NCBI GenBank assembly: GCA_030998015.1
Contig: JARWMV010000249.1
Coordinates: 248,001-312,000, forward strand
Reading direction: 5' to 3'
From: Ceratorhiza oryzae-sativae
Lineage: Eukaryota > Basidiomycota > Agaricomycetes > Cantharellales > Ceratobasidiaceae
Length of the DNA: 64,000 bases
Part shown: piece by piece, positions 1 to 64,000 of the stretch
Numbering within the stretch: position 1 is the stretch's first letter
Layout of the letters: the number at the start of each line of letters is the position of its first letter
Program-made: the position numbers and the translations under genes
The notes under the pieces: generated by a model
Told to the model about the DNA's origin: nothing
The model's input: the letters and a program-made list of their open reading frames with translations, nothing else
The model's database searches: none

Positions 1-1775
1 TTGGAGAGAGCATACTGAATGATGCAGTTAGCATTGTCATGTACGAGTATGTATTATTCCACCAGGACGAACGAGGACAGCGTTTTGACGAACAAACAGG
101 ACACTCTCACAGTTTCATGGGACCGATATCTACCTCTCATCGTTTTTCCGAGGGGTGGGCGTATTCTTGCTATCATTTTCCGTTAGTATGGCGCTTGGTG
201 TAGGTTTTGGGCTAGGTAAGTGCCGTGGATGCGATGAGGCGCAGAGGCTGATTTATATCAGGATGCTCTCTCATGCTTAAGCATTCTTCCTTAACCTCAT
301 ACCCGGGCATCGAAAGCTGTTTGGTCGCTCTTATTGCATACACAAGCTATTTCTTCTCAAACGGAGTCCACATGAGTGGTCAGTACGCAAGTTGCAAGGC
401 GGTACGGTTCACTGATTGCTTGTCTCCAGGAATCGTGACACTCCTTTTCTGTGGCATTACCCTGAAGCACTATGCGTATCATACGATGTCCCGACGAACA
501 CAGCGCACGACAAAATATATGTTTGCGGTTCTAGCACAATTGTCTGAGAACTTCATCTTTATTTATCTGGGCTTGAATCTCTTCACTCAAGATGTCCAAG
601 TCTTCAAGCCAATATTCATTCTCGTCGCGACGGTGAGTCCATCGTTGTGTCCTTGATTAAATCCCGATTCGAGAAGGCATACAGATTTCGGTGGTATCAA
701 CAAGATATGCGGCCGTATTCCCTCTATCAGAGTTGATCAACCTAGTTCATCGGGCGCGCGGCCAGCGACAAGACGAGCTCCCTCATTCGTACCAAATGAT
801 GCTTTTTTGGGCCGGCTTACGTGGCGCAGTCGGTGTCGCATTGGCAGCTGGGTTTAAGGGAGACAACGCAAACGCGCTACGTACCACAGTGTTGGTTGTC
901 GTCGTATTGACTGGTGGGCAAGATGGCGTTTTTGACATCATCAAACAGCTGAGATCATTCTAGTCATTCTGTTTGGTGGAACAACAGCAAGAATGCTCGA
1001 GGTGCTTGGCATTCGGACTGGTGTCGAGGATGAAGACGGAGACAGCGATGCAGAAGACGAGAATGGCATTGAAGACTACGATGCCTGGGGTCCCTCCAAG
1101 GCCAGGTGGAAACGAAGGGGACAGCAGCGGGGATCATTAAACCAGGAAGAATATTCCGTGAGTACTTCATCTTCTACTTCTAAGCATCTCAACCTAATCA
1201 ATCCACAGAACCTGTGGAATGCAGGACCCGATATGCCGATGGGACGCTATGCGTCCAACCCTGGTCAGCCGTCGACCTCGAATGGGGGAGCAGGAGTCGG
1301 AAGTGGACAACCATCTACCCGCACCTCTGAATCCTCAGATGCTGAGGAGTTCACCGCGCTTCGACCGGCGTCAGCACCTCCAACAGGACCAACCTTTAAC
1401 CCGTTGGGGGCCACAGGGGTGGTTGCTGTCCCGACCTTCGAGTCGCTAGACCAGCGGTATCTGCTACCGCTCTTTTCAAACCCAGTGGCGAGTCGAAACT
1501 TCCATGCCCGCAAAGCAGCTTACCGGCGAAGCATGCTCAACCTCGCTGATGCGAATGAAGGTGTTGAGGATGACATTGGTGACACAGACCGTGACAGCCC
1601 GACGATCCGAGACCTGCGTGGCACAAGTTCTTCCAGAGCTGGTCGGTTCAGTATTCCTTCTACACCGCGTGCAAGCAGTCCGCGGCTGGGACGTGGGTCC
1701 GGCGGCGGGTCGCCGGCGGAGCTGAACGATGAGGGTCAGGCCCGAGGCGGACGACGGCGAGACACATTGATGTAA
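1..1775 (+). CDS. Nhx-type endosomal/vacuolar Na+/H+ antiporter, 5' truncated by window edge
   Basis: Sodium/proton exchanger of the NHE/Nhx1 family, which swaps cytosolic Na+ or K+ for luminal protons in endosomes and vacuoles. The window opens inside the transporter core. The first exon reads GESILNDAVSIVMY, a family hallmark, followed by helices ending in LMLKHSSL, IESCLVALIAYTSYFFSNG and AQLSENFIFIYLGL, then FWAGLRGAVGVALA. The frame closes with exons <1-50, 113-215, 262-378, 430-632, 685-913, 964-1157 and 1209-1775. The introns are 46-62 bp, and the last one (51 bp) could be retained without a frame break. The tail after VILFGGTTARMLEVLGI is an acidic then Ser/Gly/Pro-rich cytoplasmic region ending in RRDTLM. 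The first exon boundary is the least certain. Family assignment is strong; organelle location is inferred from the family. Confidence 0.88.
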
Positions 1776-2190
1776 TCTCCGTTGGACGGGCCCGAGATGT
1801 GGGTTTGCAGGGACGATATGTATGCAGGACGGAAAGTTGATATTGATAGATCTACATGATTGGAGTAAGATGTGTTACATGTGATCGGGACGGATTCGCT
1901 TATTTCGTCACGGGAATCAAAATCGGGCGGCGCCTCTAGACACCGAGAAACGGAGACCATGGTAAAGAAGGGGAATAAATATGTGGGTAACACAGAATAG
2001 AAGTGTAAAGAAAGAAAAAAAGAAAGATCCGTTCGTTTATACACCACGACGGCGAAAGAATCCCGTGCAGGACGTTGTGTTAGCCCTTCAAAGGAGCCTC
2101 TGCAAGATCTTCAACTAGTTGTTGCACATGATGATATAGCTAAGCTCACCTTGCCCACCGCGTACGGAGGAGGCCGTAGCCAAGTCGGGC
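1776..2190. other. Intergenic, convergent 3' ends
   Basis: About 415 bp between the antiporter stop and the stop of the minus-strand F-box-like gene. It must hold both 3' UTRs. I see no ORF, repeat or RNA gene in it. Confidence 0.6.
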
Positions 2191-4368
2191 TTACACCCTT
2201 CGCGAAACGGAGAACACGCCTTCGTATCCCACGAGGTGTTCAGCCGTAAACGTATCTCGCCAGCGTCCCACCCAATTTGCGCCGGCGACCACGTAGCCCT
2301 TGTAGAGCCACCGGCCGCGACCTTCCGTGTTGGGGCCAGCCTGTGGGGCAATCCTAAGTCATGAGAGCAGAAGACGGACGACGGGACGCACGTAATCTTT
2401 CACAACGGTGATCATTCCGTCCCAATGCCTAATCCTGCCCCGCAAGTGGAATCGACCCCAGCTGGAATGGCCTTCGCCAGTGATAATGGTGTCGGTGATA
2501 GTCTCAATCCATTCGTCATCACCTCCGTCCTCCTGGCGCAAGGGTCGGGCAGCCGAGGGTTCGGCGTCAGAACACATGTCCATGTAATAGGTTGGAATGG
2601 GGACGTAGCCGGGGATGTCGTTGAACTCGTCCGAGCCGTCCATCGTGACATATGAGTAAGTGTCGAATCCGTTGGTTGAACTGGGGTTCGGGATGCGGAT
2701 CTCGAGCCGACGGTTGGATATGGCCGAGATGGGGACGCCGGGCGGGAGGACCTCGCCATGTTGGATGAACTCGGCGTTGGCTGGGATGTAGGCATCGAGC
2801 GAGTTCCCGACCGGGAGAGGCTCAGCGCGCACATAGTCGCGTGGGTCGGAGCAGGAACCGATACGACGACGACGGTCGATGCAGTGGTGCTCGCGAATGC
2901 GCCAGACCTGGGGTTGTTGGGCGAGCTGGCCATTCTGAGCCGCATGAACCGAGCCGGTGAGCATGTCGCGAAAATCGTCGAACGAGATAAACTGGGGGCC
3001 GGTGAGCACTTGCTGGTTGACATGAAAGCCAAGGATGCTCACCACGAATCGGCCCTCCCAGACCCCGGCGAGGTCGCCGGGTCGAAACTTGGGCTGCTGG
3101 CTGATCGCCGGCGGGACTGCCGCCTGCGGGTTCCCGCACGACACGATGCGCAGCCACTCCGAGTCCCACTTGGCGCTACCGTGTGCATTTGGACGGCCGT
3201 CGAACTCGGTACTGCCCGGGCCCTGGAATGAGGGGAAGCGAGTGCGCGGGTAGATCGTCAGCCCAGGGTGATGGGGCGAGATTGTCGAGACAAAAGGACC
3301 CGGGTCAGGAGGTTGAACTGGGACAGCGCGGGACGGAATGGGACCATTGCGCTCGAGGCGAACCATGAGAGCCATGATGGCCGCGAGCGAGGCCGGCGGC
3401 GGTGCGAGGCGGATGCGGCGGGCCATGTGCGTGACAAGCTCGGTGCGGTCGCGGAGCTCGAGGTCGGCGAGGAACTGGGGCGTGAGCAGCAGCTCGTGGT
3501 CTGCAGACACGGCAGGGACGGCGTGGGGCGAGGGCGCGGGGAGATGATAGTAGTTATAGGGGGCAAAGAGCGCGTCGTACTGCAGCTCGCGTGAGCGCAC
3601 GTCACGGGCGCAGCGGAGAGACCGACCTTGAATGCGGCGAGGACCCAGGGGCGGAGCATCGCCTGGATCTGGGCCACGTCGGGGCGCATCTCGGCCACGA
3701 CTGCATCTTTACGGCGGCATGGGTCAGCATTGCGCACGAGGCGGGCGGCGGACACGCACGGATTTCGGTCAGGAACCACATCACCCACAGCCCGAGCGAG
3801 CGCAGCGTCGACTCGAGCGGAAACCCAGGGCGCTGCGACGGCACCAGTTGGTCGCGGATGAAGATCCGCATGTAGCTGCCCAAGCGGTCAGCGATCGCGC
3901 CGTCTGCCTGCGCCAGCGACGGCGCCCGACCCACCTGGTGACGTTGGCCCAGCGCACGAGTTGGTCGTAGTTCTTCCCGTCGCTCTCCAGGAACATTAGG
4001 AATATCGTCCAAAAGTCGGCGCGTTCGTCTTCCTCGGAGCAGACGGCATTTGTGTTGGCGCCCGCGACACGGCGGATGCGGCGCAGGGTGATAAAGCGGC
4101 GCCGCAGCTCGAGCGCATAGTTGGCGGCGGTGAGCGGCTGGCCGGCAGCAGCAAAGCGGCGCGCGGGCGCGAGCGTGTCGAACTTGTCGTGGAAGATGCG
4201 GGCGTGCAGCCCCGGGTTGAACTGGACGGCGAGTGCACCGTGGGTGCGGCGCGAGAGCACGAGCAGGCCGGGGAGCGCGGCGGGCGGGCCGAGGAACGGC
4301 GAGCGGCAGGCGTGCACCGCGATCTCCTCGATGACCTCGTGGGGCAGAACGTCCAAGGGAGGCATCAT
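2191..4368 (-). CDS. F-box-like domain protein (gene model partly uncertain)
   Basis: The N-terminus (ATG at 4366-4368) reads PLDVLPHEVIEEIAVHAC, an F-box-like start that normally binds Skp1 in SCF ubiquitin ligases. A long low-similarity region follows, then a C-terminal domain with SAKWDSEWLRIVSCG, GDLAGVWEGRFVVSILGF and WLYKGYVVAGANWVGRWRD. That domain is shared by many basidiomycete F-box-like proteins of unknown substrate. The last intron, 2341-2391 (51 bp), joins VKDY to AGPNTEGRGRW and the stop is at 2191. The middle needs frame changes: one near 3940 (possibly a 27-bp intron), one near 3705-3715, and one near 3570-3615 (possibly a 41-bp intron). These gaps are short for introns, so I cannot exclude sequence errors or a damaged gene. 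The coding region is very GC-rich compared with its neighbours. Confidence 0.6.
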
Positions 4369-4557
4369 CTGCGCTGCTGGGCCCGTTGACTAGACTTATA
4401 TACACAATGTGTCACATTTGTCTCATTTCAGCTCAGATCGATGGCACTTCGCTCCCTGTGCGGCGACCTCGATCTAATTTCACGCCCCGTCCCCGTCCAC
4501 CGCTTCTCCTTCCTACACATACGGCGGCCCAAGCACTGCCAAACACAGGTCAGCTTC

Positions 4558-6349
4558 TCAGCTTCTGCCGCCGCTTCTGTCCTCACCCTTGCGTACAACG
4601 CCGAGCACGGCTTCGACGACCAGCAAAAGCACCCCGCCGCCCGGCGCCAGACGCAGCACCTTGGGCACGAACCCCTTGTACAGCGCCGCCGGTCCCTCCT
4701 CGCGCAGGATCAGCGCCAGCGACGGGTATGTCCAGTTGTACTTGGGCACCACCCCCGGCACTGGGTGCGCACCTTGGATCCGCGACTTGACAACCTGCGT
4801 TGCCCGTCAGCACACATCCAGCAGCATGCGCGGGGCACGTACGTCAAACGGCGTGTTCAGCGCCGTCCCAACAAAGCCCCCAGCCGCTCCGGAGATGAAA
4901 TTGTTCAGCAGTGTCGCCTGTGGTGTCTGTCCACGCGATCAGCACTCTCCAGAATACCGTTGGCGATATCCCCCCTGCAGATCACCGATCAGACCCCAGA
5001 AAGCGAACATACTAACCTCAGCCTTGGGCAGATTTTGTCTCAACGTGTGGATCGTCCTGTCCGAGACAAAAGATCACTCAATCGGCCGTCGTGATCCCCG
5101 TGCTAGCACGCACCCGAAGAATCCTCCGTCTGCTCGAATCGCATCAGACAGTTGGGCCGTCGCGAGTGGCGCACCCCGGCGAGGTCGAAAAAGCGTCGCA
5201 CGACATGGCAAAAACAAAGAGGTCCCCGTCAGCGGTGATCCTCACACCGGAACATGGGCCGCTCACTCCACCACACATGTCTGCCACGCAAGCGGTCAAT
5301 AGCCTCCCACAGAAGCGACCAATATCAGCACCAGCACGAACCTCCAAAACGTGGACTCCATTCCCGCATAGAGCCCTAGCACTCCGTGCTGCCGGATAAT
5401 CGAGCGCACCACATCCATCGGCCCTGCATATTTGGATGACTTGTCCTGCAATCTAGGTAGTTCCCGTCTTGATGGGTGCACTCTCCGCCCCAGCTCTACC
5501 GACTTACCGAATCTTGACCAATTCAAATGGGACAACCACAAAACTCTCCGTCGCTCCTGCCGCACACCCAGTCGCAATACTTAATCCTTGCGACATCTTC
5601 GCCTCACCCGATGCCTGGAGGAACGTCCTGCCCCAAAAGTCATTGGCTGCGACTAGAAGAACCGAGTTGTCAGCGCCCAATGTCGGGAGTTGCTCTCGTT
5701 TGCGGAGTTTTGAGCGGACGGTAGGCCATTAACTCAAGCTTGAGTTTAAGCATCGAGCCCCGAGCCGCGTGTGTCGACGCCCAGAACCACCGTCACACGC
5801 TTACTTGCGAACTTACATTTGACTGCGCGCTTCGGAGCCTCGAGTAGTAACGGAGGCACCAGACCCCGATAGAGCCGCCCAGCTCTGAGTGTGGAGGAAT
5901 CGCCCAAACCGTTCAACGCGGGGTAATAGGGTGTTAGGGCAAAGCGGTGTCAAGGGTTTGAAAGCACATACCCTTCTTCTCGTATAATGTTCCGAAAGCT
6001 GGCTACTAGACTGGGCGATTTGCCTGTATCCAATTGCATGCGTGTCTTGACAACATCTAATTATCCCGGTTTCGATTGATTTACGTGACCCAGAATGGGT
6101 TATCATTGGAGACGCCAGCAAATATGATTGTGGGAACGTCGTACTCTTAATTACCACGCTCCAAACTTGAATCCAATGGACGCACCAAGCGGGTAAAATA
6201 TGCATATCTCCGTCACACCTGCAAAGGCACCAGCTCCAAACTGATAGTATCCAGGTAGCGCTATCGACGTGGCCCATCAATTCGGCCTAATCTGAGGAAG
6301 ATACCAAAGAAAACGTACGTTTGCGCGCAGGCTGGGTCACGTTGTTCAT
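4558..6349 (-). CDS. Mitochondrial 2-oxodicarboxylate carrier (Odc-type), 10 exons
   Basis: Member of the mitochondrial carrier family, closest in pattern to Odc1/Odc2, which exchange 2-oxoadipate and 2-oxoglutarate across the inner membrane. All three carrier repeats are present with their signature motifs: PLDVVKTR, PFELVKIR and PFDVVKSR. Other typical pieces are YQFGAGAFAGVTEICIFY, VPPLLLEAPKRAVK, FAANDFWGRTF, SKYAGPMDVV and GFVPKVLRLAPGGG. Exons, right to left, are 6319-6349, 6186-6260, 5972-6056, 5817-5884, 5508-5652, 5342-5452, 5248-5280, 5017-5056, 4843-4926 and 4558-4794. They total 909 nt, an exact 302-residue protein of family size, so the reconstruction is well supported. Substrate is inferred from similarity alone; a citrate/oxoglutarate carrier is the main alternative. 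Confidence 0.88.
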
Positions 6350-6890
6350 AGTGGTTTAACCGCAAGGTGGTTGAACGAGTTTGGTGCTCTGCTCCGATCT
6401 ATCGACCTTTGAATTGAATATGAATGAAAGGTTTTCGGCCTTCGGACTCACTCTGGCCGCCGTCGCTCTTGTCGGAGTTGAGTGATACGGTCTCACTCAA
6501 CGCTCCCACCCGGATCATCAAAATGGCGCTTAGGAGACACGTGACACCAGGGTCTGAATAAACCCCGATAATTAAAATAATAAACCCCAGGTTCCATCAA
6601 TCGAGAATCAGACTAGATACACACAAAACGGTCGGAAATAGAGAAATGGAAGCGAACATGTGTGAATCGTGGGGAGGGGGTTCCACACGAGGTGACAGCA
6701 CAATCTCAAGGGATAGACGCGTAAGTTGGAATTATAGATATTAGGGAACAGAGGGAAAAATCAGCAGAGAAGCAAGCATTCAGTTAAAGGATCTGGATAG
6801 CTGTGGATGTCGATGACGATAGGGTCTAGGATTAACTAGGAAAGCGTGAGATCGAGTCGTGTCGGATCGTAGGTAGGATATCGTAAGACA
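6350..6890. other. Intergenic: carrier promoter and kinase 3' end
   Basis: About 540 bp between two minus-strand genes. It must contain the carrier promoter and the kinase 3' UTR. I see no gene, repeat or convincing motif. Confidence 0.5.
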
Positions 6891-9800
6891 TCAATTGATG
6901 CTCTGGAGTCTAAAACACAAAACAAAAAGTTAGTTTTGACTCCAACCAAAGCAAACTTGCGCATACCTGGGAAGGCATCGTCTGTACCAAACAGATCCAA
7001 TGAATTAGATACTGGAGGGATGAAGGCTAATTCTAACTCACTCTCGCAACGTATCGTAAACAAACTTGTAGCTTCGGAGGTTGCCCTTAAGCCTGCGTAC
7101 GTCAATGCTATACGTATCTTCCAATCGGTCGATACGTGTAAGCTCCACAAAGAACCGAACTTCATCCTGTGCGTCATCTGTCCGCTCGCCGTATACCGGC
7201 TCGGGTTGGGATGATGCCTCAGGCTCCGGCATTGGGCTAGGTTGAGCAGAGCTACGACGCAGCAAACCACGAAGCATACCGCCCGCAGCACTAAACGAAG
7301 GAGGGGGCGGCAGAGGCAATCCACGTCGATCAACCTGAATAAAAGTGAGCATTTTTTAGGCCGCACAGGATTGTGTGCTTACCCCATTGCTCGCAGCACT
7401 CCCCACATGACCGGCACTCATCCCACCTAAGGGCCCTACACTCCCAGACGCGCCTTTACGTTTCTTCGGTCGCAAGCACCTGAACTTGAACTCGCTCTCC
7501 TTCTGGAATGTGATTCCCATCTCCGCAAGCACAGCTTCCGCATGTGCCAACGCGTCCAGTGGTGATCCTGACGTGACCATCGCTTGATCAACTGCACCTT
7601 CGTGAACACGCATCCCCGCACGGTTGACCACCGGCTTCGAGGCCTTGACGATCGATACCGGCGCTTTCGGGCCGGATGTGGTTGGTAGCCTGTCCGGTCC
7701 ACCACTGTTTTCCGTTTCAGCGCGTGGGGTGGGGGTATGAGTCGCCGAATCTGTCTCAGGGGTTTCAACCGAAGCAGCTGTGAACTGGCCTCTATTAGCA
7801 TATTCATTTGACGCCTGGGCGACAGGCAAGGCCGCTGGCGAGGGTGTATCACTTGTTGCAAGGGAGCGCTTGCGGAACCAGTTCATAACGCGCTTGGCCT
7901 TGCTAGTGGAGCTGGCTGGGCCAACCGACGGGCCCTCAGCCATGAACCTTTCGGTGTTAGTCTTGTAGGCTGGGGCAGGTGCAATAACAGACGGTGTTAC
8001 ACCAGTACCAGGGACTATAGTGGGAGGCTGAACAGATGTTGAAGAGAAGTTGGATGGTGGGGCGGAACGGAGCGGCTGAGTGTCTTTGCGTTCGGGATTA
8101 GATATCTGCCCGGTAGCATGGGTTGGGGTGGGTTCGACAGGAGTTCGAGTCCGGAAGGGGCTTTAAAAAGGGTCAGGATGAAGTACTGGCGGTGTAAAAA
8201 AGATGCCCACCGCTGGAAAGGCTCAACCATAAGGCTAAGAGTTTTTCTACGGCTCTTTGAACTCGATACGCTGGTGTTGCCAACATCGTCATCGGTATGC
8301 TTCTCCATCTGTGTCTGTCAGCCAACTGATTCCTGACATGGAATGGAATAGCTCACCGGCTTCGTACTATGTCTCGAAGATTTAGACCGAGATGCGCCTG
8401 TCGAACTGGTAGTCGAAACATTACGAACAGGGCCAATCGAATTAGGGAGCTGGCCAGTTTCGCTACTCGTTGGTTTGACTTGGACAGAGGCTGAGCGTGA
8501 GGCGCCCAACCTGGATGTCTCACTTGCAGGGGGTTCTCCAGCAACGGGAGTCGGTAAATCGACGCTCTCCGTAGTGGTTGGGGTAACCAAGATTGGAGAG
8601 CGGGCCTGATCGCCGCCAATGCTAGAGCCTTGGGAGAGTCCATTCACACCTGTTTCGCGTCCATTATCGCTGGCGTTATTGGCTCCTGATACAAGAAATG
8701 GGTTAGAGCGCGCATTATTATAGATGGTGAACCTGCCATTGGTATCTACCCCACCTCGCGGCGTGCCGTTGGGGAGAGCAGCGAATACATCCCCATCCTG
8801 GATGGCAGGGGTTGGTGGAGGAATAGACACCCGCACAGTAGGAACAGCCATGCTAGGGATACCATCCTGACCCATCCCGTTATCGCTCATCGAAAGTTCC
8901 TCGACATGAGCATTCGGACCTATGGAGCCCACACCATTGGGTGCTCCACGTGGGGCAATGTCCGCGGCACTAGCACTGACGGAGCGCGAGCTGCCTAATG
9001 CGACGTTGCCAGGCGGAGGGAATGCGCTCGGGGGTGCAGCGCGAGAAGCGCTTGCGGAGCGAACGCTGCCGGGCGAACGGCCTTGCGTTGGGCTTGATGC
9101 CACATCCTTCGTCGAGCTTGATGGAGATTCGCTGGCGACTCGAGCTTTAGCAGAGACAATTTCTGCAGTGGGCGCGTCCAAAATAGTGGGCTGAACTGGA
9201 GGGGCGACCGGCATCGGAGGCGGGGCACCATTGGTACGCGTCGTGTCATATTCAAGCTGAATAGTATGCCGGTAGGCTCTGCTCTTTCGCTCCGCACCGG
9301 GGGCATCAGCACCAGGCTGAGCATCGGCGCTGAGCATCTCGGTATCCCCTGGAGCAGCAACCGGCGAAGGCAGGACAATGGCCGAAGCGCCGGCGCGTTC
9401 GCGACGGGCAGGCGAAGTGGAAGAAGTGTAAAGCAGATCAGAGGGATCGTCGGTTGCGTTCATCGGCCGAGTTGACTGGGTCCGGTTGGATTTTGATTGA
9501 GATTGGGAAGCCTGCGCCTGCTTTTTGCGGATCTGCCGCTGGTACGCCATGCGTTTCGCTTGCTGCTGTTCGACTGCCTGCTGCTCGAGCTCCTCGACTG
9601 ACAACTGGAACTGTGCAGAATAGGGCGCGAGCCACGGATGGGCCATGATGGTGGCCAGGTCAGCACGGTGCTTGGGGTCCGGGACAAGCATGCGAGCGAG
9701 AAGATCGCGCGCAGCTTGGGATACGTATTCCGGGAACGTCAGCGGAGTGGTGACAATGTACTTGTAGAGTAGGTTGATGTTGTCGCCGTCGGGATTGGCT

Positions 9801-10675
9801 GGATCGTCGTCAAATGGCAGGTAGCCGGCAAGCATAGCATAGAGGATGACGCCGCAGGACCAGATATCGACGGCGCTCCCAACGTATTCGCCCTCAGAGA
9901 TGACGAGCTCGGGGGCAGCGTAGCAGGGCGAGCCGCACGAGGTCTGCATAAGATCGTCGGGTCGGTGCTCGAAGCGGTTCGCAAACCCAAAGTCGGTGAT
10001 GATCACGTTGCGGTTGCGATCGAGGAGCAGGTTTTCAAGCTTGAGGTCGCGGTGAACGATTTTCTTCTGGTGGATGTAAGAGACACCGGAAATGAGCTGT
10101 GCAAAGAGTTTGCACGCATCGCGCTCACGGAGGAAACGGTGAGCCAGGATGTGGTCAAAAAGCTCGCCACCAGACGCGTACTCGAGCACGATGCCAATGT
10201 ACTTGTCTGTCTCGATCACGTCGTACAAACGCACAATGTTCGGGTGGTTCAGAGTCTAAACGAGCGTAAGCACAGCGGGAAAAAAACTCGACAGCGCCTC
10301 ACGTACCCGAAGGACTTCGATCTCGCGCTCGACCTTGCTCATGCGCAAAGCGTTCTCGACGCTGCCACGGCGGATCAGCTTGACCGCGACCTCCTCGCCC
10401 CATGTCGCGTGAAGGCCAAGCTTGACCTTGCCGAACTCGCCCTCGCCCAGTGTCTGCAGCAGCAGATACGGTCCAAAGCGGGGAATCGCCCGCTTGGGGT
10501 GAGCAGCCTGGTACGCCTGCGCCGAAGGGTGGTTCGCAACATCGAAAAAATTGCCGGATTTCGAGCCGCTGGAAGGAGCTGCTGTCGCCGATGCTCGTCG
10601 AGTACGTTGGTCTGGTGCGACTGCCGTCGACGCCGGCCGACGCGGCTGGTGCGTGTCTGGTCCAAGCGTGTCCAT
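6891..10675 (-). CDS. Kin4-class (CAMKL) Ser/Thr protein kinase with C-terminal KA1-like domain
   Basis: Predicted protein kinase of about 1158 residues. The catalytic domain (roughly residues 67-350) shows the glycine loop [12 protein letters not shown], the lysine in [29 protein letters not shown] and [12 protein letters not shown]. The stretch [20 protein letters not shown] followed by [19 protein letters not shown] is typical of Kin4/Ppk1 kinases. A long Ser/Pro-rich linker follows, then [14 protein letters not shown] and a C-terminal region ([19 protein letters not shown] ... [14 protein letters not shown]) that looks like the KA1 membrane/autoinhibition fold. Exons are 10307-10675, 8357-10255, 8211-8314, 7383-8160, 7042-7334, 6967-6981 (a 15-bp microexon) and 6891-6909; the total is divisible by three. 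The 42-bp intron at 8315-8356 and the microexon are the weakest points. Kin4 in yeast delays mitotic exit when the spindle is misplaced; that role is inferred here. Confidence 0.85.
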
Positions 10676-10744
10676 GTCGTCGTTCTCTGAGCGTCCAACA
10701 CTCTCACGTAAGCCTTTCCATTGCGTGTCTGTTGCTAGCTACAT

Positions 10745-11918
10745 CTAAGCGACCCGCGCTTCTCGGAACCGACCCACAGCTTCCTTTGCATCCCCAAACT
10801 CGCCGCCCGCCTGCTCATACGTCTCAAGCGTCTGCAGTACATTGTCCCGATATTCTGCGTCATGCATAACGTCGAGATCTCCGTTTTCCCCATATAAAGG
10901 CGGGGCGACCAGCATCGGAATCAGCCCGTGACTGGCGATAGCACCCCGGACCAGCCCCTCGGTGGTCGGTAATTCGCTTGTGGCCGCCCCATGCGTTCGT
11001 GGGCCGTCCGACGAGTGGAATGTGGCTGCCGTTGACCCAGACTTTGCATCTTGTAGGAGCAGTGTGTTGAGCAAAAAGGCAGTCTTTCGTCGCACGGAGA
11101 TATCCGGGTCTACGACCGCATGAGTCTTGGGCTGCGGGGAGAGATCGTTATAGGTACCTTGTAGCGCGTGCTTGAGCGCCTCCCAACCCCCGGATTTGTC
11201 TAGCTGGTGCACGGCGCCAGCGTTGTGTTTGAGTGTTCCGGAGAGGCAGTAGAGTACTTTGGACCGGGTGTTTCCCAAGCACTCTCCAGAGGTGAGCAAG
11301 GACAACAGGTATGGTATTGGATCCCTTTTTAGAAACTTTGATGACCTAGTGAGTAAGCAGGCTGACGGATTGGTCGTGCATGTACCTCCATTTGTGCGGT
11401 TGTATTGTTTTGCACCGCGGTGCCGGCTATCCATATCGCATGCCGCCGCACGCTCGCCACTGAAGAGCGCATCAACTGCAACAAAGGCTCCCACATCTTT
11501 AAACTCTCCAGATCTGTATCGAGATATCAGCAAAATGAGAACATAAAGCACCAAAAGGCTGACTGTTTGCGTTATCGATCTGTTCAACGAGCTGTTTCGC
11601 ACGTCAGGATCCTGTCAGAGCATTCAACGGCAGAAACGTGCATACTCACCATCTCGAAATCATCAAGGGCCTCTGTCCGCTCATCCTCCTCCCTAGCCTC
11701 ATCCATCGCAACCGCAAGCTTCTCCTGGGTGGTATGTCCATCGTTACTCTCCACATTAGCCCTTCGCTCCCACGCACCTTCATTACCACCGCATCCGACT
11801 TGCCCAGAATCATGTCTATAATCTCTGGGTCGAGCTCCTTGATTCGTTGTGGACTCGGCGCCGTGCGAGAGGCATCTTCCGGAGTATTTTCAATAGCCCA
11901 TTTGAGAATCGATTCCAT
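10745..11918 (-). CDS. FES1: Hsp70 nucleotide exchange factor Fes1
   Basis: Armadillo-type exchange factor that releases ADP from cytosolic Hsp70. The start MESILKWAIENTPED is the family N-terminal signature. It is followed by LDPEIIDMILGKSDAVVMK, AMDEAREEDERTEALDDFE, LVEQIDNANN, LKMWEPLLQLM and AIWIAGTAVQNN, the usual Fes1 order. Exons are 11778-11918, 11650-11724, 11564-11591, 11386-11513 and 10745-11335, with introns of 50-58 bp. The total is 963 nt and encodes 320 residues, slightly longer than the yeast protein. The stop lies only about 70 bp from the start codon of the downstream kinase on the same strand, so that kinase's promoter must overlap this gene's 3' region. Confidence 0.9.
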
Positions 11919-14291
11919 GTGCGTCTAGTATTGTCAGAATAGAGCTACAGTAGATGAATGTCGGATATCTAGTGTGCGTCTGCTCGAGTGCGGTGGGCAT
12001 CCACAGTGAGGCAAGGTTTACGTTTAAAGCGTGCGGTCGGATCGAGCATTCCAGAATCCTGTCGAACGACAGATCGCTGACACAGCCACCCCGCCAAGCC
12101 GCTTTTTAGCTGCCATCAGACCTGCTTTTCTTCCAGCTTTTCTCGAATTCCCCGGAATGTGGCTAGATCCAGCTCCATGTCTCGACGTGTTAGGCCCGCT
12201 TGGAACTAGATCACAACGGAGATGTACAAGTATCGCCGTCTTCACACTTAATCACTCGCCGCTGGACTGAAACCACCAAACAGACGATGTGCTAGGTCCC
12301 TTTGAGGCGCTCCAAAGGGCTGGCTGGATCTAGACACACATACGGACTTGAGGGATGTTATTAGTGGGCTATTTGGTTATTCCGGGTATGGGCAGAACGT
12401 GTTGCGTTCCAATCCACCCAACCCATGCCCGGGCACCCAAGGACAGGGATATGTCTAATTGTTGGTTCTAAAGCGATCGCCCGTCCAAATCGACGAGACG
12501 GCCCAGCTCGGACGGGTAATTCTTTCGGCACTGTCACGGATCTATCCATACACCATTCACGCATTCAACCTTCATAGGCGGGCGTACACTCCTCATCGAT
12601 CGGGACGCAGTGCAGAGCCTATCAGAGCTCCCAGCTCACTTTGACTTACCTTCGGATGCCGTATTAGGAATCTAGATCGGGTGCTTTGACCCAGCAAAAT
12701 CTGAATTAAAAAATTGGATAAATGTCTGCGAGTACAAATTTAATAATGTGTTTCTCTTGTTCAAGGGAGGCACATCGTCTGGGGCTCAAGCTGAGTGATT
12801 ATTGTCGCCTAATCATAGAAGGTGTCATTATCTAGATCCGAAAGATCGACTATCCGACAATGCTTAAGACGCGGGACTTTGATTGCGTCAATGAGCTTCG
12901 AGTTGAACCAGCCCAATTCATGCTATTGAGTATACAAATAAATCAATCTCATAACGATAAAGCCATAAATGTAGCTAATAGCGACACTCTTCAAAAAATT
13001 CGGAAGATTTATTCGAGTATATGCATCGTATACCTCACAAAAATGCCCCGACTGTCGAAATATGCCGAGTCAAAGCGAGGTGTTCTGCGTGAGGTTACCC
13101 CCAAGTAGACGTACCTGGAGCTGTGGGTTCGGAGTATGCGTGCTTTGTTCTTTGAAACCCCTGTTCCTCTGCGCCGAGGTGTGTGGTAGACCACGTAATT
13201 CTAATGCGGTGTTCAGCTTTGGCTGGCCAATGCCCCAGAAACCGTCATGATCGAAGTTATTCTAGTGGTAAAAGAAGCACAGGGTTCTAGGGAGTAGAGT
13301 GTATCGCTTTAGTGCTTCGTGGCAGGGGGTCCTTTATTTAACACTCACTCACTCGCTTTTCTGGTCCGTTATTACACGAGTATAATCCATGTGAGTCTGA
13401 AGTCGACGGCAACCAGAACAGACCCATAGCCAGGCAGACATAAGAATGCAGGTGCCCCGAACATGCAGCAAGTGAAATGAATCTTAGAGACAGATCCTCG
13501 TGCCCCCATTTGCCTCGTCGTACCTTATCATGAGCCGCCTTGCTTGCTAAGGCCACTCCCCGATTAGTGTAACTCAAAATCGTGAGGGGTCCAAGGGACC
13601 GAAGCTATAATCGCACCCTGGATGTTGAATCTCACCGCATCCACACTTCGGGTTGTCGTTCTTACGGGTTCTTACGAGATTATCCCTCGCAGCCAAGCAA
13701 GCGACGAGCACGCAACTACGTATGCAACAAGACATGGTAAGAAATGGAAATATTTGATCTTTTTCGTTTAATATAACAACACTGGCGTGTCGCGACGATA
13801 GCTAGTTACAATAATTTTATTTAATCATGCGTACTTCGGCAAGTACTGTGTACTGCCCGAGCACGGGTATTTCAATCGTAACCTATCTGTCGGAAATAGT
13901 AGAATGGGGCCACTCGATTGAAATAAACTAATAATTAGACTTGGTGTTCGAATAGGACCATCGGCTGTGCCCGGATGGGCGACACAGGCATATGAATTTC
14001 CTACGAAGACTTGTACCTCCTATTTCACGTTGGGACTCGATCAGGCACAGCAATCAGGACAAGCGCTAGGTAAGAACATCATGGGCGCTCGAATCATCAA
14101 CTGGCGGAGCGCCCTGCTGTCACATGGGCGGTGCGAAAGCCAACACTGGAAGTAGTCTGGATTAACGAAGGAGAAAAGACAAGGCAATATGTTTAGTCCC
14201 GGTCGCATAAAATACATCAGATGCCTGCCAGTAGGGCAGAAGAGGAGGGAGCGAAAAAAAAGAAAAACGGCATTGAGGTTTTGGTGCCTGG
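11919..14291. other. 2.4-kb gene-poor interval
   Basis: No ORF here has a recognisable product, and the short ones present have no domain character. The stretch 12660-13900 is AT-richer than its surroundings. I see no LTR, inverted repeat or tRNA. It may contain UTRs, promoters or an unrecognised non-coding RNA. Confidence 0.45.
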
Positions 14292-15089
14292 CTAGAAATC
14301 ACCGAGAAGTTCTCTGGCGGTTTGTTTGGGACCTGGGGTTTGTTCGGGTGGGGTTTGTTGAGGTGGAGTTTGTCCGGGTGAGCTCTGAGCGGGCGCTCCT
14401 GACAGCTGAGTGGGGGCGTCGATAGTGCCGGTTGATTCAGCAGCTGTAGGGGCGGCGCTCGTTGCAGTTGCAGTATTATGTGCAGCTGGGGTGGCGGGAC
14501 AGCGCGGACCACCCTGTCTGCAAGTTACTGTTTCTGCTTGGGTTGCAGTCTTGGTAGGTGTAGTGACCGTTAAGTTATCACCAGTCGCGGGGCTGTCGGC
14601 ATTCTGGGAGGAAGTGGGAGAAGAATCTTTATGACGGCTGAGTGTCACTCCAACACCCACACCTGTGGTGAGCCATGTGTCAAGATATGCTCGGCAACGT
14701 ATCGGATGTGCGTACCAACTGCAATAGCAATTGCTGCGAGGGCGATGGCGGCGGCGATAATTAAGCCTTTGGGGGTCTTCCAAAAGGGCGTTTTGCCCTG
14801 ATGGTCGACTGCATCGTACCCACCAGCTGCCAAGTGTTTCTCGTGAGGAGAGGAGCCGGATTCGACATCGGCGGGACGTTCGTTGTATGCAAGTGGGGGT
14901 GTGTGGGCTGGGACTGGGACAGGGTTGAGAATGTCCGCGTCGTATCCTTCCTGCAACAGACTTCGGTTTAGTCGGGCATCGGTTATGGTGGCGCAAGGAC
15001 CGCACCTGACGCTGCTCCTTGCTGACTTGGGGAGCGCGGTCGAGCAGGCCTTCATCGTAGGCCATGTTCTTGGCGCCGGGTTGAGTCAT
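14292..15089 (-). CDS. Small single-pass membrane protein, function unknown
   Basis: Three exons (15006-15089, 14716-14950, 14292-14662) with introns of 55 and 53 bp give 229 residues. A Pro-rich N-terminal part (NPVPVPAHTPPLAYNERP) leads to PFWKTPKG and one strongly hydrophobic helix of about 22 residues (LIIAAAIALAAIAIAVGVG), with lysines before it. A Thr/Ser/Pro/Gln-rich tail follows, including two Cys (TCRQGGPRCP). The layout (cytoplasmic N-terminus, one helix, mucin-like outer tail) is common among short-lived, clade-specific fungal surface proteins. I do not recognise a family. It diverges from the gene at 15446, so the two probably share a promoter region. Confidence 0.6.
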   Translation of the reverse strand: MTQPGAKNMAYDEGLLDRAPQVSKEQRQVRSLRHHNRCPTKPKSVAGRIRRGHSQPCPSPSPHTPTCIQRTSRRCRIRLLSSRETLGSWWVRCSRPSGQNALLEDPQRLNYRRRHRPRSNCYCSWYAHPIRCRAYLDTWLTTGVGVGVTLSRHKDSSPTSSQNADSPATGDNLTVTTPTKTATQAETVTCRQGGPRCPATPAAHNTATATSAAPTAAESTGTIDAPTQLSGAPAQSSPGQTPPQQTPPEQTPGPKQTARELLGDF

Positions 15090-15445
15090 GGCAGCACGGG
15101 AAAACCAGCTCGGGTGGTGGTAGTGCGGTCAGGAACCGTTGCCCGAGATGGCGGACTGCCTCGGTGTTTGCACATCACGTCACGTGCTCATTCATTGTCC
15201 ATCCACCCACCATCCGCCGCTACCGCCGCCGCAACGGTGCCCGCTCGCTCTGCGCCCGCCCGCAGCGCCGTCCCCCTTTCGTGCAGCACCGAAGCCCGGC
15301 AGCGCATCCACAGAACACAGCGTCCGACGCATCCCGCTGTCTGTGCGCCTCTGCCGTCCGGCGAGCACACGGTGCGTTGTCTCCAACACATCCGTCGGTC
15401 GCGCGCTCACCTCATCCCGTTGTCGGCCAGCCCGTCGGAAGAGCC
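15090..15445. promoter_or_regulatory. Divergent intergenic region
   Basis: About 355 bp between two divergent start codons. The plus-strand frame stays open upstream to an ATG at 15164, but that stretch is Arg/Pro/His-rich and low in character, so I treat it as 5' leader. No distinct promoter element is recognisable. Confidence 0.4.
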
Positions 15446-18400
15446 ATGGGCCGTGACGCCAAGCCTTTCCTCAACTCTGAAGCACCCCGGTCGGTGTTTC
15501 CGCTTCCAAGGCGAACATCCCTCACCGGGTCTTTTTCTCTGCCAACACTCTCGCTTTCATCTCGTACAAAGGCTGCCCCGCCCTCTCTCCCCCCTCTGGA
15601 CATCAGCAGTGCTCATCGTCATCCGTGCGGTGACGACAGCACCGTGTCTTCCTGCATCACCGCCAGTTCCTCGCAGCCGTTTCCATCCAGCAGCACCGAG
15701 CCACACCCACACCCGTCCTCGCCGTTGAAGCCTCCAGCATCCCCCGGTCCTTCTGTTCCTCTACCCTCCATTCGTTCGCTTCGCAGTCGCTTTTCTTTCA
15801 GCTCTGGCTCTCAAGACCAGTCTACCACACCATCCCGAGCCGCCCAAACGCCACAAAAACGAGTTGTCTCTCGACGCTTTTTGCCTTTTGGAAGCTCCAA
15901 TGCCGGCACTTCGACTGCCAACACCGACCCCAACCTGCCTCGAAAATCGCTGGGTGATATGTTTGCACTTGGTCGTTCAAGCACCAGCTCGAGACTCGAT
16001 GCTGCCAGTACCCGCTCCGGTACGCCAAGCGGCCGCAGCTCCCGGAGTGTGACAAGTGCGGCAACTCTTCGTGGTTGGGGGTCTACCTCAAAACACTTGG
16101 AGCCAGGCACACACGCACGTCTGTCATTCAATCGTCCTCGGTCCCATGATTATACTCTCGACTCGGACTTGGGATTTGTCGTGGCCATCGGGGGTCCGGA
16201 CGAAACCATCCGCCAACGCCCGTCTACCTCTGCCCACACCACCCCTGTGGCACCTGGTACAACTCCCCCTGTTGAGGAATCTTCGCAAGAAGAAATCCAT
16301 CCGTCAGTCTTGTGTGATACCCCGGTCGGTCTCTCACGTCGCGACTCTGTCAAAATGGTTTCCAGCCTCCCGCCTTCGGCTGCTGATGCCGCCGCGGGAT
16401 CAGGTCTGTTACATAATCCTACAGGGCGCCAAGCCGGACCTGACGCTAATCTGTCGCTCGTTTGCTCGTTAGGCTCAATTCTCAGCACTCAGCCATCGGT
16501 CTCGCGCCCACCGCCGCCCGTCAAGCGGCCGCCCCCACTGGACCTCAAGTCATCCGTCGAGCTCGGGACTGAGTTAATTAGGAGTAAGTCTAGTCGAAGC
16601 GTGCCAACAGCTTACTGACTTGGTTTATAGCGCCTGTCACGATTCCTGAATCTCACGAAGGATGGGAGAACTCTTCCTCCGCGGCGTATCCTTTCGCTCC
16701 TGTTGACGATCGATCCGACATCACTTCCAGCACTCACAATACCCCCTCCTCAGTCCGAAAGTCAGCCGGCGGGACACAGGTTGCAATGTCGTCTTTGCCT
16801 TCACCCTCTCCGTTCAGATCTTCGCTCAGTGGAATCGACATCACCAGAGAAGCCGGAGAAGACTCTGATGCCCCTCACCTAGCGGCTTTGCAGCGTGCTG
16901 GGGCCAGCCATGATACTGCTCTGCTTCGTACACAAACATCTCTGGATTCAACCACACTTGGCGTGCCTACCAGGTTTCCGTCTTCTAGGTCAGCACGGCG
17001 CGAACATGCCATCATGGGTCTGTTAGGAGAACTGGATAATACTTTGACCACCAACCATCCTGCACAGCAGACAGCACAGGTGCCCGCAGGTGCCGTTCCT
17101 GATGAGAAGGCGACTGCTAGTACAGGACACTTCGCCGATAATCGTTTATTGGTAGAGCCCTCAGAGTTACCCGCAGGCCGAGCCTCACGGGCTCCCTCAG
17201 ATCCGAAGGCGGCTTCGGAATCGCTGAACCTCGAGACCCCAGTCGGCCTTGAAATGCACCCAGCAGAGTTTGGTCAACCACAACTGAACGGCAACGATTC
17301 CACTTTTGTTCGTGAGGACCAGCGCACGAATCTGCTTTTCGGGGATGAAACTTCTTTGACGGCACGGGTTGATCTTAATTGTTATCCCGCGAACCTGGTG
17401 GCCTACCGTTCCTCTCGTGACGAGAACGGCCGTGATGGCCCTCATTTACAATCCCTTGGCAGTGATCTCACTAAATTATTGTCACCAAATCGACTGTCCC
17501 ACATATCACATTCTGCTCCAAATTCAGCATTAGTCCCGACTATTGCTCTCCCTCCTTCCAGTCCTTCGTATCCTCCAGAACCATTGCAGTCAGGTTCGCG
17601 AACGCCCCAAGCTCAACACTCTCTGGATCTCGGGCTTGGATCTGGATCTCTCCACTTAGTTCCAACGCCATCTCCTTCATCAGCTTCATTTCGTCCCAAC
17701 GACATCCAAATCCCCCTTAAACACTCTCGCGTGTCGAGCCCTAGTGTACCTCATTCCAGGGGGTATCAATCGGCTAGAAATTCACCAATCTTGCCGAGAG
17801 CGGATGCTGTTTCCATTTCGCCAGCCGGCTTTGATCGTGGTGACGTGCGGGACTTCTCGTCGCCACTGAGCGGCCAGCGGGTGGCTGCGCAACGCTCCCC
17901 CTCTGTCGGTGCTGCCATGACGCGTAAACGTAGCGCCAGCTTCGACCTCACTGGATCTACAACTTTTACAAAGGATGGTGGTGACCCTTTCACCAGTTAT
18001 TCGAACGGTCCGAGACGGCCTGATTGGCTGGGTCCTCGAACGGCTAAAGCATTTGCTGCTGCCGGTTTACTCGACGGCACAAGAGACAAGGAACGCCTGT
18101 ATCCGATCTCAAGCGTCCGATCTGATGGCCAACGGGGCGCTTTATGGCGCAACCCTCAGAACGAGCTCCCTGGAAGGCTAGGCAGCGCTCGTTCACATTC
18201 TCGTCTGGGCTCTGAAATCATATCGCCATCGTCTCGTTCTAGAGCCCTCACAGGTGGAGCGGATTCGAGTCCTAGCTATCGGCGTGGAAGTTTAGATCAT
18301 ACCGCGCCACCTTCGCCGGTCTCGACCCACCGAACCTTGGTGTCCAGCGTCACCTCTTCGTCGCAATCCCAGCAATCTGTGCTCCAGAGTCTGAGAGAAA

Positions 18401-19353
18401 GACACGAGCTAGAAACAGAAGCGTTATTATTGGCGCTCGCAGGAAGTAAAAAGTCTGAAAGAGATTTACGCATCGAAAACGAACAGTTGCTAGTCTACAT
18501 CAAAGAGTTGGAGCTGCGAATCGCTACACTTGAAAACGACCGCGACCAGGAGAGAGTGAACTGGCGTAACAGGGATCATAGTTGGAATACCGCTCCAACA
18601 GCCGATATCGATGTGTTTGACCGGCGACGACAGGATATTCTAGCTGGTCGAGCCTCGACTAGGGTGTGGGGCATTCACAATAGGATGAAGTCGTTGTCCT
18701 CGAACAGGACTCCAGCCCATCCAGCTAGCCGGGCCTTGCTCTCCTCGAACGAGACTCCTCGTGCCGCTTCTGTGGCTGGGGCGTTTCGGAGCAACAATTT
18801 TGGCATAAAACCAAGGAGCGCTACTCCTCCTACGAAGCGGTCAGATTGGGTGGATCCTGTGCCGACCCCGAGAACGAACAGTGCGAGTCCTAGAATGCCA
18901 ACCTCGTCTGCTATCTCGAGGCCACCGGCCACAACATTGGACACGAGTGTAGAATTCGAGAAGTGGCATGAGGAGTCGTTTATCTCGCATTCCGAACCCC
19001 ATGTGCGCTCTCTTAGCTCTCGACAATTCCCCAACAACTCTGTGACGTCTCTTGAACCTCAGTTGCCGGGTAGCATGAGCCTCTTGATGCAGGAGGCCGT
19101 GCCGCTATCTGAGGATGAATACTCTTTCAGGAGTGCTTCGCCGTCTTCGTTGACGCTAGTTCAGCCCCGAAATAGCACCCCCAAGCCACACCCGCCGGCA
19201 AACATCAGCCCCATAACAGCCGAATTCTCTTTCAACTCCATCCCAGGCTCACCCCGCAGTCTGCGCCTGCGGCCAGATGAGGAGATGCATTTGGCGGATT
19301 TGATCAGCCTTCAAGGGCTTGAAATCACAGATGTGCTGGGCGACGCTGAGTAA
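15446..19353 (+). CDS. Large Ser/Pro-rich protein with one coiled-coil segment, unknown function
   Basis: Two exons (15446-16583 and 16631-19353, 47-bp intron) join in frame (LIR to TPVTIPESHEGW) and encode 1286 residues. I chose the ATG at 15446 (gccATGG context, start MGRDAKPF); an in-frame ATG at 15164 would add 94 unconvincing residues. Most of the protein is predicted disorder, rich in Ser, Pro, Arg and Thr. The exception is a heptad-like segment near residues 960-1030 (RERHELETEALLLALAGSKK, IENEQLLVYIKELELRIATL) that should form a coiled coil. No enzymatic domain, signal peptide or membrane span is visible. It may be a cytoskeletal or polarity scaffold, but that is only a guess from composition. 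Confidence 0.65.
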
Positions 19354-19920
19354 TGACATATTGCATTGTCCTACGATGCTCTCTCCATCGTGTTTGGGAA
19401 GTTTTCGTTCCGCGAAATTCTGCTGTTGCCTGTACATATTCGTTTTTGCATTCGCTGCAGGCCTCACTTATTTTGTAACATCGATTTGGTGGCTTCACCT
19501 ACCGTTCTTTCAGTGTGTACCGTACTCTAGCGTTACTATAAATGGGGACAGATTGTGTGACAAATAGGATTTAGGTATCCTACAAAGTTGGCTAAGACTT
19601 TAGGAAAACAGCCGAGTAGGGGATGAATCGATAATTCATTAATAGTACGATAGCATAGATCTTCCAATCACACATAAGCAAATTAGCAACCCACATTAAA
19701 ATAAGAACCACATGTTAAAAGCACAGACAGCGCTCAGCGCAACAAGAGCAAAGGATCGTGAATGGGTCCTGTGGCGAGTAAGATAGGATGAGGGAGGGAA
19801 GTAAAACGGAAGAAGAGTAATAATGACTAGGCCGTGCATGTACATAGCCAGGAGCAAAATACATATTAGTGATGGTGGATAAAATAGTTGACCTGGTTAG
19901 GCGTGGACTGATGGTTGAGC
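19354..19920. other. Intergenic, convergent 3' ends
   Basis: About 570 bp between the stops of the coiled-coil gene and the Ste12 gene. AT-rich 3' UTR-like sequence; no gene or repeat seen. Confidence 0.5.
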
Positions 19921-22900
19921 CTAAGAATGATGTGAGCGCACGGTTGCATTCGGAGTGGGATCACTCACTGCTTCAAACTGGGGTGCGTCGTATATACCAT
20001 TTTGAACCTCATAGCCGTACTCTTCTGGTTCGCCTGAGTAATACACTTGGGGGGCTACAGGGAACGATTCGTTGGCGTTATATGGGCTTTCCGAAGGCAC
20101 GCCAGTCACTGAACTGCCCATCCCACTCCCAGCTCGGGGATCGTTAGAAGAAACATAGGGTGTGGGGCTTGAAGCTGTACTATACATGGCAGGGCCATTC
20201 GTCGCGTTTCCGTAGGGATGATAACGGGAGGTGGCACCGGGAAAATCCATTTCGTCCGGACCACCGGCACTAGTCCGCCGGAGAGCAGCGGCCATCCCTC
20301 TGTGCGATTGGAACGGGGTCGCACTACGATGTCTTCTCAGGACGCCGCCACCGGCGTTAGCAGGAAATAGACCTGTCCCATCGAATGACTGTTTGTGCGA
20401 TGGTGCGGATTGCATGTAGCCGGCAGCAGGGGCTCGTAGCGAATCAGTCGTGTTACGATGATAGGGCGCGTGGGATATTGGTGCGCTGATCGCGCTGAAT
20501 GCGGGCGAGACGCTCCGTTGATCCCAAGCGTATCCGAGTGCGCTTTGGCTCCTTGGCATGTCCCAACTCGGCTCAAGCTCGCCAGACCACCGCCCAACAG
20601 GGGGCACACTGCGACCGCTGTGATGAGTGCGCCACTGTGGGCCGCTTGGACTGTGCTTAGGGGCCATGCTTGGATAAGGGAAGTTGGCGGGTGGGGGAGA
20701 AGCAAGCTCGGGATAGTCCTCCGTGGGGTTGAGCGATACAGAAGATTCAGTGGTGTTCGAGGGATAGATGCAAACGATGCCTAGTCCACGCAGTTGCCCT
20801 GGTTCTCCAACGACGTCTTCAACTTCGCCACGAACTTCCACCTCGCAAATCTTCTCCCCCATGAGCATCGTCTCATCCTCATCGGCCTGTTCCAGATCCA
20901 GAATCGCTCGATGATCGCCACTGTCTGCGCGCGCGTGTGTTTGATGGTGTTGAGCGAGGTGGTCAGTGCGACTGAACTGCTTGAAGCAACGCTCGCATTG
21001 ATAAGGCTTGTCAACCGCGTGAGACCTGATGTGTTCCTTCAGGTACCAAGGCTCGCGGTAGAGCCGACCACAAGAGTAAAGCGGGCAAACATAGGCCTTG
21101 GTACACGGAACACTCGCTGGCAGGTCTTGTAGCTGCGCCGAAAGGTCGAGATCAGATGGAGGCACCAGTGTTTGCGATGGATCCTGGAATTGCGTTGATG
21201 AGTGGGAGAGCGTCGACTGATAGACCGGAGGATACGGTTGCTGCGAAGGAATAGCGGACGCGGTAGGGTTCGTTAGTTGTTGTGATATATCGGAGCGCAA
21301 GGTGCTGGACACGAGCGGGGTAGTACCCAGGCTGTCGGGGTGGGTGCCAAAGCCGGCCATGACCTCAGATTGATGCTGCCTAAGCGAGGCGCCAGGAACA
21401 GCCACAGCCTGAGATGGATCCTGGGCGTAGGGTGGCTGTCTGGTTGAAGGCATATGGGAGAGCGAACTTGCTCTGCTAACGGAATGATCGCGATGGCCAC
21501 GAATCCGTTGATCTTGGAGCAAAGAAGGGGCGGCACCTTCAGAACCAGAGGCCGCGCCGCCCGCTAGGTCGTCATCAAGATATCGCAGTCCTACCCCCGC
21601 TTCCGATTCGCTTTCCGTCCCATTCCCACCACTTGCCAGTCGTCGTCTCGGGGCCTTCACGGCCTTTTTGCGCCGCTGTTTGTAGGAAGGGCTTCCCTCG
21701 AATAATGAAAGCATGTTGAAAAATTGTTTTCCGTGGCCGGATTGGTTATTGATCGCGTTGGGCGGTTGTTGAGAACGGCTTAGTGGTTCGGGGGAAGCTT
21801 CAGCATCTGAGACAAACTCGCCATCGCCGTCAGGCTTTTGCATGGCTATCGCCTTAGAAGTAGGGGCTGCAAGGATGGCACTGGAGATGGACTGTGATGT
21901 GTTGGTGGCCTTGTGATGCATGTGAGTCATGAAGTCTACGCGTTGCTAAATATACGTACGGGATAACTTGTTGATGTCACGATATGTTCTGCTTCGCGTA
22001 CTGCTCGATCCAATTCATCGCCTTCTCCGCGAGATGATGCGAACTGCTCATATAGAGTTCGTTTAGGGTCGTACGTGAATGATCTCGCGGGTTCTCCAAC
22101 GACAACCGTAGTAGGCTCAAGACCCATTTTTTCTCGCTTCAGGTCGCGTTCCAAGGCATCCAGGAACAGCCGGTCGTGTGGAACGGAGAACCTTTAGAAT
22201 CAACGTTCATGAAGAGCTCACACAAATCCGGAAAAGGATTGTGCATACCAGTAAAACACCTTCTGTTTCTTCTGGGTGCGGATGCACTGATATTTGAAAA
22301 GTAAATCAAGGAAAGGGGACTGCAGCACGGGTCAGCGCCATGAAGCATTGCTAGCACAGGGGATTACCTTAGGCTCTTCCAGACAAGCATCATTGCCTGG
22401 CTTGAGGTTTCTCAAATCGGAAAAGACACCTTCTTCGAACTTCTTCATGTTGCGGACCGGCCTTGCAAACGCTTCGAAACGAAAGACGAGGGCACGGACT
22501 ATGTCCGTGCCAGTGATGTGATATAGGCCGCCCCAAAGGACGCAAGACACGAATTCACCGGATGGCAGAAGAAATCGATTCATCGCTGGATGGGAGGCGG
22601 TTTGCGGGTGCTGAACAAGAGCATCTGAGGCTGAAGAATTAGGAGACGACCATCGGGAGGGAGCTGTGGCGAGGAAATACTTGAGCTTGTCGAGCTGGGC
22701 AATCATGTCTTGCTCGTGGACGGTTAGAGGGCGTGGGACCGGCACCGAATTTGAGTGAGCAGACGAAGACGTTGTTTCATTCGTCGATGACCGCTGGGAT
22801 GTTGAGCCGCCGCTCGGTGGCGCTTGGGATGATGAGACGCCCGTAGGCCGACCAGACACTGCGGCCAGAAAATGGGGAGATGTCCCTGGTCCGGTGATGC

Positions 22901-23057
22901 GGGCGGTGAGTCCTTCGTTGGCGGATGCGGCGCGAGAGAGACCATGATGTGGGACTTGCGTTGGCTGAGCAACCGAATGCAAAGCCGGAGGGTGGTAGCC
23001 CTGGTGAACTAATAAATTGTTCATAGCTGGCGACGAGGGCCAGAGGTGAAAAGCCAA
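19921..23057 (-). CDS. STE12: Ste12-like transcription factor (STE homeodomain plus two C2H2 zinc fingers)
   Basis: Transcription factor at the end of the mating/filamentation MAP kinase pathway. The STE DNA-binding domain starts near residue 115 and is split over three exons: LDKLKYFLATAPSRW, MNRFLLPSGEFVSCVLWGGL, RPVRNMKKFEEGVFSDLRNL, then SPFLDLLFKYQCIRTQKKQ and VPHDRLFLDALERDLKREK. Two C2H2 fingers lie near residues 605-655 (CGRLYREPWYLKEHIRSH and CERCFKQFSRTDHLAQHHQT). Exons are 22368-23057, 22249-22319, 21960-22191 and 19921-21909, with introns of 48-57 bp, giving 993 residues. The combination of STE domain and C2H2 fingers is normal for filamentous fungi and absent from yeast Ste12. 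The tail is Ser/Pro/Tyr-rich and probably regulatory. Confidence 0.92.
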
Positions 23058-24588
23058 TGGTGGTGAGGCGAGGCGGATTAAAATGGGAGATTAGGGAGTT
23101 AGCGGGGAGGGGAAGGGCGTCAATGAGAGGCCAACCCGCGATGGCTGAATGAACACTGGGAAGGCGATGGCAGCGTGCCCAACGTGCAGAGAAGATCGAA
23201 ACCCAGGCGATAACCACACTTCAGCGGCAACAACAGTCACGGTCGTCGGGTCACCGTGACAAATCATGTGACATGGCATGCGTTGTCGCGAGGTGGACAA
23301 AGCTTCCGGGCCGACGTTGATACATCATTTGGCGATTCATCTCAAATTCTGCATTACGAAGTGCCCGTCGTCGGGTAATGCACCTTGCTTGCTGATGCGG
23401 GAATAACACGGCTCGTCTCATCCCTCTCAGCTACCTGAAAGCAATTATTGAAAACCCAGACACAGCGTCTGAGGACAAACTGGTCAACCCAGATCCTGCT
23501 TCAACTCATCTCAAGTCTGACATATCTGCCGAATTCGCTGCTGCCAATTTTGCGTGTGCATGAATCTAGGATTCGCACTTTGGTAATATGTCTCCATAAT
23601 TCGATAGTATGATGGATCAACTCCGGTGTTTAGGGTGAGCATCTCAGTGTAAATATCTGACAATAATCGCTGTAAATTTGACGCTTAAATAATGTGTCCT
23701 GAACCAAGCATCAAAAGGTTACTTGATCTCCTAAATAATGCTGTTATTTGTTCGTCATGCACGCACACATCGAAATCCTAATTCGGGACCCGAGACAGGG
23801 TCTTGATTATGAATCTGCACCCTTGGTCCCTGTCATTTTGGGGTTAACCACCTGAAGCATGCTATGCCTATGAATCAGGTCCATGTCTTCATCAAGCCTA
23901 AAAAACAAGCCTCAATCCCCACCTGCAAATGTCTTTGCAAGTTTGTACCTGTTTTTATCCTGCACCTGCTCCTGTGCACTGAAAGCTGGAATTTCTGTGG
24001 CATTCCTGCAGATGAAGGAAGGTGGTAAGGTGGATATGGGTGTGGGAAGGCAGATGTATCAGCAACAGGAAGCCAGGCACATTGGAATGTAAAGTGGTGC
24101 AGGAGGGCAGGAGGGCAGGTACCAGCAGGCAAAATGAATAAACACCACCTAATGAGTGGACAACTTAACTGAACAAGCTATTCATGTGTTTATGGTCTAA
24201 TGTAGGCAAAGCTTTGTAAAAGATATATTCTCATTGTTTCAAGTTGTGCTCAGGTTTTGGAGGCTGATGGTGGTCCAATTTCTCATTGATTCACAAACAA
24301 TTCTAGTTGTATGCAGGGAACAAAACCTTTCATGTGACCCATATGTACTGTTTCACATCTAACTGTACTGTTTGTTGACCAAACAGGTCATATGGAGATT
24401 AATTTTATAGCCATGATGATATGCTATTGATTGATATCAATTACATTATGAGTGGTGGTCTTGATCAAAAATTATAGGCATTTTAAATGATGGGATCAAA
24501 ACATATGAAAGGTTTTGGCCCATAATGTACTTTCTCTGAGCCTGGAAACCTCATGATTTTTGACTTGCAGGTTTGTCCAGCCAGATTC
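23058..24588. other. Ste12 upstream region and start of CpG-poor DNA
   Basis: 1.5 kb with no supported gene. The left half should hold the Ste12 promoter. CpG dinucleotides are common up to about 23.8 kb and rare beyond it, which marks the edge of the transposon block. Confidence 0.45.
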
Positions 24589-25116
24589 TGTCAGAGCTAC
24601 AACCAGAAGGGATAACCCAAACGTCTAAGGGGACGATGGGAGACCTATAGGCAATGGTGCTGGAGGTCTAATTCATGACATCAAGGGGAAGACATGTGAC
24701 AAGGAGTAGGGGTGTGATAAGACACAAGGATGTGGAAGTATGTGCACTTGTCCTTAAGAGGACTGGGCAGGGACTATGGACTATAAGTCACACAGGTAGT
24801 AGAGGGGATATGACAGGAGGTCAAGTTCTGAGGCTTAAGGCTCTCAGACTCTCCCTTATATATTCATACAATGAGCTATATCAAATACACATATGGTGCA
24901 AGACAACTATTGTACAATGTAAGAATGGTGCCATGTAACAGAATATTCCAGAAGGTACAAACAGAATGTAAACAACAACAAGGTCACGTGATTGTGTAAG
25001 TAATTCTATGCATATATCTGATTAAACAGGACTTGTCCAAAAATATGAGAAAGAGAGATATATATAAAATATAGGAAAATCATAATAAAATCTGCATCAT
25101 GGTCTAGGCCATGACA
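24589..25116 (+). mobile_element. Solo LTR, family 3
   Basis: A 528-bp unit starting TGTCAGAGCT and ending GGCCATGACA (5-bp terminal inverted repeat TGTCA/TGACA). It is flanked by GATTC on the left and GATTT on the right, a 5-bp target duplication with one C/T difference. The 3' end of the same family recurs in inverse orientation from 63049. There is no internal coding region, so this is a recombined solo LTR. CpG-depleted. Confidence 0.75.
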
Positions 25117-26202
25117 GATTTGAACATTTGGTTCTCACAGACATGTTTGGCATATCTAGTTACCCCCCTGAAAGCATCTGGTACATAGCATAATACTACA
25201 AAATACATAAACAGCTGAAGTTCAGCCCTATTGGCCAGTTGAAGTGCAAATGTATCCTGCACCATGTGATGTCCTCAGTAGCAGGTAATATCTAGTACCA
25301 AGATATAGATGTTTCTAGTTGTTTTATGGAGCTGGGAGCACAATGGAGCCATCTTGAAGAGCTAAGACCTGTTGAATGATACCATGTATGTGCATTCCAA
25401 CCTTGGTATCTTACCAAGTTTGCACTTTGTATTCTGTTTTCTCCCTGTATATTCACCTTTCTCTCTCTTGCATATCTATGTAACATCACTTGCACAAGTG
25501 GCACAGTTGCTGTGGACAGCCTGGTTGTCAGGTAGTACAGTAGTTAAGCAAATGCATAGTTGCATCAATCTTCAGTGGCTTATCCATTCTACTTTCCACT
25601 TATTTCAATTAAGCTCAATAGCTATCTATGACCTTTATGCCCCATAGAGACTACAGGCTGGTTTTTGCAATAGCTAGTTTCATGTTTAAAATAGTTCATG
25701 TGTTTGATTGACAATTGAGCAAAGTAAAACAGCAAAAGCAGGAAGAGGAGCAAAGAGAAATAGCCAATAACTTGAAAAGGTTAGAATGAAAAAATGTAAA
25801 AGAAAAGATTTCAGTTATTCAAGACAGACTTGTAAACAACATTGGTCAAGACAGGCTCAGCAGATGCCACTTCACCCCTTGAAATGGGATAATCTGTGTG
25901 CACCAAGTGGAAACAAAAGAGGATAGGCAAAGGTCATATATGCAGGGTTCCAAGAGGCAATTTGCTGCATTGTCCCATCATGATGGTAAAGCATTATGTT
26001 GTGCTGCCAGTCAATGCCTTCACCTGGAAATGTGAGTGCTAGCTCATCACTGGTAGGCATGTTTTATCTTTGTGGGTCCAGAGTGTGCCCTTGACAAGTA
26101 ACGATACAGTGTTGTGGGATGGGCTGATTGCCCAGCATTTCCCAAATTTGTTTGAAAAAAGCAGCATTGCAATTGCATGTATGAATAATGCCTGTAAGCT
26201 CT
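25117..26202. other. Unclassified CpG-depleted remnant
   Basis: About 1.1 kb without a supported ORF. Low-complexity AT-rich DNA, probably decayed transposon sequence. I see no terminal repeats. Confidence 0.4.
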
Positions 26203-26469
26203 TGTTATGACCTGCACAGACAGTCATAACATAACAAGTAAAGCAATCTATAGTTTATAGCATTTTCTCTGAAGTTGAAAAAGCTATAAACAGGGTCATG
26301 TGACCTCAGCCTTACCATGGTTATCTAACTTGCTCCTGCAATTCTCTCCATTGTAACTTGCAGTGAGGAGCAAGTTGTCAAGTGATCTCAGTGCTTAAAT
26401 CACATGACCCTGGGACCTCATGTGGCTTCATAAGATTTAGAGCTGCAACAGCCCTAAGAGTGCCTTACC
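26203..26469 (+). mobile_element. Partial LTR of the chromovirus family (family 1)
   Basis: Starts TGTTATGACCTGCAC and follows the order of the CpG-rich solo LTR at 39669 (GACATAAC block, TATGGCATTT-like block, CACGTGAT-type block, GCTCCTG.AATTCTCTCC block, ATAAGATT.AGAGCTGCA block), with nearly every CG changed to TG or CA. It stops where a different repeat begins at about 26470. Confidence 0.65.
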
Positions 26470-26790
26470 TGTCACAAACTGACATGTGTATATTCACTAT
26501 ATAATATTTTCTTGATTTATCACATTTTTTGAGAACATTTTCAAAACACACTTTCCTTTTATGGGACAACTGTATCATGTGACTCATGGAACATTCCAGA
26601 CTGCTTACCAAGATGTATGTCAACTCTGATGTGAAATTCTGCAGCCCTGCAGCTGCTTCTATTGCTTAGCAATGCAACTCATAGTATAGTTGGTTTGTTT
26701 TGATGGGGCTTGAAGAATGTATATATACTATGTCAAGACCCCTCCATCTCCTTGTCTCTGTTGATTCCTTAATTGTGGCTATGTTGTCAG
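26470..26790 (+). repeat. Family 4 repeat, about 300 bp
   Basis: Matches 61620-61932 in inverse orientation: shared blocks include AAACACACTTTCCTTTTATG, GGGACAACTGTATCA and TGGAACATTCCAGACTGCTT. Its left end TGTCACAAACTGACATG resembles an LTR start. The right end is not resolved. No coding capacity. Confidence 0.55.
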
Positions 26791-26839
26791 CAGTGGTTTG
26801 CAGTATATATTGATAGTATTTCTATAGTATGTACAGATG

Positions 26840-27260
26840 ATCCCTGTGGTTGACAAGATAAAGCAAGCTGGGGTCCACAGGCTTGCTTTCAATGAGTTAT
26901 ATACCACTCAAGGTATGAGTCAGACTGTTCCACAGTCCACAGTATGTTATAGGTCACACGTGGTGTAAACAAGTATTAAGTAAGTTATTCTAAGGGTTGT
27001 TGCAGCTCTGAATCTTATAGAGTTGCACTAGGTCCAAGGATTGCATGATTTAAGCACCAAGGTCACATGACAAATTGCTCCTTGCTCCAAGTTACAATGG
27101 AGAGAATTGCAGGAGCTAGTTAGATAACCATGGTAGGCACCAAGATAAGTGCCAAGATCACACAACAACTCACTCCTCACTTCAAGTGACAATGGAGAGG
27201 ATTGCAGGGGCAAGTTAGATAACCACAATATGGTAGACTCCTGTAACAAAGCACTGCTTA
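26840..27260 (-). mobile_element. Partial LTR of the chromovirus family (family 1), inverse orientation
   Basis: Reads like the middle of the LTR at 49440-50136: GTTGACAAGATAAAGCAAGC, GCAGCTCTGAATCTTATAGA, then two units with CTCCTTGCTCCAAG / AATGGAGAGAATTGCAGG, the tandem block of this LTR. Both ends are eroded. CpG-depleted. Confidence 0.6.
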
Positions 27261-27635
27261 TGTAAGTGTGTCCCACTGGGGCTTTAAGCACTCAGTGCCT
27301 GTGGCTAAGGGACACAAGTTGTGCATAATCAAATTTACCAAAGTTTTGTTTTGTTCCTTCCCTTTGCAACATGCAGAACTTTGAGCTTGATATCTTGTCT
27401 CTTAAAACCCTTTTTAGTCAACTTCCCAATTCTCTTCCACTGAATCCACCCTCCTCTCAACTTGACTTTAGTCTAGACAAAGACTTTCTTCAGGAGGAAA
27501 GATGGGGCACTGCATTCAACAGACAGATGGAGGATGCTTGGCATACATGGGAAGGCCCAATCCACATCCAAGAGTGTGGCAAGCAGCTAGATAGCTGCAT
27601 ACAGCTTCTTCAGAATGCCATTAAAAATGTAAAGC

Positions 27636-28946
27636 TGTTATGGATTACTAACATTTTCTATTATTTTAGTCTGTTCTGCCAACCTCAATCAATGCCTCTG
27701 TAATTGAGTTGTGACTTACCTGAAATTGTATGCACCTCAATTGTACTATTGTGCATTCCATTAAATATTACAAATTCCCTGCTTTCCAACACATATTTTA
27801 TTAAGTTTTTACAATAAGATCTCAGAGAGATATGGAGGTTGCAATATTTCCTCTTATCAGGAATTATTGATTACAAGATTTCACTGTTCATATCTTGGCA
27901 ACTGCTTATGCTAGCAAACCAATATTATGCTCTATCAATAGCTAATCTTTGGTGGTATCTGCTGCCTGAATATTGTCACAATCCACCAGATCCTCACACT
28001 GGAAAGGTCCAAAGATCATTAGGATCTTACTGGACCATCAATCAAGATCTAATGACTCCAGTTGGTCAGGAGAGCCTTCCAAATTGATCTAGATGCTTCT
28101 CTGACTCACCTTACAACTCACTGAGATGTAACCTCCATTCATTACATGTATATTCTATAATAATATGATCTACAAGCCAATAACAGGTCTCAGATGCATC
28201 AATGCCTTCAATCCTCACCCTGTCTTTACTCTCTTATCCTATACTGGGCTAGGGTGTATACCAAGTATAGCAGTACCCTCTTTTGATGATTGCACTGGCA
28301 TGAGTGCATCTATTTGGCTCTGGAATGCCCTCCTCAGGGTATAAAAGGACCTCCTCCGAGGCCCTTCCAGACCACTGCCACTGCTCTTTACAACTCAACC
28401 CAGACCAGTTATTGGTTTCTTTTCTCTTTCTATTTCTCTTGACTGTGTGTGATTTCTTATATAACTAGTACTGAGGAATAAAGCAACATATTAGTTATAT
28501 ACTGTCTGAGTCATTGTATCTTATATACAGAGATATAAGGATACAATATTGCCTGATTGAGCATGACATTAAGTACCAGCTATTAGAGGAAATCTAAGTA
28601 CCTGTAGCTGAGGAAGTACACACATTAGGCAGCCCACCATCTATCCTATAAGCTATTGCTTAAGTCTAGTATTAAGAATAGTATCAGTTAGTCCCAGTGA
28701 CTAGGGCTGAACTACATTTAAGATATCTGAGGGAACCTGACCATAGTGGTCTTGCCCTTTATACCTAAAAAATTAGTCAGTTTACACTGTGAAAGATTAA
28801 GACTACCTTGAGTGTTACTTGATTGCATTGCAACTACTTTGAGCCTTCTTACTCTAGTCTAAGAATTATTGAGTATGATTAGTGTATACTAACATATCTA
28901 CATTTGCTTAAGCTCTAGATATTCAAGTGTACCCTGACCTGTAACA
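27636..28946 (+). mobile_element. Family 2 LTR-like repeat, copy A (1.3 kb)
   Basis: Starts TGTTATGGATTACTAACA and ends CCTGACCTGTAACA (terminal TGTTA/TAACA). Three other copies are in the window (30881, 47113, 63236). It contains a promoter-like GGTATAAAAGGACC block near its last third, as expected for an LTR. The flanking 5-mers AAAGC and CCATA do not match, so no target duplication is preserved. A conserved 82-codon open frame at 27839-28087 recurs in copies B and C, but I treat it as part of the LTR. Confidence 0.7.
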
Positions 28947-30880
28947 CCATATCTTAGCTCTATGGTTCTGCTTGTGAAACCAATGTTCAACTTGTTGATT
29001 TCACAGCTATTTGATCAGACCTATGGCATTGGGTAGGGCAGGTCAGCAAAAGAAAGTACATAATGTGTCACACCCATGCATGGAGCCAATCATAGTCACA
29101 TGTACCTTCTTGAGTGCTTTTGCACAGTGTCAGGAAATTACCATTGGAAATGTAAACCTCACATGCACTGATCATGCTACCATGGAATGGCTATGCACAG
29201 CATGTCTTTCTTGTGCAACTGCAGTAAGGTCCTGTTTCTGCTGTTGCAGTATCTGGATTATATCCACAGTGGCTGATTTACATGTTGATTCACTTTGATT
29301 CACTGACATGTAGACCAATGTGTATCCCAGCACTTCACTCTCATGTACAGGACTGTGATTTTATTCAACACAGTTACTGCAGTGGCTCTGTACTCACTAA
29401 TTGTACTCCTAGGTATTGTTCTAACTGGCTGGCCCATGATTTAATTGCATGTAGTTGGATTACTTATCTAAGAAAGCCAGTTGGCTTCCTCAATTTGTAC
29501 AACTGGTGGGAAATACTTGATCCCAAAAACTAGAATTTCAAACATGCAGGATCTTGGTCATACCAGAGGGGTTCAACTATAGATGCCACAAAAGAGTGTT
29601 TCAGGGCTTCACAAAGGACCTAGAGCCTATCCTACCTTTTTGAGTCTGTAGTTGCAACCCTTGGAATCAAATTCATTGCCACCCTCAGGAGCAAATACAT
29701 TGCCACATAATTGCCAACTGCAGTCAGGGACCTGTTGATATGGTGCCACCTTGATCACCTTTATCCCTGCAGCATTAAAAAACCATGGGTGTGAAGCTAT
29801 GTTCAACACATTCCTCATTCTATTTGTTTTTGCATAATGTAAGTCTGAGCCTATCATCTTGAAGGAGCCTGGAGTTCAAGCAAATTTTTAGGTGCAATCA
29901 CTCCCACTTTGCTGGCTACCAGATCAAATATGATAGCCTAGTTGCAGAGCAGATGACAGTAAAACTTCTTGGCCAAGATTGGAAAAAGTACCTCCAACAT
30001 GGAATGGAGGGTCCAACAGTCTGAGTCCAGCTGTCCAAGTTGCTTGGAGGTGAGATTGTCAACATCCAGATGGAGGGCAAATACTACAGTGTATTGGTCA
30101 CACTGGGAGCTGATCACTGCAGTGAGAAGGAGATGCTGGATGATCTGAAGTACAAAACTGGGGTGGAGAAATTGGGAGTTGTTTGTGGAAAGTTGACATG
30201 GGTGTTTCTAAAGAAGTCTGATGTCAGGTAGGCTCCTGTTCCTCATAGTGGTCTATGGCTTTCCCCTAACTTTGTGATCAGATAGCTTCCTATGAGTATT
30301 GAAGCATGGTTATTTGGCTTGTATATTTTTGCAATGAATTCTCTTGCCATGTTGTTATCATTCCTGAGATTCAAAAAATGAGTCAACCACTAAACATGAA
30401 TCTCCAAGTTGTTAGTAAGTGTGTAATATAGATGTAGGGCATAAATATTCAACTTAAAGTGTCCTTGAGTACTGTACTGGTGAGAGAAGAAGTTGGTCCC
30501 AGTCCCAGCTGGAGGTGATGCAATGTTCCCAATTTCCAATGTCCCATGTCCCATCCCATGTTGACACAGGGAGACATAAGTTCCCCAATATAGTAAGATA
30601 AATTGATATTACAAAATATAAAATATGCACATATGAGCATATTTATCTTGCCATTATGCTAACCTGCTCTTGCTCAATAATTGTAAGGAGCACCTTGCAA
30701 CTCTACCCAGCTGGATAGCAGTTATGACTCAGTCAGGTTCTGGCATTGATGTTGTATCATTGCATTGTGCATCCTCAGGGTCACCTAAACCCCCTGTAAT
30801 AGGCTGAGCAGCATCAAGTGCAATCTCAGCACCTGAGCCTAAATTACAAACCTTGTCAACTGTTGTGTCAAGACCCCCTG
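28947..30880. other. Unclassified transposon remnant
   Basis: 1.9 kb of CpG-depleted DNA between two inverted family 2 repeats. Short frames such as 30040-30231 (start MLGGEIVNIQMEGKYYSVLV) and 29627-29857 (minus) look like pieces of former proteins, but I recognise no family and find no terminal repeats. Confidence 0.4.
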
Positions 30881-32183
30881 TGTTACAGGTCAGGGTACGC
30901 TTGAATATCTAGAGCTTAAGTGAATGTTGATATGTTAGTATACACTAATTGTACTCAATACTTCTTGGACTAGAGTAAGAAGGCTCAAAGTAGTTGCAAT
31001 GCAATCAAGTAACACTCAAGGTAGTCTTAATCTTTCACAGTGTAAACTGACTAATTTATAGGTATAAAGAGCAAGACTACTATGGTCAGGTTCCCTTAGA
31101 TACCTTAAATGTAGTTCAGCCCTAGTTGCTTGGACTAACTGATACTAGTCTTAATGCTAGGCTCAAGTGATTGCTTATAGGATAGATGGTGGGCTGCCTA
31201 ATGCATGTACTTCCTCAGCTACAGGTACTTAGATTTCCTCTAATAGCTGGTACTTAATGTCATGCTCAATCAGGCAATATTGTATCCTTATATAACTCTG
31301 TATATAAGATACAATGACTCAGACAGTATATAACTAATATGGTACTGTATTCCTCAGTACTAGTTATATAAGAAATCACACACAGACAAGAGAAATAGAA
31401 AGAGAAAAGAAACCAATAACCAGTCTGGGTTGAGTAGAGGAGGATGGTCTGGAAGGGCCTCAGAGGAGGTCCTTTTATACCCTGAGGAGGGCATTCCAGA
31501 GCCAAATAGATGCACTCATGCCAGTGCAATCATCAAAAGAGGGTGCTGCTATACTTGGGGTACACCCTAGCCCAGTATAGGATAAGAGAGTAAAGACAGG
31601 GTGTGGATTGAAGGCATTGATGCATCTGAGACCTGCTATTGGGTTGTAGATCATATTATCATAGTATATACATGTAATGAACAGAGGCTACATCTCAGTC
31701 AGTCATAAAGTGAGTCAGAGAAGCTTCTGGATCAATTTGGAAGGCTCTCCTGACTCACTGGAGTCATTAGATCTTGATTGATGGTCCAGTAAGATTCTAA
31801 TGATCTTCGGACCATTCCGGCACGAGGATCCAGTGGATCGCCACAATCTTCGGACAGCAGATACTGCCAAAGATTGGCTATCGATAGAGCACAAGATCGC
31901 TTTGATAGCGTAAGCGGTTGCCGAGATATGAGCGGTGCGATGTTGTAATCAATATCTCCTGATAAGAGGAAATATTGCAACCTCTATATCTCTCTGAGTG
32001 CTTAAGATAAAATCACAATAAAATATGCATTGGAAAGAGGAGATTTTGTACTATTTAATGGAACACAAATAGCACAAATTCAGATGCATACAAATTCATT
32101 TAATTTCAAGAAAATTACAGAGGCATTGCTTGAGGTTGGCAGAGCAGACTAAAATAATAGAAATATGTTAGTGATCCATAACA
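30881..32183 (-). mobile_element. Family 2 LTR-like repeat, copy B
   Basis: Inverse complement of copy C (47113-48421) over its full length: on the plus strand it runs from TGTTACAGGTCAGGG to GATCCATAACA. It ends inside the last codons of the truncated Rep copy at its right. The 5-mers on its two sides (CCCTG and GCCTC) do not form a target duplication. Unlike most of the region, a stretch at about 31800-31945 keeps many CpGs. Confidence 0.7.
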
Positions 32184-33198
32184 GCCTCCCCTTCCTCTCC
32201 CTCAATGTCCAACCAGCACTTGGTAATGGCTGCTCTTCTGTTGCCAAGGATTACCATTGGTTGGACCCTCATTGATTTCACATGTTGATATTGGCCTGTG
32301 AAATCTGCTTCATACTGGCTGAGGGCCTTGAGCAAGTACTTCCCATTTGTGTGGACCATATCAGCTAGGATCCATATGTCAGCATGCTCTGGCAGTGCCC
32401 CTATGTTCCACACATTGCACATTCAGCTGTGGGAGCCTTTTGATCATGCATACACTGTCTTCCCTGTCCCAGTCTCTCCTTCAATCACCAGGATGCAGTG
32501 GTGCCTGCCCCTCTCCTTCCTCTAGACTTCCTGTGTGAACCACCTGTCTGCCTGCTCCATGTGGTCCCTCACTTGTGGTGTCTCTAGTTGCACTGGTATT
32601 GCTGGTATCAGGCTGATGTCTTCACTGTAGGTGTAGTCTGCATATGCCCATACTGAATTCCAGGCTGTTGTCATTTGGAGTGGTTGGAGTCATTTTTATG
32701 TTTTGTAGAACTCCTCCTTTGTGGGCACCCCTACAATCTCCTCCCCATCCTCCAAGTTGGCTTGTTGCCACAACCACTTTCCCCTCCAGCCCTTCACCAG
32801 GATTCCTTCCAGAACCTCTAACATCAGCTCCCCTGCCATCAAGTCCTCCACCTCCTCTCAATTTTTGCCTACAGCTTTCCACAGGTAGTGGAAGGCATCA
32901 TGTGCCAGGTTACTGCCTGGTCTGTCTTGTAGATCCTTTGTAGGATGTTGGGGTGGTTCCCTTTGAAGTCCCAGAACCTTGTGTTCTGCATGTTCAAACC
33001 ACCCTTCTGTTCCTGGCTCATCATTAAGGCATGGACATGTAGGGGCTTTGCTGGGTTGTAATTCAGCTCCTTCAGGTTGTGGTGTTCTACAACTGCTAGG
33101 GTTGCCCAATGGTTTGGTCAGTTTTGGCAGAAGGCCTCATACCAAGCCACAAGCCCAGCTGTTGGCTCATTCCTCAGCATAGACCACATAAGTAATGC

Positions 33199-33473
33199 TG
33201 TAGAATACAAATATACAAATACATAGATACATAGATACATATCAAACATGCCAGAATAAACTAGCAATTGCATGACTCGTGTAGTACGAATCGCGTACTT
33301 ACTGTAACGTTCTACAATGTACTAGAACATCTCTTTTCTGTGTATATAAGGAGCTCTGTTTCGCTCTGTAGGCAGTCACCTGCTCACTCAAATATATTAT
33401 ATTTACCTGTCTTAAGCACACTGCGCTCTGCATGTATAGAGTGATATATATACATATAGTTTACATTTCAACA
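33199..33473 (+). repeat. Copia 5' LTR
   Basis: 275 bp, starts TGTAGAATAC and ends TTTCAACA. A TATA box (TATATAAG, 33343-33350) sits in the expected U3 position. Differs from the 3' LTR at 33244, 33329, 33367, 33429 and 33433; each difference is a CG in the 3' LTR that reads CA or TG here. Confidence 0.95.
33343..33350 (+). promoter_or_regulatory. TATA box of the copia 5' LTR
   Basis: TATATAAG followed by GAGCTCTGTTTCGC; the same element is at 38707-38714 in the 3' LTR. Position in the LTR fits the U3/R promoter. Confidence 0.6.
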
Positions 33474-33626
33474 GGTTATGAGCCCTGAGCTCGTTGCTTA
33501 AGATCGCATATACGTTGTACATACATAGTTGCGCACCGCGAAATATACCTTTGACATCGCACTTGCTGCTTGCATTGTTGCGCACCCAAGACAGCCCATT
33601 TAAGAAATTACACCTGAGAACCAACC

Positions 33627-36600
33627 ATGTCAGATATGAACGTGAGCTCTGGAACGTCCGTATACCGTATCCCGTTGCTCCAAGGCACGGAGAACTTCAA
33701 CACATGGCGAATCCAAATGACAGATATCCTTACGGACCTCGACCTTATCGACTATGTTACCGGCGCGAAGAAATTCCCGCCATACTCTATTGTCAGCGTC
33801 GTTCATACTCCGCCGAAAGGAGAGGATGGCAAACAACCTGCCGATGTGACCACGCAGACCGAATCTAAGGAATTGAATGACAAGCAAAAGGAATGGTGTA
33901 AAGCCGATCGTAAAGCCCTATCGCAAATCCGACTGCGCGTCAACGCGCATGCCCTAACGCATATACAGGGATGTACCACATCGAAGGCAGCGTGGGACTT
34001 ACTCACCAATACCTTCCAAGTGCAAGGAACTGTTGGACTAATCGATCTAAGACGGAAGTTCTTTAGTCAGCGAATGACGGATGGCAAGGACGTAGAAGAA
34101 CATATGCGGAAGATGCGGGACTGGTTTCAACAAATAAACATTATATCCCCCGCAGCGATTACTGAAGTAGACTGGATTACCACTTTAGTCGCAAGTCTAC
34201 CTGATTCATGGGACGCATTTACCCAGTCGGTCAACTTCAACTTTGATTTCAACAATACCAACTTATTGAGCACCAAGATAGCTGACCTCCGATCACGCAT
34301 ACTAGCTGAAGCACACCGCCGGAACAATCAAGACAACTCCGGCAAGACATTTTACACAAACAGTCGGCCACATACTAACCTCAATCAAGCATTTACTCCG
34401 AATAAACAAACCCCACACGGTCCCGACAGGGCTAACACGAAGTGCAACAATTGTGGCCGCCTTGGCCATTGGGCTGCAGAGTGCCGACAACCTGGGGGCG
34501 GTGCATACAAAGGAGGGAACAATAAACCCCAATACAAACCACAAGGTAAACTAACGTTCAATAGGTTCAAACAATTGAACAATAGGAATAACGCACCGCG
34601 TGCGCACATGGTCACTGATAAGGGCGTTTCCTCCAGCTCACATGACAACTTCTCATTCTCAGCGAATGATGAAGACTGGATTCTCATCAGCAGAGCTAAT
34701 GACTCGTGGGTAGCAGACAGCGGCACAACGACGCATATAGCACGTGATAAGTCAATTTTTAGTGATTACAAAGACATCGTAGGCACTGTACATGGCGTAA
34801 CAGGAAAGAATGTAATTTTGGGTAGAGGAACCGTTACCCTAAGATGCAAGGTTAGTCCCGGCAACACTGAATACAGGTATATTACCTTGAATGATGTCGC
34901 GCATGTACCCACATGTCCTACTAACCTAATTAGTCTTTCACTTGCAACCGAGCAGGGCCTCGAAGTAAACATGAGTGCAAATAGACTTAGGATATCATCA
35001 CCTACTGGCGAAACCATAGCCCTGGGTGAGAAGACTAAAGAACGAGCCAAAGGTAACTTATGGCATATTCTATGCGAAGCCATCAAAAGCCCCTTGTGCA
35101 TACATGCGCAGTCCGGAAAGGGAGTAACTGAGACGGTACTCACTAAACTTACAGGTCGAACATGGCTGGAATGGCACAAGATCTTGGGACATATTAGCGC
35201 GACTGCCCTCCAACAAATTAAATCAATGGGTGCACTCAAAGGTATGGAAATTTCGGAAGGAAAAGAAGGATTGAATTTTGAATGCGAATCATGCATTAAG
35301 GCTAAAATGCATACAAGGCCGTTTCCTAAAGAATTGCATACAGATGCAAAAGAGATAGGAGAATTAATAGTTACCGATGTATGGGGACCTGCGAGAACAG
35401 CATCTATAGGGAAATATTTGTACTATGTATCATTTACTGATGTTGCGACTCGTTTTTCAACCGTATCTTTCATTAGGCACAAAGATGAGACAATAAACGA
35501 ATACAAATCTTTTGAAGCGTTTCTAAGTACACAGAAGAATGCTAAAATTAAACGTGTACGCTTTGACAATGGAGGGGAGTTTGTGAATGCGGCATGGAAG
35601 ACACATACTGCAACGAAAGGAACAATTCTGGAGACAACAGCACCATATTCATCCCAACAGAATGGGATAGCCGAAAGGCTCAATAGGACGCTCTTGGAAC
35701 ATGCTAGAGCGATGATGTTTGAAGCAGGTGCTCCACAGTATCTCTGGAGTGAAGTGGTAGCATATGCGTGCTATCTGAAGAATAGAACACCTACGCAGAT
35801 CAGGGGAACCCTCCAGACAACCCCTTTTGAAAAATTTTGGGGTAAGGTACCCGATGTGAGCCAATTACGACCATGGGGGTCAAAATGCTACGTACTGGAT
35901 CAAGTGGAAAAACGGTCCAAGCTAGATCCAAAGGCATTTCAAGCGATATTTACGGGAATATCAGACGCACAAGGAAAGTCTTGGAGGTACTACAAACCCG
36001 GCACTATGCGCATACTCCATTCACGGAATGTTGCGTTCATGCGCCAAGATAACGCAGCAGGGGGAGAGAACGACGACGAAGTACTAGTTCCAATCGCTCC
36101 ACCTGCTGAGGGGGAGACAGTGCTAGAAGATTCCAGCAGCTGTGAGCGATTGAAAGGAAATACAGGAACAGGGGGAGACCTACTGACTATAAATGCTGAG
36201 CGGAAAATCGAACAAGAAACACCAACAGTGCATTCATCCCCGAATTCGACTGATTCTAAGCTAGATAACTCATCTACTATATCTACAATTCTCTCTGCAC
36301 CGCATACAACCCGTTCAACAACTTCCCGCACTCCTAAATCATCCAAGCCACCTACAGCACCTATGCGTACGTCGCCTCGCACTGCCACAAAACCATCTAG
36401 TGCTAACACCGGTCCCTCACGCTCACTCAGTGATATGAAGCCCGGTACCACAATCACAACTCGCAGTGGCAGCACTGGCCAACCTGCCCTGCGACTCAAG
36501 TCCTCGCGTGGACCTATCAAGATTAGTGTCCTGGACAATCAAGGTAACCTACCTATAGCTCAGATACATGGAAGCAAGCTTCCAGACTTACAAAATACTG

Positions 36601-38426
36601 AAGATTTAATGAATGTATGCGTCGACAATAACCAATCTGAGGGCGACAATTGTATTAGCCGACCCACCAGTCCTCCACCTCTTGCCCGTCTCGTCCCTTC
36701 AGATGAAATCGCTGAACACCAGTCTAACCAGGCTGCGATTGCTACTGCCAAGGCGATCGAATATGTATTCACACATGCATTCTATGAAGGAATTGCACAC
36801 CAATCGTTGCTCAATCGCTCGGGATTCGATGAAGATCATCCGACATATGTACAGGCAATGGGTGGACCTGAGAAGGAAAAGTGGGAGAGGGCGATGCAAG
36901 AGGAAATGGCACAACTTGAGTGCATGGGGACGTTCGAAAGAGTGGAAAGACCTACTGGCATCAATGTAGTCAAGAATGGATGGGTTCTCGAACGCAAACG
37001 TGACGAATACGGTCAGATCGCTCGCTATAAGGCTCGCCTAGTTGCCAAGGGGTACAGTCAAGTTCCTGGCCAGGATTTCTATCACTCCTTCGCCCCTATC
37101 GTACATCTCGACTCCCTTCGCATCTTATGCTCGCTAGCCAACTACTTCGATCTTGACATGCGCCAACTAGATGTTGTATCGGCCTTCCTGAATGGTCACC
37201 TCGAAGGAGAAATTTATATGGGGCCGATTGCTGGTTTCGATGACGGATCTGGACTGGTACTACGCCTCAAACGCTCACTCTATGGCCTTCGACAGGCCAG
37301 CTACGTATGGAATAAAACTTTTAACAAGTTACTGCTACGCCTAGGCTATACCCGACTCTTGACGGATTCATGTGTCTACAAACGCGTTATCCAAGCACCC
37401 TCTGGTCCGCTTATTTCTTTTCTGGTGATTCACGTCGATGACTGTGTACTATTTACATCGCCGAACCACACTAAGGATGCTGTCAATGAGCTACTCCATG
37501 CTTTTGACATGCGCGATCTTGGTGAACTCCGCCATTTTATTGGCATACAGTTTACTTGCAACAGACGTCGCCACACCCTCACTCTCTCCCAGCCTACCTA
37601 CATCAACTCGATCGTTGAAGAGGCTGGATTACTTAGCGCATACCCTGCCGACACTCCAGCATCGACAACAACGCAACTTACCTGTCACGATGGTGCCCGA
37701 CCAAATTTTCCTTATGCTCGCTTGATTGGCTGCCTCATGTATGCAGCCATCTGTACTTGGCCCAACATCGCTTTTGCAGTAAACCACCTTACTCAGTTTA
37801 CTAGCTGCTTCAGACAAGCTCATGTGACGGCGCTTAAGCGCATTATCCGATACCTCGCTGGTACTATCGGCCACGGATTGACCTATCGCCGTATTGGCGA
37901 TAACCTGCTCGACTTCGGTGAGACCGGATACTCTGATGCTGATTGGGGGACTAGCCACCTCGATCGAAAATCAATCTCCGGCAATTGCTTCACCCTTGGA
38001 GGCGCCGCGATTAGCTGGTCTTCCAGGAAACAGCCGACTGTCGCTCTATCGACTATGGAGGCGGAATATATGGCGCTTACCCATGCGACGACCCAAGCCC
38101 TCTGGATTCGACAATTCTTCGACGAACTCGGACTCAGTGCCACTGCCCTGACTCTCATTATGTCCAACAACCTCGCCGCTCTTACACTGTCCGTCAAATC
38201 GCAATACCGTGGACGATCGAAACATATTGACATACGACACCATTTCATTTGCGATTGTATCGAAAAGCGACTCATTTCACCGCTGTACGTCAACACGAAG
38301 GACAATATTGCCGATGCGCTTACGAAGCCACTCTCGGCGATACAATTCTATAAACTAGTCGACAAGATTATGGGAGATGAAGATAAGGATCTTGAGTATG
38401 CAATTGAGATTGAGGAAGTTGATTAA
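33627..38426 (+). CDS. Copia Gag-Pol polyprotein, single intact 1599-codon ORF
   Basis: Domains in order: Gag (1 to about 270), zinc knuckle CNNCGRLGHWAAEC (273-286), aspartic protease WVADSGTTTH (Asp364), HHCC-type pre-integrase region (WHKILGH to CESC, about 516-556), and integrase catalytic core with Asp584, Asp647 and Glu683 (exact D-x35-E spacing). Reverse transcriptase (GYSQVPGQDFYHSFAP, LYGLRQASYVWNK, HVDD with Asp1271-Asp1272) and RNase H (YSDADW with Asp1437, STMEAEYMA near 1478) follow. No stop or frameshift occurs. The third RNase H acidic position, normally Asp in the DN-Q-A motif, reads Asn1514 here, so RNase H may be inactive. Gag and Pol share one frame, as in most copia elements. 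Confidence 0.95.
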   Translation: MSDMNVSSGTSVYRIPLLQGTENFNTWRIQMTDILTDLDLIDYVTGAKKFPPYSIVSVVHTPPKGEDGKQPADVTTQTESKELNDKQKEWCKADRKALSQIRLRVNAHALTHIQGCTTSKAAWDLLTNTFQVQGTVGLIDLRRKFFSQRMTDGKDVEEHMRKMRDWFQQINIISPAAITEVDWITTLVASLPDSWDAFTQSVNFNFDFNNTNLLSTKIADLRSRILAEAHRRNNQDNSGKTFYTNSRPHTNLNQAFTPNKQTPHGPDRANTKCNNCGRLGHWAAECRQPGGGAYKGGNNKPQYKPQGKLTFNRFKQLNNRNNAPRAHMVTDKGVSSSSHDNFSFSANDEDWILISRANDSWVADSGTTTHIARDKSIFSDYKDIVGTVHGVTGKNVILGRGTVTLRCKVSPGNTEYRYITLNDVAHVPTCPTNLISLSLATEQGLEVNMSANRLRISSPTGETIALGEKTKERAKGNLWHILCEAIKSPLCIHAQSGKGVTETVLTKLTGRTWLEWHKILGHISATALQQIKSMGALKGMEISEGKEGLNFECESCIKAKMHTRPFPKELHTDAKEIGELIVTDVWGPARTASIGKYLYYVSFTDVATRFSTVSFIRHKDETINEYKSFEAFLSTQKNAKIKRVRFDNGGEFVNAAWKTHTATKGTILETTAPYSSQQNGIAERLNRTLLEHARAMMFEAGAPQYLWSEVVAYACYLKNRTPTQIRGTLQTTPFEKFWGKVPDVSQLRPWGSKCYVLDQVEKRSKLDPKAFQAIFTGISDAQGKSWRYYKPGTMRILHSRNVAFMRQDNAAGGENDDEVLVPIAPPAEGETVLEDSSSCERLKGNTGTGGDLLTINAERKIEQETPTVHSSPNSTDSKLDNSSTISTILSAPHTTRSTTSRTPKSSKPPTAPMRTSPRTATKPSSANTGPSRSLSDMKPGTTITTRSGSTGQPALRLKSSRGPIKISVLDNQGNLPIAQIHGSKLPDLQNTEDLMNVCVDNNQSEGDNCISRPTSPPPLARLVPSDEIAEHQSNQAAIATAKAIEYVFTHAFYEGIAHQSLLNRSGFDEDHPTYVQAMGGPEKEKWERAMQEEMAQLECMGTFERVERPTGINVVKNGWVLERKRDEYGQIARYKARLVAKGYSQVPGQDFYHSFAPIVHLDSLRILCSLANYFDLDMRQLDVVSAFLNGHLEGEIYMGPIAGFDDGSGLVLRLKRSLYGLRQASYVWNKTFNKLLLRLGYTRLLTDSCVYKRVIQAPSGPLISFLVIHVDDCVLFTSPNHTKDAVNELLHAFDMRDLGELRHFIGIQFTCNRRRHTLTLSQPTYINSIVEEAGLLSAYPADTPASTTTQLTCHDGARPNFPYARLIGCLMYAAICTWPNIAFAVNHLTQFTSCFRQAHVTALKRIIRYLAGTIGHGLTYRRIGDNLLDFGETGYSDADWGTSHLDRKSISGNCFTLGGAAISWSSRKQPTVALSTMEAEYMALTHATTQALWIRQFFDELGLSATALTLIMSNNLAALTLSVKSQYRGRSKHIDIRHHFICDCIEKRLISPLYVNTKDNIADALTKPLSAIQFYKLVDKIMGDEDKDLEYAIEIEEVD

Positions 38427-38550
38427 TTAGGTACATATATGCGTACCAGAATAGCTGTATTAGTCTGAAAATTTAACTTCGGTTTTTTTCAACTGCTTTG
38501 TCTATACACGAATATACTCTGTTCTTGTCTAAGTTCACACGAGCCATGCT

Positions 38551-38562
38551 CTTGAGGGGGAG
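38551..38562 (+). other. Copia polypurine tract
   Basis: CTTGAGGGGGAG directly abuts the 3' LTR start at 38563, the required primer position for plus-strand DNA synthesis. Confidence 0.75.
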
Positions 38563-38837
38563 TGTAGAATACAAATATACAAATACATAGATACATAGAT
38601 ACATATCGAACATGCCAGAATAAACTAGCAATTGCATGACTCGTGTAGTACGAATCGCGTACTTACTGTAACGTTCTACAATGTACTAGAACGTCTCTTT
38701 TCTGTGTATATAAGGAGCTCTGTTTCGCTCCGTAGGCAGTCACCTGCTCACTCAAATATATTATATTTACCTGTCTTAAGCACACTGCGCTCCGCACGTA
38801 TAGAGTGATATATATACATATAGTTTACATTTCAACA
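38563..38837 (+). repeat. Copia 3' LTR
   Basis: 275 bp, same ends as the 5' LTR, and followed by target duplication AATGC. It keeps the five CpG sites that the 5' LTR has lost. Confidence 0.95.
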
Positions 38838-39060
38838 AATGCCACTCATGATTGGACCCAGAAATATAGTGTTTGGTCCTGACCCCCTAGCCTGCCTATC
38901 ATTGGCTCATTGGACTCTTGATCCATCAGTGTATGCTGCAGAGAACTTGGTGTGTGGGCTTGGCTTGCTTCTGAGGGCCTGGGAGATGGCAAGGCCAACC
39001 TCCATTGTTCACTTGGTGTGTTTTGCCTTTGTGTCACCCTGCTTGACCCAGTTCTGATAG

Positions 39061-39668
39061 AGCTCATTATGTAAGTTTGGAGAGGGTGGGGAGCAGGGGG
39101 AGGGCATATAGATGTGGTGCCCTATCTTGGCATGGGGGGTGGCCTTGATAACCCTGTTTTCTTTGTTTACCAATCATGTGACTAGTTAGGGCTGAGGTTG
39201 CAGCTTTGTTATGACACATCTCCAAGGGGTGCCCTTCCTGCATTCCCTCACATCAGCCTGATCCTTGCTGGCACTTGGGATCTCCACTTACTCACTCTGG
39301 TCAGGCCCCCTCTCTGACCCCTCTGGTATAAGGGGGTAATGAATGTGCATGTGACATCTCTGGGTCACATGAGCATGTTGTTTTGTTGTTTCTTTAGTCA
39401 GTGCACACATGACTTCTCTGGGTCACATGAGCATGTTGCTTTGTTATTTCTTTCGCCAGTGCACATGTGACCTCTCTGTGTCACATGACAGTTTGTTGCA
39501 ATGTCTGTTGTTGTTGGGAAGGAGGCTGTGGTCTTGTTAAGATGCATCTCTGAGGAGTGCCCTTCCTGCATTCCCTTGCATCAGCCAGATCCTTACTGGC
39601 ACTCAGGGCCTCCATTTACTCACTCTGGTCAGTGCCCCCTCTCTGACCCCTCTGGTATAAGGGGATAG
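39061..39668. repeat. Rep/ORF2 intergenic region of copy 1, tandemly duplicated
   Basis: Holds two versions of a roughly 310-bp block, near 39220 and near 39540, each with CCCTTCCTGCATTCCC, a GGTCAG...CTGACC stem-loop (39299-39319 and 39627-39648) and GGTATAAGGGG. A further shared block, CTCTGGGTCACATGAG, recurs around 39358, 39420 and 40432. The matching region of the complete element has one version (51870-52010). The solo LTR at 39669 is inserted at the end of the second version. Confidence 0.6.
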
Positions 39669-40348
39669 TGTTATGACCCGCCTAGCAGACATAACCTAAC
39701 AACCGAATATTGTACAGATTTATGGCATTTTTCCCGAAGTGGAACAAACCATAAACAAGATCACGTGATCTCGGCGCTTACCCAACGATTAAGCGCCGGT
39801 GGTTACCCTGAACTCGCTCCAGCGTTTCTCTCCCATGTTACTTGGAGCGAGGAGCGAGTTGTCACGTGATCTCGGCGCTTACCCAACGATTAAGCGCCGG
39901 TGGTTACCCTGAACTCGCTCCAGCGTTTCTCTCCCATGTTACATGGAGCGAGGAGCGAGTTGTCACGTGACCTTGGCGCTTATCCAGCGATTAAGCGCCG
40001 GGTGCTTAAGTCCAAAAGTCACATGACCCTCGGACCTCGCATGGCTCTATAAGATTCGGAGCTGCACAAACTTAGGATAAACAATTACCTAAGACCTAGT
40101 ACTATATAGAACCTATAACTGCTGTAGACGGTGCTTAGGAAAAGGGGGGCCACCGCAGCAACCACAGTCACATGTATATAAGGGGAGTGAAGCAAGACTG
40201 AACGCCTCAGCTTGCTTTATCTTGTCAACCACCATAGACCATAGCAAACACTGTAACTAGGACACTCAATACATACTGCATAGCACCAAACCGTCAACGC
40301 AGCCACTACTTAAGTGCTCCACAAGGGAGCCTCCAGAGGGTCACGACA
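39669..40348 (+). mobile_element. Solo LTR of the chromovirus family (family 1), CpG-rich
   Basis: 680 bp, starts TGTTATGACCCGCC and ends GGGTCACGACA, flanked by perfect 5-bp duplications GATAG (39664-39668 and 40349-40353). It contains a 101-bp tandem unit whose CACGTG starts fall at 39762, 39863 and 39964. Each unit carries two palindromes, CGGCGCTTA/TAAGCGCCG and CTCGCTCC/GGAGCGAG. A TATA box TATATAAG is at 40175-40182. It shows what the eroded LTRs at 49440 and 59096 looked like before CpG loss. Confidence 0.9.
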
Positions 40349-40533
40349 GATAGTGAATGTTCACATGACTTCTCCAGGTCACATGGGCCTGTTGTTTTGT
40401 TGTTTCTTGAATCAATGTGCACATGACTTCTCTGGGTCACATGAGGGTTTGTTGGGATGTTTGTTGCTGTTGGCTGGCACTGCCCTTTATCTGCCCTTGC
40501 AATTGCTCCATTCTCCCTACTTCTACCTTTAAC

Positions 40534-40972
40534 ATGTGAATCATCTCACTTGACTACAATCCTCTTAACTGCACCTGTTGTTCTATGGACCCTGGAGATT
40601 ATTGTGCCTACTGTGACTCAGTCTGCAATGCTGCACTTGAGGACTTCAAGGCTGATGTTGGGGATTGGGTGGTGTATGGAAGTGTTCATGAGTCTTACTT
40701 CTCCTCTTTTCTCCATTGCCTTTTGTGCTGACACTTTTGCAGAGGGTCATCCTATGATTGATGAGCAGGATCACTTGGCTGCCCTTGCTGAATTTTTTGA
40801 GGAGGGGTCAGCCCTATTATTTGAGGCCATGGAGCCTTTGGAGGTTTCTGGCAGTAGTCCTCTGCAGAACCTTATGGTGGATCTTCCAGGGGGGGAGACT
40901 CCATGGCTCTGGCCTAGGAGTCCTCACCAGGGTGTAGCCACTAAGCAGGATTGCAAGGGGAAGAAACCCTAG
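40534..40972 (+). pseudogene. ORF2 copy 1: Cys-rich accessory gene, broken
   Basis: Paralogue of the gene at 52196-52728 in the same relative place and antisense orientation. Exon 1 shows NPLNCTCCSMDPGDYCAYCD and ALEDF; an intron of about 60 bp ends at 40742; exon 2 shows EQDHLAALAEFFEEGSALLF and GGETPWL, ending in CKGKKP. The codon after the start ATG is a stop, so this copy is dead or starts elsewhere. Confidence 0.6.
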
Positions 40973-41079
40973 AGTTGGCCCTCCTCCAGTTGGTGTAAAT
41001 AGTTTATATGTGTATTATATTTTGGGAAAAGAAGAAAAATATTGATTTGGTATATGTCTTCACTGCAGAACTGTGATTC

Positions 41080-41800
41080 TTAGGTGGGGTTGTATTCCTC
41101 AGTCAGGGCTTCCTCCAGATTCTTCACCAATTCCCCATTCTCCCATTTCTCATAATCCTCCACCTCTTTCTCTTCTGCTGTCCTTATCAATGGTTTCTGC
41201 TCTTCCTCCACCAAGACTAAGGATTCCATGCTGGTCATTAAGTTTGCTGTGGGGTCATCTTCTTTTGGGTGCACCTTGACCCAGTTCCTGAAGTCCACAA
41301 GGTTTGCTTCTTTCAGTCAAATTACAGTGAACATCTCATCTGTTGTTATTGCCTCCAAGAGACCTGTATATGGGGCTGCTGGTAGTATCTTCCAGTCTTC
41401 CAGTAGCTGCTGGGCCCTGATCTCAACCTGCCACTTGAATGGGTTTGCATTTGCCATTTCTGTAATTGGTCTGCCATTTCTCCCCTTCTTCTTTGCTGCC
41501 CTGGCAACTGTGTTGACTGTTGGTCCTAAAAGTCTGTCAATGACATACATTTTGGTGTGCATGATTGCATTTCATGTTTTCAGGGCTCCTGGACCATACC
41601 ACTCTAGTACACCTCTGTTGGGCTCCAGGTGCTCATTTGCACTTATCCAGTTCTGTTTGTTCCTTTCCTTCATTGGGATATACTCCAGGTTAGTGCCTGG
41701 TAGGATCCTTTGTGCATACCTTTTTGCTTCCTCAGCTGAGTAGCATTGCACATCTGACCATTCTATCCTGTTTTCCTTCCTGTAGAGTGTTGCCTGTTGG
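41080..41800 (-). pseudogene. ORF3 copy 1: accessory gene of unknown function
   Basis: Minus-strand remnant with MHTKMYVIDRLLGPTVNTVA, GLLEAITTDEMFTVI and FRNWVKVHPKE, matching the frame at 52804-53678. Stops interrupt it near 41316 and 41565. The segment AEEAKRYAQRILPGTNLEYI stays in one frame here, while the other copy is shifted at that point. No known domain. Confidence 0.55.
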
Positions 41801-41975
41801 TTCCTTTGTGGGTGTCACTTGGTGGATAGACTAGATGGCCAGTTGTATAGTGATGCATATCTGTTGTTTGTGGTTGGTTTAGTGGCAGATGGCATATTAG
41901 TAATGTTGTTGTGTCAGCCTATAGGTGGTGATTGCAGGAGGGGGGTGTCTCTTCCTCCTATTCATGCTTTCATTT

Positions 41976-44900
41976 TTATAGCTGGCTCCTCTTTTGCTTG
42001 TTCTTCTTTGCTCTTGCTCTGAAGTCATTGTTTTTATGACTCAACTGGCCAGGCATTGGTGCATCAGGTAAGCACCTGTGCAAGTCATTCAGAGCCTCAC
42101 CCATTTTGTCAAACTTCTCTGCACACTCCATTGTGTCCTCAATTGGGTCATACCCCTTCCACCTTATTTGGTAGTATGGTGTGCCATTCCACCATTCCCA
42201 GTTTACCACATGGTCCACCTTGTATTCCTCCTCCCCTTCTCCTGTTATGATTGGTGGGGGTTTCACCTGCCTGTGGTGGAAGTCCTTATCTTCCTTGACT
42301 GCAGATAACGGGCTGACATGGAATACGTTGTGTACTCTTATTGTTTTTGGTAATTCCAGTCAGTAAGCATGGGATGAGATTTTTTCTGAGATTGTGAAGG
42401 GTCCCCCTTCCTGTTATCCAGTTTCTTTGCTGGTTGTTTGGAGGAGAGGTTTGATAGCAGGAGCCATACCTTGTCCCCTACTTTGAACTCCCTCCCTTGC
42501 TTTTCCAATGATCTATGTATTTCCATGGAGGCTTGTGCTTCATCCCAGATTTTACACATCCTTTCCTGCATTGACTGTGCTGCTGGGACTGTTTCATCAC
42601 CTGGGGTCTCTTTCAGCATTTCCCATGCCAGTGATCTCCCATAAACAGTTTCAAAGGCTGTTTGCCCTGTTGCTGAATTTACATGGTTGTTATGACAGAA
42701 TTCTGCAATAGGTAGCCACTTTGCCCAGTTGTCTTGCCTGTAATTGCAGAAGGTTCTTAAAACCCTTCTACCCATTGGTTTGTCCTTTCTGATATGCCAT
42801 CTGTTTCTGGATGTAATGCAGGAGAGTATCTGGGTTCTATCTTTAACGCTTTGTACAGTGCATGGAGGAATTGGCTGTTGAAGGTTGGGCCCTTGCCTGA
42901 TACTGTTGTCTTGGGGGTTCCATGCAACCTCCATATGTCTTTGATGAGGATCTCTGCTAACTCTTCTGTATTTGTAGATTCAAGGCATGGAATAAAGTGG
43001 GCTTGCCTAGAGAATCAGTCTATTACTGTTAATATGTGGTCATACCCATCGGACCTTGGTAATTTTACAATGAAGTCATATGCAATATCTTCCCACAGCT
43101 TTTCTGGGATTGGTAGCAGTTTGTGTGGGGCTGTCTGCTTGTGCCCCTTACTTATCTGGCGCACCTCACATGTATCCACATATCTGTTAACCTGGGCTTT
43201 CATTCCTGGCCAGTAGTATTCCCTTGATACTAGTTCCAGAGTTTTTGCATGCCCCTGATGTCCTGCAATGGCTGAGTCATGGAATCTGCTTAGCGGCTCC
43301 AGTCTGAGTGCTTTATCATCCAGGATATATATCTTCCCATCATACATCAGTATCTTTTCATTGATTTCATACCTCCTGAACTCCTTCCTTACAGATGGGG
43401 GTAGTTGTTCTTTGTTTTCTACAGTTTTGCATAGGGTCTGGATGGTTTCATCTTCTTTCTGTGCTTCATGCACCTTGTCCAGTAAACTGCCTCTAATTTC
43501 AGCTTTGAACCCTGTGAACCTGTCCAGTTGGATCATGATTTGTGGCTCTAGTGGAAACTCCCCATGATTGTGTTGCCATGACAATGCATCTGGTTTCTGT
43601 GGCATCTTGCCTTGTTGGCATACTATTTGGAAGTTAAATGAGGCTAGTAGAAGGTACTGTCAAGCATGCCTTCTATTCCATACCTTAGCTTCCTGCCAGT
43701 ACTGGAGGTTCCAGTGGTCAGTGTACACAGTGATTGGGATTTTGGTCCCTTCTAGTAATAACCTCCAGTGATCCAGGCCTCATACAATTGCAAGTAGTTC
43801 CTTGTTGTATGTGTCATAATTTCTTTGAGGTGGTGTGAAGCTTTCTGATAGGTAAGCTATGGGATGTAGTCTCCCATATTTGCCTGTCTGGCTTAGTACC
43901 ACACCAAGTGCCACTCCAGATGCATCTGTTTATAGGATATACTGTTCCTCTGGATTTGGGTGTGTAAGTACTGGCTCCTTTGTGATTGAGTCCTTGATTT
44001 TGTTGAAGGCTTCCTCTTCTTTTTCTGTACACTGGAATTTGGCATCCTTCCTGGTTAGTTCTGTTAGTGGCTTTGCTTTCTCACTGAAGTTTTCCACCCA
44101 TCTCCTGTAAAATCCTGCAAGTCCTAAGAAGGCTTGTACTTGCTTGACTGTAGTGGGAGTGTTCCAATCAACAATCACTTTTATTGTATCCTTCTCCATA
44201 GATATACCTTCTGGGGATATGACAATGCCCATGAAACTTGTTTCTGTTGTAAAGAAATGACATTTATTTGGTTTTAAAAATAGGTGGTTTTTGCAAAGTC
44301 TTCTCAGGACTTCCTTCACATGCTCCACATGTTCTTCCCTGGTTTTTGAGTAAACTAGGATGTCATCCATATATACTACCATGGAATCACCTATCATGTC
44401 TCTGAAGAGTTCATTTACAAACCCTTGGAAGTATGCTGGTCTGTTAATGACCCCAAAAGGCATCACCAGGCTTTCATAGATGCCATATTTTGTTTTGAAG
44501 GCTGTCTTCCATTCATCACCTTCCCTAATACATATATTGTTGAATCCCCATCTGATGTCCATTTTGGTGAATATCACTGTTTCTCTTAGTTGCTCTATAA
44601 GCTCTGGTTGGACAGGCAAGGGGAAGTGGTAAGGCTTTGTGATTGCATTTAACTTCCTGTAATCCACTACTAGTCTTAAGCCACCATCTGTCTTGTTGAC
44701 ATAGAAGCATGGTGCTGCTATACTTGACTGGCTTCTTCTGATTTTTCCATCCTTTAGTTCCTGCTCAAGATGTTTTTCTAGAGCCTCTGATTCTGCAGGT
44801 GTCATTGGGTATATTTTTGCTGGTTTTGGTAGCTCCACTCCTTTGATCAGCTTGATAGCACAGTCAAATTCCCCACTGTGGGGGGGCAATTCCCTGAACC

Positions 44901-47112
44901 CTTCTTCCTGAAAGAGGTCTGTGAATTTGATGAATTCCTCTGGTATTTGAACCTCTTCTATTGCTGCTTTCCCTGTGATTTGATCCTGGTATGTTATTGT
45001 CAGGTCTTGCCACTCAATGACTGGCTCAGCTTCATCCAACAAGTCTTTTCCTAGTATGATTTCAGTGTCTCCTAAGACATCACATACAGGGTGCACTGGA
45101 GTGGAGTGTTTTGCCCTCCACTTCAATCTGGAGATCCACCTTTTCTGATATGGCATACTTGATCTCCTTTCCATCTACTGCAATTACTGACTTTTTGTCA
45201 TCCAACTTTATGGTCTGTATGTTCTTTTCCTTCACATAATCTTTGTCAATAAAGTTTCAGGAAGATCCTGAGTCTATGAGTGTCTTGGCTGGTTCCATGA
45301 TTACATTGACCAATGTGTATTTTATGGACTGATTATTTGATTTCTTTAGGTAATATACATTGGCCTTAAGGGGTTTGGTAGGATCCTCTGACATGGATTC
45401 AGTGGATCCCTCTAGTTGTCTGACTCAGTTTCCCAGTTATCTTCTTGATTGTTCTTCTCAGTACTTGCTTTCCCCTGGATCTTGTTTTTGTCATAGGTCC
45501 ATTGTCCTCAACAGTCCTTTACAACATGTCCAGGTTTACCACATTTGATGCTAAGCCACTCTTTTTGGCATCTATCCTTTTCCTCCTTCAGGATCCTGAC
45601 TAGGTTAGTTTGTTTACTTTCCTGTTTTGCTTTGAAGGTGTTGTTCTGGTTCTTGTTGCTATAGGAGTTCTGGTTCTGGGGATTCCAGCTAGAGGTCACT
45701 GTGCTTGTTCCAGTTGGATTCAGTTTCTGGCTTGCAAACAACATATCATCAGTTTTGCATGCAATTGTAATCCATTCCTCCAGAGTGGGCTTTTCTTCTC
45801 CCATGACCATAGATAATCATACTCACTCCTTTCACACTTCTGGTTTGAGTCCTTCCTTGAACCTATCAATTAGGGCATCTTCATTCCAGTCCACTTCCTG
45901 TTGCAGGGTCCTAAACCCTGTGACATAGGTGGCAGCACTACCAATTTGGGTGAGTTTACTTAGTTCCCTTACTGCCTTCTCCTTTTTGACAGGGTCAGAG
46001 AAGTTTTCTAGGAATGCCTTTTTGAATGCTTCCCAGGAGGGCAGGTGGGGGTGAGCCTCTTTTTGTGAGGGTTTCTTAAGGAAGGGTTGTGCCCAATTTG
46101 AGGCTTCTCCACTTTCCATATTCATCAGGGTGTTGGATATTTTCCTGTTGTCATTAAAGGTTCCTTCATCATAGTCTGCAAAGTAAATCTCCATTTTCAT
46201 TGGAAGGTCTTCTGCCCCTTTTCCTTTTTTGCCATTGAAGGCATCTGGTCTTTTCATCCATGCTTCTTTGGGAATGGATGCTCCTGCTGTGGTGGTCTGG
46301 TTCATGAAGGATTCCCTTGTTGTAGTGGTCCTCTTGGGTTTTTTCTCTTTCAGTTGGGCTGTTGATTCCCCCTGGAATGATCTTCAAACAAAGGGTGATG
46401 CTGATCTAGAAGATGCTTGCAATCCTCCCTCAGGTCTGGGGGTGGTTACTTGTGTTACCTGTGGTCTCCCTTGGATTTCCCTTTGATCCTTGATTTAATC
46501 AGATGGCCTTCCCTCTTCTAGATGGTTTGTCAGGTCAGTAACTTGTTGCTCCAGTGCCCTCATAACTTCCTCTGTGCTTTGGATAGTTATGTTCATGGTT
46601 TCCAAGTCAGTTTTGATATCTCCAATCTTGTTGGCATTCCCTTTTATAGACAATAGGGCATTCTTTTGTTGGTGCAATGTATCATTAACCACTCCAACTA
46701 TCTCACTGACATTTTTTGTCATCTCTGATACCCCTCTTTGATTCTTATAACAGTGTTCAGGCTCTCTCATGAGTAATTTCAGGATGTTATTGCAGTATCT
46801 GATGTATTGTTGAACTTCTTCCCATAATCAATCAAAAGATTTCCACATTTTTCTGATGATTTGATTGCCCTTTGTAGCCCTTCTTGGTTGCTTTCCCTGA
46901 AGTCAATTAGGCCCCTTCAAAGAATAGTGGCAATTATTTGCACAGGGGTCAATGATGCTAGGGTGCTGGGTTGTTTGTCAACTATTTCCCCTGCTTGGTT
47001 TGCAAAGGACATTTGTGGTACTGCAGTGTCCCCTTCATCTAGCTTGCCCCCTTGATCCTAAATGATCTCTGTAATTTCCTCCACCTTGTCTGTGGAAGTG
47101 TTTGTGGCTAGT
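41976..47112 (-). pseudogene. Chromovirus Gag-Pol, copy 1 (decayed)
   Basis: Read right to left: Gag pieces (46495-46770 and 45832-46305, start MNQTTTAGASIPKEAWMKRP), a zinc knuckle with its first Cys replaced by Ser (SIKCGKPGHVVKDC, near 45510), and protease/RT/RNase H (43930-45174) with GLRLVVDYRKLNAITKP, KMDIRWGFNNI and an intact YMDD at about 44360. Integrase follows (42338-43605; HSQ-less remnant with YDFIVKLPRSDGYDHILTVI), then a chromodomain (41976-42266; YQIRWKGYDPIEDTMEC). In-frame stops separate the pieces. The Gag N-terminus is cut by the family 2 repeat at 47113. Confidence 0.85.
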
Positions 47113-48421
47113 TGCTATGGATCACTAACATATTTCTATTATTTTAGTCTGCTCTGCCAACCTCAAGCAATGCCTCTGTAATTTTCTTGAAATTAAATGA
47201 ATTTGTATGCATCTGAATTTGTACTATTTGTGTTCCATTAAATATTACAAAATCTCCTCTTTCCAACACATATTTTATCGTGATTTTATCTTGAGAACCC
47301 AGGGAGATATAGAGGTTGCAATATTTCCTCTTATCAGGGAATGTTGATTACAACATCACACTGCTCATATCTCAGCAACCGCTTATGCTATCAAAGCGAT
47401 CTTGTGCTCTATCGATAGCCAATCTTCGGCAGTATTTGCTGCCCAAAGATTGTCGCGATCCGCTGGATCCTCGTGCCGGAATGGTCCAAAGATCATTAGA
47501 ATCTTACTGGACCATCAATCAAGATCTAATGACTCCAGTGAGTCGGGAGAGCCTTCCAAATTGATCCAGAAGCTTCCCCAACTCACTTTATGACTGACTG
47601 AGATGTAGCCTCTGTTCATTACATGTATATACTATGATAATATGATCTACAACCCAATAGCAGGTCTCAGATGCATCAATGCCTTCAATCCACACCCTGT
47701 CTTTACTCTCTTATCCTATACTGGGCTAGGGTGTACCCCAAGTATAGCAGTACCCTCTTTTGATGATTGCACTGGCATGCATGCATCTATTTGGCTCTGG
47801 AATGCCCTCCTCAGGGTATAAAAGGACCTCCTCTGAGGCCTTTCCAGACCACCTTCACTCATCTACTCAACCCAGACTGGTTATTGGTTTCCTTTTTCTC
47901 TTTCTATTTCTCTTGTCTGTGTGTGATTTCTTATATAACTAGTACTGAGGAATAAAGTACCATATTAGTTATATACTGTCTGATTCATTATATCTTATAT
48001 ACAGAGATATATAAGGATACAATATTGCCTGATTGAGCATGACATTAAGTACCAGCTATTAGAGGAAATCTAAGTACCTGTGGCTGAGGAAGTACATGCA
48101 TTAGGCAGCCCACCATCTATCCTATAAGCTATCACTTAAGTCTAGTATTAAGATTAGTATCAGTTAGTCCAAGCGACTAGGGCTGAACTACATTTAAGAT
48201 ATCTAAGGGAACCTGACCATAGTAGTCTTGCTCTTTATACCTATAAATTAGTCAGTTTACACTGTGAAAGATTAAGACTACCTTGAGTGTTACTTGATTG
48301 CATTGCAACTACTTTGAGCCTTCTTACTCTAGTCTAAGAAGTATTGAGTATGATTAGTGTATACTAACATATCTACATTTGCTTAAGCTCTATATATTCA
48401 AGTGTACCCTGACCTGTAACA
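47113..48421 (+). mobile_element. Family 2 LTR-like repeat, copy C
   Basis: 1309 bp, starts TGCTATGGATCACTAACA and ends CCTGACCTGTAACA; inverse of copy B. A TATAAAAGG box lies at 47817-47825. Flanking 5-mers are CTAGT and CAAGT (four of five agree), possibly an eroded target duplication. About 47368-47485 keeps CpGs that copy A has lost. Confidence 0.7.
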
Positions 48422-49439
48422 CAAGTTCCTCACAAAGGAACTGTTGCAAGACTCAGAGCAGCAGACAATACACCCAGACCTAGTGATGACAGAGAAAGCC
48501 TTGGGCATATAATAGTTGATTATACCCATCATGTAGCCTTGTACAAGCCTCATACTCAGGCTAACACCAGCCTTCCAAGGGTCAAGGAGACATTTCTTGA
48601 TTGTTTCAACCAGGTCCAGCCAATTGTGCTAACAAATATTTGTTCATAAAAAATAGATTAAGTAGCAGAACAAATGGACAAAGACCCCTTGGCAGCCAGC
48701 ACCTGTTACAGGTCAATGACTCACCTTGATAGATTGAAGGTGAGCCTCTGTCCATTGCAACTCATTTGGGTACCAATGATCATGCCATTGGCTGATCTGC
48801 TGTGGGCAAAGGTACTGGAAGGCATTGTAGTCAATTGAGCTAAGCTGTTTTATGACCTTGAATGGTCTCCCAGCATACCCAACTGCTCAGGCACTGGATT
48901 CAACCAAGCTCCAATAATTTTTGTGACACTTGTTAATTCTATGCATTGGATAGAGAGGAACTTGTTGCTTGCTGGGATTATTTGAATCTTGACAAGCAAC
49001 AGAGATATTAATGGAACTATAAGGTCCAGAGAGGGAGGAGATAGACTGCCATGTGTCAAGCAAGGTAGGATGAACTGTAGATAGTTGCTACACAGATTGG
49101 TGGATGTGAATATATGGATTATAACACTGTCATATAAATACTTAGGCACAGGTTGTTTTCATGCTTCTCTGCATTCTGGGCTGCTTTATAAGCCTTCTTC
49201 TGGCAAGTGTGCTGCACTCACTTGCAAATCTTCTTGTGCTTGCACAACTGAGCCTGATTCTGCACTTCAAGATATGCAAACTATGCCACCTTGTCTTCTT
49301 CCTCTGTTAGACAATCAGGATATCAGTGCTTTTCCTTTATTTGGTGTTCTTCTTGAGAGATTGACTTGAATGGTAGAGTTGCTTGTTGGAGCTTTGTTTG
49401 TGGTGGGGAGGGCCATTTGAGATTGAAGTCTAGCCCCAT
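48422..49439. other. Unclassified transposon remnant
   Basis: 1 kb, CpG-depleted. The minus strand near 48720-48900 has protein-like character (YAGRPFKVIKQLSSIDYNA, WHDHWYPNELQW) suggesting a decayed transposon protein, but I cannot name the family. No terminal repeats found. The 5-mer CCCAT at its right end is the left target duplication of the next element. Confidence 0.4.
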
Positions 49440-50136
49440 TGTTGTGACCCTCTGGATGTTTCCTTGCAAAGCACTTAAGTAGTGGCTACATTGACAGTTT
49501 GGTGTTAGGTGGTATGTATTGAGTGTTCTAGTTACAGTGTTTGTTATTAAGGATGTGATGCTGATATTCTGGCATTCTGGCATCAAGGGTAACTCAATTT
49601 CATCAGCTTATAAATCAGTGCTTCTGTAATTGAGTTACCCTTGATGCCAGAATGCCAGAATATCAGCATCACATCCTTATTTGTTATGGTCTATGGTGGT
49701 TGACAAGATAAAGCAAGCTGAGGCATCCAGTCTTGCTCTATCCTTCTTATATAAGCCTGTGGCTGTGGTGGCTGCAGATGTATTATCTAAGCACAATCTG
49801 CAGTAGGTACAGGTTATATACAGTACTATGGGTTAGGTAATTGCTTATCTTAAGTTTGTGCAGCTCCAAATCTTATAGAGCCATGCAAGGTCTGAGGGGT
49901 AAGTACTAAGGTCATGTGATCCTGCTGTAAGTGCTGACATCATGTGACAACTTGCTCCTTGCTCCAAGTAACAATGGAGAGAAATGCTGGAGCAAGTTCA
50001 GGGTAACCACTGTAAGCACCAATTAAGCACTGAGGTCACATGAACTTGTTTATGGCTCATTCTGCTTAGGAAAAATTGCCATAAATCTGTAAAAATATTC
50101 AGTTACTCTGTTATGTCCATTTGACAGGTCATAACA
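49440..50136 (-). repeat. Chromovirus 3' LTR, with a MITE inserted
   Basis: 697 bp, of which 140 bp are the MITE plus its target duplication. It has one unit of the tandem block where the 5' LTR has two. A TATATAAG-type box (read on the minus strand) lies near 49750. Confidence 0.92.
49548..49679. mobile_element. 132-bp MITE with perfect 52-bp terminal inverted repeats
   Basis: Arms 49548-49599 and 49628-49679 are exact inverse complements (start TAAGGATGTGATGCTG), with a 28-bp loop. It is flanked by perfect 8-bp duplications TTTGTTAT (49540-49547 and 49680-49687); the other LTR has a single uninterrupted TTTGTTAT at the same place. An 8-bp duplication points to a hAT-type transposase acting in trans. 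No coding capacity. Confidence 0.9.
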
Positions 50137-50152
50137 TTATCCCCCCCTTTGG
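50137..50152 (-). other. Chromovirus polypurine tract
   Basis: On the minus strand, AAAGGGGGGGATAA directly precedes the 3' LTR. It is the primer site for plus-strand synthesis. Confidence 0.75.
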
Positions 50153-50202
50153 ACATGTCTTGGGGGACCTCAAGACATGATTTCAATCCTTTATGCAAAA
50201 GG

Positions 50203-50329
50203 AATCTCATGCACCAAGGAGGTTAAGGGTGCTGGACTCAAACCAACAACCTTTCAGCTGATTCAGTATTGTTCAATGAGGTGAGGCTGAGTCAGGCTAG
50301 ACCCCTTAACCTCTATGTTACATGAGATT
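50203..50329. repeat. Imperfect inverted repeat with a tRNA-like B-box
   Basis: Ends AATCTCATG / CATGAGATT are perfect 9-bp inverse complements. An inner pair GGTTAAGGG / CCCTTAACC encloses a segment whose minus strand contains GGTTTGAGTCC, one change from the RNA polymerase III B-box. It could be a decayed tRNA-derived element, or a structured 3' region of the Rep-like gene. I could not fold a full cloverleaf. Confidence 0.35.
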
Positions 50330-50490
50330 GTTTTTCTTTTCTTTGTTGTGGAGGTTATTCCAGGGTGAGGAGGAGTCTGCTTCTTCTCTGGATGCCCCAA
50401 CTGTTTGGATGGGTGTAGCAGAAGTTGTACAATATAGTAAATTATTCTAAGGGAATACAAAGAATGGTTTTCCTCCTGAGTACACCCATT

Positions 50491-51775
50491 CTAGTTTTTT
50501 GATACCCATAAGTCCCCCTCTTCCCCCTCTATGTCTGACCAACACTTCATGATTGCTGACCAGCTATTACCCAGAATAACTGTCAGCTGTACCTTCATTG
50601 ATTTCACATGCATGTACCTGCCTGTGAAGTCTGCCTCATACTGGCTCAGGGCCTTGAGCAAGTACTTCCTGTTTGACTGGACCATGTCATCCAGGATCCA
50701 AATGTTGGCATCTTCCAACAAGTTCCCCATGTTCCACACATTGCACATCTGGCTGTGGCAGCCCTTGGGTTGTGCATACGCTGTTTTCCCTGTTCCAGTC
50801 TCTCCTTCTATCACCAGGATGCAATGGTGCACCCCTCTTCCTCTCTTCTTGACTTCCTTGGCAAACCATCTGTCTGCTTGGTCAATGTGCTCCCAGTCTT
50901 CCAGGACCTCTAACTCCACAGGGATTGCAGGCATGCAACCCCGGTCTTCCTTGAATGTGTATTTGGCATATGCTTGTACCAAGTTCCAGGTTGTCACCAT
51001 CTGGAGGGGGTGGAGGTGCTTGAATGCCTGGTAGTACTCCTGTTTCATCACTGAGGCAACAATCTCTGTCCCATCCTCCAAGTCTGCCTCCATCCTAGAC
51101 TGTTTTCCACCCTTTCCCTTCACCAAGATCTCCTCTAACCTTTCCAAGGTCAGATCCCCTCCCATCAAATCCTCTATCTCCTTGCTGTTAGCTCCAACAT
51201 CCTTCCAGAGATAGTTGAAGGCATCCCTTGCTGGGTTGCCTCCTGGCCTGTCCTTGAGGTCCTTGGGCAGAATGTTGGGGTGTTGCCCCTCAAAGTCCCA
51301 GAACCCCACATTCTGGGTGTTCCACCCACCCTTCTGTTCCTGACTGATGGAGAGGGTGTGGATGTGCAGGGGCTGGGTCAGGTCATAGTTCAGCTCCTCC
51401 AGGTTGTGCTGTTTGACCACAGCTAAAGTTGCCCAGTGATTGGGCCAATGGTGGCAGAGCACCTTGTATTGGGCAATGAGCCCACTTGAGGGCTGATCAT
51501 GTAGCTTCGACCAGGTCAGCAGCACTGCCCTGGTCTGGATGCAGAATTGGGGGGCCAGCACAGTTTCAGTCAGCTCTTTGGACCTGCAATCCATTGGTGT
51601 AGGCTGTGTAGAAGCAGGTGAGGGGGCTCAGCTTGATCCCAAGGGTGCCAGCAATGGCAATGCCAACCTCCACCCTGCGCTTGATTTGTTTGGCTGGGGT
51701 GTTCCCACATTTGAGCCATCTTTGCTTAGCATTGTTGGTTTTTTTAGAGGTAGATGCATCTTGTGGGGAGGGCAT
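50491..51775 (-). CDS. Rep-like protein: HUH endonuclease plus SF3 helicase, as in CRESS ssDNA viruses (retrotransposon cargo)
   Basis: Two exons (51584-51775 and 50491-51534, 49-bp intron, phase 0) encode about 411 residues. HUH motifs are in order: motif I LLTWS (69-73), motif II HIHT (121-124), and motif III YLWK (172-175) with the candidate nicking Tyr. FWDFEGQHPNI (142-152) resembles the block between motifs II and III in geminivirus-type Reps. The helicase part has Walker A GETGTGKT (308-315), Walker B IWILDDM (342-348) and a motif C-like VILGN (383-387). Such proteins nick and unwind circular ssDNA genomes. No stop interrupts either exon, unlike Gag-Pol around it. The N-terminal exon is conserved in copy 1, which supports it. 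Whether the protein is made or active is unknown. Confidence 0.82.
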
Positions 51776-52195
51776 GAGATGATAGCCCCTTTTACCCCCA
51801 AGGGCATCCCCTAGATATGCCTTCTCTGGCTGTTGTGGTCATGTGGTTTCCTGATGTAGGCTTGTGCTGGTTATGACGCATCTCCAAGGGGTGCCCTTCC
51901 TGCATTCCCCCATGTCAGCCTTATTCCTTGCTATGCTCAGGGCCTCCACTCCTCCATCTTTGGTCAGTGCCCCCTCTCTGACCCCTCCAGTAGTTAGGGG
52001 ATAGCGTATATTGACATGACTAGGCTAGGTCATGTGATTCCTGTGCTTTGTTGTTTGTTTTCTTGCAGATGGTCACATGTCTGTTTGTCTCACCTGACCA
52101 GACTTTGTTTTGATGTTTGTGCAAGTTATCATGTTGCACTGTGATCTTTTAATGTTTGTGGTTTTGTTGTTTCCCTTCCTCATCCTGTCTTTACT
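51776..52195. promoter_or_regulatory. Divergent intergenic region between Rep-like gene and ORF2, with conserved stem-loop
   Basis: About 420 bp separate the two divergent starts. GGTCAG (51962-51967) and CTGACC (51978-51983) form a 6-bp stem around the C-rich loop TGCCCCCTCT. Copy 1 keeps this hairpin twice. A second palindrome CATGAC/GTCATG lies at about 52015-52036. The usual CRESS loop nonamer is absent. Confidence 0.45.
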
Positions 52196-52728
52196 ATGTA
52201 CATTATTACCCTCAACTACAATCCCCTTGACTGCACCTGCTGGTCTCTCCCTGAGGGGGAGTACTGTGCCTATTGCAACCCTGTGTGCAACGCCTCCCTT
52301 GAGGACTTCCATGAAGGTGTCAGGAACTGGTTCTTTCTTGGGGTGCCAGGTACATGTGCTTCTTCTTTGTTGGTCTCTTGTTACTTACTTGCTCTGTAGA
52401 AGAGTGCATACTCCTCAATGGTCAGGCCCATGAGGCCACCCTTGAGCATGTCTGGGCACTCATTGATCAGGACTACAAGTCCTTTGAGGAGCAGGCTCAC
52501 CAGGCTGCTCTTGCCAAATTCTTCAAGGAGGGCTCTGCTCCCTTGTTTGAAGAGGCTTTGCCCTTTTCAGCATCTGGTTCTGGGTGTTTCCAGAACTACA
52601 TGGCTGACTTCCTGGGGGGGGAGGCCCCTTGGTTGCAGCCCACCACCCAGTCAGTTTTTTGGTCTGATAAGAAGGATAAGAAGGGCAAGAAGCCCTATAC
52701 CCAGCCCCTCAAGGGCAAACGTAAATAG
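52196..52728 (+). CDS. ORF2: Cys-rich accessory protein, antisense to the host element
   Basis: Exon 1 (52196-52349) encodes a Cys-rich head, CTCWSLPEGEYCAYCNPVC, spacing C-x-C...C-x2-C-x3-C, possibly a metal-binding site. The intron 52350-52399 (50 bp, GT..AG) joins in frame to exon 2 (52400-52728), which has AALAKFFKEGSAPLF, GGEAPWLQP and a basic end KKDKKGKKP. Total is about 160 residues. Cys pattern and the AALA.FF.EGSA.LF block recur in copy 1, so this is a real gene of the element. Its position opposite the Rep-like gene is that of a capsid gene in CRESS genomes, but I see no capsid similarity and make no such claim. Confidence 0.65.
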
Positions 52729-52803
52729 AGAGTAAAAATGTATTAGGTTTGATATATAAAAATTCTTATACATTTGAGAAAAAATCCGTGAGGGGCAAAG
52801 TGG

Positions 52804-53678
52804 TCATATGGGGGCTGCTTCCAACAGTGGCACCTCTTCCAGAGCTTTGACAAGCTCATTTTCCCACTGGTCCCAGTCCTGTTTGGCTCCTTCAATGGCT
52901 GGGTCCAGGGTGGGTTCCTTTATCACTGGCTTTGCTTCTTCCTCAGCCATGACCAGTGATTCTAGGCTTGATGTAAGGCTTGTCATGTCTGTGTTGTAAT
53001 TGGTGTTTTTGTTTGGGTGCACCTTCACCCAATTTTGGAAGTTGCTCATGTTTGCCTGCTTTGTCCTGATAGCAGTAAACATTTCATCAGTGGTAGTTGC
53101 TTCAAGCAGTCCCACATACAGTGCAGCCAGTGTCAACTCCCACTCTTCCAACAATGCCTTGGCCCAGCACTCCACCTCCCAGTCCCCCCCATCTACCATT
53201 TGGCCTGCAGCCCTCCTCTGTTGTCTTGCTGCCTCAGCCACCATGTCAACCATTGGTCCCACAATATTGTCAATGACATGCATTGGTGTTCTTAGCAAGG
53301 TGTTTCTTGTTGTTGGCTTCCAGCTTCCATGCCATATCAGGACCCCTAACCTGGGATCCAGGTACTTGTCATTGTTGATCCAGTTCCTTTCATCCCTTAA
53401 CTTCTTCAGGATGTACACTAGGTTAGCCCTGGCAACAGTTGCTTGGCATACCTCTGGGCATCTTCCACACTAGAGCAGTACATCCCTAGTTTAGGACAAT
53501 TTTCCTTGCCATGGTAGGGTGCTGGCCACCTAGTGGTGGGTGGCTGCCAAAGTGGGGCCACCTGATTTTTGACAAGTGGTATGTAACAGTTGGGATGTGC
53601 AACTGGGTGAGTGATAAAAGGCATGTTTTGAGGTTTTGCAGGTGTATTGTGGTGCAAGTGAGGTGGTAGAGCAGGCAC
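52804..53678 (-). CDS. ORF3: accessory protein of unknown function, frameshifted
   Basis: Sense with Gag-Pol and starting about 30 bp after the Pol stop. A Pro/His-rich N-terminal half (53418-53678, ending EDAQRYAKQLLPG) and a longer C-terminal half (52804-53418; GVLIWHGSWKPTTRNTLL, GLLEATTTDEMFTAI, NFQNWVKVHP) lie in different frames. Comparison with copy 1, where this stretch is continuous, indicates a one-base loss near 53425-53435. The acidic, Glu-rich tail ends at 52804. No recognised domain. Confidence 0.6.
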
Positions 53679-53710
53679 TGGCCTTTCTTTGGTATCCTGG
53701 ATGGCTCATT

Positions 53711-56700
53711 TTAAAGCTTTCTAGATCCTTGTTTGGTTCTCTTTGGTCTGCCTTTTGAGTCATCTGAGGATTGACTCATCTTGACTGGCATTGGTGCATC
53801 TGGTAAGCACCTCTGCAAGTCATTTAGAACCTCTTTCATGTCAGCAAACTTGCTGGCATGTTCCATTGTGTCTTCTATTGGGTCATAGCCCTTCCATCTG
53901 ATTTGGTAAAACAGCTTGCCATTCCGCCATTCATAATTTGCAATGTGGTCCACCTCATACTCCTCCTCTCCTTCTTCCATTATGATTGGTGGTGGTTTGG
54001 CCTGCCTTCTTTGGAAGTCTTTATCTTCTGTGAATGGCAAGAGGAGATTCACATGGAATACATTGTGTATGCATATGGTTTTAGGTAAGTCCAGGTGATA
54101 CACATGGGACAAGATCTTCTCTGTGATTTCAAAAGTGCCCCCTTTTTGGTTGTCCAATTTCTTGGAGGGTCTCTTGGACAAGAGGTTTGTTAGGAGCAGC
54201 CAAACCTTATCTCCTACCTTCAATTCCTTTCCTTTCTTTTCCATTTGTTGGTGTAATTCCATTGAGGCTCTTGCCTTGTCCCACACCTTTTCCATTTGAT
54301 TACACATGCTGTCTGCAGCAGGTGCCTTGGACAGTTCTTCTCCCTCTCAGACAACCCATCTTGGGTTTTTTCCATATACCATTTCAAACAGGGTTTGTCC
54401 TGTTGTAGCATTTATGTGGTTGTTATGGCAGAATTCAGCAATGGGTAACCATTTTACCCAATCATCTTGTCTATAATTGCAGAAGGTTTTTAAGAATCCT
54501 TCTACCCATTGATTTGTTCTTTCTGACAGTCCATCTGTTTCTGGATGGAAGGCAGTGGAGAATCTGGGCTTTGTCCCAATTCCCTTGTATAGGGCCCTTA
54601 GGAATTGGCTGTTAAAGGTTGGCCCTCAGTCCAAGACAGTGGTTTCTGGTGTCCCATGATGTCTCCATACCTCCCTTATGAATATTTCTGCCAGTTCTTC
54701 TGCATTGGTGCTCTCCAGACATGGTACAAAATGGGCCTGCCAGGAGAAGTGATCTACAACTGTCAAGATGCTGTCATACCCTTTTGAGACAGGTAATTTG
54801 ACAATGAAATTGTATGCAACATCTGCCCATGGTTTCCACAGGATTGGTAAGGGCTTCAGGGTAGTGCCTTGTTTGTGTCCTTTGCTCCTTTGGCATGTTT
54901 CACAAGATTCCATGTATCAGTTTACTTGGGCCTTCATTCCTGGCCAGTAGTAATCCCTCGATAGTAATTCTAGTGTTCAGGCTTGTCCCTGATGACCTGC
55001 CACAGGAGCATCATGGCACTCCTCAAGGAGGCTCAACCTCAAATCCTTGTCATCTGGGATGTAGAGCCTATTGTCATACCTTAATAGGCCCTACTTCATT
55101 TCATACTGTCTAAATTCCTTCTGTACTGAGGCAGGTAGTTGTTCTTTATTTGCCACACTCAGCCTTAAGGATCTGATAGATTTGTCTTCTTCCTGAGCTT
55201 CTTTAAGCTCCTCCCAGAAGTTTCCCTGTACCTCTGCCTTGAAACCTATGAACCTTTCTTCTGGAATCATGATCTGTGGTTCCATAGGGGTGTCCCCATG
55301 GTCACTCCTCCTGGAAAGGGCACCTGGCTTCTGTGAGAGTTTCCCTGGTCTATACACAATCTGAAAATTGAAGGGTGCCAGAGTGAGATACCATCTGGCA
55401 TGCCTGCTATTCCACATCTGGGCATTTTGCCAGTACTGGGGGTTCCTATGGTCAGTGTATATCACAATAGGGTCTTCTGTCCCTTATAGGTATAGCCTCC
55501 AGTGCTCTAAGGACCTAACAATTGCAAGCAATTCCTTGTTGTAGGTGTCATAATTTTTCTCTGGTGGGGTGAAGCTCTTCGATAGGAAGGCAATTGGATG
55601 CAATTGGTTGTCATTGCTCTTTTGGCTTAGTACTGCCCCCATGGCCACTCCTGAGGTGTCTGTTTCCAGTATGTATGGCTTGTTTGGGTTTGGGTGGATC
55701 AAGACTGGTTCTCTTGCTACTGCTTCTTTAATAGCTTCAAATGCTTCTTGTTGTTTTCTCTCCCACAGAAATTTGATGTCTTTTTGAGTGAGACCTGTGA
55801 GGGGTTTGGCTAAGGTGCTAAACTTCTCTATCCACCTTCTATAGAACCCCACAAAGCCTAGGAATGCTTGGACTTCTTTTACTGTTTTAGGTTCTGGCCA
55901 TTCCAGGACTGCCTTTACCTTTTCCTTCTCCATTGATATCCCTTCTGGGGATATGACAATTCAGATGAAGCTTACCTTCTTCACAAAGAACTGGCACTTG
56001 TGTGGTTTCAGAAAGAGGTGGTTTTCCCTCATTCTTCTTAGCACTTCCCTGACATGTTGTACATGTTCTTCCCTGTTTCTGGAAAACACTAGTACATTGT
56101 CAATGTAGATTACCATGTAATCATCTATTATGTCATGGAACTTTTCCATCATGAACCTTGTAAAGGTCCTTGGTCCTTCCTTTACTCCAGATGGCATGAC
56201 CAAGCATTCAAACTGGCCTTCTCCTGTCCTGAAAGCTGTTTTCCACTCATCTCCCTCTTTTACCCTGATATTGTTGAATCCCCATTGAACATCCATTTTT
56301 GAATAGATGGTTGTGTCCTTCAGTCTCTCAATCAGTTCTATTTGAATTGGAAGTGGAAACCTGTCTGGCTTGGTGATGTCATTCATCTTACAGTAGTTGA
56401 CTACCAGCCTAAGCCCTCCATCTGCTTTGTTTACATAGAAACAGGGTGCAGCTACAACTGACTGGCTGGGCCTTATCTTTCCACTTCTTAGTTCCTCCTC
56501 TAGGTACTCCCTGAGTGCCTTTGTTTCTGCTGGCAACATACTGGACCTTTTTGCAGGCTTTGGCAGCTCTGCTCCCTCAATCAGGTCCATTTTGAAGTCC
56601 AGATTTCCTTGGTGGGGTGGAAGTTCTTGGAAACCTTCTTCCCCAAACAGGTCTTCAAAATCCCTCAATTCTTCTGGGATTTGTAGGCTTTCTCTGGCTG

Positions 56701-58975
56701 CCCTTGCCTTGATTTCATCTGGGTATGAGATGGTAAGGTCTTTCCAATCTATGATAGGTTCTGCTTCCTCAAGCCATCCTTTCCCTAGCACTATGTCTGT
56801 GTCACCTAGGGTCATCACATAAAGGGAGCATTTCAGAGTCTTCCCTTCCACTTCAATATTTAGTTCTGCCCTTTCTTCTAGGGCATCCTTGATTTCATTT
56901 CTGTCAATGGCCACAATTGATTTCTTGTGTTTGAGGGGAGTGGTTTGGATCCCCTTTTCCCTTGAATAGGCCTTATCAATGAAGTTGGTTGAAGATCCTG
57001 AGTCAATCAGCATCCTTGCTGGTTCCATGATTCCCTCTACCATAGTGTATATTATTGATTGATTACTAGATTTCTTGAGGTAACATACATCTGTGGTAGG
57101 GGTTATATTGGGGTCCTCCAACATGGAAGCAGTAGGACCAATTAGTTTTCTGACTCAGAGCTGCTTTCTTCTTCAACTTGCCTGCTGGCCTTCCCTTGTA
57201 TCTTAGCTTTGTCATAGGTCCACTGGCCCTGGCAGTCCTTCAGGGCATGCCCTGATTTACCACATTTGATACAGAGTCCTTCTTTCCTTTGCCTGTCTTT
57301 TTCACTGTTTGGTATTCTTACCACATTGTTAGTTTGGGTATTCCCCTGTTTGCTGCTGGTCCCTGAAGGCTTGTTTCCCCCTTGTTTGTACCTTGCTGGT
57401 GCCCAGGTTGAATTTGATGAGTTGCTGGTCTTTGCATTCATTTCTGGTTTGCAAACTGCATGTCATCCATTTTGCAGGCAAAGTTGATTAGTTGATCTAG
57501 GGTATATGATGGTCCTTCAGCCTCATTTGCCAGTACTTCAATCCTCAAGATCTCTGGTTGTACTTTGGGTTTTAACCCTTCCCTGAATTGGTCCTTGAGG
57601 GCCTCCTGGTTCCAGTCTACCTCTTGGATCAGGATCTGGAATTGGGTAGCATAATCCAATGCACTCTTGGTTTGCATTAATTTCCTTAGCTTCTGGATGG
57701 TCTTTTCCTTTATGACTGGGTCATTAAAGGCATCCAGGAATCCCTTCCTGAATCCTTCCAGGATGCAAGGATCCCTGTGTGTTTGCCTGCTAGTAGTTTC
57801 TGGCAGTAAGGTTGTGCCCAGTTTGCTGCTTCCCCATCCTCCATATTCATTAACTCAGCAGATATCTTTTTTTGGTTGTCAAAGGCTGATTCATCGTAGT
57901 TGGCAAAGAAAAGTTCCATGCCAATTATGAAGTTCTCTGCTTCCTTCCCCTTTTTCCTGTTAAATTTGCTGGGTCTTCCTAGTTGTGCCTCCTTAGGAGT
58001 GTGGTTTGTGGCAAGGGTAGGTTGGTTTGCTTGGGATGGAGGTTCTGTTTGGGGTCTTATTGCAGACTCAACCTGGAAGGTTCTTCCCAGAAAGGGTGTT
58101 TGTATTGGGGAGGCTGAGGGGGATCATGAGGGGCTTCCTATGACCACCCTAGTTCTTCCCCTGGTCTCTTCTGTCCTTTCCCTTGGCCCTCCTGCTTCTG
58201 TTGTTTTCTGGAGCTCATTTCCTAGATCAGTTACCTGGTGTTCTAGTGCAGTCAGGATCTCCCCTGTGTTTTCAGTTTTCTTCTCTAAGCTTTCAAGCTT
58301 TCACTCTTGCATTCCCAATACCCAGTTTATTTCCATGGAGATGTCCTTTAATTCTTTTATCAGGTTCCCCATTTCCACTTTTAGGTTGTCCTGGTTCTTT
58401 GCCACATAGAGGACATTTTTGTTGGATGTTTCCATTGATCTTACCATCCAGTCCATGTTTCCTTCTTGCTGTGTTAGTGACATTTGACACTGATTTATAC
58501 TTGTGATTGCCTTTTCTAGTTCCCTATGGTTATTGTCTCTAAGTTCCTTGAGCCCTGCCCTGATGGTGGTGGCAATGGTGTGAATAGGGTTGACAGTGGT
58601 TATGGCTCTGGAACCTGGCTGGGGTTGTGTCCTTGCCTCTTCTGCCAAGGCTGTGCCTTGTTTGTATATGGTTTGGGTCATATCTTCTACCTCATCCCTC
58701 TCTGAATTTGAGATATCTTCTGGGTCTGGATTTATCAGGAGTGTTGGCAGTTGAGGGCTGCAGAGTGGTATTCCCCCTATTTGCCCTCCCAGGGTGGGGG
58801 CCCAAGTGGGGTTAGATTGAGCCACTGGTTGTGGATTTTGTGGCAACCCCCCTGGCATTCCTTGGAGGGTTTCATCTGGGTTACCTTCAGCCTCTGGGGA
58901 AGTAACAGGCTTGGGTGATTGTGGTCTACTATTTGCCACTCTGCTTTGAGATTGAGTTTGTGGTCTCTGTGACAT
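53711..58975 (-). pseudogene. Chromovirus Gag-Pol, copy 2 (decayed)
   Basis: In translation order: Gag N-terminal part (58301-58975), Gag core (57438-57919), and zinc knuckle CIKCGKSGHALKDC (near 57240-57280). Protease MLIDSGSSTNFIDKA and RT (55961-57124) follow with LRLVVNYCKMNDITKPDRF and KMDVQWGFNNI; the RT catalytic box is YIDN (Asn codon 56096-56098) instead of YIDD. Next come RNase H (55484-55933, YILETDTSGVAMGAVLS), the integrase zinc and core regions (54626-55465, YNFIVKLPVSKGYDSILTVV), and a chromodomain (53711-54307, FYQIRWKGYDPIEDTMEHA). Stops split it into at least seven pieces, so it is not autonomous. The chromodomain normally steers integration to heterochromatin. Confidence 0.9.
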
Positions 58976-59095
58976 AGTTTCTTTGTATTCTCTTATGTAT
59001 CACAGGAGTTAGCTGGTTTCTCATGTACTCAGCCCTTAGTATCTGTGTAGTATACTTATGTTTGCCACTAGTTAAGTTAAGAGCTTGCTTTATAA

Positions 59096-59766
59096 TGTTG
59101 TGACCCTCTGGATGCTTCCTTGCAAAGCACTTAAGTAGTGACTACATTGATGGTTTGGTGTTAGGTGGTATGTATTGAGTGTTCTAGTTACAGCGTTTGT
59201 TATGGTCTATGGTGGTTGACAAGATAAAGCAAGCTGAGGCATCCAGTCTTGCTCTATCCTTCTTATATATGCCTGTGGCTGCAGTGGCTGCAGATGTATT
59301 ATCTAAGCACAATCTGCAGTAGGTACAGGTTATATACAGTACTATGGGTTAGGTAATTGTTTATCTTAAGTTTGTGCAGCTCCAAATCTTATAAAGCCAC
59401 ACAAGGTCTGAGGGGTAAGTACTAAGGTCATGTGATCCCACTGTAAGCGCTGACATCACATGACAACTTGCTCCTTGCTCCAAGTCACAATGGAGAGAAA
59501 TGTTGGAGCAAGTTTAGGGTAACCACCATAAGCACTGAGGTCACATGATCCTGCTGTAAGTGCCAAGATCACGTGACAACTTGCTCCTTGCTCCAAGTAA
59601 CAAGGGAGAGAAATGCTGGAGCAAGTTCAGGGTAACCACCATAAGCACTGATTAAGTGCCAAGGTCATGTGAACTTGTTTATGGCTTGTTCCACCTAGGA
59701 AAAATTGCCACAAATCCATAAAAATATTTGGTTACTCTGTTATGTCTGTTTGACAGGTCATAACAC
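59096..59766 (-). repeat. Chromovirus 5' LTR
   Basis: 671 bp, ends TGTTGTGACC / GGTCATAACA. Carries two tandem units (the AACTTGCTCCTTGCTCCAAG block appears twice, about 113 bp apart) against one in the 3' LTR. No primer-binding site complementary to a tRNA I recognise follows it on the minus strand. Confidence 0.92.
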
Positions 59767-59771
59767 CCATG

Positions 59772-61619
59772 CTCAATGGAGAAGTTTTTGTTGGGGTGCA
59801 CCCAGGATCAGAAGTATTGCTGGGTGAGGTACCTGCATCTGAATCACTATCCAAATCCTTGAGATAGGTGTAGAAAGCAGGTATATCCTTGAAATAATGG
59901 TATCAGCAGAAATATCAAATCAACTTGGTTGAGATGTGCCCACCAAATTGTCCAAAGGGCTTGAGAAGTGCATTGCCCATACTAGCCAGTGCTCTTGAGT
60001 GCTAGACTGTGTCTAAACTTGGTGAGAGCACTGAAGCACATAGTAAGCCATACTAGATAGGACAGCTATGCCCCAGGAGCTGGAATCAAACTGTGCACCA
60101 ATGCCAAATGGATGAGGCAAAGGAGCAAGCATGACAGATAGACTGAGAAGGCTGGAGAGCCAGCAGTTAACTAGGCTGATTGTGACAGGAGGTGCAGAAG
60201 ATTGTGCAAGGTCAAACATGTCATTAAACAAGTAGCAGTGCTGTGTAATATTAACATGGAGTAAGCCCCAGTGTGAATGCAAGTGGAGTGGAATAAGTGG
60301 CTTGTTAATGGAAGAGTTGATAATAAGATGATCAAGCCTGATCAATTACAAAGTAGAATACATTGATAAACAGTCAAACTGAGAATGTGGATAGTTGATA
60401 AAGTAAGAGTTCAACATCTAGACTCTGTGGATGCGATGAAGCCTCCAATTGATGAACTCTGCACCAGTAGTTATCTGATCATTGCTCATCCATGCATTCT
60501 GAATGAGAGTTGGTAGATGTGAGCTATGAAAATTTTGGAGAACTGGGGTTGGAGCAAGAGAGACAAGGGGAATTTTGTCAACCTGCTCCAAAGAGCTCAG
60601 ATGCAAGTGCTTGAATGCTACCAGAACATTTGCATGGTACAAGAAGATTGGATATAGCCTTGACCCATTCTAAGCATGTTGCACCAAAAATATGCCAAAA
60701 TTCAGCACCTTTGGGCCTTCATGGCTCCCAATCCTGTTGCAGCCAATTTTGGAAGACCCCAAAACCCACCACAATCACTAGATAAGTCCATTGAATGTGT
60801 GTGATTCAGGAGATTCTAATGGTATCTTTCTCTGTGCAGAAGTATATTTTATGGACAGATTAATTTGTAAAAGGCATAGAGTGAATGATCAGGGGGAGGT
60901 GCACCCCTCAATACTGACCATTTGGAGCATATATGTTCATTCTAATTTTGCAATATCATTACTAGAGGCTTTAAGATGCCATGTACATAATATGAACAAA
61001 ATCCAATCAGTGACAGATGAGAAATAACCAAAGGGGGACTGCATTGACCCCTATTTCCCCCAGGTGCTGATCCTAAGTAAAGAGAAGTAATTCAGGAAAA
61101 GCCTAAGAGGCCAAAATGACAAGGGCACTTGAAAGCCCCCACTGACACAATATCTCATTTGTAGCTGCCTTGGATGAATGTGAACCAACATATTGCACTG
61201 GGCATTCAGCACATAATCTCTCCCAGGCAAATACCTGGGTCCACAGTTAATTTACAGAGTTTGGATATACTGTATACATGCAAGATATGGTTTGGAATCA
61301 TTGGGAGTTATATGAACACATATAAATTTGCTAGAAACAGCTCAGTAATGCTGTGGGGGTGAAGTAGTGTGATTTCAGCCACTGTTGGGCATTCTGCCCT
61401 TGTTTGACAAGGATGCCCTGATCAGAAAGCTGTGATTTTTGTATTGAAGCTACTGAACTATGTAAATAGCCAGCCCATACAAGTGAGCAATTTTTGCAAG
61501 GCTATATTCCTTCATGCCTCTGGCAGATTTCAGGGGAATGACCCCTGAGACTGTCAGGCAACATAGGTAAGGGCAAAAGTGACACATTGCAAGGTAGAGA
61601 GTAAGAATAGAACAAGACT
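59772..61619. other. Unclassified transposon remnant
   Basis: 1.8 kb, CpG-depleted. Short frames (60013-60345 and 60418-60642, minus) have some protein character but match no family I know. No terminal repeats. Confidence 0.4.
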
Positions 61620-61932
61620 TGTATTGACAAGGATGTCAAGTTCATGAGGAGACCTTGTCAAACTTGGCCCAGTTTATATTCAATCTTCAAGCCACATCAA
61701 AACAAACACAACTACACTATGAGTCACATCACTGAGCAATAGAAGCTGCTGCAGAGCTGCAAACTTTCACATCAAAGTTGAAATATATCTTTGTAAGCAG
61801 TCTGGAACATTCCATGAGTCACCTGATACAGTTGTCCCATAAAAGGAAAGTGTGTTTTGAAAAATGTTCTTAAAAATTGTAATAATTTGAGGAAATATTA
61901 TGTGGTGAATATATGCATGTCAGGTCAAGACA
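61620..61932 (-). repeat. Family 4 repeat, second copy
   Basis: Inverse complement of 26470-26790, with the shared blocks CAGTCTGGAACATTCCATGA and CATAAAAGGAAAGTGTGTTT. Ends GACA next to a LINE-like coding remnant. Boundaries approximate. Confidence 0.5.
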
Positions 61933-61939
61933 GTACAGC

Positions 61940-63048
61940 CATTGAGCTGGAAACTTTGCAGGGGAAAACTAGGATTTACATACAATGTCTATAACAACAG
62001 TGCTCACAACCACACAATCAAACTGCTAGGAGTCCACTTTGCGAACATACCAAGAAATGTCAATGTGATCTTACCAGGTGACTTCAACAGACACCACCCA
62101 CACCAGGACACACTCAGGAACAAGCACCTTTTCACAGATTTGAGATTAGAGGCTGCCAAAAAGTTACTCAAAGTAATTGTGGATAAAGACCTTGTGATGA
62201 CACACCAGGTGGGATGCCTACCCATCAGCTGTACACTACTCAAAATCCCTCTAGGTCAGACAATGTATTCATCTTGTTCAGACTAGCAGAAGACATCAAA
62301 CTCTGCAAAGCCATGAGGGCACCAAGAATCTCATCCACTGACAGTCTGTCCATCCACACAGTGATCAATCTTACATGCAAAAAAGCAAAAACAGAAACAA
62401 GGGGAAATTTCCCAAAGACAAACTGGGATGAGTTTATAGAAAAACTTGAAGCAAGAACTGATCCACTACCCACAGGAACAATCACATTGATCAGGAAATT
62501 CAACAGACAACTTGAAACCCTGATGACAGCAATACAGACAAAATTTCAAGAAGTGGTGCCTACTGTGAGACAAAGCCTGCACACACAGAGATGGTGGTCA
62601 CCAGAAATCACATGACTCTGGAAAGAGAAGAACCAGCTGAGTAGACTCATCCATTGATATGACTACAAGAACAGACACCCCATTCACTAGCAACTTAAGG
62701 AGACAGAAAAGGACTTCAGAAATGTGCTGAAGGAGTCACAAAGACACTACTGGAACAAATTTATTGACACAGTGGAAGCAGACAACTTATGGGGAGCATG
62801 CCACTGCCTAACAGGTCCCAGTGGAGATGGAGGTACAACCAGGGTCCCCAAACTGGTCATAGACAAACTGGGAGGAGGCCAGTAAAAATGTGAGTCAAAC
62901 AAGGATAAAGGGTGGGCCTGCTTTGGCACTCTCTTCCCTGGACTGGCAGACTGCAACACCCTAGGAGATGAGGAATACACCAACAACATAGAATCATTTT
63001 GCAGGGTGATAGCTGCACAACTACACTGTGTACTGGCTAGGCTCCAGC
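61940..63048 (+). pseudogene. Non-LTR retrotransposon (LINE) fragment: endonuclease region
   Basis: Two overlapping frames (61942-62286 and 62214-62615) carry LPGDFNRHHPHQD, the GDFN..H block of APE-type LINE endonucleases, then SSTDSLSIHTVI (a degraded SDH site) and RWWSPEI. Further coding-like sequence runs to about 63040 (NLWGACHCLTGPS) with several stops. The element stops where the family 3 LTR begins at 63049, so its RT domain is missing. Confidence 0.6.
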
Positions 63049-63235
63049 TGTCATGGCCTAGACCATGAGCACAAATTTATCCAAATTTAATATGATTTAT
63101 TTTACCTCTACTTTTCTGCTTTATGGACAAGTCCTGTTTATTCAGATATATACATAGAATAATTGACCAAGTCACATGACCTTGTTGTTGTTGACCATTG
63201 TTGATGTGTTCCAGAATATTCTGTTGACATGGCAC
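63049..63235 (-). mobile_element. Family 3 LTR, 3' end, split by a later insertion
   Basis: Starts TGTCATGGCCTAGACCATG, the inverse of the right end of the solo LTR at 24589-25116, and follows it for about 185 bp (CAGGACTTGTCC and CCAGAATATTCTG blocks inverted). It breaks off at GGCAC where family 2 copy D begins. Confidence 0.7.
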
Positions 63236-64000
63236 TGTTACAGGTCAGAGTACACCAGAATATCTAGAGCTTAAGAAAATGTAGGTATGTTAGTATACAC
63301 TAATCATACTCAATACTTCTTAGACTAGAGTAGGAAGGCTCAAAGTAGTTGCAATGCAATCAAGTAACACTCAAGGTAGTCTTAATCTTTCACAGTGTAA
63401 ACTGACTAATTTATAGGTATAAAGAGCAAGACTACTATGGTCAGGTTCCCTTAGATATCTTAAATGTAGTTCAGCCCTAGTCACTTGGACTAACTGATAC
63501 TAATCTTAATACTAGACTTAAGTGATAGCTTATAGGATAGATGGTGGGCTGCCTAATGCATGTACTTCCACAGCTACAGGTACTTAGATTTCCTCTAATA
63601 GCTGGTACTTAATGTCATGCTCAATCAGGCAATATTGTATCCTTATATATCTCTGTATATAAGATACAATGAATCAGACAATATATAGCTAATATGGTAC
63701 TTTATTCCTCAGTACTAGTTATATAAGAAATCACACACAGACAAGAGAAATAGAAAGAGAAAAGAAACCAATAACCAGTCTGGGTTGAGTAGTGGAGGGA
63801 AGGGTGGTCTGGAAGGGCCTGAGAGGAGGTCCTTTTATACCCTGAGGAGGGCATTCCAGAGCCAAAATAGATGCATGCATGCCAGTGCAATCATCAAAAG
63901 AGGGTACTGCTATACTTGGGGTACACCCTAGCCCAGTATAGGATAAGAGAGTAAAGACAGGGTGTGGATTGAAGGCATTGATGCATCTGAGACCTGCTAT
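63236..64000 (-). mobile_element. Family 2 LTR-like repeat, copy D, cut by window edge
   Basis: Starts TGTTACAGGTCAGAGTAC and follows copy B almost base for base to the end of the window, including the TATAAAAGG box (inverted, near 63830). Inserted in the family 3 LTR. Confidence 0.75.

Follow-up and report, generated by a model that had tools for sequence, protein, structure and literature searches.

The window analysed here, a stretch of 64,000 nucleotides from the genome of Ceratorhiza oryzae-sativae, contains at positions 49440-59765 a Ty3/gypsy-type LTR retrotransposon that has, downstream of pol and before its 3' LTR, a gene with Rep motifs. The element lies on the minus strand and, as a preliminary description of this DNA had proposed, is bounded by paired LTRs; their ends are TG...CA. 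The 5' LTR (670 bp) was placed at 59096-59765 and the 3' LTR at 49440-50136; the latter measures 697 bp, of which 132 bp are a palindromic insert (49548-49679). The two LTRs differ at 39 of 557 aligned positions, and 37 of these differences are transitions. The target-site duplication CCCAT and the polypurine tract, both expected from the same description, were also found, the former at 49435-49439 on the 3' LTR side and at 59766-59770 on the 5' LTR side, the latter on the minus strand at 50137-50152, immediately internal to the 3' LTR. One other LTR pair was checked, that of copy C56, and its flanks do not carry a matching 5-bp duplication.

The gag-pol with a chromodomain predicted for this element is present on the minus strand. 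The gag region, whose role was assigned from position, is split over several frames (57438-58999). It is followed by the protease and reverse transcriptase (RT), recognised by the Pfam domains RVP_2 and RVT_1 in 57154-55961, by a broken RNase H region placed by position (55091-55960), and by the integrase region (53711-54916), which was likewise assigned by position and ends in Pfam matches to SH3_Tf2-1 and Chromo (54346-53711). The domain order, RVP_2, RVT_1 and then SH3_Tf2-1 plus Chromo, is that of Ty3/gypsy elements, with the integrase core and RNase H located by position. The earlier gene list, consisting of gag-pol and Rep, was correct as far as it went but missed two further genes, one of them antisense. 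ORF-X (52804-53469, minus strand) lies, in many other copies, within open frames of some 300 aa or more. The antisense gene, ORF-Y (52196-52728, plus strand), encodes 160 aa with a predicted intron at 52350-52399. Neither ORF-X nor ORF-Y matched a Pfam family, and a protein search with ORF-Y returned no homologue.

Between Rep and ORF-Y lies a conserved noncoding block (51860-52069), a candidate for a Rep target or a shared promoter, with identities between element families of 76.5% and 74%. The nonanucleotide typical of geminiviruses and genomoviruses, TAATATTAC, was not found within 49440-59765 at up to one mismatch. A candidate origin hairpin with a 5-bp stem and a 9-nt loop is present in 31 of 38 copies and is altered in the divergent families. 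The motif TCAYRTGA was considered as an iteron and rejected; it occurs 30 times in the window against 6.1 expected, yet 21 of the 30 occurrences lie outside the element.

The Rep gene occupies 50491-51627 on the minus strand. Its open frame, read from 51627 to 50491, bears out the motif order claimed for it: LLTW, HIH, FWDFEGQHPNI, YLWK, GETGTGKT, WILDD and ILGN follow one another, giving HUH motifs I-III and a GRS-like stretch and then Walker A, Walker B and motif C, the sequence of motifs of a CRESS-type Rep. None of 39 Rep copies has lost the HxH pair, the YxxK or the lysine of Walker A. A regular expression for the motif order matched none of 200,000 shuffles of one homologue; among 90 ORFs of at least 300 aa it matched ten, all of which are Rep copies. 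The 411-residue spliced product proposed earlier is not supported; the best homologues are single unspliced frames of 429 aa, and a predicted intron in the gene appears only in the two divergent relatives that were read. The frame is indeed free of stops from 51627 to 50491, but stop codons truncate the window copy at both ends relative to the 429-aa form, with some 36 residues missing from the N terminus and 15 from the C terminus.

The window protein matched no Pfam or NCBIfam family at E values up to 1 and gave a weak match to a DnaA-like PHROG (E 0.24); in sequence searches of Pfam, PHROGs, NCBIfam, PADLOC and PDB, nothing exceeded the cut-offs. Of 34 members of the Rep family, 10 matched Gemini_AL1_M (best E 0.001), under the curated cut-off (19.5 bits against 24), and one matched Gemini_AL1 (E 0.23). 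In five of ten homologues the Gemini_AL1_M match covered approximately positions 11-106 of 107 and lay directly ahead of Walker A. Unrelated profiles scored almost as well (P53_TAD, E 0.005; Jiv90, E 0.005; ORC1-type, E 0.007). The Pfam Gemini_AL1 search of the source genome gave no match, and neither did its control. Two AlphaFold models of Rep were poor (mean pLDDT 35 and 38), and the Foldseek lists were therefore disregarded. All the homologues with a named organism are Ceratobasidium 'hypothetical proteins'. In IMG/VR, tblastn with Rep found no viral relative; motif-pattern scans gave 1 and 7 stretches, which were set aside on contig size alone, and likewise yielded no viral relative. The CRESS-type identity put forward for this gene draws on the order of the motifs and on a Gemini_AL1_M match that stays under the curated cut-off, and it is not secured by profile or by fold.

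The pairing of an LTR element with a Rep-motif gene in one unit recurs throughout the genome. In the tally, from which second pieces of the same copy were left out, 109 of 110 rows were kept for Rep, 104 of 106 for RT, 145 of 150 for ORF-X and 148 of 150 for ORF-Y. Of the 109 scored Rep copies, 96 have ORF-X and/or ORF-Y upstream and 9 have no listed neighbour gene; LTR sequence was present on the 3' side of Rep at 28 of 30 loci examined. No stop interrupts the match in 34 of the 109 copies; many copies contain stops, mainly TGA. In two divergent element families (RT 61-63%) the cassette recurs with its order unchanged, and it has been swapped among near-identical gag-pol backbones. The cassette order is also seen in a second, broken element in the window. 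This element has gag, RT, RNase H, integrase and ORF-X on the minus strand and ORF-Y on the plus strand (40534-46398), and the Rep-like gene of this divergent element, decayed and with 7 stops, lies on the minus strand at 32186-33219.

The substitution pattern indicates that Rep is under purifying selection. Comparing intact sublineages gives this gene a dN/dS of 0.08-0.11, and diverged pairs give 0.08-0.15; its transversions are in excess at the third codon position (2456:2138:10026 over the three positions). Between families, Rep and RT are conserved to a similar degree (dN 0.23 vs 0.28). Another set of RT statistics is weaker than this comparison, because the RT matches of loci L037 and L039, at about 40% identity, come from other elements. 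ORF-Y, with a dN/dS of 0.39, is likewise under selection. The preliminary description had left a choice between decay of, and constraint on, Rep; with dN/dS of 0.08-0.11 and recurrence in divergent families, constraint is the correct half of that guess. Its view of Rep as the passive cargo of one copy does not agree with the presence of Rep at 109 places, in divergent families and under purifying selection; Rep seems to be an established gene of the element, maintained by selection.

In its LTRs, its protease and RT, the chromodomain ending pol and the 5-bp duplication, the element resembles the chromodomain Ty3/gypsy retrotransposons. It differs from them in three extra genes downstream of pol, of which one is antisense and another has the Rep motifs; ordinary Ty3/gypsy members are not known to carry any of the three. 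With geminivirus and genomovirus Reps, the protein shares, in order, the HxH of motif II, the single-tyrosine YxxK of motif III, the GRS-like stretch, Walker A and B and motif C, but it is encoded inside an LTR element, scores under the profile cut-offs, and no canonical origin sequence was found in the element. Helitrons encode a two-tyrosine HUH domain fused to a large SF1 helicase and have no LTRs; the single tyrosine in YLWK, the length of 378-429 aa and the LTRs of the present element do not fit a Helitron. We know of no LTR retrotransposon that carries a selected DNA-replication initiator, and none with such a Rep appears among the results listed by our literature searches. A geminivirus-like DNA transposon described from Tuber melanosporum is likewise a multi-copy fungal mobile element with a geminivirus-like Rep; it is reported to have 37-bp terminal inverted repeats and transposase ORFs and to lack an obvious target duplication, whereas the present element has LTRs, RT and a target duplication (PMC3198968). 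In Bursaphelenchus, a nodavirus-like element is described as captured by a retrotransposon, with none found in other nematode genomes; it too is a retrotransposon containing viral sequence, but of RNA-virus origin (PMC5177903).

Rep likely has a role in replicating DNA copies of the element. The reading that we tentatively prefer is a Ty3/gypsy-type lineage with a selected CRESS-type Rep-motif gene, with nicking and unwinding of DNA copies of the element at the noncoding block as the predicted task of its protein. The protein would be active both as an HUH nuclease and as an SF3-type helicase, the block beside its gene would be the target of nicking and unwinding, and the substrate would be circular cDNA of the element, so that a DNA-copying step would join the RNA cycle. 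It is likely that a geminivirus- or genomovirus-like Rep was captured before the element families diverged and was then kept because it helped the element. A stronger form is possible but rather doubtful: a dual-replication element in which RT makes DNA and the element's own CRESS-derived rolling-circle initiator multiplies DNA circles, two virus-type replication systems thus sharing one stably inherited genome. A lineage with a Rep conserved about like RT would show that RNA and DNA replication modules can fuse into a lasting element; it would offer a test system for the origin of such hybrids and account for a set of Ceratobasidium 'hypothetical proteins'.

It is also conceivable, though unlikely, that Rep acts not in replication and instead protects the element from host silencing by disturbing the maintenance of DNA methylation. 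CpG is strongly depleted in the element (observed/expected 0.00-0.15, against 1.02 in window positions 1-20000), which makes the element in all likelihood a methylation target, and geminiviral Rep and C4 are described as reducing MET1 and CMT3 (PMC6338049). However, CpG was lost from the copies despite Rep, and protection from silencing would not by itself require the HUH tyrosine, the HxH pair or the conserved block. Quite unlikely is a DNA-binding regulator that binds the block and so controls Rep, ORF-Y or LTR expression; the position of the block between two divergent genes and the selection on ORF-Y would suit it, but binding alone needs neither the catalytic tyrosine nor the Walker A lysine, which no copy among the 39 has lost.

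The cassette of Rep, noncoding block and ORF-Y might instead constitute an independent replicon, an endogenised CRESS-like unit of ambisense layout that may replicate separately and for which the LTR element is the vehicle. Ambisense CRESS viruses have divergent genes around a shared block, a layout to which Rep and ORF-Y conform, and the exchange of the cassette between near-identical backbones also fits. This is nevertheless improbable, given the LTR beside Rep in 28 of 30 copies, the lack of a recognised capsid-like gene or of any homologue of ORF-Y in the protein search, and the canonical origin not seen in the element. That an unrelated fungal protein acquired the motifs by chance is very improbable: the profile and fold searches gave no significant match, the latter on poor models, but seven motifs stand in an order never met in the shuffles, and Gemini_AL1_M aligns over nearly its whole length at the expected place. 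Neutral cargo, amplified along with the element and now decaying, would explain the stops, mostly TGA, that leave just 34 of 109 copies open, but it is hardly tenable, being already contradicted by the selection tests (dN/dS of diverged pairs and third-position transversions) and by the retention of Rep in divergent families. Tandem arrays were considered as a mark of rolling-circle copying; by eye, the Rep matches show two same-strand neighbour pairs only, 10-12 kb apart (C20 and C240).

Our analysis makes it very probable that Rep is a selected Rep-type gene belonging to the LTR lineage in which it is found. The element, an LTR retrotransposon on the minus strand (49440-59765), shows the structural parts that had been described for it: two LTRs (49440-50136 and 59096-59765; start TGTTATGACC, end GGTCACAACA), a CCCAT duplication adjoining each flank, and a polypurine tract (50137-50152), all around a chromodomain pol and Rep. 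Alignment of the LTRs over 557 positions shows 39 differences, of which 37 are transitions. Pfam domains RVP_2 and RVT_1 (57154-55961, minus) and SH3_Tf2-1 and Chromo (54346-53711, minus) were detected, and ten minus-strand frames of at least 80 aa are what remains of the fragmented gag-pol. Four further parts separate pol from the polypurine tract: ORF-X (minus), ORF-Y (plus, with one predicted intron), a noncoding block and Rep (minus). The 3' LTR also contains a 132-bp palindromic insert (49548-49679) with 60-nt arms that are 95% complementary, bordered by the 8-bp direct repeat TTTGTTAT, as in a MITE-like insertion.

The Rep frame (51627-50491, minus) comprises 378 codons and contains, as the preliminary description had it, HUH motifs followed by Walker A, Walker B and motif C, namely LLTW, HIH, FWDFEGQHPNI, YLWK, GETGTGKT, WILDD and ILGN, which we take to be geminivirus-like Rep motifs. 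They follow one another as they should in such a Rep; definitions of motifs II and III are given in PMC6668415. Protein search yielded 56 homologues, and all those with a named organism are 'hypothetical proteins' of Ceratobasidium, which makes a host from the Ceratobasidiaceae likely; the top five have a length of 429 aa and an identity of 63-65% across the whole query. Compared with this 429-aa form, the window Rep misses about 36 N-terminal and 15 C-terminal residues. At least 70 proteins of the same kind were found by profile search, in which the 7997 closest candidates were scored. A second minus-strand frame (51566-51838) over the Rep start is also similar to the beginning of several gene models from Ceratobasidium (P0006, P0011 and P0013, for instance), and both overlapping frames may be read.

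In the profile searches bearing on the CRESS-virus assignment, none of the 34 family members scanned reached a curated cut-off. Gemini_AL1_M matched 10 of the 34 (best E 0.001, below its cut-off) and Gemini_AL1 only one (E 0.23). Competing matches were obtained with nSTAND3 (24 members, best 0.043) and AAA_22 (19, best 0.2), presumably due to the Walker A site, and with P53_TAD and Jiv90, both at 0.005. In 5 of 10 scanned homologues the Gemini_AL1_M match covers about positions 11-106 of 107 and lies immediately before Walker A, a point in favour of this profile. An ordered-motif expression gave no match in 200,000 shuffles of one homologue; it matched 12 of 70 homologues, a set with many fragments and misjoined gene models, and 10 of 90 ORFs of at least 300 aa, all ten being Rep copies (the window copy and L001 are one and the same copy here). 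Two AlphaFold models of Rep had mean pLDDT values of only 35 and 38.

In their present state, all 39 Rep copies retain the HxH, YLWK and HPN motifs, the lysine of Walker A and the asparagine of motif C. A stop replaces the motif I Trp in 2 copies, 7 have Met for the Walker A Thr, and 14 show one or more D-to-N changes in Walker B; many copies are thus damaged in the helicase part. By pairwise counts, which are mutually non-independent, Rep has a median dN/dS of 0.26 in the 741 pairs that the 39 copies form. In the 28 pairs of 8 intact copies it ranges from 0.08 to 0.49, with the high values in close pairs and 0.08-0.11 in the six pairs that join sublineage L024/L026/L029 to sublineage L031/L034. 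Rep transversions at codon positions 1:2:3 number 2456:2138:10026 in the 39 copies. Median dN/dS is 0.39 for ORF-Y (31 copies) and 0.23 for ORF-X (7 copies). Between the window element and the second element dN is 0.23 for Rep and 0.28 for RT, with dS near saturation. CpG observed/expected is 0.00-0.15 in Rep, RT, block, 5' LTR and ORF-Y versus 1.02 in window positions 1-20000, which fits the finding that stops within Rep copies are mostly TGA.

In the 48.8-Mb genome (253 contigs), Rep occurs at 78-100% identity in at least 109 places (109 scored of 237 candidates), of which 34 are stop-free within the match by hand count. LTR sequence lies on the 3' side of Rep at 28 of the 30 nearest loci, all but L011 and L025, and is partial at L003, L017 and L030. 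The Rep/LTR pairing is real and recurs, rather than being a single event, and the part of the earlier claim that did not stand is Rep as mere cargo. By coordinates, ORF-Y, ORF-X and a listed RT lie upstream of Rep in 60 of the 109 places, ORF-Y and ORF-X in 34, other RT-including combinations in 6, and none of these in 9; some missed RT neighbours are to be expected, because 104 RT places were listed out of 1044 candidates. The only other LTR pair checked for target duplication, C56, has unmatched flanks, and its 5' LTR sits inside another Rep copy. Two other copies, L020 and L023, bear insertions of same-family LTRs, in the ORF-Y region and in the noncoding block.

Two divergent families, L041 and L042 (RT identity 63% and 61%), carry the cassette in unchanged order: ORF-X (38-44%), antisense ORF-Y (37-38%), Rep and LTR-like stretches. 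Their Rep is 67-70% identical over residues 51-378 and 44% over the first 52. A GT-AG intron of about 60 nt is predicted in it, close to window residue 51/52. Neither the window family nor the 429-aa proteins have this intron; if it was lost there, reverse transcription of spliced RNA would explain its absence. L038 differs from L036 by 0.9-2.3% in the compared gag-pol blocks and by 11-20% over Rep, and L035 differs from L036 by 0.6-1.7% in gag-pol and by 25% in block 53095-52496. Near-identical gag-pol with diverged cassettes indicates that cassettes were exchanged between backbones, for which a template switch in the course of reverse transcription would be the simplest route; Rep and RT family trees therefore need not agree.

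The noncoding block beside Rep is 76.5% identical to L041 over 200 bp (51868-52065) and 74% to L042 over 191 bp (51868-52057). Compared in 60-base steps, identity peaks at 82% in the block and at 85% in Rep, and runs at 20-77% over ORF-X and ORF-Y. The block suggests itself as a candidate Rep target or shared promoter. Of 38 copies, 31 have an intact 5-bp stem with a 9-nt loop, which is changed in the two divergent families, and another stem, of 6 bp, varies chiefly at CpG-type sites; neither is evidence of a structure. The canonical geminivirus/genomovirus origin nonanucleotide TAATATTAC is absent from 49440-59765, even allowing one mismatch.

As to function, Rep is retained, catalytic residues included, by an element that passes through a double-stranded cDNA stage in its life cycle. 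In its simplest role, a step we infer, Rep would initiate replication on circular cDNA forms, starting at the conserved block, and so raise copy number for transcription or integration. This role is the leading proposal but less likely than not; identity and role taken jointly, with the role weighing most, fall somewhat short of an even chance. Rep might instead counter silencing, an idea prompted by what PMC6338049 states about the geminiviral protein, or control a promoter; a further alternative is that the Rep cassette replicates on its own. Among titles and abstract openings in the open literature, no LTR retrotransposon with a CRESS Rep was found reported. The nearest known system is a DNA transposon of Tuber that carries a geminivirus-like Rep (PMC3198968); the word stem 'retrotranspos' is absent from that text.

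Another element of this type, divergent, decayed and interrupted by insertions, lies elsewhere in the window (32186-46398). It comprises gag, RT (61-62%), RNase H, integrase, ORF-X and antisense ORF-Y, with Rep, beyond the insertions, in two pieces (65% and 56%) containing 7 stops. Two matches to the noncoding block fall in this region, at 39208-39395 and 39523-39671, and an LTR lies in opposite orientation (39668-40348). A 1.3-kb repeat, 90-97% identical, occurs in both orientations (27633-28947, 30879-32183, 47110-48423 and 63236-64000), one copy adjoining the end of the second element's Rep. The CACGTG-like motif TCAYRTGA, often CpG-decayed, occurs 30 times on both strands of the window versus 6.1 expected, and clusters in LTRs and other repeats.
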